From the NCBI GenBank assembly GCA_012270585.1, contig JAAXIB010000013.1, forward strand, positions 1-51,555: 51,555 nucleotides of DNA. Direction: 5' to 3'. The notes beneath the pieces are model-generated. The model had not been told where the DNA came from. It saw only the letters and a list, made by a program, of their open reading frames with translations, and did no database searches. This document shows positions 1 through 51,555 of the stretch, in pieces (the stretch's first letter is position 1; every line of letters begins with the position of its first letter). This stretch comes from Nitrospirales bacterium (GTDB lineage: Bacteria > Nitrospirota > Nitrospiria > Nitrospirales > UBA8639). The translations under genes were made by a program, and so were the position numbers.

Positions 1-27
1 ATTACTGAACACATACAGGAATGACAG
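1..27 (-). repeat. Dispersed ~36-bp repeat, truncated by window edge
   Basis: Read on the minus strand this is CTGTCATTCC followed by TGTATGTGTTCAGTAAT. The same 17-base core occurs in plus orientation at the other window end, and variants lie at 16302, 16475, 17264 and 48612. It is cut by the window start. Confidence 0.75.
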
Positions 28-184
28 ATCATTTTCATACCAATGACACATTCAGGGTTTTGGTGGTTATATTCGTATCAATGACGGAGGGAAAGAGATG
101 AATCTGCACGATGCAGGGCGAACGGTTTGAAATTGGCACATCCCGCGTGTTAGAAGGTCTGATGACTAACCCCACAAGGCCGAT
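28..184. other. Intergenic leader, no gene seen
   Basis: This stretch holds a short element (TTTTCATACCAATGACA, about 33-49) that recurs near 39358. No convincing gene was found. An AAGG stands about 7 bases before the first gene's ATG. Confidence 0.5.
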
Positions 185-895
185 ATGATTAAGCTGATTC
201 GTGAAGGTTCGACGAAATACCCTTGGCTCCTGAAGTTCATCATGTTGGTGATCGCGGTCACCTTTATCATCGGGATGGGGTGGTTCGGGTACGAAACCTC
301 GCAACAACCCAACGTGGTGGCCGTGGTCGGATCGTACCAGGTGGAACTGGATGAATTCCGCAAGGCCTATAACAGGATCCAGGCCTTTTATAGAAATCAG
401 TCCGAACAGGAAACCCCAGGCCGCAAAGAACTCAAGCAAACCGTCATGAACTCTTTGGTCGAGCAGAAACTGTGGCTTGTGGCTGCCGACGACCTCAACC
501 TGGAGGTGCATCCGGACGAACTGCGGGACACCATCATGAAGCGCGAAGAGTTTCAAAAGAATGGGCTCTTCGACTCTGGGACCTACCACCGGCTCCTGAG
601 GCTCCAGCGGATTTCGCCTGCAAAGTTTGAAGAGGGCCTGACCAAAGACCTTCGCATGCAAAAAGTTCGGTTCCTTGTTCAAGACGTGGCTACCCTCAAT
701 CCAGTGGAGGAGGAAGAACTCAAGGAACTCGCCGCACGGCAAACCGCGGGCCTGGAAGATGAACAAGAAATCGAAACGATCAAAACCCGCATCCGGCTTC
801 AACTCCTGATCCAAAAGAAAGAGCGCGCACTCGAAGCCTTCCAACGGGCCTTGCGGGCTTCTTCCGCCGTCGAAATCCGGCAGGAATTCCTCTAA
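185..895 (+). CDS. SurA-N/PpiD-like membrane-anchored chaperone domain protein
   Basis: The 236-residue product has a short basic N-terminus, one membrane segment at about residues 16-37 and then a helical domain of the SurA N-terminal type (VVAVVGSYQVELDEFRKAY and what follows). This is the layout of PpiD, an inner-membrane-anchored periplasmic folding helper. Unlike PpiD (about 600 residues) it stops after the helical domain and shows no parvulin prolyl-isomerase domain, so it is probably a non-catalytic chaperone. The next gene, queA, ends convergently 81 bases downstream. An AAGG lies just before the ATG. The fold assignment is by pattern and the substrate is unknown. Confidence 0.7.
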   Translation: MIKLIREGSTKYPWLLKFIMLVIAVTFIIGMGWFGYETSQQPNVVAVVGSYQVELDEFRKAYNRIQAFYRNQSEQETPGRKELKQTVMNSLVEQKLWLVAADDLNLEVHPDELRDTIMKREEFQKNGLFDSGTYHRLLRLQRISPAKFEEGLTKDLRMQKVRFLVQDVATLNPVEEEELKELAARQTAGLEDEQEIETIKTRIRLQLLIQKKERALEAFQRALRASSAVEIRQEFL

Positions 896-976
896 ATTTC
901 TCCTCAATTCCATACGTGCCTATGTGTCAAGAGTCGTCACATGGAGCATTTATGAACTGTGGCGTGGCTCTCTCGG

Positions 977-1999
977 CTATTGAATCAACATGGCGTCGCC
1001 GTAGCTGTAGAAGCGGTACCGGGCAGTGATGGCTTCCGCGTAGGCCGCTCGCAGTTGGTCGAGGCCGGTGAAGGCGGAGACGAGCATGAGCAACGTGGTG
1101 CGCGGCAGATGAAAATTGGTCAGCAGGGCATCGACCATCGTGAAGCGGAACCCGGGCGTGATGAACAGGCGGGTCTCACCCGGACCCGGCCGGATTTCTC
1201 CGGCTTCGTTGACCGCCGATTCCAGCGTGCGAACCGAGGTCGTTCCGACCGCCACGACTCGCCGACCTTCTGCTTTTGCCGCATTGAGCCGTTTCGCCGT
1301 GTCTTCTGAAATTTCAAACCATTCGGCGGTCATGTGATGGTCTTCGATCTGGTCCACGGTGACGGGACGAAACGTCCCGGGCCCGACGTGCAACGTGACG
1401 GTGGCAAGTTGAATGCCCTTCTGCTTGAGGGCAACGAGTAAATGTTCGGTAAAATGCAACCCCGCAGTCGGCGCGGCGACGGCCCCCTCCGAGCGAGCGA
1501 AGACCGTTTGGTAGGCCTCTTTGTCCCGCTCAGTCGCTTGGCGCTTGATATAGGGCGGGAGCGGAACTTCGCCTATCTTCTCCAGAAGATCCTTGACGGA
1601 CCCCTTCGTGTCGATCCGAAGGACCGTGCGTTCCCGAGTCCGTTCCAGGACCTCGGCAGTCGCTTCATCTTGAAATTGCAGGACCTGGCCAGTGTCGACT
1701 TGGCCTTTCAACAGAACTTCCCAACTCGATTCCTCCAAAGGCCGCACCAACAACGCCTCGATCCTTCCGCCGGTTGATCGTTTGATGCCGTGGAGCCTGG
1801 CGGGTATCACCTTCGTGTCGTTCAAGACCACCACGTCACCGGACCGCAACAGATCCGGCAGATCCTTCACCCGGGCATGTTGAAACGTAGGGGTTCCCTT
1901 TCGCGGCACGACCAACAGTCGAGCTCGATCTCTGGGCGAAACCGGATGATCGGCAATCAGTGTTTCATCGAACGGAAAGTCGAACTCGGACAGTCGCAT
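977..1999 (-). CDS. queA: S-adenosylmethionine:tRNA ribosyltransferase-isomerase
   Basis: QueA transfers and isomerises the ribosyl moiety of S-adenosylmethionine onto 7-aminomethyl-7-deazaguanine in tRNA, giving epoxyqueuosine at the wobble position. The 340-residue length is normal. Family signatures are visible: FPFDETLIADHPVSPRDRAR at the N-terminus, VVVLNDTKVIPARL, then GAVAAPTAGLHFTEHLL in the middle, and LLTNFHLPRTTLLMLVSAF near the C-terminus. It is the last gene of a long minus-strand series and is separated from the SpoIID-like gene by a repeat-bearing gap of about 150 bases. The call is secure. Confidence 0.97.
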   Translation of the reverse strand: MRLSEFDFPFDETLIADHPVSPRDRARLLVVPRKGTPTFQHARVKDLPDLLRSGDVVVLNDTKVIPARLHGIKRSTGGRIEALLVRPLEESSWEVLLKGQVDTGQVLQFQDEATAEVLERTRERTVLRIDTKGSVKDLLEKIGEVPLPPYIKRQATERDKEAYQTVFARSEGAVAAPTAGLHFTEHLLVALKQKGIQLATVTLHVGPGTFRPVTVDQIEDHHMTAEWFEISEDTAKRLNAAKAEGRRVVAVGTTSVRTLESAVNEAGEIRPGPGETRLFITPGFRFTMVDALLTNFHLPRTTLLMLVSAFTGLDQLRAAYAEAITARYRFYSYGDAMLIQ

Positions 2000-2010
2000 G
2001 GTATCTCAAT

Positions 2011-2040
2011 GTCGGGGCATGCTTCGCTAATCCGACCTAC
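2011..2040. repeat. Degenerate copy of the GTCGGGTTA...TAACCCGAC palindrome family
   Basis: GTCGGGGCATGCTTCGCTAA followed by TCCGACCTAC is a decayed member of the palindromic repeat seen more perfectly at 14272 and 29003. It lies in the queA/spoIID intergenic gap. Confidence 0.5.
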
Positions 2041-2155
2041 GGCTGCTAGGGTCAAGCCCGGGGCATGCCTGATGCCCCCTCACCCCTTCTGACCCTTCGT
2101 TCCGCTCAGGGCAGGCAAAGGAGAGGAACCATGGGGATATTTTCGTATCAAGCAG

Positions 2156-3334
2156 CTAGAAAGATAGTGGCTCCATGACCACCTGATCGCGTGGCAGGAT
2201 CTCGGTTCCCGGATAGTAATAGCGCAGGATGGATTGATAAGGGTAACCCAGTTCAGCCATTTCCTTGGCGCCCCATTGACAAAGGCCAACCCCGTGCCCC
2301 GCCCCTTTTCCCGTCAACACCACGTGTCTGTCAATCCGTTCAATGGAAAACCGGGTGCTGCGCACTTTGGCATACCCGAGGATCCGTCGAAACTCCTGTC
2401 CCGTGACAATGAGTGCTCCCCGGGAATGCAGGAGCCTCACGTCCCTGACCCGACCGGCGGCAGTCATACGATAGGGCGTGAGCGTCGCGAGCCAGCCAAT
2501 GGGATACCCTTCATCCCTGAGTCGGGCTTCGACCGTGTCAAACGGGATGGTCACTTGCCACTCATACCAGGGGGATTCCTGATCGAAGGGACAATCCACC
2601 CCTTTTAAATAGGGCAAGTCTTTGGACCACACGTTCATGGCGTCTTCCGTGGGCCCGGCAGTCGTGGATGAATAGACGGCAAAAATGGGGCGGCCTTCAT
2701 AGGTCAGGACCTGACCACGCGTTCGGCGCACGGCATCGAGTACGGCACGATTGACGTTTTGACGGCCCTTATAGACTTGATCCTGGATACTCGCGTACAC
2801 GTCAAACGGCTGACCTGCATGCTCCAGTTTTTTGTGCAGCACGTAGGTCCGTGCCGCCACGGCCTGCGTCCGCAGGAGTTCTTTGTGCCACTCGGGGTTG
2901 ACTTCCGAACTCACGACTCCCGCCACGTAGTCTTCGAGATCAACCACGTTTACAACCAGGAGGTGCCCGTCCCTGACCATGATCTCGAGACCTCCATACA
3001 CCGTCCAACGTTGATTCGTCACATCGGGGGGCTCTGCTTGTAGCGTGACTTGGAGTCCCTCGTGTGTCGCTTGAATCGCAAGGCGGTTGCCTCGGACCCG
3101 TTCGTCATCGACTTGCAACTCATGCCCGTTCGGAATAATGGTTACTCCGGACGCTACTTCCATCCGATCGCCCGAAGGCATGTCGAGACGCAGGTCTCCG
3201 GCGGAAGCGACCATGACATGACCAGCCCGTTCGGAGAGGGCGACCCGGACGTGATCCGATGCGTGAACCCAGGGCACACCCAACCCCACACTGATGATCA
3301 GCAGCAGGATGCTTCCCGGAGAGGAGAGAAACAT
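2156..3334 (-). CDS. SpoIID/LytB-domain protein, exported
   Basis: The 392-residue protein is of the SpoIID/LytB type, a family that in sporulating bacteria acts on peptidoglycan glycan strands; in a Gram-negative-type cell an envelope-remodelling role is inferred. I chose the ATG at 3334, two bases after the upstream stop, because it opens a clean signal peptide (MFLSSPGSILLLIISVGLG, ending near HAS). Family motifs follow: EVNPEWHKELLRTQAVAART in the middle and GAGHGVGLCQWGAKEMAELG followed by RYYYPGTEI at the C-terminus. It sits directly downstream of the DUF2905 gene and is probably co-transcribed with asd. Confidence 0.88.
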   Translation of the reverse strand: MFLSSPGSILLLIISVGLGVPWVHASDHVRVALSERAGHVMVASAGDLRLDMPSGDRMEVASGVTIIPNGHELQVDDERVRGNRLAIQATHEGLQVTLQAEPPDVTNQRWTVYGGLEIMVRDGHLLVVNVVDLEDYVAGVVSSEVNPEWHKELLRTQAVAARTYVLHKKLEHAGQPFDVYASIQDQVYKGRQNVNRAVLDAVRRTRGQVLTYEGRPIFAVYSSTTAGPTEDAMNVWSKDLPYLKGVDCPFDQESPWYEWQVTIPFDTVEARLRDEGYPIGWLATLTPYRMTAAGRVRDVRLLHSRGALIVTGQEFRRILGYAKVRSTRFSIERIDRHVVLTGKGAGHGVGLCQWGAKEMAELGYPYQSILRYYYPGTEILPRDQVVMEPLSF

Positions 3335-3336
3335 GA

Positions 3337-3576
3337 TCACCGTTTCAGAAGGAAATAAAGGAGGAAACTGCCCACAATGCTGATGATGATACTGGTACTC
3401 AGGGGAAAGTAAAAGGTGAAATTGTCCCGTTTGATGAAAATATCGCCTGGCAGTTTTCCCAGCCACCCGAGTCCGGTCCCCTCACCCGGCCATTTGCCGA
3501 GCAACGAAACGATGATGCCGAGGATGACAATCCCCAAGCCCAGCACGATGAGCGTTTTCCCGATGAACTCCGGCAT
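3337..3576 (-). CDS. DUF2905 small membrane protein
   Basis: The 79-residue protein has two predicted membrane helices (about residues 5-27 and 58-77) joined by a short loop containing LGKLPGDIFIKRDNF. The loop and the overall size match DUF2905, a small family of unknown function. The stop codon is two bases from the next ATG and the start is a few bases after asd, so it is translated in one operon with both neighbours. Confidence 0.85.
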   Translation of the reverse strand: MPEFIGKTLIVLGLGIVILGIIVSLLGKWPGEGTGLGWLGKLPGDIFIKRDNFTFYFPLSTSIIISIVGSFLLYFLLKR

Positions 3577-3579
3577 GGC

Positions 3580-4590
3580 TCACCTTACCAGTTCTTCGGC
3601 AATCTGGACGGCGTTGAGCGCGGCCCCCTTGCGCAGATTATCCGCTACGACCCACAGATTGAGGCCCTTGGGAATGGACTCGTCCTCGCGAATGCGTCCC
3701 ACGAACACCGCATCCGTCCCCGCCGCATGGATCTGCAGGGGATACAACGTCCGCGAGGGATCATCATACAGTTGGACACCCGGTGCGGTCGAAAGAATGG
3801 CCCGGGTTTCCTCCACCGACAACTTTTGTTTCGTTTCGACGTTGATGGATTCCGCGTGACCGACGAACACGGGCACGCGCACCGTGGTCGCGGAAATCCC
3901 GATCGATCGGTCACCCAGAATCTTCCGGGTTTCATTGACCATCTTCATTTCTTCACCGGTGTACCCCGACGACAAAAAGTCGTCGATGTGGGGCAAACAG
4001 TTAAACGCGATCTGGTGCGGATACACCGTTGATGTCACGTCACCGAAGCTCAACAACTGCCGGCACTGTTCCGCCAATTCATCCATGGCTTCCTTGCCGG
4101 TACCGGAAACGGATTGATAGGTCGAGACGACGACACGGGTGATCACGGCATGGTCATGTAACGGTTTGAGCACCACCACCATTTGAATAGTGGAGCAATT
4201 CGGGTTGGCCACAATACCCTGGTGGGTTCCGAGATCGTGAGCGTTCACCTCGGGGACCACCAACGGGACGGACGGGTCCATGCGCCACGCCGAACTGTTG
4301 TCTATCACCACCGCCCCGGCTTTGACGGCCGCCGGCGCGTACTCTTTACTCACGCCCGCCCCGGCGGAGAACAACGCGATGTCGATCCCCTGAAACGAGT
4401 CACGGGTGAGCAATTTCACTTTGACGTCGTCACCCCGAAACGACACTTCTCCGCCCGCGGACTTGGACGACGCCAACGGGCGTACCTCTTCGACGGGAAA
4501 CTTCCGTTCTTCCAGGACCGAGAGCATTTCCGTGCCCACGGCGCCGGTGGCGCCGACAACGGCGACGGTATAAGCCGATTTCTTCTTCAT
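3580..4590 (-). CDS. asd: Aspartate-semialdehyde dehydrogenase
   Basis: The enzyme reduces aspartyl phosphate to aspartate semialdehyde with NADPH, the branch point to lysine/diaminopimelate, threonine, methionine and isoleucine. Visible are the dinucleotide-binding GATGAVG near the N-terminus, the phosphate-binding ASSKSAGG, the catalytic-cysteine motif VANPNCSTIQM and the histidine-bearing TVRVPVFVGHAES. The ATG at 4590 gives 336 residues beginning MKKKSAY, the usual length; an in-frame ATG at 4623 would overlap the preceding NHL gene by 14 bases and shows no better ribosome site. The neighbouring leu and ilv genes place it in an amino-acid synthesis cluster. Confidence 0.96.
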   Translation of the reverse strand: MKKKSAYTVAVVGATGAVGTEMLSVLEERKFPVEEVRPLASSKSAGGEVSFRGDDVKVKLLTRDSFQGIDIALFSAGAGVSKEYAPAAVKAGAVVIDNSSAWRMDPSVPLVVPEVNAHDLGTHQGIVANPNCSTIQMVVVLKPLHDHAVITRVVVSTYQSVSGTGKEAMDELAEQCRQLLSFGDVTSTVYPHQIAFNCLPHIDDFLSSGYTGEEMKMVNETRKILGDRSIGISATTVRVPVFVGHAESINVETKQKLSVEETRAILSTAPGVQLYDDPSRTLYPLQIHAAGTDAVFVGRIREDESIPKGLNLWVVADNLRKGAALNAVQIAEELVR

Positions 4591-4609
4591 CCTACGCGGA
4601 GCGGTTGTC

Positions 4610-5824
4610 TCATGGTTTTTCATCAACCACAACCCGGATACGGTGGCTGAAGGTATCCGCGATATACACATGCCCCCGGGAATCCAGGGCCACCCCGAAC
4701 GGGTAGTTCAAACTGCTGTGCAGGGGATCCTTCCCGTCACCGGAAAACGCCGCCTGCCCGTTCCCGGCCAGGAGCGACATTTCCCGTTTCTGCAGGTTCC
4801 ACACGCGGATCAAGTGGTTATCGCTGTCCGTAATGAACAGGCGGCCGTCTGGGTGCAGTGCAATGGCATACGGTCGAGACAGGTTGGGCGAAGATTTATT
4901 TTCACCCGGCGTGAATTGAAACTCTCCCGTTCCTCCCGCCACCGTCTCCACCGTGCCGGTGTGTCGATCCCATTTCCGAATCCGGCCACTGAACGTATCG
5001 GCGATGTACAGGTTGCCCTCCTGATCCACGGCGAGACCGCTTGGCCCGGCCAACGCGGTTTCAGGACCCGGCGCCCCGTCGCCGTTGTAGCCCGACTCCC
5101 CGGTCCCGACGACCGTCGTGATCACGCCGGAGTTCAACTCGAGCTTTCGGATCCGGTTGTTGCTCTGATCGGCGATATACAAACAGTCAGGCCCATCGAG
5201 GGCCAGAGCCACGGGTTCGTTCAAGGCCGCTTTTACGGCAGGGCCCTGATCGCCGTACCATTTCGCCTGGCCCGTTCCCGCGATGGTGGAGATGACTCCG
5301 GTGCCGGGATCCACCAGACGGATTCGATGGTTCCAAGTATCGGCAATGTATACAGTCCCATCCTCAGCCACGGCCACGGCCGAGGGAAAATTGAGGACGG
5401 CGTCGATCGCCGGGCCACCGTCCCCTGAAAACCGCTGATCCTTCGATTGCACCCCGGTCACGTAGCGAACCATTCCACTCAAATCGGGTTTTTGCGCGTA
5501 GGCGTCTTCCGGTTTACTCACCGCATCCGCCAACGGATCTTCGTCGTCTTCCGGAGGTCCGGGCACAGGCCCGGCAGGCATCGAAGCGGGGGCATCGCGC
5601 ACGCAGGTCCCGGCTATCGTCCTCATGATCCCGGTCCGCTCATCAACTCTGCGCACCAGATGATTTTCCGAATCGGCGATGTAGAGATTACCGACGGCGT
5701 CGAGAGCAATCGTTTTCGGTTCGTTCAACATGGCCGCGATGGCCGGACCGCCATCCCCGCCCCAACCGGGCTCGCCGGTTCCGGCGATGGTGCCGATCGC
5801 GCCGGCTTGCATAGCTTCCAGCAT
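4610..5824 (-). CDS. NHL-repeat beta-propeller protein
   Basis: The 404-residue protein is built of six repeats ending in the NHL signature: YIADSENHLVRRVD, YIADTWNHRIRLVD, YIADQSNNRIRKLE, YIADTFSGRIRKWD, FITDSDNHLIRVWN and YIADTFSHRIRVV. This predicts a six-bladed propeller. Most blades also carry an AGTGxxxxxGDGGPA-type loop. A proline-rich acidic insertion interrupts the first and second repeats at about residues 80-115. There is no signal peptide, so it is probably cytoplasmic, with a binding or scaffold role that cannot be named. A GAGAG lies just before the ATG, and the gene is wedged between leuB and asd. Confidence 0.85.
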   Translation of the reverse strand: MLEAMQAGAIGTIAGTGEPGWGGDGGPAIAAMLNEPKTIALDAVGNLYIADSENHLVRRVDERTGIMRTIAGTCVRDAPASMPAGPVPGPPEDDEDPLADAVSKPEDAYAQKPDLSGMVRYVTGVQSKDQRFSGDGGPAIDAVLNFPSAVAVAEDGTVYIADTWNHRIRLVDPGTGVISTIAGTGQAKWYGDQGPAVKAALNEPVALALDGPDCLYIADQSNNRIRKLELNSGVITTVVGTGESGYNGDGAPGPETALAGPSGLAVDQEGNLYIADTFSGRIRKWDRHTGTVETVAGGTGEFQFTPGENKSSPNLSRPYAIALHPDGRLFITDSDNHLIRVWNLQKREMSLLAGNGQAAFSGDGKDPLHSSLNYPFGVALDSRGHVYIADTFSHRIRVVVDEKP

Positions 5825-5847
5825 CTCTCTCTTACCCTTTCTTGTGC

Positions 5848-6921
5848 CTAACCCGTACCGATATTCCGAAGAATGAGATTGCCCATTTCTTTGGTGCCGA
5901 CGAGAGTGGTTCCCGGCGCTGCGATGTCTCCGGTGCGATACGCCTGGCCCAACACGGCCTGGATGGCGTTTTCGATAAGGTCCGCTTCTTTTCCCAAGTC
6001 GAACGAATATCTTAGCATCATCGCCGCCGAGGCGATCATGCCGATGGGGTTGGCCGCATCTTTTCCCGCAATATCCGGGGCGCTCCCGTGAATGGGTTCA
6101 TACATGCCGACGGACGCGCCGACGCTGGCCGACGGTAACATCCCGATCGATCCGGTCAACATGGCGGCTTCGTCACTCAAAATATCGCCAAACAGGTTCG
6201 TGGTCAGAATCACGTCAAACTGTTTGGGATTCCGGATCAACTGCATCGCGCAATTGTCCACGTACATGTGTCGCAGTTCCACGTCCTGATAGTCCTTGTG
6301 GACCTCAATGACGACCTTCCTCCATAACTCCGAGGATTCCAGCACGTTCGCCTTATCGACGGAGGTGACGAGCCCTCGACGCTTGCGCGCGACGTCGAAG
6401 GCGACCCTGGCAATCCGCGTAATTTCTTCCGTGGTGTAAACTTCGGTATTAAATCCTCGCTGGCCGCCCGGCGTCGCCTCCACGCCCTTGGGCGTCCCGA
6501 AATAAATCCCACCCGTCAGTTCACGCACCACCAACACGTCAATGCCCTCGATGACCTCGCGCTTGAGGGTGGAGGCATCGGCCAATTCCGAATACAGTTT
6601 AGCAGGCCGGAGATTCGCAAACAGCCCGAGTTGTTCCCGCAGGCCCAGCAACGCCCGTTCCGGCCGCCGCTTATATGCAAGCCCCTCCCACTTGGGCCCG
6701 CCCACCGCCCCCAACAGAACCGCGTCACTGGTTTTGGCCAACCGGAGGGTTTCGTCCGGGAGGGGCCATCCCGTCTCATCAATGGCTTTGCCGCCGACCG
6801 CGGCGGGCACAAACTCAAACGCATGGCCACCACGTTTCCCGACCGTTTCCAACACCGCCACCGCCGCCGGAATGATCTCCGGGCCAATCCCATCCCCTGC
6901 CAATACTGCGATCTTCTTCAT
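5848..6921 (-). CDS. leuB: 3-isopropylmalate dehydrogenase
   Basis: LeuB oxidatively decarboxylates 3-isopropylmalate with NAD, the third step of leucine synthesis. The 357-residue length is standard. The start reads [20 protein letters not shown]; substrate-binding features include [11 protein letters not shown] and [10 protein letters not shown], and the cofactor region is [19 protein letters not shown]. It follows leuA by 57 bases containing a hairpin repeat and precedes the NHL gene by 23 bases, consistent with one operon. leuC and leuD are not in the window. Confidence 0.97.
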
Positions 6922-6933
6922 GCCCTTGCTTCA

Positions 6934-6968
6934 CCCTCACCCTGACCCTCTCCCATCAAGGGAGAGGG
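6934..6968. repeat. CCCTCTCCC/GGGAGAGGG hairpin repeat
   Basis: CCCTCACCCTGACCCTCTCC runs into a short loop and GGGAGAGGG, forming a 9-bp stem. It lies in the leuA-leuB gap and belongs to a family with copies near 12122, 19551, 20723, 27191, 36820 and 39294. Confidence 0.7.
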
Positions 6969-6978
6969 GATTCATTGG

Positions 6979-8526
6979 TCAGCAGAGTCCGATTTTGTCT
7001 CCCAAGTTGGCGCGACGCTCCAACTGCGACGCCAGTTTATTCAGGGCATTCAAATACGCTTGAGCCGAGGCCACGATGATATCGGTATTCGCACCGTTGC
7101 CGGTAACGATTTCGCCATTCTGCTCTATCCGCACCGACACCTCTCCTTGCGCGTCCGTTCCCCCGGTAATGGCTTTGACCGCGTAGGCCAACAATTTACT
7201 TTTGGTTTGCGTGATCCGGGCCACCGTTCGATACACCGCATCGACCGGACCATCGCCGGTCCCCGTCTCTTTCATCACGTGCCCGTCCACTTCCAGTTCC
7301 ACGGTCGCCGTCGGCACCTGGCTCGTCCCGCTTTGCGTATTCAGGGAGTTTAACGAATACCGTTCGGGCACCTTGGTGACGGCTTCGGATACGATCGATT
7401 CCAAATCCTCCTCGAACAATTCCTTTTTCTGGTCCGCGAGCCGTTTGAATCGATCGAACGCCGCATTCACTTCTTCGTCCGTGAGCGAATAGCCCAGCTT
7501 CGCCAATTCCGCCCGAAAGGCGTGGCGACCGGACAGTTTCCCCATGACCAGACGGCTTTGCGTCAACCCGATGGAATCCGGTCTCATGATTTCATACGTG
7601 TTCTTATCCTTGAGCAACCCGTCCTGATGGATCCCGGAGGTATGCGCGAACGCATTCGCCCCGACGATGGCCTTGTTGGGTTGGACGACCATCCCGGTGA
7701 TCTTGCTGACCAGCCGGCTGGTCTTGGAAATTTCTTCGGTGCGGATTTGCGTCCCGGCGCCGTAAAAATCCTTGCGGGTCCGCAGACCCATCACGATTTC
7801 TTCCATTGACGCATTGCCGGCCCGTTCGCCGATTCCGTTGACGGTACATTCCACTTGCCCGGCCCCCGCATGGATGGCCGCCATGGAATTGGCCACCGCC
7901 AACCCCAAATCGTTGTGGCAATGCACGGAGATGACCGCGCGATCGCAGTCACGCACCCGCGTCCGGAGCGTTCGAATGATTTCCTCAAATTCCTTGGGCG
8001 TCGTGTACCCCACCGTATCGGGAATGTTCACCGTGCCCGCGCCGGCATCCACGACCGCTTCCACCACCTCGCACAGGTAGGAGACATCCGACCGCGTCGC
8101 GTCCATGGGCGAAAACTCGACGTCCTCCACGTAGCTTCGCGCATGTTGGACCATCTCCACCGCACGCCGGAGAGCCTGCTCTCTGGTCATGCGGAACTGG
8201 TGTTTCAGGTGAATGTCCGACGTGGACAAAAAGGTGTGAATGCGCGGCTTGGGCGCCCCTTTCAACGCCTTCCACGCGGCGTCAATATCCTCAGGCTTCG
8301 CCCGGGCCAGGCTACAGACCGTCGGGCCTTCCACCTCCCGGCCGATTCGCTGCACCGCCTCGAAGTCGCCCGGAGAACTGAAGGCAAATCCGGCTTCGAT
8401 AATATCCACGTTCAAGCGAGCCAGTTGTTTGGCGACCAGCACTTTTTCTTCCACGTTCATGCTGGCACCCGGAGACTGCTCGCCATCCCGCAGGGTGGTA
8501 TCAAAAATTCTGATATGTCGTCTCAT
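6979..8526 (-). CDS. leuA: 2-isopropylmalate synthase
   Basis: LeuA condenses acetyl-CoA with 2-oxoisovalerate, committing carbon to leucine. The 515-residue protein begins with the catalytic motif IRIFDTTLRDGEQSPGASM of the DRE-TIM barrel family. The metal-binding pair is seen in SVHCHNDLGLAVANS, with NGIGERAGNASMEE after it. A full C-terminal regulatory domain (from about residue 375) is present, which favours LeuA over homocitrate synthase; citramalate synthase cannot be fully excluded by eye. The gene is preceded by a 276-base leader with a terminator and an alternative stem, suggesting attenuation control. Confidence 0.92.
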   Translation of the reverse strand: MRRHIRIFDTTLRDGEQSPGASMNVEEKVLVAKQLARLNVDIIEAGFAFSSPGDFEAVQRIGREVEGPTVCSLARAKPEDIDAAWKALKGAPKPRIHTFLSTSDIHLKHQFRMTREQALRRAVEMVQHARSYVEDVEFSPMDATRSDVSYLCEVVEAVVDAGAGTVNIPDTVGYTTPKEFEEIIRTLRTRVRDCDRAVISVHCHNDLGLAVANSMAAIHAGAGQVECTVNGIGERAGNASMEEIVMGLRTRKDFYGAGTQIRTEEISKTSRLVSKITGMVVQPNKAIVGANAFAHTSGIHQDGLLKDKNTYEIMRPDSIGLTQSRLVMGKLSGRHAFRAELAKLGYSLTDEEVNAAFDRFKRLADQKKELFEEDLESIVSEAVTKVPERYSLNSLNTQSGTSQVPTATVELEVDGHVMKETGTGDGPVDAVYRTVARITQTKSKLLAYAVKAITGGTDAQGEVSVRIEQNGEIVTGNGANTDIIVASAQAYLNALNKLASQLERRANLGDKIGLC

Positions 8527-8630
8527 GGTCCATGCTCCTCACAAGGGGATTCACGGCCTAGGCCACGCCCGGATCGACGCTCATGAAGCTCTGCTTCCGG
8601 CCATCCCCCATTATAACCGGCCCCCATAAT

Positions 8631-8680
8631 AAAAAAGCCTTCACCCCGATGAGGTGAAGGCTTTCTACCTGCTTCGGGGT
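8631..8680 (-). promoter_or_regulatory. leuA leader: terminator with mutually exclusive stem (attenuator-like)
   Basis: On the minus strand AAAGCCTTCACC (8664-8653) pairs with GGTGAAGGCTTT (8645-8634), a 12-bp stem with a 7-base loop followed by a T-rich tail, so this is a good intrinsic terminator. Just upstream, ACCCCGA (8680-8674) can pair with TCGGGGT (8649-8643), and AGGT with ACCT inside it, which would break the terminator stem. It could simply end the psd-pssA transcript, but the alternative fold and position about 110 bases before leuA fit an attenuator. No leucine-rich leader peptide is obvious. Confidence 0.55.
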
Positions 8681-8701
8681 CATCAGGGGGTCATGGGTGG
8701 T

Positions 8702-8727
8702 GTAGGGACAGGCCCCTGTGCCCGTCC
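8702..8727. repeat. REP-like palindrome (GTAGGGAC family)
   Basis: GTAGGGACAGGCCCCTGTGC followed by CCGTCCT is an imperfect palindrome. Two related copies lie at 14138 (inverted) and 14187. Confidence 0.6.
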
Positions 8728-8802
8728 TGACCTGCCAGTGTCAGTACCGCGTCACCTAAGAGAAGCGTGCCCCTTCCCTGTTCTTCCCATTGCTTCATGC
8801 AA

Positions 8803-9594
8803 TCAGTCCTCTGACTCCGACGACACGGGCACCCGGACTTGCGGGTCCCGCGTCGCTGACACGATGACGGCACTCCACCCTTTTTCCAACAATCCGGAAC
8901 TCACGTACGCCAGACACAGCACAAACAACATCAGTTGAGGATAGGCCATGACGGACACCAGAATCAAGACGGCCCAGACCAGATACATAAAATGATTATG
9001 GCCTGCAAACTTCAGTTGTTTCACGCTACGGTACCTCACCGTACTCACCATGAGGAACGCCATCAACAAACTCAAGGCAATCACCACCGGGGGCAGGACG
9101 CTGTCCGGCAGGTGACCGATGTGCGCGTTGAAGATATAAAACGTCGCGATAAACCCGGCCGCCGCCGGAATGGGCAACCCCGTAAAAAATCGACTGTCCC
9201 CACTGCCCGCCATGACGTTGAACCTCGCCAGCCGCAACGCGCCACAGGCCACGTACGCGAACATGATCGCCGCCCCCAGCAGCCCCGGGGACTCCAACAA
9301 CCACACATAAATCAAGAACCCGGGAGCCAGTCCGAATGAAACCAAGTCCGACAACGAATCATATTCCACGCCAAATTCGCTGGTACTGTCGGTCAAGCGA
9401 GCGGACGTGCCGTCCAGGACGTCGAACACCATCGCAATCAAAATCGCAATCGCCGCGGTTTCCAATCGATCGTGGAACACCAACACGACCGCGGCCAGCC
9501 CACTGAACAGATTGCCGGTCGTCAGGACATTGGGGATCAGGTGGACGCCCCGGCGGCGCTGCCCTTCCTTGTTTTTAAATATTCGTCCCTTCAC
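8803..9594 (-). CDS. pssA: CDP-diacylglycerol-serine O-phosphatidyltransferase
   Basis: The enzyme makes phosphatidylserine from CDP-diacylglycerol and serine in the inner membrane. The CDP-alcohol phosphotransferase signature is intact: DVLDGTSAR, then G and two aspartates in GVEYDSLSD. Several hydrophobic helices follow. I start it at the GTG at 9594, which overlaps the psd stop as GTGA and has GGAG five bases upstream; this gives 263 residues, the normal size. The longer open frame upstream overlaps psd in another frame and is not credible as protein. PssA and Psd act consecutively to give phosphatidylethanolamine. Confidence 0.93.
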   Translation of the reverse strand: MKGRIFKNKEGQRRRGVHLIPNVLTTGNLFSGLAAVVLVFHDRLETAAIAILIAMVFDVLDGTSARLTDSTSEFGVEYDSLSDLVSFGLAPGFLIYVWLLESPGLLGAAIMFAYVACGALRLARFNVMAGSGDSRFFTGLPIPAAAGFIATFYIFNAHIGHLPDSVLPPVVIALSLLMAFLMVSTVRYRSVKQLKFAGHNHFMYLVWAVLILVSVMAYPQLMLFVLCLAYVSSGLLEKGWSAVIVSATRDPQVRVPVSSESED

Positions 9595-10241
9595 GTGAAC
9601 TCCGCAAGTATGGATTCGCCCCCCTTGACCCGGTCTCCGACCCTGACGCGGACCCGGCTTTCGACGTCGAAATACGTGTCCATCCGGGACCCGAACCGGA
9701 TAAGACCAAAACGTTCGCCCGCCACAGCGGCATCCCCCGGTTGCACCCAGCACACGATTCGCCGGGCGACGAGCCCTGCGACCTGGACGCAGAGCACCTT
9801 TTTCTTCGACGGGGTCTCGATCATCAACGCATTCTGCTCATTATGCACCGTCGCGTCCTGGCCGCCCGCGTCGAGGAACCGGCCCGGCTGGTAGGCCATA
9901 TCCACCACGGTGCCCGCACAGGGCATTCGATTGATGTGCACGTCGAAAATATTGAGAAAGATGCTGACCCGGATACTTTCCTCTTTCAAGTATCGCGGTT
10001 CAAATTCTTTCTGAATCGCGATCACTTCCCCGTCCCCGGACGCCAGAATCAGGTCGTCACCCCGGGGGGGCGTCCGCGGCGGGTTTCGAAAAAACCAGCC
10101 GGTAAAACACGCAAGGACGCCAAAGGCCATGGCGGTTTTTCGCCAACCCAGCAACCTGGCCAACGCCGCCGGGGCCGCGGCGCCTACGACAAAAGGCAGG
10201 CCTTCCGGAGCTATCGGAAGATCTTTCGCGCGATCAGCCAT
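9591..10241 (-). CDS. psd: Phosphatidylserine decarboxylase proenzyme, short type
   Basis: This enzyme decarboxylates phosphatidylserine to phosphatidylethanolamine using a pyruvoyl group formed by self-cleavage. The 216-residue protein is of the compact type found in many bacteria and archaea. It has N-terminal membrane segments, FFRNPPRTPP, the conserved SIFLNIFDVHINRMPCAGTV region and the cleavage-site motif RFGSRMDTY, where the serine becomes the pyruvoyl group. It is translationally coupled to pssA by a GTGA overlap. It is the canonical decarboxylase of this genome and contrasts with the divergent homologue at 32463. Confidence 0.95.
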   Translation of the reverse strand: MADRAKDLPIAPEGLPFVVGAAAPAALARLLGWRKTAMAFGVLACFTGWFFRNPPRTPPRGDDLILASGDGEVIAIQKEFEPRYLKEESIRVSIFLNIFDVHINRMPCAGTVVDMAYQPGRFLDAGGQDATVHNEQNALMIETPSKKKVLCVQVAGLVARRIVCWVQPGDAAVAGERFGLIRFGSRMDTYFDVESRVRVRVGDRVKGGESILAEFT

Positions 10242-10263
10242 GCTGACCCGTTATTCGGTTAAA

Positions 10264-10281
10264 GAACAACGATCGTCGTTC
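10264..10281 (-). terminator. Possible weak terminator after ilvC
   Basis: GAACAACGATCGTCGTTC is a near-palindrome between ilvC and psd. On the minus strand it is followed by TTT only, so termination would be weak. Confidence 0.3.
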
Positions 10282-10286
10282 GCTCC

Positions 10287-11485
<1,199 letters not shown>

Positions 11486-11532
11486 AACCGACAAACAGAT
11501 AAAGATAAGAATGACATCGCATGAGATAGCTT

Positions 11533-12054
11533 CTAATTGGCTTTGGCAAGCGGACGCGACTGGTTCGCCACCGTCCGAACGGGTTCCCGTGCAATGGCAA
11601 TCCGGCCGGTCCTGACGATTTCCTTGATGCCAAGGGGTTGGAGCAACTGGATAATGGCGTGAATCTTCTGCACGTCACCCGTGACTTCAATCGTATAGGA
11701 CGTTGGGGATGAGTCAATCACATTCGCTCGAAAGATATCGGCAATCCGCAGAGCCTCGGCCCGATCCTCAGAACGGGCGTGCACTTTAATCAAGGCGCTC
11801 TCACGGCTGACAGCGTCACTTTCATTGAGGTCCACCACCTTGATGACGTCGATGATTTTATTCAATTGCTTGAGGATCTGTTCAATGATGCGCTCATCCC
11901 CGTTTGTGACAACGGTCATCATCGACACGCTCGGGTCGAGCGTGGGCGCCACCGACAAACTTTCGATGTTAAACCCTCGCCCGCTGAACAGGCCCGCGAC
12001 CCGTGACAAAGCCCCGGATTTATTTTCCAACGTCACTGCAATAATGTGTTCCAC
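11533..12054 (-). CDS. ilvH: Acetolactate synthase regulatory subunit
   Basis: This is the small subunit of acetohydroxyacid synthase, which confers valine feedback inhibition and activates the large subunit. The 173-residue protein starts with an ACT domain (MEHIIAVTLENKSGALSRVA, then GLFSGRGFNIESLSV) and a second, C-terminal ACT-like half from about residue 80. The length matches IlvH/IlvN of the long type. It lies 140 bases downstream of ilvB, separated by a palindromic repeat. Confidence 0.95.
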   Translation of the reverse strand: MEHIIAVTLENKSGALSRVAGLFSGRGFNIESLSVAPTLDPSVSMMTVVTNGDERIIEQILKQLNKIIDVIKVVDLNESDAVSRESALIKVHARSEDRAEALRIADIFRANVIDSSPTSYTIEVTGDVQKIHAIIQLLQPLGIKEIVRTGRIAIAREPVRTVANQSRPLAKAN

Positions 12055-12121
12055 GAATGCTCTACCCTTTTCCCGTTTGCCCGTTCAAAAACGCCTCGTT
12101 CTGCCTCTCTCGCCCGACACA

Positions 12122-12170
12122 CCCTCCCCCTCCGGGAGAGGGTTGGGGTGAGAGGGGAGAGGGCTGGGGG
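12122..12170. repeat. CCCTCTCCC-family hairpin repeat
   Basis: CCCTCCCCCTCCGGGAGAGG followed by a GGTGAGAGGGGAGAGGG tail is a copy of the hairpin family, in the ilvB-ilvH gap. It shows no coding content. Confidence 0.65.
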
Positions 12171-12194
12171 ATGAGGGGGCTTCGCCCGCACTCC

Positions 12195-13973
12195 CTACGC
12201 CGTCAAAATGGTGTCTTTGCTCTCCTCTTGTCCCGTCGATCCCGGTGTTTGTCGCTTCTGCAACTCTGGCGGATCTTCCAGAATCATTTCATGATTGCAG
12301 CCACCGGCCGGAATCATGGGATAACAATTCTCGAATTGATCCACCGGCACGTCAACGAAGACCGGTTTGTCAATGGCCATCGCCTCTCGAATCCCATCAT
12401 CCACTTCACTGACTTTCTGAATGCGAAGGCCGGCCGCACCGTAGGCTTCCGCGAGTTTCACGAAATCCGGCGATTGATCCAAATAGCTGCACGCATAGCG
12501 GCCTTCATAGAACAGATCCTGCCATTGTCGCACCATGCCGTGGAACCGGTTGTTGATGATAAACACCTTGACCGGCAGCTTTTCGATCGCGGCTGTAGCC
12601 AACTCCTGGCTGTTCATCTGGACGCTCCCGTCACCCGCAATACACAACACGAGTCGATGCCGAAAGGCCGCCTGCGCCCCCAGGGCAGCGGGAAAGCCAA
12701 AGCCCATCGTTCCCAACCCGCCGGACGTGAGCCACGTATTCGGCTTGGTGAGATGAAAGTATTGCGCCGCCCACATCTGATGCTGTCCCACGTCGGTGGA
12801 CACGATCGGGTCGCGGTCCTTTGTCAGTTGATAGACCCGGTCGATCAGGTACTGCGGCTTGATCAATTGATCGACCTCCTGCCGGTAGCGCAGAGGATGA
12901 GCGGTCTTCCACTCATTCAGTTGATCCCACCACGGCTTGCGCAATTCTTTCTGGTCGCCGTTCACCGTCGCTCGCAACACACTGTTCAACTCCTGCAGCA
13001 CGCATTTACAATCACCGACGATGGGTATGTCGACGTGGATGTTCTTGCGAATCGACGTCGGATCAATATCGATATGGATAATCTTGGCACTCGGACAAAA
13101 TTCTGACACCTTCCCGGTGACGCGATCATCGAATCGGGCTCCGATGGCAATCACCAGATCGGAATAATGGATGGCCATGTTGGCCACGTAGGTGCCGTGC
13201 ATGCCGAGCATCCCAAGGGACAACGGATGTTGACCGGGGAAGGCCCCCAAGGCCATCAAAGTTTGATTCACGGGAATCTGGGTCAACTCGGCCAATTCGC
13301 GAACCTCCGCGGAAGCGCCGGACAATTGCACGCCCCCACCAATGTAGATGACGGGACGGCGAGCCTTCATGATGGCATCGGCAGCTTGCTTGATCTTCCA
13401 CTTGCTGCCTTCATAGGTCGGATTGTATCCGCGAATCGAGACGGAGTCCGGATATTTGAAATCAGCCTTGCTCATGGAAATATCCTTGGGAACATCCACC
13501 AGCACGGGGCCGGGTCTGCCGGTGGAGGCGATGTAGAACGCTTCCTTGATGGTCTGCGCCATGTCGTTCACGTCCTTCACCAAAAAATTATATTTCGTAC
13601 AGGGACGGCTGAGCCCGATGTTGTCGGCTTCCTGAAAGGCATCGTTCCCGATAAGCGCCGTGGGGACCTGACCGGAAAAGCACACGACGGGCACGGAATC
13701 CATATAGGCATCGGCCAGGGCGGTGATCACGTTGGTCATGCCGGGACCCGACGTGATCAAGGCCACTCCGGGTTTCCCCGTGGCCTTCGCATACCCTTCC
13801 GCCATGTGGCCGGCCGCCTGTTCATGTCGGGTTAAAATAACTTCAATGTCTTTTTGTTGATGCAGGACGTCGAAAATTTTCAGGACTACCCCCCCGGGAA
13901 GAGCAAAAATCGTTTTCACTCCTTCTCGCTTCAAGGCTTCCACAAAAATTTCGGCTCCTGTAAGCTGTGCCAT
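12195..13973 (-). CDS. ilvB: Acetolactate synthase catalytic subunit
   Basis: The thiamine diphosphate enzyme makes acetolactate or acetohydroxybutyrate, the first common step to branched-chain amino acids. The 592-residue length is usual. The catalytic-glutamate segment is [20 protein letters not shown], followed by the [11 protein letters not shown] loop, and the thiamine-diphosphate/magnesium motif is [19 protein letters not shown] with VFIINN. The ATG at 13973 is preferred over an upstream GTG because GAGGGAG just before it is the ribosome site. It is the promoter-proximal gene of ilvB-ilvH-ilvC. Confidence 0.97.
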
Positions 13974-14137
13974 GATCTCCCTCACCTGTTTGAACCGTAC
14001 ATGATAAACCAGGCATGATCGGTTCAGTTAAAAATATTTGGCACCACCCCGCGTTTCTTGTCGGCCAAGAAATTCAATTGTTTCCAGGGGTTGTAGACCT
14101 AAATGAGTGATGATAAACCTGCGTTATCCACAAGTCA

Positions 14138-14164
14138 AGGGACGGCACGGGGGCCGTCCCCTAC
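14138..14164. repeat. REP-like palindrome (GTAGGGAC family, inverted copy)
   Basis: AGGGACGGCACGGGGGCCGT followed by CCCCTAC is the inverted form of the element at 8702 and 14187. The arms GGGACGGC and GCCGTCCC pair perfectly. Confidence 0.65.
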
Positions 14165-14186
14165 GATGCCAATGATGATGTGCCAT

Positions 14187-14213
14187 GTAGGGACAACCCC
14201 CCGTGGTTGTCCC
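14187..14213. repeat. REP-like palindrome (GTAGGGAC family)
   Basis: GTAGGGACAACCCCCCGTGG followed by TTGTCCC has arms GGGACAAC and GTTGTCCC. It lies 22 bases from an inverted copy, a head-to-head arrangement typical of REP-type pairs. Confidence 0.65.
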
Positions 14214-14271
14214 GCATGGGGATGTCCATCGGATCATCACATACAACACACATACAATGTGAGCTCCATAG

Positions 14272-14297
14272 GTCGGGTTAGCGTAGCGTAACCCGAC
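14272..14297. repeat. Perfect palindrome GTCGGGTTA...TAACCCGAC
   Basis: The two 9-base arms are perfect complements around the loop GCGTAGCG. Relatives occur at 2011, 29003, 29870 and 48662. Confidence 0.75.
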
Positions 14298-14344
14298 AAT
14301 GGAACCGAACACACACGCAAACTTACACACCCGGACATGGCCTC

Positions 14345-15532
14345 ATGTTACGCGACGTTAAACAAGAAATAAAAAATCTGGAAACTCGACACCTGCGCCG
14401 GCAATTACGGATCGTGGAGTCGCCTTCGGTTCCGATCATAACCATCGAAGGCCGCCGGTTCATCTCCATGGCCTCGAACAATTATCTCGGGTTGGCCAAT
14501 CATCCCGCAGTCAACCGGGCGGCGATCGAAGCGATCGAACGATGGGGCGTCGGAGCCGGCGCCGCGCGTCTCATTTCCGGCACCATGACGCCCCACATCC
14601 AACTGGAACGGGACTTGGCCCAATTCAAACAGGTCGAAGCCGCCCTGACCTTCGGCACGGGATACACCACGAACCTGGGACTCATCCCGGCACTCATCGA
14701 CCGGGATGGCCTCATCCTGGCCGACCGCTACTGTCATGCCAGCCTGATCGAAGCTTGCCGGTTGGCCAAAGCCAGGCTGCGCGTGTTTCACCACAACGAC
14801 GTCGAGCACCTGGAAAAGCTGCTCAAGAAACGGGAACGGGCCTGGCCGACCCTGGTCGTCACCGAAGGGGTCTTCAGCATGGACGGCGATCTCGCACCAC
14901 TCCCGGATTTACTGACGCTCTGCCGACAACGTGATGCCACGCTGGTCATTGACGACGCCCACGGCACGGGCGTCACGGGAAAAAACGGTCGAGGAACGGT
15001 GGAACACTTCGGCGTGAACCCTCAAGACCTTATCCAGATGGGTACCTTGAGCAAAGCCATCGGGACCAGCGGCGGCTACGTCGCGGGACCGGCTTCCCTC
15101 AAAGACTATCTGATCAATACGGCAAAAGCATTCATCTACACGACCGCCCAGCCACCCGCCATCGCCGCCGGTGCATCGGTCGCAATTCGGATCATCCAAA
15201 ACGAACCCGCTCGCCGGGAACGTCTCCGGAACAACCGAAATGCGCTCCATGCCGCCCTGACAGGCATGGGCTTTCAATTGACCGACACGCAAAGCCCGAT
15301 CCTGCCGATCATCATCAAGGCGCCGGAGACGGCATTGAAGATGTCCCAAGCTCTGTACGAAGCCGGCGTCTATGTCCCGGCCATCCGCCCCCCGACTGTG
15401 CCCAAAGACAGCAGCCGGCTACGCCTCACCGTGAGTTCGGAACATACGCAAGAGCAGTTGGAGAACGTGGTGACCGCGCTTTGGAAGATCCGGGAAGCGT
15501 TTTCGATGAAGTCGACTTCCGCTTCAGGGTAA
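14345..15532 (+). CDS. bioF: 8-amino-7-oxononanoate synthase family (BioF) aminotransferase
   Basis: This PLP-dependent alpha-oxoamine synthase, 395 residues, most likely condenses pimeloyl-ACP/CoA with alanine in biotin synthesis. Visible are MASNNYLGLANHPAV, GVGAGAARLISGT, the PLP-binding DDAHGTGVTGKNGRG and the lysine motif GTLSKAIGTSGGYVAG. The C-terminal IRPPTVPKDSSRLRLTVSSE fits BioF better than 2-amino-3-ketobutyrate ligase, but the Kbl/SPT relatives cannot be excluded without an alignment. No other bio gene is adjacent. A fragment of a second, diverged copy of its C-terminus lies 350 bases downstream. Confidence 0.85.
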   Translation: MLRDVKQEIKNLETRHLRRQLRIVESPSVPIITIEGRRFISMASNNYLGLANHPAVNRAAIEAIERWGVGAGAARLISGTMTPHIQLERDLAQFKQVEAALTFGTGYTTNLGLIPALIDRDGLILADRYCHASLIEACRLAKARLRVFHHNDVEHLEKLLKKRERAWPTLVVTEGVFSMDGDLAPLPDLLTLCRQRDATLVIDDAHGTGVTGKNGRGTVEHFGVNPQDLIQMGTLSKAIGTSGGYVAGPASLKDYLINTAKAFIYTTAQPPAIAAGASVAIRIIQNEPARRERLRNNRNALHAALTGMGFQLTDTQSPILPIIIKAPETALKMSQALYEAGVYVPAIRPPTVPKDSSRLRLTVSSEHTQEQLENVVTALWKIREAFSMKSTSASG

Positions 15533-15618
15533 CATGGCAAACGGGGCTTTTAACCAAGAGAGCCGATGATCAAGGCTGGTGAGCCGGATTGCCATTGGAG
15601 GAGCCTCCGCATCAAGAA

Positions 15619-15858
15619 TCAAACCGCGAGCGGCCGTAGAAGAATGACCAAGATCGCCAAGGAGAACGCCAAGTTGACTCCCAGCATCCACTTGAGCAGC
15701 TTCATGTCGGCTTCGATGTTGGCCAGCCGGTTCTCGAACCCGGCAATCTCTTCAGCCGCCTCGCGCGCCTTGTCATCGGGTGCGCCCGCCGCCCTGAATG
15801 CTTCGTACGTTTTGGAGAGCATCATCGCCATGTGAACAGGATACTCATCAAGAGTCAC
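15619..15858 (-). CDS. Small coiled-coil plus membrane-helix protein
   Basis: The 79-residue frame encodes an acidic, alanine/glutamate-rich helical stretch (about residues 18-53, predicted coiled coil) followed by one strong membrane helix and a short basic end (LLRPLAV). This layout recalls DUF1640-type small proteins, but I cannot assign a family firmly. The start is uncertain: GTG at 15858 or ATG at 15831, neither with a clear ribosome site. It lies at the edge of a rearranged patch and may be mobile-associated. Confidence 0.55.
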   Translation of the reverse strand: MTLDEYPVHMAMMLSKTYEAFRAAGAPDDKAREAAEEIAGFENRLANIEADMKLLKWMLGVNLAFSLAILVILLRPLAV

Positions 15859-15881
15859 CCATGCAAGGCAAAAGCGATTGT

Positions 15882-15950
15882 CGGACCCTCAGTGCAGAAC
15901 ATACGCAAGAGCAATTGGAGCACGTGGTGCGAAGCTTGCGAAAGGCAGGG
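15882..15950 (+). pseudogene. Fragment of a bioF-like C-terminus
   Basis: The plus strand encodes RTLSAEHTQEQLEHVVRSLR, which matches the C-terminal end of the intact BioF (RLTVSSEHTQEQLENVVTAL). The DNA differs at several silent and non-silent positions, so it is a diverged paralogue or a foreign copy rather than a fresh duplication. Nothing upstream of this point resembles the rest of bioF. It is too short to function. Confidence 0.7.
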
Positions 15951-16301
15951 ACAAACCTTGGGTGTGATTTAACGATCGGGCAAACGAAGTTCGCTTATTA
16001 TTTGGCGATGCAGCGTTGGCAAGGTCTTGGATGACCAGCCGCCCTCGCCTTTTCTGGATTTGGGGATGTCTTCCAATTTTTCTTGACCGTATTTTTGTTT
16101 TGCGTGTGGGGACATTTACCACAGGAACAATGAAAGGGGCGTGGGCCGTGGGGTTCCGTTTCATTGTTGACCGTTCACGATTCCATTGAGGCACGTTGCT
16201 GACCTGAAAAACGTGCTCAAGGGACAACAATGCGTCAACCATGTCCCCGAACACCCGTTAATGATGTCCCCGGTCTGTACAGAGAGGATGAGGGGGGTGA
16301 T
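15951..16301. other. Gene-poor rearranged DNA
   Basis: No credible gene was found. A perfect 10-bp inverted repeat (AACAATGAAA at 16126 and TTTCATTGTT at 16159) frames a 23-base loop. The rest is lower in GC than the flanks and ends in IS-terminus-like repeats. Confidence 0.45.
16232..16285. mobile_element. Possible insertion-sequence end (repeated ATGTCCCC boxes)
   Basis: TCAACCATGTCCCCGAAC (from 16235) and TTAATGATGTCCCCGGTC (from 16258) are direct repeats 23 bases apart. They end in TGTACAGAG. Repeated subterminal boxes of this kind are typical of IS21- and IS481-type element ends. No transposase gene remains beside it. Confidence 0.4.
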
Positions 16302-16337
16302 CTGTCATCCTTGTATGTGTTCACTAATTCGTTGACA
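16302..16337 (+). repeat. Dispersed ~36-bp repeat, full copy
   Basis: CTGTCATCCTTGTATGTGTT followed by CACTAATTCGTTGACA is the most complete plus-strand copy of the family also found at both window ends, 16475, 17264 and 48612. Confidence 0.75.
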
Positions 16338-16365
16338 AAATAAAAGATCTGACCATACCATAATT

Positions 16366-16452
16366 GTCATTCTGAGCCGCAGGCGAAGAATCTCTTGCTC
16401 AACAACCAACCGTCAGGAAAAACAGATCCTTCACTTCGCGCAGGATGATGCC
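16366..16452. repeat. GTCATTCTGAGC...CAGGATGAT imperfect inverted element
   Basis: GTCATTCTGAGCCGCAGGCG with GAAGAATCTC, and further on AGATCCTTCACTTCGCGCAG with GATGATG, form the two arms of a widespread intergenic element type. Its translation looks protein-like but was rejected as coding. Confidence 0.5.
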
Positions 16453-16474
16453 TTCTCCCTGGTGCAGACGGAAA

Positions 16475-16502
16475 CTGTCAACGAATTGCTGAACATTTAC
16501 AA
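16475..16502 (-). repeat. Dispersed ~36-bp repeat, partial inverted copy
   Basis: CTGTCAACGAATTGCTGAAC followed by ATTTACAA is a diverged minus-strand copy. With 16302 and 17264 it brackets the carbonic anhydrase gene. Confidence 0.55.
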
Positions 16503-16618
16503 TCGTGTGATCTATGCCCAGACCCGGACCAAGCGAAGCGCGAAGACGGGCTGAACAGCCCCATACGGCGTCGCGAAGACCAGAGCCCGCAGCCATATGG
16601 CAGCCGGACGACCAGACG

Positions 16619-17260
16619 ATGGATGAGCCGCTGCCGCAGATCGGACTTCTGTTCGCGCAAAACCGGGCGTGGGCGAAGCACCTGAAGGAGACCGATCCGG
16701 ACTACTTTAAGAACCTCGGCAAACAGCAGAAACCGGAGATTCTCTGGATCGGTTGCGCCGACAGCCGGGTGCCCGCCAACCAGATCATCGACCTGCCGCC
16801 CGGCAAAGTGTTCGTTCACCGCAACCTCGCCAATGTGGTCGTCCATTCCGATCTGAACTGCCTCTCCGTCCTGCAGTACGCGGTGGAGGTGCTGACGGTT
16901 CGGCATATCATCCTCTGCGGCCACTACGGCTGTGGCGGTATCCGCGCCGCCCTAGCCGAGCCGGAGCATGGTCTGATCGACAACTGGCTCAACCACATCC
17001 GCAATGTTCAGCGGCTTCACCGCGCCGAGCTCGATTCCTTGGAAGGCGAGGCGCGTGAACGACGACTGTGCGAACTGAACGTGATCGATTAAATCTGCAA
17101 CGTGGCCAACACAACCATTGTGCGCGACGCCTGGGCGACCGGCATGGGCCCGGACATTTACGGCTGGATCTACAGCATTGACGACGGACTTCTTCACTCG
17201 CTTTGCGCGTGGGCCCGCAACGACAGCGCCCCCTTCATCGTTCACAAGAGGGGATTGTAA
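16619..17260 (+). pseudogene. can: Beta-carbonic anhydrase interrupted by in-frame TAA
   Basis: The frame encodes a beta-class carbonic anhydrase (interconversion of CO2 and bicarbonate) from MDEPLPQ to KRGL. Zinc ligands and catalytic residues are intact: WIGCADSRVPANQ (Cys and Asp) and LCGHYGCGGIRAAL (His and Cys). A TAA at 17090-17092 follows CELNVID, where family members normally have glutamine, so a single CAA-to-TAA change fits. The same frame then continues with clear homology (TIVRDAWATG, IYGWIYSIDDGLL) to a normal stop. The 157-residue truncated product would lack the C-terminal strand and helix. There is no good ribosome site. Dispersed repeats on both sides suggest an acquired, decaying gene; sequencing error or readthrough remain possible. 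Confidence 0.8.
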
Positions 17261-17263
17261 ATT

Positions 17264-17280
17264 TTCACTAATTCGCTGAC
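17264..17280 (+). repeat. Dispersed repeat, partial copy
   Basis: TTCACTAATTCGCTGAC differs by one base from the core at 16320-16336, forming direct repeats on either side of the carbonic anhydrase gene. Confidence 0.6.
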
Positions 17281-17312
17281 GGAATCAGTGAACACTGCCA
17301 CGGGCCCCGGCC

Positions 17313-17560
17313 TACGGCACTTCTTCGATCTTCAGGAGATAGGTGATGATCTTGTCCAAGGCGCCGGCGGGCAGTTGTGCCCAATTCCAGCTTCGGGTCT
17401 TCCCGTCCCTTGGCGGTGCGAATGCTCGGAATCATGTGACAGGCGGCACACCCGGACTGGACAAAAATTTTGTCGATGGGCTCTTTTCCCGTGGCCAGGG
17501 GCACCATGGCCTTCTCCACCACCTGCATTGCCTCGTTCTCGGGTGTTTCAACCTTCTCTA
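17313..17560 (-). pseudogene. Decayed copy of the cytochrome c gene at 19022
   Basis: About 250 bases match the 3' two thirds of the intact cytochrome gene with few substitutions. The haem motif CAACH is preserved in the remaining frame. Compared with the intact gene, 146 bases are missing between two copies of GCGCCGGC (19071-19078 and 19217-19224 in the parent), a microhomology deletion that shifts the frame and removes the downstream half. The 5' part is replaced at about 17560 by an IS110-type transposase start. It cannot make the functional protein. Confidence 0.85.
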
Positions 17561-17673
17561 TTCAACGCCGTGAGGCCCGCCTCCGTTTTGGAAAATCGGC
17601 GGACCGGCCCCCGCGCCACGGATACTGCGACGACCTGTTTTCCGACATCAATTCCTGCCACTCGTTTGGTCAT
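17548..17673 (-). mobile_element. IS110-family transposase, N-terminal fragment
   Basis: From an ATG at 17673 the minus strand encodes MTKRVAGIDVGKQVVAVSV, then ARGPVRRFSKTEAGLTALN, the start of an IS110-family (DEDD RuvC-like) transposase; the aspartate in GIDVGK is the first catalytic residue. After about 38 codons homology ends at the junction with the cytochrome pseudogene, and the frame stops at 17548. About 300 residues, including the rest of the RuvC-like domain and the serine-bearing Tnp domain, are missing, so it is inactive. Confidence 0.75.
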
Positions 17674-17950
17674 GTCCCCCTCGGTGTCCTGTACGGCTTT
17701 GGCTGTTTGGCCTCCCCACTTGCGAATACGGGGCGCTCGGCCCCCAGATATCTGTTCGGAGCGACAAACGGCCTGAGGGGACCTACTCCCGCCCGGGGCA
17801 ACCCCGGGTTGCCACGGGGTTCACCTTATGACAAGCGAGGCGCCTGGTGGGTTGCCTTTTCCTTGGTGAAGAGAACGACCCGGGGTCCTCGCGTTCACAA
17901 TCATGTACGCATCTTGCCTTTCAACGCCTGTGTTCAAACCCCACAGTAAC
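17674..17950 (-). mobile_element. Remnant upstream end of the IS110-type element (possible bridge-RNA region)
   Basis: The 277 bases in front of the transposase start contain no gene. They include compact GC-rich hairpin potential (for example CCCGGGGCAACCCCGGG near 17794). In IS110-type elements of the IS621 kind the non-coding end upstream of the recombinase encodes a structured bridge RNA, so this stretch is a candidate remnant. The outer boundary of the element is not visible. Confidence 0.4.
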
Positions 17951-18033
17951 GCAACAACGGCAAAAAGGTTGATTGCAAAGAAATGCTGGTGATACAACCA
18001 CCACGTCTATTTCTATTGGAGAGGAGGCCCATC

Positions 18034-18954
18034 ATGAACAGCAAAATAATCCTATCCCTCTCGCTAGCCGCCATGCTCACGGCCGGGTGCTTCGGCAATG
18101 GAGCAATGATACCACAGCCCGAATGGCTGGTAGACGCTGAGCAAGCACGTGCCCTGACCGGCGGCGTACCTCTCAACATGACCTCTGAGGAACTGTCCAC
18201 TCTCGACGAGAATTTGGTCAAAACCAGCGACTCTCTTATATACAGCGGTCTATTCCGGATGGGCCCCGATTCGCCCGGTTACGTGTTAGGATCTGATTGT
18301 TCCGGGTCCACGTGCAAGGTGGGCCTACCAGCAAGAACGATCGATCTGGAGGATTTCATTTTCGACCTTGATTATCAGGCTATCGCGGATTATGAAGGCA
18401 TCGCTCTTGGCCAGGTGCGTGAGCGGTTGTGGACCAGTAGTGGAGACTTGGTCGAGATATATGGTTATGCCGGCTGGCTTGATTACACCGGCTTTGCTCT
18501 TCAGGTTGACTTTTTACCAAGTCGTGTCACACCCGAACAGATAAGACTCTCCAGTTATACCTATGGCACGGCGACGGGGACAAATCCCGCCTCTGGAGGG
18601 GGCACGTGGAACGGCGTCGCAATCGGCATTGATTTGAACGCACTATTCAATGACCCCGCCATACTCCAAGGCAAGGCCACGATCAGCATCGATGACTTCA
18701 ACGATCCAACGGTGGACGTGAATCTCGCCGACTTTATAAATCTGAACACAGGCGAGCTCTCTGACTTCAGCGCAGCGTGGTCGGATCTCCCGCTTGTTGA
18801 CGGGGCGTTTTTCGAGGGCAGCTTTATCTCCGGGGAGCAGATCGAAGGCCGCTTTCATGGACCGAATCACGAAGAGGTCGGTGGGGTTTTCAAATCCGAC
18901 TTCAAAGCCGACTCAGTGGTGGTGGGCTCGTTCGGCGCCAAGCAAAGCATGTAG
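18034..18954 (+). CDS. Lipoprotein with TbpB-like beta-barrel domain
   Basis: The 306-residue product starts at the ATG at 18034, preceded by GGAGAGGAGG. It has a lipoprotein signal peptide ending in LTAGC. The C-terminal region (GRFHGPNHEEVGGVFKSD) has the pattern of the small beta-barrels of transferrin-binding-protein-B-like surface lipoproteins, in which a G-x-F-x-GP-x-x-E-x-GG-x-F motif closes the barrel. No ligand can be inferred. The gene sits alone between IS110 debris and the cytochrome gene, pointing to acquisition by transfer. Family membership is by motif only. Confidence 0.65.
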   Translation: MNSKIILSLSLAAMLTAGCFGNGAMIPQPEWLVDAEQARALTGGVPLNMTSEELSTLDENLVKTSDSLIYSGLFRMGPDSPGYVLGSDCSGSTCKVGLPARTIDLEDFIFDLDYQAIADYEGIALGQVRERLWTSSGDLVEIYGYAGWLDYTGFALQVDFLPSRVTPEQIRLSSYTYGTATGTNPASGGGTWNGVAIGIDLNALFNDPAILQGKATISIDDFNDPTVDVNLADFINLNTGELSDFSAAWSDLPLVDGAFFEGSFISGEQIEGRFHGPNHEEVGGVFKSDFKADSVVVGSFGAKQSM

Positions 18955-19021
18955 GAGGTGACTGGGGTAGCCCGTAAGCTGACAGAAGGCGTGACCCCCT
19001 ACACCAATGACGGGCGCCGGG

Positions 19022-19543
19022 TTACGGCACTTCTTCGATCTTCAGGAGATAGGTGATGATCTTGTCCAGGGCGCCGGCAGTGAGTTTTTGGCCGTACCAC
19101 CGCGGCATGACGTGGTCGGGATACCCCTGGACGATATAGACACCCGGATTCAAAATGGATTCCTGCACGTATTCCCAATCGGTTTTGGCCTTCCCGCGAT
19201 AGTTCGGATCGGCCAGGCGCCGGCGGGCGGTGGTGCCCAATTCCAGCTTCGGGCCTTCCCGTCCCTTGGCGACGCGAATGCCCGGAATCATGTGACAGGC
19301 GGCACACCCGGACTGGACAAAAATTTTGTCGATGGGCTCTTTCCCCGTGGCCAGGGGCACCATGGCCTTTTCCACCACCTGCGTTGCCTCGTTCTCGGGT
19401 GTGTCAATCTTCTCTAATTTATCCTCCTGGGGCTTATTCTCCAACTCGACGCGGTTGAGCGTCCAAAGAAACACTACGCACATGAGCCCGACGATGATGA
19501 TCGTCTCTTTATTCCACTGACCCGGTTTCTTGTTCGCAGTCAC
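19022..19543 (-). CDS. Membrane-anchored mono-haem cytochrome c
   Basis: The product has an N-terminal membrane anchor (about residues 14-30), a charged linker and a c-type cytochrome domain with one haem-binding CAACH at residues 80-84. A likely methionine axial ligand lies in GYPDHVMPRWYGQ, and the C-terminal helix is ALDKIITYLLKIEE. I use the GTG at 19543 because AGGGGA lies seven bases upstream; a GTG at 19558 is possible. The role is periplasmic electron transfer, partner unknown. A broken copy lies 1.5 kb away at 17313. Confidence 0.88.
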   Translation of the reverse strand: MTANKKPGQWNKETIIIVGLMCVVFLWTLNRVELENKPQEDKLEKIDTPENEATQVVEKAMVPLATGKEPIDKIFVQSGCAACHMIPGIRVAKGREGPKLELGTTARRRLADPNYRGKAKTDWEYVQESILNPGVYIVQGYPDHVMPRWYGQKLTAGALDKIITYLLKIEEVP

Positions 19544-19550
19544 GTACTTT

Positions 19551-19588
19551 CCCCTCACCCCAGCCCTCTCCCGCCAGGAAGAGGGGGC
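19551..19588. repeat. CCCTCACCCCAGCCCTCTCCC-type hairpin repeat
   Basis: CCCCTCACCCCAGCCCTCTC followed by CCGCCAGGAAGAGGG is one copy of the dispersed family, between cytochrome c and purC. Confidence 0.7.
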
Positions 19589-19602
19589 CGACAGAACGAC
19601 CC

Positions 19603-20514
19603 TCAGGGGCCTAGGAACCGTTCCAGGGCTTCACGATACTTCGCACTCGTCTGCGTGACGACCTCATCGGGCAAATGGGGAGGAGGCGGATTGCGATCCC
19701 AGCCTACGGAATCCAGATAATCCCGGACGAATTGCTTGTCGAAACTGGGTTGCGACTTGCCGGGCTCATACTGCTGTTTGGGCCAAAACCGTGACGAGTC
19801 CGGCGTGAGTAGTTCGTCGATGACCAGAAGCTGCTTGGTTTCAGGGTGCAATCCGAATTCAAACTTCGTATCTGCAATGAGAATGTCCCGCTCCTCGGCC
19901 AAGGCTGCAGCGCGCTGATACAGCGTGATGCTGACCATCCTGACCTGTTCCGCCAACTCCTCACCGATGAGGTCTTTCATGGCGTCATAGGAAATATTTT
20001 CGTCGTGCCCTTCGGTGGCCTTGGTCGACGGGGTGAATAACGGCTCCGGGAATTTCTCGGATTCCTGCAACCCCGCGGGCAGCGGCTGTTCGCAAACGGT
20101 CCCCTGCGTCCTGTATTCTTTCCACGCCGACCCGGACAGGTAGCCGCGCACGATACATTCCACGGGCAACGGGTCGGCTTTCTCCACGATCATGCTGCGG
20201 CCCGCCAGGAGATCCAAGTAGGCCCGGCACGACTCGGGGAATTCCCCCGGGTTCATGGTTCGCAGGTGATGCGGGACCAGGCCGCCCTGCTGCCACAGCC
20301 GATGGAACCAGAATTTCGATAATTGCGTGAGTACGTAGCCTTTGCCGGGGATCCCTTCCGGCAAGACCACGTCAAAGGCTGAAATGCGGTCGCTTGCGAT
20401 CAACAGCAAGCTGTCACCCAAGTCATACATGTCCCGTACCTTGCCTTGGCGTTTCCGGCCAAGATCCGCAAAGTTGGTTTCAAACACCGCTGGAGATGTC
20501 CACACGTCACTCAT
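19603..20514 (-). CDS. purC: SAICAR synthetase
   Basis: PurC ligates aspartate to the carboxyaminoimidazole ribotide (ATP-dependent) in purine synthesis. The 303-residue protein starts with a GKVRDMYDLGDSLLLIASDR segment, followed by SAFDVVLPEGIPGKG; later come ECIVRGYLSGSAWKEY and the C-terminal IADTKFEFG and DELLTPDSSRFWP motifs. The ATG at 20514 has an A/G-rich ribosome site and gives the normal length for the long (yeast-like) form. It stands alone, divergent from the DUF3422 gene. Confidence 0.96.
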   Translation of the reverse strand: MSDVWTSPAVFETNFADLGRKRQGKVRDMYDLGDSLLLIASDRISAFDVVLPEGIPGKGYVLTQLSKFWFHRLWQQGGLVPHHLRTMNPGEFPESCRAYLDLLAGRSMIVEKADPLPVECIVRGYLSGSAWKEYRTQGTVCEQPLPAGLQESEKFPEPLFTPSTKATEGHDENISYDAMKDLIGEELAEQVRMVSITLYQRAAALAEERDILIADTKFEFGLHPETKQLLVIDELLTPDSSRFWPKQQYEPGKSQPSFDKQFVRDYLDSVGWDRNPPPPHLPDEVVTQTSAKYREALERFLGP

Positions 20515-20862
20515 GATAGGCGTTCTTTCTTTAAGGACCGTAAAAGTGGAGAAAAACTGCACTCTAATCAGACCAATTCCATGCGTCAACGTTCTTCACT
20601 CATCCAATTCGGTCATTTTCTTCCCTTCCTCTCCCTCCCCTCCGCCCCTCCTTGTATCTAAGGAAGGGAAAGGAAAGCGCCTGCGACTGGATCCCCACTA
20701 ACAACCGGGGAGAGCAAGGAACTCCCTCTTCCCAGTGCGGGAGAGGGTTGGGGTGAGAGGGTCATGCAGGGCTGACGCGTGTTCCCCCTTGATCTTCTTT
20801 CAAAGGATTAGATAGAACAGGGCGGGAGGCACGATCGGCGACAGTCACCACGGGCAAACACC
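20515..20862. other. Divergent purC/DUF3422 intergenic region
   Basis: 348 bases without a gene. It holds a degenerate relative of the ilvH-ilvC inverted repeat (about 20625-20672) and one CCCTCTCCC-family hairpin (20723-20760). No purine operator was recognised. Confidence 0.5.
20723..20760. repeat. CCCTCTTCCC...GGGAGAGGG hairpin repeat
   Basis: CCCTCTTCCC pairs with GGGAGAGGG and is followed by TTGGGGTGAGAGG, the inverted orientation of the family. Confidence 0.65.
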
Positions 20863-22257
20863 ATGAGTCAAAACCTTCCGGCTACCAACCAGGCATTTCT
20901 CCGGAACCTCCATGACCCTTCCAAAAAATACCTGGAAGAATGGTTTGACGTGCCGGCGCACATTCATCACGTCGCCCATCACATGGCGAACCCGCCGTTG
21001 GACCGTCCCCAAAGCCGGCAAGAGTTTCAACAGCTCCTCCAGTGCCTGGACGTGCCCGAAGAACATACCGTCATTCATGAAAAGTTCGGCCATGGCGCCA
21101 AAGTCGCACCCAACGGAGACCGCTTGCTCGTCACGTGGGAAGCGCACACCGAATACTACAGTTACCAGGTCTGGCACATACCCGACGACAAATGGAAACC
21201 GCTCGAATTCGGGCCGCTCACGTTTCCCGACTATATAATGCCGTTGTCACCGTTGGGCATTCAGATCAATGCGTTGGACGTTCTGGTGCTGCCGCACGTG
21301 ACCCTGGGCATCGAAGAGGTCAAAAACATGATGCCCGGGCCCCAACTCTACGGAAGCCGGCTCTTCGGGCAGGACGTTTCCGTCATGACCACCTTTACCC
21401 CGGATGACTATAAACGCGAACGCTACCTCATCCTCGCCCCGTCGCTCGACGTGTTGCTTGCGCACGTGGGGCGTACCATCGATGCCCTCGTGGCCATTGA
21501 AAACTATACGCACCTGATCCTGTTTCCGTTTCACGCCTTCGCACAAGCCGTGGACCAGGTCCATCAGTATGAACAACGTCATCTGTATCAACGCAGCGTC
21601 ATTACCAAGGAGATCGAGACCGCCACGCCGCACACGCTCCAGCGCTGGCTTACCGGGATGACGCAGGATTTGATGAACGTCAGTCGCATGGCCGAATCTA
21701 TGCGGTACAAGCTCTCCGCGTCCGTGCCGTACGATCGCATCATCCGGGCCAACCTGGAGTTGCTGCACGAACAAACCCTCGCGGATTGCCGGCGCATCTC
21801 GGAATACGTGGACGGGAAAACCATCGGGGTCGCCGATGGGTACCAGCAATTCATCAGGCGAATCAACGCGCTGGTGAACGATTTTCAAGGTTCCATCGCG
21901 GTGATCCGCACAAAGGTCGAACTCCAACTGCAAGACCAGAACCTGGGGCTGGAGAATCAGATCTTGAGGCTCCTGCGCAGCATGGACAAGACGACCCGCC
22001 GCCAGGCCATTCTGCAGCATACGGTCGAAGGCCTCTCGGTGATCGTCATTTCGTATTATCTGAGCGGTCTCGGCAGTTACGTGTTCAAGGCCATGCAAAC
22101 ACTGGGCTGGATTGACAACCCCGACCTGCTCTCGGGCCTGTTCGTTCCCATTTCCCTGGGGATCGCATTCGGGCTCATCCTGATCGGCCGTAAGTTCATC
22201 TACCAACGCCGCTTCGAGGATTCCGGGTCCGACCCGAAACCACCATCGCAAAACTGA
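20863..22257 (+). CDS. DUF3422 membrane protein
   Basis: The 464-residue protein matches the DUF3422 pattern: an N-terminal domain with paired histidines (HIHHVAHHMANPPLDRP), a long helical middle (about residues 235-400) and two C-terminal membrane segments (about 393-412 and 429-449) with a short positive tail. The family's function is unknown; a membrane-tethered regulatory role is only a guess. The downstream DUF1499 gene begins 23 bases later, suggesting co-transcription. Confidence 0.8.
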   Translation: MSQNLPATNQAFLRNLHDPSKKYLEEWFDVPAHIHHVAHHMANPPLDRPQSRQEFQQLLQCLDVPEEHTVIHEKFGHGAKVAPNGDRLLVTWEAHTEYYSYQVWHIPDDKWKPLEFGPLTFPDYIMPLSPLGIQINALDVLVLPHVTLGIEEVKNMMPGPQLYGSRLFGQDVSVMTTFTPDDYKRERYLILAPSLDVLLAHVGRTIDALVAIENYTHLILFPFHAFAQAVDQVHQYEQRHLYQRSVITKEIETATPHTLQRWLTGMTQDLMNVSRMAESMRYKLSASVPYDRIIRANLELLHEQTLADCRRISEYVDGKTIGVADGYQQFIRRINALVNDFQGSIAVIRTKVELQLQDQNLGLENQILRLLRSMDKTTRRQAILQHTVEGLSVIVISYYLSGLGSYVFKAMQTLGWIDNPDLLSGLFVPISLGIAFGLILIGRKFIYQRRFEDSGSDPKPPSQN

Positions 22258-22280
22258 CAAATCACCGGAACGACGCGACC

Positions 22281-22652
22281 ATGCGCCCACCCCTACCATG
22301 CTCCTCGTCGCCCAATTGTGTCAGTTCGGTCGAGGGAACTGCTCAAGAGCATTTCGTCTCCCCGCTGCGCTATCGGGGCACAGCCGAAGAAGCCAAAGCA
22401 CGGCTGCTGACCATCTTGAACGCCATGTCACGGACACGGATTACGACCGACGAGACGCGGTATCTGCACGTGGAATGCACCTCGCTTGTGTTTCGCTTTG
22501 TCGACGACGTGGAATTCTGGTTTCATGAGCGCGAACCTCTCATTCACGTCCGATCCGCCTCTCGCATGGGGTATTCAGACTTCGGGGGCAATCGGCGACG
22601 AATCGAACACATTCGAACACGGTTTTACTCCGCGTCCATTTCAAACATGTAG
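22281..22652 (+). CDS. DUF1499 family protein
   Basis: The 123-residue protein carries the DUF1499 hallmarks: the CSSSPNCVSS cysteine motif near the N-terminus, an RTRITTDETRYLHVE core strand pair, and FRFVDDVEFWFHE followed by VRSASRMGYSDFGGNRRRIE. In other bacteria this domain often follows a lipoprotein signal; here there is none, so it may be cytoplasmic or start elsewhere. Biochemical function is unknown. It is 23 bases after the DUF3422 gene and probably in the same transcript. Confidence 0.85.
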   Translation: MRPPLPCSSSPNCVSSVEGTAQEHFVSPLRYRGTAEEAKARLLTILNAMSRTRITTDETRYLHVECTSLVFRFVDDVEFWFHEREPLIHVRSASRMGYSDFGGNRRRIEHIRTRFYSASISNM

Positions 22653-22835
22653 CGGGGCATGCCTCACACGCCCTTACCCCTCCTGGAATTATCAAGAATT
22701 GTTGACCACGACTGTTCTTCTTGGAGAAATGCCATGATTTGTAGGGCCGCATCACGAGACAAGGCCCGGGCCATGCCTCATGCGGCCAAGAGCGGCCGTC
22801 AGGAACAGCAAGTGCCATAAGCCTGCCCTCGACTT

Positions 22836-22883
22836 TGATCCCCAATTTCCTTTTCTGTCATTCCTGCGAAAGCAGGCCCTCTC
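22836..22883. repeat. CCTGCGAAAGCAGG dispersed repeat
   Basis: ATTTCCTTTTCTGTCATTCC followed by TGCGAAAGCAGG matches the copy at 51034-51066 base for base in its core. CCTGC and GCAGG are the palindromic arms. Confidence 0.75.
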
Positions 22884-22987
22884 CTTCTATCATCCTGTTC
22901 CCCTCCTTTACCTGCCTCCCCCCATTCTCTTTTGCATTCTCTGATAATTAACTGCTCGTTCCGATAATTTACGACTCCTTGATTTCT

Positions 22988-23005
22988 CTGTAACGCCACC
23001 GTAAC
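22988..23005 (+). promoter_or_regulatory. Pho-box-like direct repeat before the porin gene
   Basis: CTGTAAC-GCCA-CCGTAAC has two 7-base repeats spaced by four, the geometry of a PhoB site. It lies 94 bases before the porin ATG, with a TCTAAA about eight bases further on as a possible -10. The same TAAC-N7-TAAC pattern precedes ppx, the operon at 30101 and pstS. Confidence 0.6.
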
Positions 23006-23099
23006 GAAAATTTTCTAAACCTTTTCCTGCATGAATTTGCGTCGAACGTAAGTCGATATTTCCATACCATTGACCATTCATTCGAGGGGAGATTGCCTT

Positions 23100-24563
23100 A
23101 TGAGCATGCAGCGATGGATCTTTGGCATTGTGGCACTTTTTGTCATGATGATCCCTATGACGTTCACACCGGCGGCAACGGCCGGGGATTTACTCCTGGA
23201 AATATTGCTGGAAAAAGGCATCATCACAAAGGACGAGTTGATTCGGCTCAAAGCCGAGGAGGAGAAGCGGGAAGCCGCAAAAGCCGCTGAGCAAACCAAG
23301 AAGAAACCCGAGGTCGAAGTCGACTTCGGAAAAGAGAAGCAGGCAGTTGCAAAAGCATCGGAGCCATCCAAGAAGAAATCCGGGGTCGAAGTCGGCTTCG
23401 GGAAAAAGGGGTTTACCCTGGCCACCAGGGACGGATTATTTAAAACCAAGATCCAATGGCGGTTTCAAGGCCGGTATACCTTCCCCGAAAGGGGAGATCC
23501 ACGTAACGCAGGCGCGTTCGAGGATAACGAAGAAAGTACGTTCGAGCTTCGGCGGGTCCGGATGAAAGTCGGGGGACACGGGTACAAACCTTGGATCAAA
23601 TATTACTTCGAAGTGGATTGGCAGCCCATGCGTAGTGATAGTAATGACCAAGCACGTGCTTCCACCCGCCTGATCGATTGGCGCATCATGCTGGAAAAAT
23701 TCAAGTGGGCCAAGTTGCGGATCGGGCAATGGAAAATCAACTACAGCAGAGAGCGGGTCGACTCCTCAGGGAAGCAGACCATGGTGGAACGGTCCATCAT
23801 GAACCGGGTGTTTACCATCGACCGGCAAATGGGGATGATGTTGTACGGCCGCGTGAATCCCGGGACGATCCTTGATGCGAATTATTACCTCGGGATCTTT
23901 TCCGGCGCCGGTCGCGGTGTGAACAACGATGACGATAACATGATGTACATGGGGCGTATCCAGTGGAACGTGTTCGGTCGTGAACTCAAATGGCGACAAA
24001 GCGACGTCAAATTCCACAAGAAACCCACGGGTAGTGTCTCGTTCGGCGCCTATACAAACAAGGGTAAATGTACGCGATGGTCGTCAGGCGGGTGCGGAAG
24101 CCTCGGTAGTCTCAGTAGGGCTGGTGACAAGTTTTCGACTTCTGTGGCCGATGGCCGATACCAAACCAGCGGGATGCAGTTCGGGTCGGCCTTCAAGTAT
24201 CGCGGGTTTGCCTGGCAACATGAAACGCATTGGAAAAAAGTTAAGGATACTGAAGCAGCGGCTGGGTTGGAAAGAACGAATATGTTCGGGGGCTATTTGA
24301 TGGCCGGGTATTTTCCGCACTATCTCATTTCGGCCGTTCCCAAACCATTGGAGATAGCCTTCCGGTATTCACACGTCGATCCGGACACCGACGCCTCGGG
24401 AGACTTTCGCCAGGAATTTACCACGGGCTTCAACTGGTTCTTTGCCGGCCATCGCAACAAGCTGACGCTCGACCTCTCGCACCTGACGCTTGAGAACGAA
24501 ACTCCAGACTTGGAAGCCTACGCTGAACAGCGCGTCCGTCTTCAGTGGGACGTATCCTTCTGA
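23100..24563 (+). CDS. Phosphate-selective-type (OprO/OprP-like) outer-membrane porin
   Basis: The 487-residue protein has a signal peptide (MSMQRWIFGIVALFVMMIPM, cleaved near AATAG), then the short segment LLEILLEKGIITKDELIRLK common to this porin family, and a lysine/glutamate-rich coiled stretch. The rest is beta-barrel sequence ending in an aromatic residue (RVRLQWDVSF). The coiled stretch contains two near-identical units (KKKPEVEVDFGK and KKKSGVEVGFGK), a small internal duplication. The ATG at 23100 has GAGGGGAG upstream. A Pho-box-like motif in the leader and the nearby pst, ppx and ppk genes support phosphate or polyphosphate uptake, though anion choice cannot be read from sequence. 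Confidence 0.82.
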   Translation: MSMQRWIFGIVALFVMMIPMTFTPAATAGDLLLEILLEKGIITKDELIRLKAEEEKREAAKAAEQTKKKPEVEVDFGKEKQAVAKASEPSKKKSGVEVGFGKKGFTLATRDGLFKTKIQWRFQGRYTFPERGDPRNAGAFEDNEESTFELRRVRMKVGGHGYKPWIKYYFEVDWQPMRSDSNDQARASTRLIDWRIMLEKFKWAKLRIGQWKINYSRERVDSSGKQTMVERSIMNRVFTIDRQMGMMLYGRVNPGTILDANYYLGIFSGAGRGVNNDDDNMMYMGRIQWNVFGRELKWRQSDVKFHKKPTGSVSFGAYTNKGKCTRWSSGGCGSLGSLSRAGDKFSTSVADGRYQTSGMQFGSAFKYRGFAWQHETHWKKVKDTEAAAGLERTNMFGGYLMAGYFPHYLISAVPKPLEIAFRYSHVDPDTDASGDFRQEFTTGFNWFFAGHRNKLTLDLSHLTLENETPDLEAYAEQRVRLQWDVSF

Positions 24564-24573
24564 TCGATCTTTT

Positions 24574-24590
24574 CTCCTGAGAGGAGTTTT
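24574..24590 (+). terminator. Possible weak terminator after the porin
   Basis: CTCCTGAGAGGAGTTTT is a 5-bp stem followed by four T, just after the porin stop. It would be a weak signal. Confidence 0.35.
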
Positions 24591-24675
24591 GCTCCTCCTG
24601 TAGGGAAGCTCTCTGGACCCTCGGTTCCAGGGAGATTCCTCCCCTCTACTTCCTGGATTCCGGCCAGATCGGTGT

Positions 24676-24691
24676 CGAGAGCAAGCTCTCG
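24676..24691. repeat. 16-base palindrome CGAGAGCAAGCTCTCG
   Basis: A near-perfect palindrome (7-base arms, AA centre) in the convergent gap between the porin and the lipoprotein gene. Role unknown. Confidence 0.5.
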
Positions 24692-24774
24692 CGTGAGGAC
24701 AAAATGGGGAAGCCATGGATGATGCCCGCCGATGCCAAGTTGCCGGGCCACCCCGGGTGAGGCGTTCAACGCCT

Positions 24775-25437
24775 TTACCGCAATTCCTTAAAGCGTATCC
24801 CGACTTGCCACGGCTTTCCCGTGGCGATGGCGCCGAAGGTTTCTTTTTGCCGTGGGACCATGAATTGAGGCGGATCAAACACCAGGCGCCCGGGTTGCGG
24901 CTCAAGCTGTTTGAGGGGCTGGAGTCTGACGGGTGAATGGTATTCTTCGACGTCCTGCCAGATTTCGGTCTGGGCCCCATGATTGCTGAGGATCACGTAC
25001 AGCACGTCGCCCTGAATAAACAGCCCTCCGGAAGTCCTCAATTCGTGCAAGTGGGAAATCTCCCCGCGCTCATAAAAGGTGACAACTTCATTCGGCTGCG
25101 CCAGACCAAACCCCCTGGCCAGTAAGGGCGCAAAAAATGCGATTTCGTTTTGATTGAAGACAGGATAACGCTCCGATTCGCCTCCACCCAACAACGGCAG
25201 AGAGATGGCGGAGCTTTGACGCTCCACGTACAGCCCTTTCAGCACGTTGGCTATGTCGGTGTTCTTGAGATACGCCGGATGTGAAAATCCCTGCCCCTGG
25301 CTGCTCTCGGAAACAATTTGAAGCCCGACCTCCCGATTGGGATCTTCATAGACTTTCTGGGTCACGACGTGGGGGGTTCCGCCGCAAGCGACGAGCAGCC
25401 ACACCATACAAAATCCGAGTCCTGCCAAGACGTTCAT
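24775..25437 (-). CDS. Hypothetical lipoprotein
   Basis: The 220-residue protein starts at the ATG at 25437, with AAAGGAG about 11 bases upstream, and has a lipoprotein signal peptide ending in LLVAC followed by GG. The mature part is mixed alpha/beta with VGLQIVSESSQGQGFSHPAY near the N-terminus and no recognised catalytic motif. I do not recognise the family. It is convergent with the porin and divergent from the CBS-domain gene; a longer open frame upstream is not supported because the signal peptide would be internal. Confidence 0.65.
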   Translation of the reverse strand: MNVLAGLGFCMVWLLVACGGTPHVVTQKVYEDPNREVGLQIVSESSQGQGFSHPAYLKNTDIANVLKGLYVERQSSAISLPLLGGGESERYPVFNQNEIAFFAPLLARGFGLAQPNEVVTFYERGEISHLHELRTSGGLFIQGDVLYVILSNHGAQTEIWQDVEEYHSPVRLQPLKQLEPQPGRLVFDPPQFMVPRQKETFGAIATGKPWQVGIRFKELR

Positions 25438-25703
25438 CCTTTGCTCGCTCCTTTTTTCATCAGGCACTTTCTTCCGGGTCGGATGGGGCATGCCCCCGCA
25501 CCCTCCAGGGGCGATGGTTTGATCAGACCCGGATTGCCGCTGCTCCGCTTCAGACGACACACTCTAGCACAACGTCACGGTGAATTCCCCCGATCTATAC
25601 GTGACGTTTGGCGATTCCAATATTTGTTTACTGACTCCTAACGCCGGAGAAATCTTCCGTTTACATTGCGTGAATAGGCTACCAACGTCCGGAAAAAAGA
25701 CTT

Positions 25704-26087
25704 ATGCTGCGTATCGAACAACTGATGAAACGTAATTTGATTTCCGTTCGGAGCGATGAAACCGCTTTCGGGGCTTGCTTGCTCATGCGCGTCCTGAACG
25801 GCGGCAGCGTGTTCGTGAAACAACAGGACACCATCATCGGCATCGTCACCGAGTCCGACATCGTCAAAAAGGTGGTGTCTATGAGCCGGATTCCCGAACA
25901 TACCCCGGTCACACAGATCATGAGCGCTCCGGTCATTGGTATCGGCCAGGACAGGCCGTTATTCGAAGCCGCCGACATGATGCAACAACACGGCACGCGC
26001 CACTTGGCCGTCACACAGGAAAACGAGATCGTCGGGGTCCTGTCCGTTCGAGACATGCTGTATCCGGTAGCCGTCGATGACCTCTAA
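25704..26087 (+). CDS. Two-CBS-domain protein
   Basis: The 127-residue protein consists of a tandem pair of CBS motifs: MKRNLISVRSDET to GIVTESDIVKKV, and MSAPVIGIGQDRP to GVLSVRDML. Such stand-alone pairs bind adenosine nucleotides and act as sensors. The GTRHLAVTQENEIVG strand is typical of the second domain. Its partner is unknown. The arsenate reductase gene begins 33 bases downstream. Confidence 0.88.
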   Translation: MLRIEQLMKRNLISVRSDETAFGACLLMRVLNGGSVFVKQQDTIIGIVTESDIVKKVVSMSRIPEHTPVTQIMSAPVIGIGQDRPLFEAADMMQQHGTRHLAVTQENEIVGVLSVRDMLYPVAVDDL

Positions 26088-26119
26088 CGATCAGACTTTC
26101 GTTCGCAGTCGTTTCAATC

Positions 26120-26557
26120 ATGACGCGAATCCTCTTTCTTTGCACGGAAAATTCATGCCGCAGTCAAATGGCCGAAGGATGGCTTCGGCACTTGAGCAGG
26201 CCACCCATAGAGGCGTTCAGCGCAGGGACCAATCCACAAACGGTGAACCCCCTGGCCGTGGAATCCATGAAGGAATGCGACGTCGATATCTACGGTCATC
26301 GCTCCAAATCCGTCCGGGAATTTCTCAGCCAACGATTCGAATTCGTGATCACCGTATGTGACCAAGCTCAAGAGAGCTGTCCGACCTTTCCGGATTCACC
26401 TCGCCTCCTCCATTGGAGCATTCCGGACCCTGCCACAGCCGGGGGAACGACTGAAGAACGACAGGCCGTTTTTCGCCTTGTCCGTGATCAGATCCGTGGC
26501 CGGGTTGAAGCATTCGTTCGGCAAGAACTGGACCCGTTTATTCGTAACAAGACATAG
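26120..26557 (+). CDS. arsC: Arsenate reductase, low-molecular-weight phosphatase type
   Basis: The 145-residue protein has the phosphatase loop CTENSCRS (Cys8 to Arg14), a redox pair of cysteines in ITVCDQAQESCP, and the catalytic aspartate in SIPDPATAGG. The three cysteines are those used by thioredoxin-coupled ArsC, which reduces arsenate to arsenite; a plain tyrosine phosphatase would lack the C-x6-C pair. Arsenate enters through phosphate transporters, so its place beside the phosphate genes is reasonable. No arsR or arsB is adjacent. Confidence 0.9.
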   Translation: MTRILFLCTENSCRSQMAEGWLRHLSRPPIEAFSAGTNPQTVNPLAVESMKECDVDIYGHRSKSVREFLSQRFEFVITVCDQAQESCPTFPDSPRLLHWSIPDPATAGGTTEERQAVFRLVRDQIRGRVEAFVRQELDPFIRNKT

Positions 26558-26649
26558 CCCTGACGCACACGTCGCTCGCTGCCCGACGTATTCCGCCTTT
26601 TTTCCTTCAACGTCCTCTGTTAAAATTCTTTTTTCCCGAGGCCTCGACC

Positions 26650-27153
26650 ATGGATTGTATTCTGTTCCGACATGGCATTGCTGCTGATTGGCGACACTGG
26701 CAACAGGAAGATCACTCGCGTCCCTTGACCGAGGAGGGCATCGAAAAAACACACAAAGCCGTGAAAGGCCTTGTTCGGCTCGGCGTTGCCCCCACTCACC
26801 TCCTTTGCAGCCCCTACCTCCGGACCCGGCAAACTGCCGATATTGCCAAGGAAACGCTGGGCCTTGCCGGGCAACCCCAACAGTGCGCCGAACTGCGGTC
26901 GGACGCATCACCGGAAGATTTCCTCAACGTGCTGGTCTCGTTTTCCGAGGATGACTGCGTACTCTGCGTCGGCCATGAACCGCATTTGGGGCATACCGCC
27001 GGAACGATGCTGTTGGGCCAGCCCGTTTCAGGATTGTCGTTCAAAAAAGCCGGCGCGTGCTGTATCCGGTTTCACGGAAAACCACGACGTGGGAACGGCG
27101 TGTTACAATGGTGGCTGGAACCGGCTCAACTCAGAAAACTGGCCAAACGTTAA
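26650..27153 (+). CDS. sixA: Phosphohistidine phosphatase SixA
   Basis: The 167-residue protein is a small histidine-phosphatase-superfamily member. It has the catalytic RHG at residues 7-9, SRPLTEEGIEKT, the second arginine region LLCSPYLRTRQTADIA and a later catalytic histidine in VGHEPHLG. This order and size match SixA, which removes phosphate from histidine residues of phosphotransfer proteins. The closest neighbour on the other strand is the Ppx/GppA phosphatase, end to end. Confidence 0.9.
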   Translation: MDCILFRHGIAADWRHWQQEDHSRPLTEEGIEKTHKAVKGLVRLGVAPTHLLCSPYLRTRQTADIAKETLGLAGQPQQCAELRSDASPEDFLNVLVSFSEDDCVLCVGHEPHLGHTAGTMLLGQPVSGLSFKKAGACCIRFHGKPRRGNGVLQWWLEPAQLRKLAKR

Positions 27154-27190
27154 CCCGACAATGTTTTGCAGGGCGGTATCGCGGGTTGCG

Positions 27191-27262
27191 CCCCCCTCAC
27201 CCCAGCCCTCTCCCACCAGGGGAGAGGGGGTGGATGAATGCCCTCTCTCTTGACGGGTGAGA
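27191..27262. repeat. CCCTCACCCCAGCCCTCTCCC-type hairpin repeat, with a second arm
   Basis: CCCCTCACCCCAGCCCTCTC followed by CCACCAGGGGAGAGGG, then CCCTCTCTC with GTGAGAGGG near 27241-27262. It lies in the convergent sixA/ppx gap and may act as a bidirectional terminator. Confidence 0.7.
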
Positions 27263-27282
27263 GGGTTCTATTGGGCACTCCA

Positions 27283-28848
27283 TTATTCCGCCGCGTTTGT
27301 CGAAAGCCTTGGTTCCACTTGAACGGTGAACGTGACCTCTCGTCCGAAGACTTTCTGAAACAGGTCCGCTCGCAATTGCGCCGTCCAGGTTTCCAACTCC
27401 GAGTCGGCGAGTGCTGTCAATTCGATATTGATCTTTTCCCCGAGCGTGACGTGAACTTCCTGAATAATGGAAAAATGACTGCGATCCAACCCATCCGCAA
27501 TTCGCAATATCGCACTCAGTGTCTCCAGCACTTTTCGCCTGGCAGGGGACAGGACTTTATACGGCAGGTGCTGGGGGCCGGGTAACGCCCGACGATGATA
27601 GCGGGCGACGTTGGCGATCATCTCGATTTCTTCGACCGTAAATCCGGCCAAGTCACTGTTCGTAATGAGATAATAACTGTGCTTATGGTGTTGGCGCGGG
27701 TTGATGGCATACCCCACGTCGTGGAGCAATGCGGCAAATTCCAGCCACTCGCGCTCATGGTCATCCATGCCGTGGAGAGGTTGCGTCTGATCGAACAGGG
27801 ATTTGGCCAACGTCGCCACGTGACGAGAGTGCGTCTCGGGGTAATGACATCGTCTGGCCAAGGCTACGACGTTCCGTAACCGAACATTCGGAATTTCCTG
27901 CTCGATCAGTAAGCCTGCCTGGTTCTTTTGGATAAAATCGTAGACCAACCCTTCACGCATGGCTCTGTCGCTGATCGTGGCTTCCTTATGCCCGATGGCT
28001 TCGAGACACTGGCGAATCACCGACGTTGCCGCCAACAGCGTATCCACCCGTCGCGGGTCCAGACCCGGGATGCCGAGTCGCGTTTCCACGTCGCTCGTCG
28101 CAAGCCGTTGCTCGACGGCACGAATTTCTTTCAGGGTCATGGTCGAAAGGTTGATCTGGGGGATGGGACCACCGGTCCGTTCCAGATAAATGATTTCCGC
28201 CAGGTTCGCCGCCATACCGGAAGAAATCACGATGCGATCAAACTCCGGTTGCCGAAATCGCTCCAAGGCCGCGTGAAGTCCCTTTGCGACCGCGTCGTGC
28301 ATGGCACGCAGTTTGGCTTTCGCAGGCGGCGCCTTGGTCAGAAACAGATCTTTCAGGCGAATGGCCCCGAGTTTGAGACTCACGGCGTGCAACAGTCGTT
28401 CCCGATTCCCCACGATGAGTTCAACCGATCCCCCGCCCACGTCGACCAGTAGCGTCGGACGATCGGTTAAATCCATGCTTTGGCGAACGCCCAAATAAAT
28501 GAGACGAGCTTCTTCCTGGCCCGTCACGACTTTGACGCGAACGCCCGTATTTTTGGAGACCTCTTCGATAAATTGGCCGCTGTTGCGCGCTTCACGAACC
28601 GCGCTGGTCGCCGCCATCAGGATTCGATCGAACCCTTTGTTCCGTGCCAAGGTCGTCAGGTTTTTCAGAACTTCAACCCCCCGTGCCCTTGACTCTGCCG
28701 ACAAACGTCGCTGGCGAAACGTCCCATCGCCCAGACGGGTCATGTCCTTGAACCGGTCAAGAATCTTATACGAGCCATCCGGCTCGGCTTCCGCCAACAC
28801 CATGTGGATGGAATTGGTCCCAATGTCTATCACGGCAATCTTCGACAT
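27283..28848 (-). CDS. ppx: Ppx/GppA exopolyphosphatase family protein
   Basis: The 521-residue protein starts with the actin-fold motif AVIDIGTNSIHMVLAE, continues with TSAVREARN, the LLVDVGGGSVELIVG phosphate loop and a C-terminal HD-type domain (LLHDVGYAINPRQHHKHSYY). This two-part layout is that of exopolyphosphatase or guanosine pentaphosphatase, which remove terminal phosphates from polyphosphate or pppGpp; the two activities cannot be told apart here. A Pho-box-like motif precedes it. The nearby ppk1 and CHAD genes favour a polyphosphate role. Confidence 0.93.
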   Translation of the reverse strand: MSKIAVIDIGTNSIHMVLAEAEPDGSYKILDRFKDMTRLGDGTFRQRRLSAESRARGVEVLKNLTTLARNKGFDRILMAATSAVREARNSGQFIEEVSKNTGVRVKVVTGQEEARLIYLGVRQSMDLTDRPTLLVDVGGGSVELIVGNRERLLHAVSLKLGAIRLKDLFLTKAPPAKAKLRAMHDAVAKGLHAALERFRQPEFDRIVISSGMAANLAEIIYLERTGGPIPQINLSTMTLKEIRAVEQRLATSDVETRLGIPGLDPRRVDTLLAATSVIRQCLEAIGHKEATISDRAMREGLVYDFIQKNQAGLLIEQEIPNVRLRNVVALARRCHYPETHSRHVATLAKSLFDQTQPLHGMDDHEREWLEFAALLHDVGYAINPRQHHKHSYYLITNSDLAGFTVEEIEMIANVARYHRRALPGPQHLPYKVLSPARRKVLETLSAILRIADGLDRSHFSIIQEVHVTLGEKINIELTALADSELETWTAQLRADLFQKVFGREVTFTVQVEPRLSTNAAE

Positions 28849-28919
28849 CGCGGCACCTTCCGTTACACTACGTTCCGCTCCTTCATATTAACAGGATAGG
28901 CAGGTTCTATAACAATACT

Positions 28920-28937
28920 GTTATGAGAATGTTACGA
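28920..28937 (-). promoter_or_regulatory. Pho-box-like direct repeat before ppx
   Basis: Read on the minus strand: TCGTAAC-ATTC-TCATAAC, 71 bases before the ppx ATG, with TTATAG seven bases beyond as a possible -10. It partly overlaps a perfect inverted repeat, ATAACA-ATAC-TGTTAT (28909-28924), which could be an alternative operator. Confidence 0.55.
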
Positions 28938-29002
28938 TTGTGTGGGAACCCCAGGGCCACGACGGAGCGAACGGGCACTCATCCACCAACACACTATGGG
29001 CT

Positions 29003-29028
29003 GTCGGGTTACGCTTCGCTGACCCGAC
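29003..29028. repeat. Palindrome GTCGGGTTACGCTTCGCTGACCCGAC
   Basis: Arms GTCGGGTT and GACCCGAC surround an ACGCTTCGCT loop. It is a member of the family at 14272 and lies just after the inositol-monophosphatase-like gene's stop. Confidence 0.65.
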
Positions 29029-29038
29029 CTGTCCCGAC

Positions 29039-29833
29039 CTACAAAAGCTGGAAGCGCAGTAAGGCAATCAATCGCTCGACCAGTTTGGGCGCTCCGAACA
29101 GGGCATCGATTTTGTTCTCCACGCGAGACGAACGAGTGACGACCGTCCCGCCGGCTTCTTCAACCAGGACCTGGGTGGCCATAGCGTCCCAGGGATTGAG
29201 AGCCGGATCGAACATGGCGCCGACTGATCCGTCGATCACCAGTGTATGGCCGAAACAATCTGTATAGCCCCGAAGATACGGACACACGCCGGTCAGTTGC
29301 CGGAACATCTCTTCGCAGCCCGCACTGTTGAATTGGGCAATATCTCCCGTTGCAACGATACTGGTCTCCAGTTCTGCTTCCCGGAAAACAGAAACGGCCG
29401 TCCCGTTACAATAACATCCCAACCCTCGAGCCGCACTATACGTCCTGCTCAGCATGGGCAAATGGATCACCCCGATGAGCGCCTTGCCGGCTTCCCGGTC
29501 CTCCAATGCCACGATCGTGCCGAATAAGGGGATCCGGTTCACGAAGGAGCGCGTGCCGTCGATGGGATCGATCAACCAACGATAGCGCGTTTTGCTTCCT
29601 TTCTCTCCAAACTCTTCACCCAGCACGTCAAAGCCCGCGGCAACCGGATCGCCCTGCAACACGTTCCGAATCGCAGTTTCCGCCTCGCGGTCCGCAATAC
29701 TCACCGGAGAACCATCGCCTTTGCGTTCGATGCTGAGTGCCGGATCCGTAAAATAGTCGAGCAACATCCCGGCCGGCGTTTGCGCCGCGCGAATAGAAAG
29801 GGCCAGCAGGTGTTTTAGTTTAGTGGTATCCAT
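29039..29833 (-). CDS. Inositol monophosphatase family phosphatase (HisN-like)
   Basis: The 264-residue protein has all metal-binding motifs of the family: GEEFGEK, WLIDPIDGTRSFVNRIP and the C-terminal NPWDAMATQVLVEEAGG. The FVNRIPLFGTIVAL and ARGLGCYCNG regions resemble the HisN-type histidinol-phosphate phosphatases, but inositol-phosphate or 3'-phosphoadenosine-phosphate (CysQ) activity is possible. The ATG at 29833 gives the normal length, with AAGGAACG upstream. It is divergent from the operon starting at 30101. Confidence 0.82.
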   Translation of the reverse strand: MDTTKLKHLLALSIRAAQTPAGMLLDYFTDPALSIERKGDGSPVSIADREAETAIRNVLQGDPVAAGFDVLGEEFGEKGSKTRYRWLIDPIDGTRSFVNRIPLFGTIVALEDREAGKALIGVIHLPMLSRTYSAARGLGCYCNGTAVSVFREAELETSIVATGDIAQFNSAGCEEMFRQLTGVCPYLRGYTDCFGHTLVIDGSVGAMFDPALNPWDAMATQVLVEEAGGTVVTRSSRVENKIDALFGAPKLVERLIALLRFQLL

Positions 29834-29869
29834 GAGATGTTCACGTTCCTTATTATGACTCATCTGACT

Positions 29870-29894
29870 GTCGGTTACGCTTCGCCAACCTGAC
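29870..29894. repeat. Degenerate GTCGGGTTA-family palindrome
   Basis: GTCGGTTACGCTTCGCCAAC followed by CTGAC is an imperfect copy of the family at 14272, in the divergent promoter region. Confidence 0.5.
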
Positions 29895-29950
29895 GTGCTC
29901 TGAGAAAATATCAAATGGTCATCCTGATGCGGTGAGCCATGTCAACAAAT

Positions 29951-29968
29951 GCGTGACCTGCCCGTGAC
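29951..29968 (+). promoter_or_regulatory. Second, weaker Pho-box-like direct repeat before the 30101 operon
   Basis: GCGTGAC-CTGC-CCGTGAC has the same 7-4-7 spacing as a Pho box, with GTGAC in place of GTAAC. It lies 24 bases upstream of the better match at 29992. Confidence 0.35.
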
Positions 29969-29991
29969 AATTTAACACCGGGACTGCGGCA

Positions 29992-30009
29992 ATGTAACCG
30001 TCAGATAAC
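29992..30009 (+). promoter_or_regulatory. Pho-box-like direct repeat before the unknown operon
   Basis: ATGTAAC-CGTC-AGATAAC matches the TAAC-N7-TAAC pattern found before the porin, ppx and pstS. It lies 91 bases before the ATG at 30101, and a TCTAAA follows six bases later, much as in the porin promoter. Confidence 0.55.
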
Positions 30010-30100
30010 AAGCCATCTAAAGAAACCGGGTAAAATGCATCCCAAATAAGAACAGGGCTGTCCTGCCGGATGGGCAGAACAGGCGACCAAGAGCACACTG

Positions 30101-32503
30101 ATGCTGATAAAAACCGAGCCGTCATCGTCAACCCTTACAGAATCTTCTTCTTACCTCCAACGAAGAGTCGAACGCCTGTCCGACTTATTCGGCACCGGTT
30201 CCGCAGATTCACGCGCCCGGAATCTCCCCTTCGCACCGGATGACGTGACGGCGGGTTCCGAAAACGAATACCAAACCGCGGTGTCGGGTACGTCGAAGCA
30301 TGTGGATCTCCCCATCACGCTGGAAACGTCGAATTTCTATAAAAACCTGATGAAACGAACGTGGCGCAAAGAGCTTGCCCCCGCACTTGAGTTTTACCTG
30401 GCTCACGAATCCAACGACATCTGGGAAAACAGTTGGGTCCGTTTCCCCAGGCGGACGCTCGGGCCCTTTGCTAGACAAGTGCTCCAACATGACCTCCTGG
30501 CCGATAAAAAAGACCCTGCGGGACCCCCGCGACGAGATATTGCGAAGGTGCTGTTTTATCAGAATGGGGAAGAGTGGGTGCGCGTCCCCATCAGTTACCT
30601 CTCGCGACTCGCACTCGCCGACGTGATGAGCGGCAAGGCTCCATCACCCGTTCGCCGCATCGGCGAACGCCTCATGGATCACTTTCTGAATGATAACATG
30701 TCTCCGGAAACGTGCATCTGCTACATCATGAACCTGCATCCGGATACCAAGTCGGGGCGTACCGTCGGGAAAGAAGCAAGCAAACGGTTTTTTCTCAGCC
30801 AGTTGCTGACCCTGTACGCCAACCGGAAGTTCGAGTTGCGCGAAACGGGCCAACGGGCCATGATCTATTTTGCGCCCCACCCGCCGATCCGTCAAAAACG
30901 TCTCAACGGTCTGATTTCCGATAATTTTTATCGCGAACTGTTCATGAACCCGTGTCTTTCAGGATGGGACAGCGGCCAAGACAAGCACGACTATATGCGG
31001 CTTTGCCATGAAGTGCTGTCACGCAGTCACCAGCACGTGATCGGAAAGCTGAAAGATGCCGGAATCATTACACGGAATCTGGTCGTCCCGACAAGTCCCT
31101 CCAACATCAGCCTGGCGAATAACGGCACCCACATCAGCTTGGGAAGCCGAAAATTAACGCAGCTTTCCCAAATTCTGCCCGGCGAATTTACGCCCCGCGA
31201 TGAAAAATATCTCGGCGATCTCGTGACGAAAGTCGTCGAGCATTTCCTTCCGTTATTCGTCGGAACCTACAGCGCCGCTCCGTATCGTTTGGACTTCCGG
31301 GACTTCCATCCGGAAAACGTGTTGGGCTTTCTCCCTCGTGAATTGGATCACCAATTTCTTCGTCTGCTCTGGCAGCGGTGGAAGCGAAAGGCCAGTTTGC
31401 GGTTCTTCGGGAAACCCATCACGCCCTTGGGGCCGTTGTGGTTGGACAAGGCGTTGAGCTACGGGCTCGGGATGCGAGGGGATTATATCCCTGACTTCCG
31501 ACTCGTCGATTATCTGGTCGTTCTGCCGAGCACGGAAGAATGTCCCGCCTTGGACGGCACGTTGGGGAACGACGTCAGGCTGAAACGTGACCTTGCCGAA
31601 CAGGGCATCTATGACGAGCGCATGTCCTTTTACCAACTTTACAAACTGCGAACGTTTGCCACAATGGGATTTTCCGGATTCGAAGGCCGGTACTACAGCC
31701 TGTTCGAAAGTCTCCTTGACGATATGGGAGAGGCCGCCGGTCTCCAGGCCTTCGTCACCGCGTTGGCGTTCAAATATATCTTCCAATTCGAGATACATCC
31801 TTCGGACGTCCCCGACGACCCCGCAACGGAGAGTGAACGGCGACAGATCTTTTTCGGGGCAGCCATCAATCTTCCCACCTTCTACGTTCGTGCCGAGACG
31901 TCGAATCGGTTTCTGAAACGCATCCTGGCCCGAACGCCGAAAGTCCGGCTCAGCCGGCGGTTTTCCTCCTATTACCGGGTCCATCATCGGGAATATCGCC
32001 AGGCCCTCTTGACGATCATGCGGGAAGACGGCGCCGATCTGATTGAAGCCTTTCAGCTACACGACGTCATGGATAAGCTCAAAAACCGACTCGACAACCC
32101 GGATGAATGCTCGGCGTTCGGGAAATTGACGAGAGGCATTCTTCAAGAAGGTGGGGTGACCTCCCCCTTCAGTCTTTCAGGTGAGGAGTGCAATAAAGCC
32201 GCTGAAGCCTATTACCGGCAAACGCTTCGCACGCGACATATCGAGGAAGCCCTTCAGGAATTGGAAGTTGACTGCGCCACCCTCGACGTCTGTCGGACGC
32301 CGACCCTTCACAAGAGCAAAGCTCTCGTGCAAGCCATCCTGGGGCCTTCCTCGTCCGCGCAAGCCTTTCTCGAACAGACAAAACCCGCTCTGATCGACGA
32401 AACGATCCTCCTCCCTCAACTCACGAAATTGATTCACCTGGTCTTGATCACCTTACTGGTCGATGAACAACGTTCCGGCGACGATGAATCCAAAATTGAT
32501 TAG
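30101..32503 (+). CDS. Unrecognised 800-residue protein, first gene of lipid-enzyme-like operon
   Basis: I do not recognise a family. The N-terminal 70 residues are serine/threonine-rich and probably disordered. The rest looks like a soluble mixed alpha/beta protein without membrane segments or signal peptide. Notable conserved-looking stretches are YFAPHPPIRQKRLNGLISDN, LANNGTHISLGS, YRLDFRDFHPENVLGFLPRE and FATMGFSGFEGRYYSLFESL; the dense HP, DFRDFHPEN and GFEGRYYS motifs suggest an enzyme. Its 3' end overlaps the PSD-like gene by 41 bases (or 20 if that gene starts at 32484), indicating translational coupling. A Pho-box-like site lies upstream. A role in phosphate-responsive membrane lipid metabolism is inferred from neighbours only. 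Confidence 0.75.
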   Translation: MLIKTEPSSSTLTESSSYLQRRVERLSDLFGTGSADSRARNLPFAPDDVTAGSENEYQTAVSGTSKHVDLPITLETSNFYKNLMKRTWRKELAPALEFYLAHESNDIWENSWVRFPRRTLGPFARQVLQHDLLADKKDPAGPPRRDIAKVLFYQNGEEWVRVPISYLSRLALADVMSGKAPSPVRRIGERLMDHFLNDNMSPETCICYIMNLHPDTKSGRTVGKEASKRFFLSQLLTLYANRKFELRETGQRAMIYFAPHPPIRQKRLNGLISDNFYRELFMNPCLSGWDSGQDKHDYMRLCHEVLSRSHQHVIGKLKDAGIITRNLVVPTSPSNISLANNGTHISLGSRKLTQLSQILPGEFTPRDEKYLGDLVTKVVEHFLPLFVGTYSAAPYRLDFRDFHPENVLGFLPRELDHQFLRLLWQRWKRKASLRFFGKPITPLGPLWLDKALSYGLGMRGDYIPDFRLVDYLVVLPSTEECPALDGTLGNDVRLKRDLAEQGIYDERMSFYQLYKLRTFATMGFSGFEGRYYSLFESLLDDMGEAAGLQAFVTALAFKYIFQFEIHPSDVPDDPATESERRQIFFGAAINLPTFYVRAETSNRFLKRILARTPKVRLSRRFSSYYRVHHREYRQALLTIMREDGADLIEAFQLHDVMDKLKNRLDNPDECSAFGKLTRGILQEGGVTSPFSLSGEECNKAAEAYYRQTLRTRHIEEALQELEVDCATLDVCRTPTLHKSKALVQAILGPSSSAQAFLEQTKPALIDETILLPQLTKLIHLVLITLLVDEQRSGDDESKID

Positions 32504-33539
32504 TTCAGGCCTGCATCAATACATAGACCGCGAAACCGCCAGTGTGCAAAGCGAGCAACTGTACGGGGACCGGGTCGTCAACTATCTCTATTCGGCGGTC
32601 CGGGAAAAGGCTCCGCTCCTGTTTAAAGCGTTCACCTCTTCGTCAAGTTCTTATCTGGTCGGCCTTTGGAAGTATGACGTCACCTTCGGCCCTGCGTGTT
32701 CAGGGGTCTCGTCGTTCTGCCGCAAGCTGGGCATCGATCTCTCGGAATGCGTGGACAACCCTGCGACGTTCGATTCCCCACGAAAAGTATTTGAACGAAA
32801 AATCCGGTATTGGGAACGTCGCCCCATGGACTCCGGGGCTTCCACTCTCGTTTCGCCTGCGGATGCGAAGCTGCTCCTGGGGTCCTTGCAGACCAGTTCT
32901 CAACTGTTTCTGAAGGGGAAATTTTTTGACGTGTACGAACTCTTGGGTCAGGAAAAGGCGTTGTGGCATCGGACGTTTCAAGACGGAGATTTTGCCATCT
33001 TTCGCCTGACGCCCGACGAATATCATTACAACCACACACCGGTTTCCGGTGTGGTCGTGGACTATTATGAAGTGGACGGCACCTATCACAGTTGTAATCC
33101 GGGTCCCATTCTTTCCGTGGTCACGCCCTATTCGAAAAATAAGCGGGTGGTCACCGTTATCGATACGGACGTTCCGGGCGGGACGCAGGCCGGACTCGTC
33201 GCCATGATTGAAATCGTGGCCTTAATGATCGGCGCGATCGATCAATGTTACAGCGAACGCTGTTACGACAACCCGCAACGGATGGAAATAGGTCTCTTCG
33301 TCAAAAAAGGGCAACCGAAAAGCCTGTACCGACCCGGGAGTTCCACCGACGTGCTTCTGTTTCAACGCGGGCGGATCGACTTCTGTCAGGACTTGCGCAT
33401 GAACCAATTGCGGCGCGACGCGGTCAGTCGATATTCGTTGGGATTTGGACGCCCGGTCGTCGAGACAGCGGTCAAAGTTCGCTCGACTATCGGCCAGGCC
33501 CTGCCCCCCACGCGCGAGACCGGGACTCACGTACCATGA
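32463..33539 (+). CDS. Divergent phosphatidylserine decarboxylase-like protein
   Basis: The 358-residue protein has the order of motifs of pyruvoyl decarboxylases of the PSD family: FERKIRYWERRPMDSGASTL followed by VSPADAKLL, then FRLTPDEYHYNHTPVSG (the histidine region) and GSS in YRPGSSTDVLLF near residue 290, where canonical enzymes self-cleave at Gly-Ser. A long extra N-terminal region and CYSERCYDNPQ are unusual. It is not the housekeeping enzyme, since canonical psd is at 9591. The start may be 32463 or 32484; neither has a strong ribosome site. It overlaps both neighbours (ATGA with the next gene). The substrate may be another serine- or amino-acid-headed compound. Confidence 0.72.
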   Translation: MNNVPATMNPKLISSGLHQYIDRETASVQSEQLYGDRVVNYLYSAVREKAPLLFKAFTSSSSSYLVGLWKYDVTFGPACSGVSSFCRKLGIDLSECVDNPATFDSPRKVFERKIRYWERRPMDSGASTLVSPADAKLLLGSLQTSSQLFLKGKFFDVYELLGQEKALWHRTFQDGDFAIFRLTPDEYHYNHTPVSGVVVDYYEVDGTYHSCNPGPILSVVTPYSKNKRVVTVIDTDVPGGTQAGLVAMIEIVALMIGAIDQCYSERCYDNPQRMEIGLFVKKGQPKSLYRPGSSTDVLLFQRGRIDFCQDLRMNQLRRDAVSRYSLGFGRPVVETAVKVRSTIGQALPPTRETGTHVP

Positions 33540-34400
33540 CCGACGTGCCGCATAGCTGGCTGGACGACCAAGGGGGGGGGCCTACTATTCCTGGGCATCG
33601 TCAGCCTTGCCGTGTTTCTTCTTTTTCGGTGGGCCTTTGCCATCCTCCCCCGGGAACAATGGCAAATCCTGGCCGTGCTCCCGCAACACCGGGCCGCCTC
33701 GAACCAGTGGCACGGGTTGAACCTGACCTACTATGGGTTCATCACGGCGAGTGCCGTCACGCTTGCCGTCGGAAATATGCTGTTTCTCCTGGGAGCGATT
33801 CACATCCCGCTTTCGACCTCCTTGTGGTTCGTGCTCTCTCTCATGTGCCTGACGGTTCCCGCTTCAAAAATCATAGCCAACGTCGTAGAAAAAAAAGTCT
33901 TTACCTTTACGATCGGGGGAGCCTCGTTCACGGGCCTCGTTATGGCGCCAGTGGTGGCCGTCGTGATCAACCGGATGCATCACCCCTCTGACGCGCTGCC
34001 GATTCTTCCGGTGCTCTCGGCCCTAGTGATCTCTTTTGCCCTTGGCGAAGGCATCGGAAGACTGGCCTGCATCAGCTACGGCTGTTGTTATGGGAAGCCG
34101 CTTTCCGCCTGCGCGCCGATCATGCAAACGTTGTTCAAGACCCTGCACTTTCGCTTTACGGGTGCCACAAAGAAAATTGCGTATGCCGGGAACCTTGAAT
34201 CCATTCCGGTGGTTCCCATTCAGGCCATCACGGCCATTATCTCCACGACGGTTTACTTGATCGGCATGGGATTATTCCTGACGGGACGTGTTGCGTCGGG
34301 ACTCTTTGTCTCCCTACTGATCACGCAAGTCTGGCGTGCCGTCTCAGAACCCTGGCGAGCGGATCACCGGGGACACGGATCGATTTCCATGTACCAGTAG
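33536..34400 (+). CDS. Lgt-like polytopic membrane protein, frame broken at a G9 tract
   Basis: Translation should start at the ATG at 33536, which overlaps the upstream stop (ATGA). After about 12 codons comes a run of nine G (33572-33580). With nine the frame runs out of the family frame; with eight it reads GGGLLFLGIVSLAVFLLFRW, a good membrane helix, and continues into the long frame that is open from 33612. That frame has about six membrane segments and FALGEGIGRLACISYGCCYG, the pattern of prolipoprotein diacylglyceryl transferase (Lgt) relatives. The frame ends at a TAG (34398-34400) after GSISMYQ, with further in-frame protein beyond. It could be phase-variable, an assembly error or a pseudogene. 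Confidence 0.7.
33572..33580 (+). repeat. Homopolymeric G9 tract inside coding sequence
   Basis: Nine consecutive G lie near the 5' end of the Lgt-like gene. Eight would restore the frame. Poly-G tracts at this position are the classic substrate for slipped-strand phase variation, and also a common sequencing-error site. Confidence 0.8.
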
Positions 34401-34619
34401 ATGGCCGTCGTTGGCATAGTCTACCTGGCCGCCGTCACGACGTATGTGCCGTCTTCCTCTTTTGCCGCCCCCGACCCTCTCATGGGACTTCACTCCCTAT
34501 GGGACCCTGCGGTGCTGCTGTTTCTTCAAAGCATCTGGGTCGGCATGTTTCTCTTCATGGGAAGAAGCCACATGACGGGTTCCGTGCTGTCCTTCTTCGT
34601 GCGCAAGGAGCATTTGTGA
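34401..34619 (+). CDS. C-terminal part of the Lgt-like protein, or small membrane protein
   Basis: The 72-codon frame starts with an ATG immediately after the TAG of the preceding frame and is in the same reading frame. It encodes one membrane helix at the start (AVVGIVYLAAVTTYV) and another near residues 36-54, with a basic end (FFVRKEHL). Lgt-type proteins continue with a final membrane helix after the G-x-x-S-x-x-Q segment, so this looks like the severed C-terminus. TAG would replace a TGG or CAG. Reinitiation at the TAGATG junction is possible. GTGA couples its stop to the TPR gene. Confidence 0.6.
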   Translation: MAVVGIVYLAAVTTYVPSSSFAAPDPLMGLHSLWDPAVLLFLQSIWVGMFLFMGRSHMTGSVLSFFVRKEHL

Positions 34620-35347
34620 GACGCCCCGTCTTTCCGGGCACCTGTCTTCTCTGTCTCCTGCTCATCCTTTCGCCCCATCTCCCGGCGTGGAGTCAAAAGG
34701 TTTCCATCCCTGAAGGCTATCCCGAATCCCTTCGCCAACAACGTGACGACTACACCGCAGCCTTGATCGAGGATCTCAATAATCCTCAACTCTGGAAGCA
34801 ATTGTCACACGTGTACATGAACATGGCAGACGACCTGCTCACCAACAAATCAGAAAGGATCGAAGCCTATGACAAAGGACTGAAAGCCGCCACCCAAGCC
34901 ATGAGGCTTCACCCGAATGACGCCGAAACCCATTTCCTCTATGCCGCAAACCTGGGGAGCGCCACGAAATTGCGAGGCATCACGTCGGGGGTCGTCAACC
35001 TCTCGGAAGTCACGAAACACGTGGATCGCGCCGTTGAACTCGACCCGCACCACGCCCCATCGTTGCAAATGAAAGGAGGCTTATTGGCCGAGTTGCCCTG
35101 GTATCTCGGCGGCAACGCGGAACTGGCCAAGGACTATCTTCGCCGGGCCATCGAAGCGGACGGCAAGTATACCAACGCTTGGATCATTCTGGCCAAGCTG
35201 CTGATCAAAGAGGGAAAGCTTGAAGAAGCCCGCGCTCAACTACTCGCCGTCATTCAGGCCCGGAACCCGCATTACCCCTATACATGGGAAAAACGATTTC
35301 GGCCTGAAGCGCAACGACTCCTGGATGAGCTTCAAAATCGCAAGTAA
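34616..35347 (+). CDS. Exported TPR-repeat protein
   Basis: The 243-residue protein starts at a GTG (34616) overlapping the upstream stop, with a perfect AAGGAG six bases before. It has a signal peptide (RRPVFPGTCLLCLLLILSPH, cleaved after LPAWSQ or nearby) and then tetratricopeptide repeats (AYDKGLKAATQAMRLHPNDA, HVDRAVELDPHHAPSLQ, YLRRAIEADGKYTNAWIILA). It is probably periplasmic and serves as a protein-binding scaffold. It closes the operon; its stop is followed by an 83-base gap before the CYTH/CHAD gene. Confidence 0.82.
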   Translation: MRRPVFPGTCLLCLLLILSPHLPAWSQKVSIPEGYPESLRQQRDDYTAALIEDLNNPQLWKQLSHVYMNMADDLLTNKSERIEAYDKGLKAATQAMRLHPNDAETHFLYAANLGSATKLRGITSGVVNLSEVTKHVDRAVELDPHHAPSLQMKGGLLAELPWYLGGNAELAKDYLRRAIEADGKYTNAWIILAKLLIKEGKLEEARAQLLAVIQARNPHYPYTWEKRFRPEAQRLLDELQNRK

Positions 35348-35430
35348 ACACTTGCGCTTAATTCCCCTTTGTCTTCTATAGGCCCTCGTGCTATTCTTTT
35401 TATTTCAACCCTCGCTAAACATTTCACGTT

Positions 35431-36801
35431 ATGGACTGCGTTCTACGGCAAACGCTGGAGCGGGAAGTTAAGCTCAAGACGGGCCACCCGTTTCGCCTGC
35501 CCCATTTTCCGGGTGAACCGCTTCCTCCTCGACTGTTTACCTCCACCTACTTCGATACCGTTGATTTTAGGCTGGCCCGGTTGGAAGTGGAGATGACTTC
35601 CGGTCGCCCGACCCCGCCGGCACCCCTGGAAGATCTCCTGTTTGCCTTGTTGCGGCGTGAACCGTTGAGGGCCATTGCGAAACTCCAGACGCGTCGTTCC
35701 GGCATCAGGATTCAACCTCTTGACAGACCCATCGCCGACGTGGTCGTCGACCGGGTCAGGATTCTCAACACCCGGCGAGTGGTCGGGCATCTGAACGAGA
35801 TCGAAGTGGAACTCCGCTCAGGCAAGGAAAAGGAATTTGCCGCGATCGTGACGGCCCTTCGTGAAGCAGGTGCGTACGATGGAGATTCACGCCCGAAAGT
35901 TTTTCAAGCCTTAAACCTGAATTTTTCGAGTCCCTGTCTTCCCGAATCAGCTCCCTTCTCAGAACGCCTCAAGACCATCCTGCAAAAACAACTCCGGGAT
36001 ATCCTGCTCCACGACCCCGGAATGCGATTCGGCAAAGACTCGGAAGAACTCCACCAGATGCGTGTCGGGATCAGAAGGTTTCGAGCCCTCCTGCGGGCGT
36101 CGAGGGTCTTACTGGAGCCGGAATGGTATGCGTCCCTGCAAGAGGAACTCAGATGGCTGGGCGCTAAGCTTGGAACCGTTCGGGACCAGGACGTCCTGAT
36201 CGAGCAGCTTTATACGGAAGCCCACATTCTTCCCCCTGCAGAACGAAAAATGTTCGAACGATTGTTGACCACGTTTGAAACCCATCGTTCCCAAGCCCGC
36301 CGGCAACTACTCGACACCCTTCGTAGCGATCGCTATCTGGATCTCTTGAGCCGCCTCGAACGGGCCGCCCAAGCCCCGGCCTTGCGTGACGCCCCCGAGA
36401 GTTCTCTGATACACTTGGCTGCGCAAGAATTCAAAGAGTTGGTCAAAGCCGGCAAGCGTGGGACTGCCGACCCCTCGGATCGCGAACTGCATCAACTGAG
36501 AATTCGCACCAAACGGACGCGATATGCCGCCGAACTCGCCCTCGAAACCATGGGGAAACCCGCTATCCGGTTCGTCCGCCAAACCAAACGGAACCAGGAT
36601 ATCCTAGGTGAGCACCAGGACGCCGTCGTCACGGAGGAGCGACTCCGGCAATTGCTCCATACGACCCGTGGCGTGAAAACCGCGTTTGCCATCGGACAGA
36701 TCGTCGAAAGACTCCGGGCTCGTCGACGCCGTACGAAAGCAATTTTCCCACGAGAATGGGCGAAACTCAAAAAGCGCGGCCGTGAGGTGTTTGCCCTATG
36801 A
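35431..36801 (+). CDS. CYTH-CHAD domain protein with a shortened CYTH domain
   Basis: The 456-residue protein starts with the CYTH ExExK motif (EREVK, residues 10-14) and YFDTVDFRLARLEVEMTSG. CYTH domains normally have about 35 more residues of strand between YFDT..LAR and the LEVE segment, so an internal part of the tunnel fold is missing. From about residue 185 a complete CHAD domain follows with two histidine-bearing basic helices (HQMRVGIRRFRALLRA and HQLRIRTKRTRYAAELAL), which bind polyphosphate. The next gene is ppk1, fitting a polyphosphate-granule role. No ribosome site is obvious before the ATG. Confidence 0.85.
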   Translation: MDCVLRQTLEREVKLKTGHPFRLPHFPGEPLPPRLFTSTYFDTVDFRLARLEVEMTSGRPTPPAPLEDLLFALLRREPLRAIAKLQTRRSGIRIQPLDRPIADVVVDRVRILNTRRVVGHLNEIEVELRSGKEKEFAAIVTALREAGAYDGDSRPKVFQALNLNFSSPCLPESAPFSERLKTILQKQLRDILLHDPGMRFGKDSEELHQMRVGIRRFRALLRASRVLLEPEWYASLQEELRWLGAKLGTVRDQDVLIEQLYTEAHILPPAERKMFERLLTTFETHRSQARRQLLDTLRSDRYLDLLSRLERAAQAPALRDAPESSLIHLAAQEFKELVKAGKRGTADPSDRELHQLRIRTKRTRYAAELALETMGKPAIRFVRQTKRNQDILGEHQDAVVTEERLRQLLHTTRGVKTAFAIGQIVERLRARRRRTKAIFPREWAKLKKRGREVFAL

Positions 36802-36819
36802 CCTTCCTGAAGGTACTAC

Positions 36820-36845
36820 TCCCTCTCCCTGGGAGGGAGAGGGGT
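36820..36845. repeat. CCCTCTCCC/GGGAGAGGG hairpin repeat
   Basis: CCCTCTCCCTGGGAGGGAGA followed by GGGGTG lies in the CHAD-ppk1 gap. It is a compact copy of the dispersed family and lacks a T-tract, so it is not an obvious terminator. Confidence 0.6.
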
Positions 36846-36875
36846 GCATGACGCAATGAAACAGAGGTGAAACCC

Positions 36876-39026
36876 ATGGCAATCGGTTCCGCTGAAACCA
36901 AATCCCCGACTGTTTCTCCGACGTCGGACCTTGATGATCCCAAGCTGTATTTGAATCGCGAGCTCAGTTGGCTCCAATTCAACGCCCGCGTACTCGAGGA
37001 AGGGGAAGATCAAGGCAACCCGCTTTTGGAACGAGTGAAGTTTCTGTCGATCTTTTCGAGCAACCTGGATGAATTTTTCATGATTCGGATTTCAGGGTTG
37101 AGGGAACAATTGTCCGGCGGGGTGCGTGAAGGCCCTCCGGACGGCATGACCACCTCGGAACAGTTGACAGCCGTTCGGCAGGAAGTCCTGTGTCAACTGG
37201 CGCGGTTTTCCGACTGCTGGCAAAACGACATCCTGCCGAAGCTCAACGCCCAGGACGTGCACGTGCTTCGCTACCGTCAACTGCAACCGAAACAACAACA
37301 ATTACTCCGCGGGTATTTTTCCAAAGAAATCTTTCCGGCGCTCACCCCCTTGGCCTTCGATCCTTCCCATCCATTCCCCCATATTTCCAACCTGAGTTTG
37401 AATTTAGCCGTCGCGGGGAAGGATCCCGAGCGAGGAGAATGTTTCGCCCGCGTCAAAATCCCCAATATTTTCCCGCGTCTCGTCCGTATCCCCAGCGAAG
37501 ACATGGTCAACGAGGCGGACCAATTCGGCCTGCCCGACTCGGGAGCCGACAACTTCGTCTGGATCGAAGACGTTGTTGCCGCCAACCTCGACCTCCTGTT
37601 CCCGGGGATCACCATTCACGCGGCCCACCCCTTTCGGGTGACGCGGGACGCCGATTTCGAAATTGAAGAAGACGAGGCCGCCGACCTGTTGGCTTCGATT
37701 GAAGAGCAGGTGGACAACCGGCACTTCGGCTCGGTGATCCGGCTGGAAATCGACCAGGCGACGCCCGATCATATCCGGGACATCCTGATCAGGAATCTCT
37801 CGTTGGCTCCTTACCAGGTCTACACGCAGGACCTGCCTCTCGGTCTGTCCAGCCTCATGGAGTTGACGCGCATCGATCGATCGGATTTGAAATATCCACC
37901 GTTCGTTCCGGAGATCCCGGAGTCCCTCAATAAGAAGGAACCCCTGTTCTCGGTCATCCGGCGTGGCGACGTCGTGCTGTACCATCCCTACGACAGTTTT
38001 ACTCCGGTCGTCGATTTCGTGCGCGAGGCGGCCGGCGATCCCAACGTGCTGGCCATCAAACAGACCCTCTATCGAGTGGGAGCCAATTCCCCGATCGTCG
38101 AGGCGTTAATGGAAGCGAGAGTCAACGGGAAACAGGTCGCGGTCCTGCTTGAGCTTAAGGCGCGATTCGATGAAGAAAACAACATCGAATGGGCCAGGAA
38201 ACTGGAGGATGAGGGCATCCACGTGGTCTATGGGGTCTTTGGGCTGAAAACCCACGCCAAGATGTGCCTGGTCATCCGGCGCGACGAGGACAGCATCCGG
38301 CGGTACGTCCACCTGGGCACGGGCAACTATAATCCGGTGACGAGCCGGATGTATACCGACCTCAGTTTCTTTACCTGCGACCCGGCCGTGGGCGCGGACG
38401 TGGCCGATCTCTTCAACGCGTTAACCGGCTACTCACGTAAAAATTCCTACGTCAAACTGCTCGTGGCGCCTCAATTGATGCGGGAACAACTTCTGGAGCG
38501 GATTGAGCAGGAGATTCGACGGCACCAGGAAAAGGGAGACGGGTACATGGCGTTCAAGATGAACGCCCTCGTGGACACACAATGTATTCAAGCGCTCTAT
38601 CGGGCATCCCAAGCCGGTGTCAAAATCGACCTTCAGGTTCGAGGGGTCTGCGCGCTTCGTCCGGGGATTCCCGGAATCAGTGAAACCATCACCGTAACCT
38701 CGGTCGTCGGCCGATTTCTGGAACACGCACGACTCTATTATTTTCGCAATGGCGGGCAGGAAGAACTGTTTCTCGGAAGCGCTGATCTCATGCCCCGTAA
38801 TTTGGACCGGCGCGTCGAACTCCTGTTCCCGGTCGAGTCATCTCAACTTCGGAAAGTCCTCGTCGAAGACCTTCTGCAAGTGGCTCTTCACGACAACGTC
38901 AAGACCCGCCAGTTGCTGTCGAACGGGGACTATACCCGTCTCCAGCTCGTACCCGAGCATTCCCCCCTGAGTTCCCAGGAATGGTTTCTGGAAAATTGGA
39001 GAAGCCGCGGCACGAGTGCCTTGTAA
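36876..39026 (+). CDS. ppk1: Polyphosphate kinase 1
   Basis: PPK1 makes polyphosphate from ATP reversibly through a phosphohistidine intermediate. The 716-residue protein shows LYLNRELSWLQFNARVLEE at the N-terminus, NLDEFFMIRISG, the catalytic histidine in LKTHAKMCLVIRR, RYVHLGTGNYNP and the second conserved histidine-domain region LGSADLMPRNLDRRVELLFP. I use the ATG at 36876, which has GAGGTG seven bases upstream, rather than the GTG at 36867. It follows the CHAD gene and converges with phoU. Polyphosphate synthesis next to pst and ppx is coherent. Confidence 0.97.
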   Translation: MAIGSAETKSPTVSPTSDLDDPKLYLNRELSWLQFNARVLEEGEDQGNPLLERVKFLSIFSSNLDEFFMIRISGLREQLSGGVREGPPDGMTTSEQLTAVRQEVLCQLARFSDCWQNDILPKLNAQDVHVLRYRQLQPKQQQLLRGYFSKEIFPALTPLAFDPSHPFPHISNLSLNLAVAGKDPERGECFARVKIPNIFPRLVRIPSEDMVNEADQFGLPDSGADNFVWIEDVVAANLDLLFPGITIHAAHPFRVTRDADFEIEEDEAADLLASIEEQVDNRHFGSVIRLEIDQATPDHIRDILIRNLSLAPYQVYTQDLPLGLSSLMELTRIDRSDLKYPPFVPEIPESLNKKEPLFSVIRRGDVVLYHPYDSFTPVVDFVREAAGDPNVLAIKQTLYRVGANSPIVEALMEARVNGKQVAVLLELKARFDEENNIEWARKLEDEGIHVVYGVFGLKTHAKMCLVIRRDEDSIRRYVHLGTGNYNPVTSRMYTDLSFFTCDPAVGADVADLFNALTGYSRKNSYVKLLVAPQLMREQLLERIEQEIRRHQEKGDGYMAFKMNALVDTQCIQALYRASQAGVKIDLQVRGVCALRPGIPGISETITVTSVVGRFLEHARLYYFRNGGQEELFLGSADLMPRNLDRRVELLFPVESSQLRKVLVEDLLQVALHDNVKTRQLLSNGDYTRLQLVPEHSPLSSQEWFLENWRSRGTSAL

Positions 39027-39445
39027 CGGCCTTGCCTCGCTTCTCGCCGTCTTTCGAAATTGCCGGGCACAATGATCGTTGTAAGGACCTACTCGCTGAA
39101 TGCACGAAGGTGAAATTTATCACCATTTTAGAGATATATTACATCATAATAGTGTCATTCTAGTACAATTTAGATGCAAATTGAGTGTTTTTCTGAACAT
39201 TTATGATTGTCTGTCATCCCCAACTCCCTCTCTGTCATCCTTGACGCTTGCCCTCGATGTTTGTAATCGAGGATCCAGAGTTTTTGCTTTTCCCCCCTCA
39301 CCCCAGCCCTCTCCCACGATGGGGAGAGGGGGAATCGGGAATGACAAAAGAAGGTTATTTTCATACCAATGACAGATAAGGGAACCGGGGTGTCAGGAGG
39401 CGTGGTGTCGCGCCGCAGCCCGCGGGCACCGCCGGGCCTGGAGGC
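39027..39445. other. Convergent ppk1/phoU intergenic region, repeat-rich
   Basis: 419 bases without a gene. It is AT-rich at first (about 39110-39200), then holds a GATCC-type repeat relative near 39232-39285, a CCCTCTCCC hairpin at 39294-39332 and a TTTTCATACCAATGACA copy near 39358 shared with the window start. Confidence 0.55.
39294..39332. repeat. CCCTCACCCCAGCCCTCTCCC-type hairpin repeat
   Basis: CCCCTCACCCCAGCCCTCTC followed by CCACGATGGGGAGAGGG, nearly identical to the copy at 27191. Confidence 0.7.
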
Positions 39446-40114
39446 TCAGATCGCTTGCGGGGGGATCGTATGGCGGATGATTTTTCCTTCAACCATATAG
39501 ACCACCAGTTCCGCGACGTTCGTCGCATGGTCGGCAATCCGTTCAATGTACTTTGAAATAAAGGAAAGCCGAATGGCCCGGCTGATCGTCTTGGGATTTT
39601 CCATCATGAAGGACAAGAGTTCCCTGAACAACTGTTCCGTCAGAATATCGACGAAGTCATCATCCTGAATGACTTTCCTGGCCAACGCCGAATCCATTTT
39701 GACAAAGGCGTCCAACGATTCTTTCACCATGATACGGGCACGCTCGGCCATGTGAGGAATGTCGATATACGGCTTCAACTGGGGCTCTTCGCTGAGTTCG
39801 ATCGATCGCTCGCAGATGTTTTCCGCCAAATCGCTCATCCGCTCCAATTCAGAAGAAATCTTCATGGCGGTAGTCACAAAGCGTAAATCTTTGGCGACCG
39901 GCTGATATCGGACCAACGCATCAAGAGACATTTCATCAATTTCCACGTCCAACGCATTCACGTTGCGATCGTTCTCGATGACCCGCTGCGCCAGGGCCTC
40001 ATCGCGTTCGACCAGGGCGGTCATGGCATTCCTGATCTGGTCTTCGACCAGGGAACCCATCGTGAGAATCTTGTGCTTGATTCTGTCAAACTCTTCTTCG
40101 AAGTGACGTTCCAT
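39446..40114 (-). CDS. phoU: Phosphate signalling protein PhoU
   Basis: PhoU modulates Pst transport and keeps PhoR quiet when phosphate is plentiful. The 222-residue protein is two PhoU three-helix bundles. Seen here are the N-terminal HFEEEFDRIKHKILTMGSLV, the E/D-rich metal-binding motifs ALDVEIDEMSLDAL and ERMSDLAENICERS in the first half, and ERIADHATNVAELVVYM in the second. It is 32 bases downstream of pstB and the last gene of the pst operon. Confidence 0.97.
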   Translation of the reverse strand: MERHFEEEFDRIKHKILTMGSLVEDQIRNAMTALVERDEALAQRVIENDRNVNALDVEIDEMSLDALVRYQPVAKDLRFVTTAMKISSELERMSDLAENICERSIELSEEPQLKPYIDIPHMAERARIMVKESLDAFVKMDSALARKVIQDDDFVDILTEQLFRELLSFMMENPKTISRAIRLSFISKYIERIADHATNVAELVVYMVEGKIIRHTIPPQAI

Positions 40115-40146
40115 ATCTTCTCATTTCCTCTTCAAACCCGGTCTCC

Positions 40147-41004
40147 TCACCCAAAACGACCGGTCACGTAATCTTCGGTCCGGCTGTCCGATGGATTGGT
40201 AAAAATGGTTTTGGTCGCGGCGTATTCAATCAATTCCCCCATGAGAAAAAAGCCCGTCAGGTCGGAGATGCGCGCGGCCTGTTGCATGTTATGCGTGACA
40301 ATCACCACGGTGAGTTGCTCCTTCAAGGAATGCAACAACTCTTCGATCTTCGCGGTCGATATGGGATCAAGCGCCGAACAGGGCTCATCCATCAGTAAGA
40401 CTTCGGGGTTGACGGCCAAGGCCCGCGCAATACACAAGCGCTGTTGTTGCCCCCCGGACAGGCTCAGCGCGCTGTGATGCAGGCGATCCTTGACTTCTTC
40501 CCAGAGTCCCGCGCCCTGCAGGCTTTTTTCGACAATTCCGTCCAGTACGGAACGGCGCCGTATTCCCTGTAGCTGCGGTCCATACACCACGTTCTGGTAA
40601 ATCGACTTGGGAAACGGATTTACTTTCTGGAAGACCATGCCGACCCTGGTCCGCAGGTCGGTCACGTCCACCGACGGATCGTAAATGTCCTTGCCGTCAA
40701 GACAAATCCTGCCGATGAGTCGTGCCCCTTCAACCAGATCGTTTAACCGATTGAAACACCGTAATAACGTCGACTTCCCGCAACCGGACGGACCGATAAA
40801 GGCCGTGACCTGATGCGTCGGGACGGTCAGGGCGACGTTGAACAGCGCCTGCTTCTCGCCATAAAAAAAGTTGGTCTCTTCGACCGTGATCTTGGAGTTG
40901 TTGTCTTGAGAACGTTCAGAAGAAGCCATGGTTGTTTCCGTCGTCTGCGTGTGTTGGGCAGCAGTTTGATGCGGTTGTGGTAACGTGTCAATTCGTGAAT
41001 TCAT
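40147..41004 (-). CDS. pstB: Phosphate ABC transporter ATPase
   Basis: PstB hydrolyses ATP to power the PstSCAB phosphate importer on the cytoplasmic side. The 285-residue protein has Walker A ([19 protein letters not shown]), the signature [16 protein letters not shown], Walker B ([13 protein letters not shown]) and the switch histidine in [14 protein letters not shown]. The first 35 residues form a polar glutamine/threonine-rich extension absent from typical PstB; a later start at 40929 would remove most of it. It is 21 bases after pstA. Confidence 0.97.
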
Positions 41005-41025
41005 AATATTGAAACCAGTTGAACC

Positions 41026-42660
41026 TTACACCGCCGACGCCTTGAACTTTTTCTGCATGTAATTGCGGAGGGCCACGGCGCTGAGATTCAACACAATGAC
41101 CACCATGACCAGGATCAGGGTGGTGACGTACACCATCGGCTTCGCCGCTTCCACGTTGGGGGACTGAAAGCCTACGTCGAAGATATGGAAGCCCAGGTGC
41201 ATGAATTTGCGTTCGAAGTGCAGAAACGGGAAATGGTGGTCCAAGGGAAGCGCCGGGGCCAATTTGACGACCCCGGTCAACATCAAGGGGGCTACTTCAC
41301 CCGTTGCGCGTGCCACCGCGAGAATCAGTCCCGTCAAAATGCCCGGCAGGGCGCAGGGAAGGATCACGCGCAGCATACTTTCAAACTTGGTCGCGCCCAA
41401 CGCCAGGGACCCTTCACGGTATTCTCGGGGGACGGCTGAAAGCCCTTCTTCCGTGGACACGATCACCACCGGAACCGTCAACAGGGCCAAAGTAAACGAC
41501 GCCCACAGAATGCCACCCGTGCCATACGTCGGAGTCGGCAACGCTTCGGGATAGAATAGGTTGTCAATGGTCCCGCCGACCGCATAGACGAAGAACCCCA
41601 ACCCGAAGACGCCGAACACGATCGACGGCACGCCGGCCAAGTTATTCACGGCAATGCGGATCACCCGCACGATCAGTCCCTGGCGCGCGTACTCCCGCAG
41701 GTAGAACGCAGCCAGAACCCCGAACGGCACCACGGCTACGCTCATGATCAATACCATCATGACGGTGCCAAAGATCGCCGGGAAAATGCCCCCTTCGGTA
41801 TTGGCTTCCCGTGGTTCTTCGCTCAACACGGACCAAAAATTCATGAAGTATCTGAGCATTTTTTCGAAGAAGCCCATGTCGTTGGGACGAAGGGCTTTCA
41901 CGATTTGACCGACCACGAGGCGTTTCTCCCGGCCGTTTGTCTCGACGAGGAGCACGGAATGCTCGTCGAGTTTGCGGCTCAATGCCCGAAGGGTCTCAAC
42001 GTGCTTCCGGTATCGGGTTTCCAACCGATTGGTGTCGGCTTGGAACTCGGCTACTTCCGGGGTTTCACGTTGACCTTGTAATCCCAACTCCCGGATTCTC
42101 AAACGGGTTTCTTCGATTTCATAATTTATGTCGCCGATGACGTCTCGTTGCAGGTGCTCAATCTCGTCATGCAGATCATTGGCCCGCTCGATCAGCGGCT
42201 GTAACGCCTTCCATCCTTCCTGATTGCCGGAAGCGACGACGGCTTCGCCGCGTGAGACCTCCCGAATCCGGCCGTAAAAATTCCCCCATTCCCTCCGTTC
42301 AAACGCCGCCACGTCTTTCGGGAAGTCCGCCGACGTGATCTGATCGGTATCGACCCACCTGAAGTCCAGGCCATAGAGGTCACGATTCCCGACTTTCAGC
42401 CTCACCCGCGTTTTTCCTTCGGGAAATTCCGGTGTCTCCGAATGGGGGATGACTTCTTCCCCTTTCAATTCTCCGAGCACGTGCGTGCCGTCCGTGAGTG
42501 TCATTTCCACAAGGGCATGGGGCCAGAAAAACCCGAGGCCATTGATCATAATCAGGAGAAGGACGCCGCCGACCATGAGAAGTGAGGCGGCTACTGCCGT
42601 GCCGCACAACCATACGAACAGGGTCCCTGAGTCGAGAAATTTTTTGATCCTGTCAGACAT
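41026..42660 (-). CDS. pstA: Phosphate ABC transporter permease, long form
   Basis: The C-terminal 280 residues are a standard PstA permease with six membrane segments and the EREGSLALGATKFE-like coupling loop (YREGSLALGATKFESML). The 544-residue total is nearly twice the usual length. After a first membrane helix (about 19-40) comes a 230-residue extracytoplasmic insert with strands and a coiled coil (LIERANDLHDEIEHLQRDVI; TRLRIRELGL). Long PstA forms occur in several Gram-negative groups; the insert's role is unknown. It pairs with an enlarged PstC 9 bases upstream. Confidence 0.94.
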   Translation of the reverse strand: MSDRIKKFLDSGTLFVWLCGTAVAASLLMVGGVLLLIMINGLGFFWPHALVEMTLTDGTHVLGELKGEEVIPHSETPEFPEGKTRVRLKVGNRDLYGLDFRWVDTDQITSADFPKDVAAFERREWGNFYGRIREVSRGEAVVASGNQEGWKALQPLIERANDLHDEIEHLQRDVIGDINYEIEETRLRIRELGLQGQRETPEVAEFQADTNRLETRYRKHVETLRALSRKLDEHSVLLVETNGREKRLVVGQIVKALRPNDMGFFEKMLRYFMNFWSVLSEEPREANTEGGIFPAIFGTVMMVLIMSVAVVPFGVLAAFYLREYARQGLIVRVIRIAVNNLAGVPSIVFGVFGLGFFVYAVGGTIDNLFYPEALPTPTYGTGGILWASFTLALLTVPVVIVSTEEGLSAVPREYREGSLALGATKFESMLRVILPCALPGILTGLILAVARATGEVAPLMLTGVVKLAPALPLDHHFPFLHFERKFMHLGFHIFDVGFQSPNVEAAKPMVYVTTLILVMVVIVLNLSAVALRNYMQKKFKASAV

Positions 42661-42669
42661 GGAATCCCT

Positions 42670-44970
42670 TTAAAATTGGCTGTATCTGGCCCGCAGCCGC
42701 TGCCGGACAATTTCCGCGAGGGTGTTGACGATGGACGTAAATACGAACAACAGCAGACCGGCCAGGAACAGTAGACGATACAGCGTGCCCCCATGCGGGG
42801 CTTCGGGCATCTCCACGGCAATGTTCGCTGATAAGGTTCGGAATCCATTAAAGAGGTTCATGTCCATTACCGGGGTGTTGCCCGTCGCCATCAGCACGAT
42901 CATGGTTTCTCCCACGACCCGCCCCAACCCGATCATGAGAGCGGAGAACACTCCCGGACTCGCCGAGATGATGACCAATTTCGTCAGGGTCTGCCACGGG
43001 GTGGCCCCGAGAGCCAATGATCCGGCGATCAGATGGGGCGGGACGTTGCTCAGCGAATCCTCGCTGATGCTGAAAATCGTGGGGATCACGGCCATGCCCA
43101 TGGCAAAGGCAATGACCAACGCGTTTCGCTGGTCGTACGTCAACCCGAACGTCGACAGCAACCATTGCTTATAGTTCGCATCGAAGAGCCAGAATTCAAT
43201 CTGGTGATTCAACTGGAGACAGCACCACACCGTTCCGGCGAGGACCAGTACGAACACCGCTAATTCCCTCACGTTTCCCGCGTGGCCCTTCAGGCGTGCA
43301 GGAAGAAATTGCCAACCGACGCAGACCAACACCACGGCCAGCGGGGCCAGGAGAAACATGGCGACCACGGCGGGGAAAATTTTTTCCAACAACGGCGCGA
43401 ACCACAACCCGGCCAGGAAGCCCAGGACAACCGTCGGGAAGGCCGCCATGATCTCCACGACCGGTTTGACCACGGCGCGAATGTTGGGACGCATGAACAT
43501 CGCGGTATAGATCGCTCCCAGCACGGCGAGGGGCGTCGCCAGCAACATCGCGTAGATCGTCCCTTTCAGCGTGCCGAACATGATCGGCCACAGGCCGAAT
43601 TTCGGCTCGAACGCGTCGGACCCACCGGTTGATTGCCAAATATGGAGAGGCTCTTCGTACCCTTCATAGAGTACGGGAAAGAACAAGGACGAAAACGTGG
43701 ATTCGGGATGTTCATTCTCAATGTCATAGGTGCTCAGCCGTCCCGAGTCATCGAGCACCAAGGCGCCGTCGGTTTTCGGTGCAAACATCGCAGACACAAT
43801 GGCGGAACCGTTTCCGGGGATTTGGATGAGCGTCTGACCGGAGGTCGAATGATGCACGGCCACCTCACCCGACGCGTCGGCCGTGAGAAACCCTTTATCC
43901 CGAAGCGACGGGGAAATGACGGTCACAGTCCCCCCATGCGGAGCCAGGTCCCGAATCTTTTGAAGACGGGGATCACCTCCCACGTCCGGATCGATCACGG
44001 ACATCCACACGGCGACCGTTCCTCTTCCCGTCCCGACCACGATGGACCGATCGCCAATGAGATAGGAAAGGGCGGTGATGGACGTCCCGGCGGAGTACAT
44101 CCCCATCAGTCTCGGGTTTTGGATATCCCGAATGTCCCAGTACAGCAACCTGCCGTCTTCCGTGCCTCCCAAAAGGGTTTCGCCCAAGTCGTCCAGGAGC
44201 AGCACCGACAGCGCAGCCACGCCTTCATCGGTGATCTCGGCCTGTAAGAGTTCCGCTTCCGTTTCAAGCGCAAACAGCCCCTCGGCCTCCGATTCCTGCA
44301 TCTTGGTGAGAAATAATCGTCCCGACCCGGTCAAGGCGGCGGCGATGGTGCCGCTGTCCGTCTCCCGGTAGGCCAATCGCACAATGGGGGCACCGGTCGG
44401 GACGGCCTCGAACGGCTCGCCCGAGGTCACCACCGGTTCGGTTTTTCGTACGTCATCTTCGAACGCGATTCGAAACGTGACGTACAAAGGAATGACTCGA
44501 CCGATTCTCGTCCCAAGCCCGTAGACGTGGTTTTTCCCCGGAGAGCGGGCCAGCGAGGTAATTTCCCCGTTCTCGAAATCCGGCACGGACTTGAGAGGGA
44601 TCGGGGTGCCGGCGGAAAACGCATAGAACGCAATGTCCCCGTTGCGGAGTACATATCCCACTTCCATGTATTCATTGATCCCCACACTGACGTTTTGTGG
44701 TTCCTGAGGAGCCTCACCTAATGTGTCGATTCGCACGGAGGTTTCCCGGCTCCACGAAGCGGCATAGAATAATGGAGCGACTTCAATGAACAGATAGGCA
44801 AAAATACCAAAGATGCTGAAGATCGTCGCCCATCCTCCAAGGGTGATCACTCCCCTCGCGCCATGATCGGCCCAACGCCGTAATGTCCGGGAGGTCATCT
44901 TCGAAAGGAACGACGACCCAGGAGGGGATGCCATCTCAACCTGACTCGCTGTGGGATCAGCCTGGTTCAT
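42670..44970 (-). CDS. pstC: Phosphate ABC transporter permease with propeller-like insert
   Basis: The 766-residue protein has a standard permease in its C-terminal third (MFGTLKGTIYAMLLATPLAV; LIAGSLALGATPWQTLTKL as coupling loop). After the first membrane helix, about 400 extracytoplasmic residues contain WD/PQQ-propeller-like strands (DGRLLYWDIRDIQNPRL, GRGTVAVWMSVIDPD, SGEVAVHHSTSGQTLIQI, SGRLSTYDIENEHPES). Enlarged PstC proteins are known in proteobacteria. A propeller facing the periplasm could contact PstS, PhoR or the envelope; that is inference. It lies between pstS and pstA. Confidence 0.93.
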   Translation of the reverse strand: MNQADPTASQVEMASPPGSSFLSKMTSRTLRRWADHGARGVITLGGWATIFSIFGIFAYLFIEVAPLFYAASWSRETSVRIDTLGEAPQEPQNVSVGINEYMEVGYVLRNGDIAFYAFSAGTPIPLKSVPDFENGEITSLARSPGKNHVYGLGTRIGRVIPLYVTFRIAFEDDVRKTEPVVTSGEPFEAVPTGAPIVRLAYRETDSGTIAAALTGSGRLFLTKMQESEAEGLFALETEAELLQAEITDEGVAALSVLLLDDLGETLLGGTEDGRLLYWDIRDIQNPRLMGMYSAGTSITALSYLIGDRSIVVGTGRGTVAVWMSVIDPDVGGDPRLQKIRDLAPHGGTVTVISPSLRDKGFLTADASGEVAVHHSTSGQTLIQIPGNGSAIVSAMFAPKTDGALVLDDSGRLSTYDIENEHPESTFSSLFFPVLYEGYEEPLHIWQSTGGSDAFEPKFGLWPIMFGTLKGTIYAMLLATPLAVLGAIYTAMFMRPNIRAVVKPVVEIMAAFPTVVLGFLAGLWFAPLLEKIFPAVVAMFLLAPLAVVLVCVGWQFLPARLKGHAGNVRELAVFVLVLAGTVWCCLQLNHQIEFWLFDANYKQWLLSTFGLTYDQRNALVIAFAMGMAVIPTIFSISEDSLSNVPPHLIAGSLALGATPWQTLTKLVIISASPGVFSALMIGLGRVVGETMIVLMATGNTPVMDMNLFNGFRTLSANIAVEMPEAPHGGTLYRLLFLAGLLLFVFTSIVNTLAEIVRQRLRARYSQF

Positions 44971-45000
44971 GAGGAAGTCGTTGACGCGTAAATAACAAAG

Positions 45001-45034
45001 CCATATCCGAAAGCCGAGGCTTTGCAGGACATGG
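45001..45034 (-). terminator. Intercistronic hairpin between pstS and pstC
   Basis: CCAT-CC-AAAGCC pairs with GGCTTT-GG-ATGG in a nested stem, followed on the minus strand by CTTTGTTATTT. It could partly terminate or protect the pstS message and raise PstS over the membrane subunits, as in other pst operons. Confidence 0.5.
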
Positions 45035-45101
45035 CCTTGTCATTATTTGTTCTCAATAGTCGTACACTTCGGCTTTCAGGTCAAGCCAAGACGACCGACG
45101 C

Positions 45102-46124
45102 TTACATTTCACCCAATTTCTTGGCGATGAGGGTTTGCGGCAAAGGGAAATAGCCGTCCTTAATGACGATATTCTGCCCTGCTTTGCTATACACGTATTT
45201 CAGAAATTCCGCGACCAACGGCGGCAGCGGTTTTCCCGGAGCTTTATTCACGTACAGGTAGAGGAACCGCGCCAACGGATACTTGCCGGCTGAGGCATTG
45301 GCAAACGTGGGCTCATAGCACCCTTCGCCGCTCTTGGCGGACAACGGAATCACCCGGACGCCCGAGGTGCGATACCCGATGCCACTGTACCCGAGACCAC
45401 CCCGATCCTCCGTCACGCCCTGAACCACGGAAGCCGAGCCGGGTTGCTCCTTGACCTCATCCTTATAGTCGCCTTTCTTCAACACCTTCTTCTTGAAAAA
45501 CCCATAGGTCCCCGAGGCTGAATTTCGACCATACAGGCTCACCCTCGTGCTTTTCCAGTTCCCATCAAGCCCTGCTTTCCCCCAGGTGTCGATATTCACG
45601 GAATGCCCGCGCCTCCGGGTTTTTGAAAAGGCGGCATCCACTTCTTCCATACTTATACATTTCACAGGATTGTCTTTATTGACGTACACGGCCAGCGCGT
45701 CAACGGCCACGGGGAAGTTGGTGGCTTTATACCCGAATTTCGCCTCGAATTTGTCCATCTCTTTCGCTTTCATTTGCCGCGACATGGGGCCGAGTTGAGC
45801 CGTCCCTTCAATTAAGGCCGGGGGAGCCGTGCTGGAGCCTTTCCCTTCAATTTGAATCTTGACGTTGGGGTATTCTTTTCTGAACCCCTCGGCCCACAGC
45901 GTCATGAGATTGTTGAGGGTGTCGGACCCGATGCTGTTCAGGTTCCCGGAAACCCCGCTTACTTGCTTGTAACCTTTCCAGGCCGGATCCACCATGGAAT
46001 CAGAGGCGGCCCAACTTTGGACTGCACTACCCATACCTACTGACAGAAGAAGGAAGCTCAGAGATACAATCTCCCTGCTGAAAAACCGACTTGTGAGCTG
46101 TGCCAAGACGAACCGTCTCATCAT
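45102..46124 (-). CDS. pstS: Phosphate-binding protein PstS
   Basis: The 340-residue periplasmic phosphate-binding protein has a signal peptide (ending about VQSWAAS) and PstS motifs: LNSIGSDTLNNLMTLWAEGF, IEGKGSSTAPPALIEGTAQL (the phosphate-binding SGS/T region), MSRQMKAKEM, and GRNSASGTYGFFKKKVL. The ATG at 46124 has AGGAGG eight bases upstream. It opens the pstSCAB-phoU operon. Two TAAC-type Pho-box-like sites lie upstream. Confidence 0.95.
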   Translation of the reverse strand: MMRRFVLAQLTSRFFSREIVSLSFLLLSVGMGSAVQSWAASDSMVDPAWKGYKQVSGVSGNLNSIGSDTLNNLMTLWAEGFRKEYPNVKIQIEGKGSSTAPPALIEGTAQLGPMSRQMKAKEMDKFEAKFGYKATNFPVAVDALAVYVNKDNPVKCISMEEVDAAFSKTRRRGHSVNIDTWGKAGLDGNWKSTRVSLYGRNSASGTYGFFKKKVLKKGDYKDEVKEQPGSASVVQGVTEDRGGLGYSGIGYRTSGVRVIPLSAKSGEGCYEPTFANASAGKYPLARFLYLYVNKAPGKPLPPLVAEFLKYVYSKAGQNIVIKDGYFPLPQTLIAKKLGEM

Positions 46125-46226
46125 GTTGCAATCCTCCTTCTGAAGAATGTATTTGGAATGTATTTGCCGGACCGTTCCCTGGCCGTTGCCTACTAAGGCT
46201 GCATGTTTCCTGGGCGTAAAAAGCAG

Positions 46227-46244
46227 GTTGCGAAATTGTTAAGC
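46227..46244 (-). promoter_or_regulatory. Pho-box-like repeat before pstS (proximal)
   Basis: On the minus strand GCTTAAC-AATT-TCGCAAC, 102 bases before the pstS ATG. One of eight key bases differs (CAAC for TAAC in the second half). Confidence 0.5.
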
Positions 46245-46369
46245 CAACTGAGTTCCCCGGGTGAAATACCCTTCCCAGCCTTGCCGGTCTGCCGAACGAA
46301 ACGGCCGAGTTCACTCGGAATCGACATCTGCACTATACGGGGAGCGTATTGCAGTCACGTATGAGAAGG

Positions 46370-46387
46370 GTTACACCTCCGTTAATT
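46370..46387 (-). promoter_or_regulatory. Pho-box-like repeat before pstS (distal)
   Basis: On the minus strand AATTAAC-GGAG-GTGTAAC, an exact TAAC-N7-TAAC, 245 bases before pstS. It would imply a long leader or a second promoter. Confidence 0.45.
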
Positions 46388-46513
46388 TTCTACACCCTCT
46401 CCCCATCTGCCCCGGACTCGATCCGGGGGTCGTGGTGGGGAGAAAAGCCTGGAAGTCAAGACCCGGGATGTGTCTCATGGTGCCGAAGCAGTAGAAATAG
46501 GTTCGGAAAAGGG

Positions 46514-46840
46514 TTACGTTTGCAGTAAGCGTCGCTGGAGCAACGCCTGCATGTCACGCCGCCCATCGGCGATCACGAGCACGTAGACGTTGTTTCCCAT
46601 GACCCGGTAAATGATGCGGTAGGGTTTGAAGAAGATTTCACGGTACTCCCGAATTCCAATGTCCAGCAATTCTTTCGGGTAATTTCCACGGCAGGGATGC
46701 TTGGAAAGGCTGTTGAAAGCCAGTTCGATCTGCTCCAGCACGTGATCGGCCTTGTCCAGCGCATCGTGCTGCTCAATGTAATCGCAGATCTCCTCCAAGT
46801 CGCGTGCCGCGTCGTCAGTCACCTGAACCAGGAAAGACAT
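46514..46840 (-). CDS. RelE/ParE-family toxin
   Basis: The 108-residue protein has the compact ParE/RelE fold pattern: ARDLEEICDYIEQHD, then SLSKHPCRGNYPKELLDIG, FFKPYRIIYRVMGNNVYVLV and a basic C-terminus (DMQALLQRRLLQ). Members poison gyrase (ParE) or cleave mRNA (RelE); which one cannot be told here. Its ATG overlaps the antitoxin stop as ATGA, the normal layout of type II toxin-antitoxin pairs. Confidence 0.88.
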   Translation of the reverse strand: MSFLVQVTDDAARDLEEICDYIEQHDALDKADHVLEQIELAFNSLSKHPCRGNYPKELLDIGIREYREIFFKPYRIIYRVMGNNVYVLVIADGRRDMQALLQRRLLQT

Positions 46841-47115
46841 CAGCGAGCCGGTCGTTGCTTCCGAATTCGCGTGATGACATCGGCTGCAGGTTGGACCTGT
46901 CCCACTTCGATCTGACGACTACCCAGCGCAAGGATCTTGAGCAGCGCAACGGTCTCCTGCGTTTGCTCGTAGCTGTCGATGTCCTGCAAGACCCCCTTGG
47001 CTTCGCCGTTTTGCGTGATAATCAATGGTTCCCGCCGGTCCCCGAGCGAGCGCACGATCTCGGCGGCATGGGCCTTGAGGTAACTGATGGGCTTGATCTG
47101 ACCGGACAGTTTCAT
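46840..47115 (-). CDS. Phd/YefM-family antitoxin
   Basis: The 91-residue protein has the antitoxin N-terminal DNA-binding pattern IKPISYLKAHAAEIVRSL followed by EPLIITQNGEAKGVLQDI and a C-terminal helix that would wrap the toxin (ALLKILALGSRQIE). It comes first, overlapping the toxin gene by four bases. Phd-type antitoxins repress their own promoter, so the 80 bases upstream probably hold an operator. Confidence 0.88.
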   Translation of the reverse strand: MKLSGQIKPISYLKAHAAEIVRSLGDRREPLIITQNGEAKGVLQDIDSYEQTQETVALLKILALGSRQIEVGQVQPAADVITRIRKQRPAR

Positions 47116-47398
47116 GGGCGTCTCATTCCGGACTGAATATAGACCATAAACAGGTCATGAGACAAGATAGATTTCTGGGCACCCACACTTTCATTATTGC
47201 CACACCACCGCTGTGATTTCTTAAGACTTCAGGCTGTACAGCCCATGCACCAGACTAGTGGCTCTGCAACGGACAGGGTGTCGGAACACACACTAATCGA
47301 AAAAATTGAGTATGCCCGGCGTTTTCCTAATCTTCGCCGCCAACTGGCGGTAGTTCACCTAACAACCTTCGAGTGTCTTGGGCCAACGCTTGGTTGCT
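47116..47398. other. Intergenic, nothing recognised
   Basis: A plus-strand open frame spans it but has no recognisable features. CCGCCAACTGGCGG (about 47337-47350) is a short palindrome. GC is lower than in the housekeeping regions. Confidence 0.4.
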
Positions 47399-47550
47399 TT
47401 ATTCCGTCGCTAATTCAAAAGCACGTTGCAAGTCGGCACGTGCCTTTTTGTACTCCCCAATTTTTTTATGAGCAATTCCTCTGCCGTAGTAGGCTTGGGC
47501 AAATTGTGGATTGATGTGGATTGATGCGGATTGCCTCGTCATAGTTAAGA
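47399..47550 (-). pseudogene. TPR protein fragment with frame-shifting duplication
   Basis: The minus strand encodes YDEAIRINP, then PQFAQAYYGRGIAHKKIGEY and KKARADLQRAFELATE before a TAA, which is one TPR unit and a C-terminal helix. The two parts are in different frames because a 10-base unit (TGGATTGATG on the plus strand) is duplicated at 47507-47526. There is no start codon. It abuts the DUF5677 gene's end. Confidence 0.7.
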
Positions 47551-47556
47551 GGATAT

Positions 47557-48498
47557 TCAAGACGTATCTTTCGGCCGTTTCAACCCTTGAACTTCCTGTA
47601 GGATAGCACCATAGGGTATCTTGTCCTCTTCACGCATAACTTCTCCTAGTGCGTGAGTGGGCAAATACAATGGCGGTTTTTGATTCATCTCTTCGAACGT
47701 TATGATCTCCGGCCATCGCTGCATATAGCCAATTAGCTCAATGAGCCGATCAATCTCAGTGTCAAGGGCAACACTGAAGTGATCTAAACCAAATGATGCT
47801 TGAAAACCAACAAACAACACCGCTCCATAGAAACTACTGAAGCCCTGATAATAGCCACTCATATTTCGTATCGAAAACGTAACAGGACCACTTTTCGGGC
47901 CCCAGCCAGTTCGAAAAAGGGCATGTGGGTTGAAATGGACAAAAATCGACGTCGAGAAGTAAATGAACTCGTAAGTTGAGTTCAATCCCACAGCTTGAGC
48001 CATATCACGTACGGTTGGGCCATCACGTTTGGGGCTATTCATCGATTCCCAAAAGTTGCGGAGCTTGTTTCGGGCTTCCTTTACGTCTTGTTCCGTTTTA
48101 TCGGCACTTACGCTATGGCCCAAGACTGGTTGACTAGGGTTGTTGATTTTAAAGAACTCACTTTGTGCGCTTAACGCTTTGAATACGTTTTGAAATTGCA
48201 GGAGTTGTATTAACTCGTTCGCCCTCTGCTTTTCCATCCTTGACAGGTAGGTTAAATAGATTAAGTCTTCGCAAAGTCCTCTGAGGTTACTCATAAGAAG
48301 GAACGCTGTTTCAGCGTGCTTTCCCGTTCGATTGGCAGCAATGTTGAACTCGACGCATTTTGATGTCGCGGCTTGAATAAAAGCGTCCAACATGTCGTCT
48401 GCCAATTCCTCAACGGTGGCCGATCTGAATTTCAGCTTTCTTCTTACGATTTGAAAAATTCTCATGAACGCTCGTTCTATGGAATCCCTTTCCGTCAT
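47557..48498 (-). CDS. DUF5677-like protein
   Basis: The 313-residue helical protein has a segment HAETAFLLMSNLRGLCEDLI followed by YLTYLSRM, and further on TYEFIYFSTSIFVHFNPHAL, similar to DUF5677 proteins, a family of unknown function sometimes found among mobile or defence genes. Neither signal peptide nor membrane helix is clear. Its DNA is visibly more AT-rich than the neighbouring pst and pho genes, suggesting transfer. It is isolated between the toxin-antitoxin patch and phoR. Confidence 0.65.
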   Translation of the reverse strand: MTERDSIERAFMRIFQIVRRKLKFRSATVEELADDMLDAFIQAATSKCVEFNIAANRTGKHAETAFLLMSNLRGLCEDLIYLTYLSRMEKQRANELIQLLQFQNVFKALSAQSEFFKINNPSQPVLGHSVSADKTEQDVKEARNKLRNFWESMNSPKRDGPTVRDMAQAVGLNSTYEFIYFSTSIFVHFNPHALFRTGWGPKSGPVTFSIRNMSGYYQGFSSFYGAVLFVGFQASFGLDHFSVALDTEIDRLIELIGYMQRWPEIITFEEMNQKPPLYLPTHALGEVMREEDKIPYGAILQEVQGLKRPKDTS

Positions 48499-48611
48499 AC
48501 TAATGACCTTTCTTCCAAGGGGAATTATGCACCAAAATCCGCACCACTCTTATTGCCGACGCTCTAGCTTAACCTTCTGGTTCAATTCTTCCCAAACAAA
48601 TGAACGAATCT

Positions 48612-48647
48612 TGTCAACGAATGACTGAACACATTCAAGAATGACAG
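48612..48647 (-). repeat. Dispersed ~36-bp repeat, full inverted copy
   Basis: TGTCAACGAATGACTGAACA followed by CATTCAAGAATGACAG is the reverse complement of the 16302 copy with a few differences. Confidence 0.75.
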
Positions 48648-48661
48648 AATGAAGTCGGGCA

Positions 48662-48683
48662 GGTCGGGGTAGGGTCACCCGAC
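48662..48683. repeat. Degenerate GTCGGG...CCCGAC palindrome
   Basis: GGTCGGGGTAGGGTCACCCG followed by AC, a diverged copy of the 14272 family, just after phoR. Confidence 0.45.
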
Positions 48684-48686
48684 AAG

Positions 48687-50093
48687 CTAACAAGCGGGTT
48701 GAAGTTGTCTGGCCGGAAGCATAAATTCGATCGTGGTGCCCTTGCCGTATTCACTCTCGATGTGAAGCGTCCCACCATGCAATTGCACCAAGTGTTTGAC
48801 GATGGCGAGACCAAGGCCGGTACCGCCTTCCACGCGGGAACGCGCTTTATCGACCCTGTAAAACCGTTCCGTAATGCGAGGTAAATCGTTCGGCGGAATA
48901 CCTTGTCCCGTATCCCGGACCGCGATACGGACTTGATTGGCGTCCGCTTTCGCCGCGAGAAAACTGACCGTTCCCCCTTTCGGCGTATACTTCACGGCAT
49001 TGTCGAGCAGATTCACCAGTATCTGAGAGAGCCGATCCCGGTCGGCCTGCACCCATAAATCGGGGGGGACTTGATTGACGAGCTTCACGTCTTGTTTCGC
49101 GGCATCCTTCTCAAACATCGCCGAGACGTCCTGCACGAAGGCACCAAGACTGATGGGAATGGGGTGCAGGACCACTTTTCCCGTTTCAATATCGGAAAGG
49201 TTCAGCAAGTCATTAATCAAGCGTCCCATCCGTTCCGCGTGGCTGTTCGCGATCTCCAGAAATCGCCGGTGTGTAGCTGATTCCAGCCTTGTTTCATCGA
49301 GCACGGTCTCCAGGTAACCCTTGATGGCCGTCAACGGCGTGCGTAACTCATGGGACACGTTCGCCACGAATTCCGCGCGGACTTTTTCCAGCCGCCGCAG
49401 TTCGGTGATGTCGTGCAGGACGAGCAAAAAGCCCCGGCGCTCGGACGAAAATGGCATCGGCATGGCATTCACCGCGATGATTCTCAAGGCGGGCAGATAA
49501 CACTCGATTTCCCGCTTGCACGGCTCCGCAGTGTCCAGGGCTTGACACATCTCCACCCAATCGGCCAATCCCTTGTCCCTGACGACCTCCAACAAGGTGC
49601 GCCCTTCTCCCTGATCCTGGGCAACATCGAGAATCCTTCGCGCAGCGGGGTTCATCAGAATCACGTACCCTTGCCCATCCAAGGCGATCACGCCCTCGGT
49701 CATATTGTCGAGGATGGCGGTGCCTTTGGTTCGTTCAGCTTCCAAGACATGAACCCGCGACCGGGGATAAGCCGTGATGTAATCCAACGCCTTTCTCAGG
49801 CCGTTCAATTCATCGTCCTCGGTTGTGTTCTCCTGCTCGCTCCACCCCTGCAACAGCCGCTCAGCCCGGGTGTCGATTTCATGGACCGGCCGCAACAGCC
49901 GTCGGCCCAACCACATGCCAAAAGGGAACCCCAACGCGGCAACCACCAGGACTCCAACCCAGAGAGTCCCTCCGGTGGCCCCGGCAGAGGTCAACACCCA
50001 CGTCGCTCCCATGCCGACCAACGTCATACAACCGAGCAACGCACCCAAACGGGAAATCAACCGGCCCTTCAACGTCGGGGGCTCCTCATTCAA
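48687..50093 (-). CDS. phoR: PhoR-type sensor histidine kinase
   Basis: The 468-residue kinase has two N-terminal membrane helices (about 14-32 and 40-60), a HAMP-like linker (RRLLRPVHEIDTRAERLL), a PAS domain (AILDNMTEGVIALDGQGYVI), and HisKA with the phosphorylated histidine in NVSHELRTPLTAIKG. The ATPase boxes are LVNLLDNAVKYTPKGG, VRDTGQGIP and GGTGLGLAIVKHL. It starts at a TTG (50093) that overlaps the phoB stop (TTGA), with GGAAGAAGG before it. With PhoB it should sense phosphate through PstSCAB-PhoU. Confidence 0.93.
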   Translation of the reverse strand: MNEEPPTLKGRLISRLGALLGCMTLVGMGATWVLTSAGATGGTLWVGVLVVAALGFPFGMWLGRRLLRPVHEIDTRAERLLQGWSEQENTTEDDELNGLRKALDYITAYPRSRVHVLEAERTKGTAILDNMTEGVIALDGQGYVILMNPAARRILDVAQDQGEGRTLLEVVRDKGLADWVEMCQALDTAEPCKREIECYLPALRIIAVNAMPMPFSSERRGFLLVLHDITELRRLEKVRAEFVANVSHELRTPLTAIKGYLETVLDETRLESATHRRFLEIANSHAERMGRLINDLLNLSDIETGKVVLHPIPISLGAFVQDVSAMFEKDAAKQDVKLVNQVPPDLWVQADRDRLSQILVNLLDNAVKYTPKGGTVSFLAAKADANQVRIAVRDTGQGIPPNDLPRITERFYRVDKARSRVEGGTGLGLAIVKHLVQLHGGTLHIESEYGKGTTIEFMLPARQLQPAC

Positions 50094-50779
50094 CCTTCTT
50101 CCTCGAAGCGGTATCCCACACCCTTGACCGTCACGATTCGGTGATTTTCATGTTTGAGTTTTTCCCGGAGGCGTCTGATGTGCACGTCCACCGTCCGCGA
50201 TTCGATCTCCACGGCATTGGCATACCCCCAGACCATTTCCAAAATTTGCTCCCGGTTCAACACCCGGCCGTTGGCTTGGACCAGCGCACGGAGCAGATCG
50301 AACTCCTTCACCGTGAGGTTGACGGGACCGTCTGCCACGCGAACCTGATGTTTCGCTTCGTCAATTTCAAGCGTCCCGACTCGCCTAACGCCGCCCGGTT
50401 GAGCATCACGCCCCCGCCGCAACACCGCCTTGATCCGAGCCACCAACTCTCTGGGGGAAAACGGCTTGACGAGGTAATCGTCCGCCCCCATCTCCAGGCC
50501 CACGACCCGATCGACTTCTTCGGCTTTGGCCGTCAACATGATAATCGCCACTTTGGCAAGGGTCCGATCACGACGAAGCAACCGGCAAATTTCCAACCCG
50601 TCGATACCGGGCAGCATGAGATCCAGTACAATCAGATCGGGGCGTTCGGTCCGTGCGAGTTGGAGCGCCGTTTCCCCCTCATACGCCTCGATACAGGACA
50701 GGCCTTCTTTTTCCAGGTGGTGGCGAACAAGGTTCACGATCGCCTGTTCATCATCCACGATTAAGGCTTTCAGAGCCAT
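50090..50779 (-). CDS. phoB: PhoB-type response regulator
   Basis: The 229-residue protein has a receiver domain with the phosphoacceptor aspartate in DLIVLDLMLPGIDG and the lysine in DDYLVKPFSPREL, and an OmpR/PhoB winged helix with LTVKEFDLLRALVQANGRVL and SRTVDVHIRRLREKL. I use the ATG at 50779, with AGGTG just upstream; a GTG at 50785 is possible. The regulator probably binds the TAAC-N7-TAAC sites found in this window. It is upstream of and coupled to phoR. Confidence 0.93.
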   Translation of the reverse strand: MALKALIVDDEQAIVNLVRHHLEKEGLSCIEAYEGETALQLARTERPDLIVLDLMLPGIDGLEICRLLRRDRTLAKVAIIMLTAKAEEVDRVVGLEMGADDYLVKPFSPRELVARIKAVLRRGRDAQPGGVRRVGTLEIDEAKHQVRVADGPVNLTVKEFDLLRALVQANGRVLNREQILEMVWGYANAVEIESRTVDVHIRRLREKLKHENHRIVTVKGVGYRFEEEG

Positions 50780-51025
50780 GGGCACCTGTTTCTCGTCAAT
50801 CCTTTCCCCGGGGAGCAGGGCGTGCGCCTCTCCTTCAAAACATGGATACGAAAATACTCAACGCTTCCCTCAATTTGTATTTGTTATTGGTATGAAAAGA
50901 GCCTCCTTTTGTCATTCCCGACGCTTGTCCCCGACTTGATCGGGCATCCAGGCGATACACGGAAATCCAGGGTCTTGCTCTTCTGCCCCTCCATTCAATG
51001 CGGACCCGCCTGGAACAAAAACTCT

Positions 51026-51072
51026 GGATCCTCGATTTCCTTTTCTGTCATTCCTGCGAAAGCAGGAATCCA
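51026..51072. repeat. CCTGCGAAAGCAGG dispersed repeat
   Basis: GGATCCTCGATTTCCTTTTC followed by TGTCATTCCTGCGAAAGCAG and GAATCC. It shares a core of about 33 bases with 22846-22878. Confidence 0.75.
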
Positions 51073-51530
51073 TGGGCATTCGCTTCGTAAAGAGAAGAAA
51101 AAGACCCTGGATCCTCGATTACTAACGTCGAGGATGACAGATAAAGGCAAAAAAGCTAAGACTCTGGAGCCATCCCCGCAGTAGGAAGTGGGGATCCAAG
51201 TCTTATTGTCGAGAGTGACAGAGATTGGAGTGACACGTCTCATTTTCATCCCTTGAGGTACACGTGGCAAGCCTGCTTTAGGGAGTTTATCGGCTCTATG
51301 TTTCATTTGAGTGAAGGCTTCTCAACCATTCACGAAATTTTCGTGCTGAATGTAGCACAAAAGGCACAAGACAGACCATGGGCTCACCCGCGCGCGGTAC
51401 TGCTTCTTTGGGATTGAACACCATTTCCACTTAAGGGTATTCTTTTAGCAACCAACTACTGCGGATGTGAATAAAGGCAGAAAACAAAGGCCCCGGATCC
51501 TCGATCAGAGCCCCGAATCGGGTCGGGGAT

Positions 51531-51555
51531 TGTATGTGTTCAGTAATTCGTTGAC
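51531..51555 (+). repeat. Dispersed ~36-bp repeat, truncated by window edge
   Basis: TGTATGTGTTCAGTAATTCG followed by TTGAC. Its first 17 bases are the exact reverse complement of window bases 1-17. Confidence 0.75.

Follow-up and report, generated by a model that had tools for sequence, protein, structure and literature searches.

Our comparative analysis revealed that three genes, which we refer to as U, P and G, lie on the same strand and in the same order in 54 of 54 loci from the phyla Nitrospirota and Desulfobacterota, sometimes with inserted genes. They encode, respectively, an 800-residue protein, a decarboxylase of the phosphatidylserine decarboxylase (PSD) family and a divergent homolog of Lgt. 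The stretch of DNA from which the analysis set out (hereafter the window) comprises 51,555 nucleotides of a Nitrospirales genome (assembly GCA_012270585.1, contig JAAXIB010000013.1), and in it the three genes are surrounded by phosphate genes and preceded by an 11-bp direct repeat, TAAC-N7-TAAC. We propose that U-P-G is a phosphate-regulated module for the synthesis of an amino-acid-derived membrane lipid, most likely induced at phosphate scarcity, a reading to which we would give an even chance. The linkage of the three genes, their proximity to pst and phoU, and the repeat are read directly from the sequence, and the families to which P and G belong support their enzyme classes.

Organization of the locus in the window

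The features of the locus are compiled in Table 1. A preliminary description of this DNA had presented it as four overlapping or abutting genes that work together as a unit. The overlaps themselves were confirmed: U and P share 41 bases (or 20 counted from the Met at 32484), an ATGA at 33536 joins the end of P to the start of G, and a GTGA at 34616 joins the end of G to the gene for an exported TPR protein, T. The exception is the TAGATG at 34398, which is no gene junction. Also as described, polyphosphate and pst genes surround the locus, the unit being situated between ppx and ppk/phoU/pst, with ppx and IMPase-family, CHAD, PPK1, PhoU and pstBACS genes around it.

Table 1. Genes and sequence elements of the window that are discussed in the text.
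Feature	Position	Strand	Remarks
TAAC-N7-TAAC	22991..23005	+	Upstream of the gene for an OprP-type porin (23070, +)
TAAC-N7-TAAC	28920..28934	-	Upstream of ppx (28848, -)
Candidate Pho-type operator	29973..30009	+	TAAC units at 29973, 29995 and 30006; exact TAAC-N7-TAAC at 29995-30009
U	30101..32503	+	800-residue protein; open reading frame confirmed
P	32463..33539	+	Predicted PSD-family pyruvoyl decarboxylase (PF02666)
G	33536..34619	+	Divergent Lgt homolog (PF01790), interrupted in this genome
G9 homopolymer	33572..33580	+	Frame of G shifts here relative to intact relatives
Open part 1 of G	33612..34400	+	262 residues from a GTG, ending at in-frame TAG 34398-34400
Open part 2 of G	34401..34619	+	72 residues; in relatives these form the C-terminal portion of the single protein
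T (TPR gene)	34616..35347	+	Exported TPR protein; GTG start overlaps the stop of G
CHAD, PPK1, PhoU, PstB, PstA, PstC, PstS	35431..46124		Phosphate context; surrounding genes
TAAC-N7-TAAC	46370..46384	-	Upstream of pstS (46124, -)

A canonical psd, which the preliminary description had already noted away from the locus, is present at 9591–10241 on the reverse strand and adjoins pssA (8803–9753, reverse strand), and a canonical lgt is found at another place in the same genome. P and G are therefore second, divergent copies, and the earlier conclusion that the unit does not serve housekeeping phosphatidylethanolamine synthesis can be extended to lipoprotein synthesis.

T matches TPR models and has a start resembling a signal peptide, as expected of the exported TPR protein it had been taken for. 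It is also weakly like the periplasmic lipid or solute carriers BstC (a sterol carrier) and TAtT, both under the cut-off. The TPR gene is confined to Nitrospirales loci, and the conserved unit thus consists of three genes, U-P-G, rather than the four originally proposed.

Distribution of the unit

Co-occurrence of the genes in relatives proved to be widespread. Within Nitrospirota, three of the 13 genomes sampled from the same genus carry U, which has a scattered occurrence in the order and is also present in a second family of the phylum. A scan of GTDB genomes added Desulfosarcina widdelii and D. cetonica to the carriers, and 46 of 395 Desulfobacterota genomes match U, 44 of them near full length. 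Of the sampled Desulfobacterota genomes ~11% carry the unit. The subfamily to which P belongs is present in 44 of those 395 genomes and coincides with U (44 near-complete) in 43 of 45; one of the two exceptions has a U that stops at the contig end. The unit is not Nitrospira-specific, as it occurs in two phyla. A quick tree of U places the Nitrospirales clade inside the Desulfobacterota and the second Nitrospirota family at a separate position, an arrangement that tentatively suggests at least two transfers. No relative of U was found in viral contigs or plasmids, and no further neighbor is conserved throughout the 54 loci. Seven loci have a HAD phosphatase gene upstream and some have glycosyltransferase or DUF2062 genes, all of which are lineage-specific.

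Association with phosphate genes and an upstream repeat

The link to phosphate that had been suggested for the window was borne out beyond it, both by the neighbors of the unit and by the repeat upstream of U. A phoU gene lies within 10 kb of the trio in 10 of 37 Desulfobacterota loci versus 0.94 expected when every PhoU domain is counted as its own locus (Poisson p 6e-8), and this proximity is scattered on the U tree, where it needs 12 changes. In several Desulfobacterota genomes the trio has pst, phoU or ppk genes next to it, in varying arrangements; many other loci, including most of those from the sampled second Nitrospirales family, are without phosphate genes nearby.

The preliminary description had also proposed a Pho-box-like site upstream of the operon. 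An Escherichia coli-type Pho box (a direct repeat of CTGTCAT) has no match in the window at three or fewer mismatches and shows no excess upstream of U in the 54 loci; the site that is supported instead is the different repeat TAAC-N7-TAAC. This pattern was derived from the U promoter of the window and its relatives and was then tested elsewhere. An alignment of the upstream regions places the TAAC units in 11-bp phase, and they are conserved in three same-genus relatives. The repeat occurs four times in the window versus 0.35 expected, in all cases on the coding strand and upstream of U, ppx, pstS or the porin gene. It occurs eight times in the whole genome, the other four not being upstream of recognizable phosphate genes. 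At least seven of the eight positions match upstream of U in 29 of 54 loci, as opposed to 11.5% of 469 control genes (p 5e-12), and 24 of 45 loci still match in a thinned set that retains the window but not near-duplicates such as the three relatives from its genus. Other phosphate genes of the same loci are likewise preceded by a match in 16 of 34 cases. The strongest point for the repeat is its spacing specificity, as other spacings from 2 to 16 are found in the sense direction upstream of U in just 2 to 10 of the 54 loci. Together these results support control of U-P-G by phosphate, with the 11-bp TAAC repeat as a candidate operator.

P is a divergent member of the PSD family

P matches PF02666 over the full length of the family at 116.8 bits (cut-off 22), and its best NCBIfam equivalog score, 136.7 bits, is well under the cut-off of 371, which agrees with its initial description as a divergent PSD-family pyruvoyl decarboxylase. 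Residues D134, H191 and S294 are invariant in 45 sequences, H188 is likewise invariant, and S294 is situated in a G-[SGA]-S-T motif. As in other PSDs, D134 and the histidines would be the catalytic Asp/His and S294 the autocleavage Ser. The retention of these four residues leads us to expect that P is a pyruvoyl decarboxylase. The proteins nearest to P are bacterial phosphatidylserine decarboxylases (PRK00723, and the solved PSD chains 7cnw and 6l06).

U matches no recognized family by sequence

The preliminary description could not place U, and no match was found for it in Pfam, NCBIfam, PHROGs or PDB sequences, even with a 51-sequence profile; nor did it prove to belong to a well-known unrelated family. 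Weak NifB and DEAD_assoc matches were discarded as chance. The conserved motifs of U are GxExE (G52, E54, E56), WENSWVR, DNTSPET, NNGTHxSLGS, SAAPYR, FEGR and ESERRQ, and it was from motifs that we proposed the glutamine-synthetase/GCS superfamily before any structural result. Compared with the published motif list for carboxylate-amine ligases of the glutamine-synthetase (GS) fold (PMC2588565), the G52, E54 and E56 of U, conserved at 94% or more, would correspond to GhExE (core strand 1), but residue h is Ser or Thr; the GxExE of U falls on a predicted strand. The [HD]x[NH] motif of strand 4 is absent, H344-x-S346 standing in its place if the strand is equivalent, and Ex[RK]x2D of core strand 6 is represented only in part, by E528-x-R530-x2-S533, that is, ExR without the Asp.

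A first AlphaFold model, made from the window's U sequence (pLDDT 47.5), was unusable and matched only helical proteins or bundles. The second, with the Desulfosarcina sequence as query and seven sequences in the alignment, was also poor (mean pLDDT 52.7, pTM 0.56). With this model VIA-align placed 1tt4 (Salmonella YbdK) first (Z 7.4, rmsd 6.4, 246 aligned; next row Z 3.2), a score to be read with the program's warning that Z below 8 may reflect merely a common arrangement. The alignment starts at residue 65 of the model and residue 19 of the chain; in U the former is the second Glu of GSENE, whereas the latter would be the second Glu of GIELE if the entry is numbered natively as in E. coli YbdK. 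Foldseek returned nothing for the model at E 0.001 or better, nor did hhalign give any support when U was compared with alignments of GCS2, glutamine synthetase and YbdK. We therefore assign U only tentatively as a GS-fold (GCS2/YbdK-like) carboxylate-amine ligase. It may work like one, but the model is poor, Foldseek and profile-profile comparison gave nothing and two of the listed superfamily motifs are absent or partial.

G is an Lgt homolog that has lost the Lgt signature

G matches PF01790 at 39.1 bits (cut-off 24.9), and intact relatives likewise score above the cut-off. The homology of this polytopic membrane protein to Lgt, suggested in the preliminary description, was thus substantiated; what had been missed is that the gene is interrupted in the window by a frameshift and an in-frame TAG. 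In relatives G is a single open reading frame of ~350–360 residues. In the window, the G9 tract puts the Lgt body out of frame with the ATG at 33536. Three same-genus relatives have a single G reading frame without the tract and with CAG-GTG-ATG at the TAG site, and their G runs 72 residues past the position of the window's TAG. The PF01790 match of the window's G spans the TAG, and the G profile matches each of the two open parts. A conserved phase-variation switch at the G9 tract was rejected, as those three relatives are without the tract.

In an alignment to E. coli Lgt, the residues R143, R239, E243 and R246, which are at the diacylglyceryl-activating site in the structure paper (PMC4728403), correspond in G to GR, WR, SE and LR, each with a conservation of at least 94%. 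The Lgt signature residues are lost, N146 and E151 each being replaced by Cys and HGGL (H103) by FxGL, and G145 is also absent. In E. coli Lgt, E151A/Q and G145A are inactivating (PMC4728403). By these residue tests G is an Lgt homolog but no Lgt, and a transferase that uses another acceptor is the natural reading of a protein which keeps the activating arginines and loses the signature.

A proposed pathway and its alternatives

In the pathway that we propose, G would use phosphatidylglycerol as donor of a diacylglyceryl group and pass this group to a small acceptor of the amino-acid or peptide type, not to a prolipoprotein, with release of glycerol-1-phosphate. P would carry out a pyruvoyl-type decarboxylation of the amino-acid head group, and U would form an amide bond in an ATP-dependent manner during construction of the acceptor or head group. 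The resulting aminolipid would take the place of lipids of the phosphatidylethanolamine type. In Nitrospirales the exported TPR protein would be added, perhaps as a periplasmic carrier. We infer the order of these steps, the substrates, the product and its lack of phosphorus, as well as the class of U. In a more specific version, an Lgt-type transferase no longer devoted to lipoprotein maturation would move the diacylglyceryl group of phosphatidylglycerol onto an amino-acid acceptor, a PSD-type enzyme would then decarboxylate the head group and a GS-fold ligase of a new family would complete it, the product being a phosphorus-free ether or amide aminolipid in Nitrospira and sulfate reducers; this version is possible but less likely than not. 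In the preliminary description the operon had been tentatively linked to a phosphate-controlled membrane-lipid or lipid-transfer pathway; its phosphate component stands, the lipid component is still the best available reading, and T is weakly carrier-like.

Other functions for the trio can be envisaged. The unit could serve a soluble small-molecule pathway leading to a signal, an osmolyte or a phosphonate-like compound, in which P acts on a free amino acid, U ligates and G is a membrane exporter or performs an acyl-carrier step. The PSD family does contain non-lipid enzymes such as tryptophan decarboxylases, and U would be like small-molecule ligases if the YbdK fold holds, but P is nearest to bacterial phosphatidylserine decarboxylases and G keeps the lipid-activating arginines of Lgt, so that we regard this pathway as unlikely. 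Lipidation of a protein or peptide at phosphate starvation would make use of the homology of G to Lgt: U would form a peptide or isopeptide bond in the manner of PafA, with which, as with GCS2, it has GxExE in common (PMC2588565), P would decarboxylate a residue and G would add the diacylglyceryl group to give a surface lipopeptide, and the exported TPR protein of Nitrospirales would be in keeping with such a product. This is quite unlikely in our view, since no conserved small peptide gene is found near the trio in the 54 neighborhoods (open reading frames of at least 70 residues screened) and most U-P-G carriers have a separate canonical lgt. It is very unlikely that the trio is a stress-specific duplicate of phosphatidylethanolamine synthesis coupled to lipid transfer, with P making phosphatidylethanolamine from phosphatidylserine and G and U involved in traffic. 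P is in the right family with its catalytic residues intact, and the weak resemblance of T to BstC and TAtT would fit. Against this, no pss accompanies the trio, apart from the distant pssA-psd pair of the window, the equivalog score of P is far under its cut-off, and one would not expect an operator for phosphate starvation to drive the synthesis of more phospholipid.

A separate question, compatible with any function of the trio elsewhere, is whether the window's copy is a decaying operon with nothing functional in this genome, which we consider doubtful though by no means negligible. The frameshift and in-frame stop in G are in its favor, as is one further genome in which the unit is reduced to fragments, one of U and one from the C-terminal part of the TPR gene, from which it follows that loss of the unit does occur. 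However, the dN/dS of the window's G versus relatives is 0.18 to 0.28, within the range of intact copies, and U, P and T in the window are intact (dN/dS 0.14 to 0.20). The damage is therefore either recent or a sequence or assembly error, and the proposed lipid pathway in this genome would be newly damaged or mis-assembled.

Significance and comparison with known systems

The proposed lipid pathway links a family of 800-residue proteins for which Pfam has no model with phosphate control and with two enzymes of lipid type, in two phyla that are central to the nitrogen and sulfur cycles. To our knowledge, a role for the Lgt fold other than with lipoproteins would be new. We found no literature on a pathway with these enzymes among open-access papers. 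Lipid change at phosphate starvation is itself already known: a phosphate-limited sulfate reducer replaces >90% of its phospholipids, with genes that differ from those described here (PMC5193443). U-P-G would be a new variant of that response, in which U has no family model. In the environment, phosphorus-free lipids are used as indicators that phosphate is limiting (PMC5193443), and, if the pathway is true, an unassigned lipid becomes directly searchable. The TAAC-N7-TAAC repeat is in addition a possible means to map phosphate regulons in these lineages.

Each component has a recognizable counterpart from which it departs. P resembles the PSD family (PF02666) in its full-length match and in the Asp, His and Ser that it keeps, but constitutes a separate subfamily that is always found with U and G, the canonical psd being elsewhere in the genome. 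G is polytopic like Lgt (PF01790), with equivalents of R143, R239, E243 and R246 that are invariant or nearly so, whereas the Lgt signature G142-RLGNFINGELWG-154 is GRLACISFGCCYG in G, the counterparts of E151, N146 and H103 are lost, and the canonical lgt is elsewhere. The likeness of U to the GCS2/YbdK ligases lies in a GxExE on a predicted strand, an FEGR similar to ExR, and 1tt4 as best structural match; it differs from them in its length (800 versus 370 residues), in a lack of detectable profile similarity and in the motif of strand 4. At the level of the whole system, U, P and G match no glycosyltransferase or ornithine-lipid acyltransferase family, in which they differ from the Agt glycolipid and OlsF ornithine-lipid systems of lipid replacement in Desulfovibrio alaskensis (PMC5193443), but they share with those systems regulation by phosphate, occurrence in sulfate reducers and, probably, a chemistry directed at lipid head groups.

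Results

The lgt-like gene (G), which forms a trio with the genes for U (an 800-residue protein without a family match) and P (a PSD-family pyruvoyl decarboxylase), reads as interrupted by a frameshift and an in-frame stop codon in the window's genome; it is intact in relatives. One relative (G023) has undergone gene loss, since only fragments of U and of the exported TPR protein remain of its operon. This remnant (L013 (G023) 6886-7134 and L007/L030) comprises an N-terminal piece of U, whose extended match contains one TAG, together with a piece from the C-terminus of the TPR protein. The TPR gene of G013 (L010 2298-3116) is apparently truncated.

In the second Nitrospirales family, an HAD-family phosphatase gene precedes U in seven loci, and two Nitrospirales genera have a PhoX-type alkaline phosphatase gene near the trio (L032 and L011; mutual identity 61%). 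A GT4 glycosyltransferase domain occurs in a protein adjoining U in Desulfosarcina and one genome of a second Nitrospirota family; at some loci G is followed by a DUF2062 gene.

Features in the window and in fetched loci (L numbers, own coordinates)
Feature	Source	Position	Strand
HAD-family phosphatase gene, upstream of U	L032	6537-7229	
Same	L034	6353-7075	
Same	L035	10186-11001	
PhoX-type alkaline phosphatase gene	L032	12944-14455	
Same	L011	6583-8187	
~800-aa GT4-domain protein, beside U	L018	6897-9395	
Same	L019	478-2921	
Same	L037	11365-13782	
lgt-like gene, frameshift at G9 tract	window	33572-33580	
lgt-like gene, in-frame TAG	window	34398-34400	
TAAC-N7-TAAC direct repeat, upstream of OprP-type porin gene	window	22991-23005	+
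Same, upstream of ppx	window	28920-28934	-
Same, upstream of U	window	29995-30009	+
Same, upstream of pstS	window	46370-46384	-

In a quick, tentative tree of U sequences, those of the second Nitrospirota family (L036, L037) branch among Desulfobacterota, apart from Nitrospirales, which suggests separate transfers. The TAAC-N7-TAAC repeat, likewise enriched upstream of U and phosphate genes in Desulfobacterota, is a candidate Pho box for the window's lineage.
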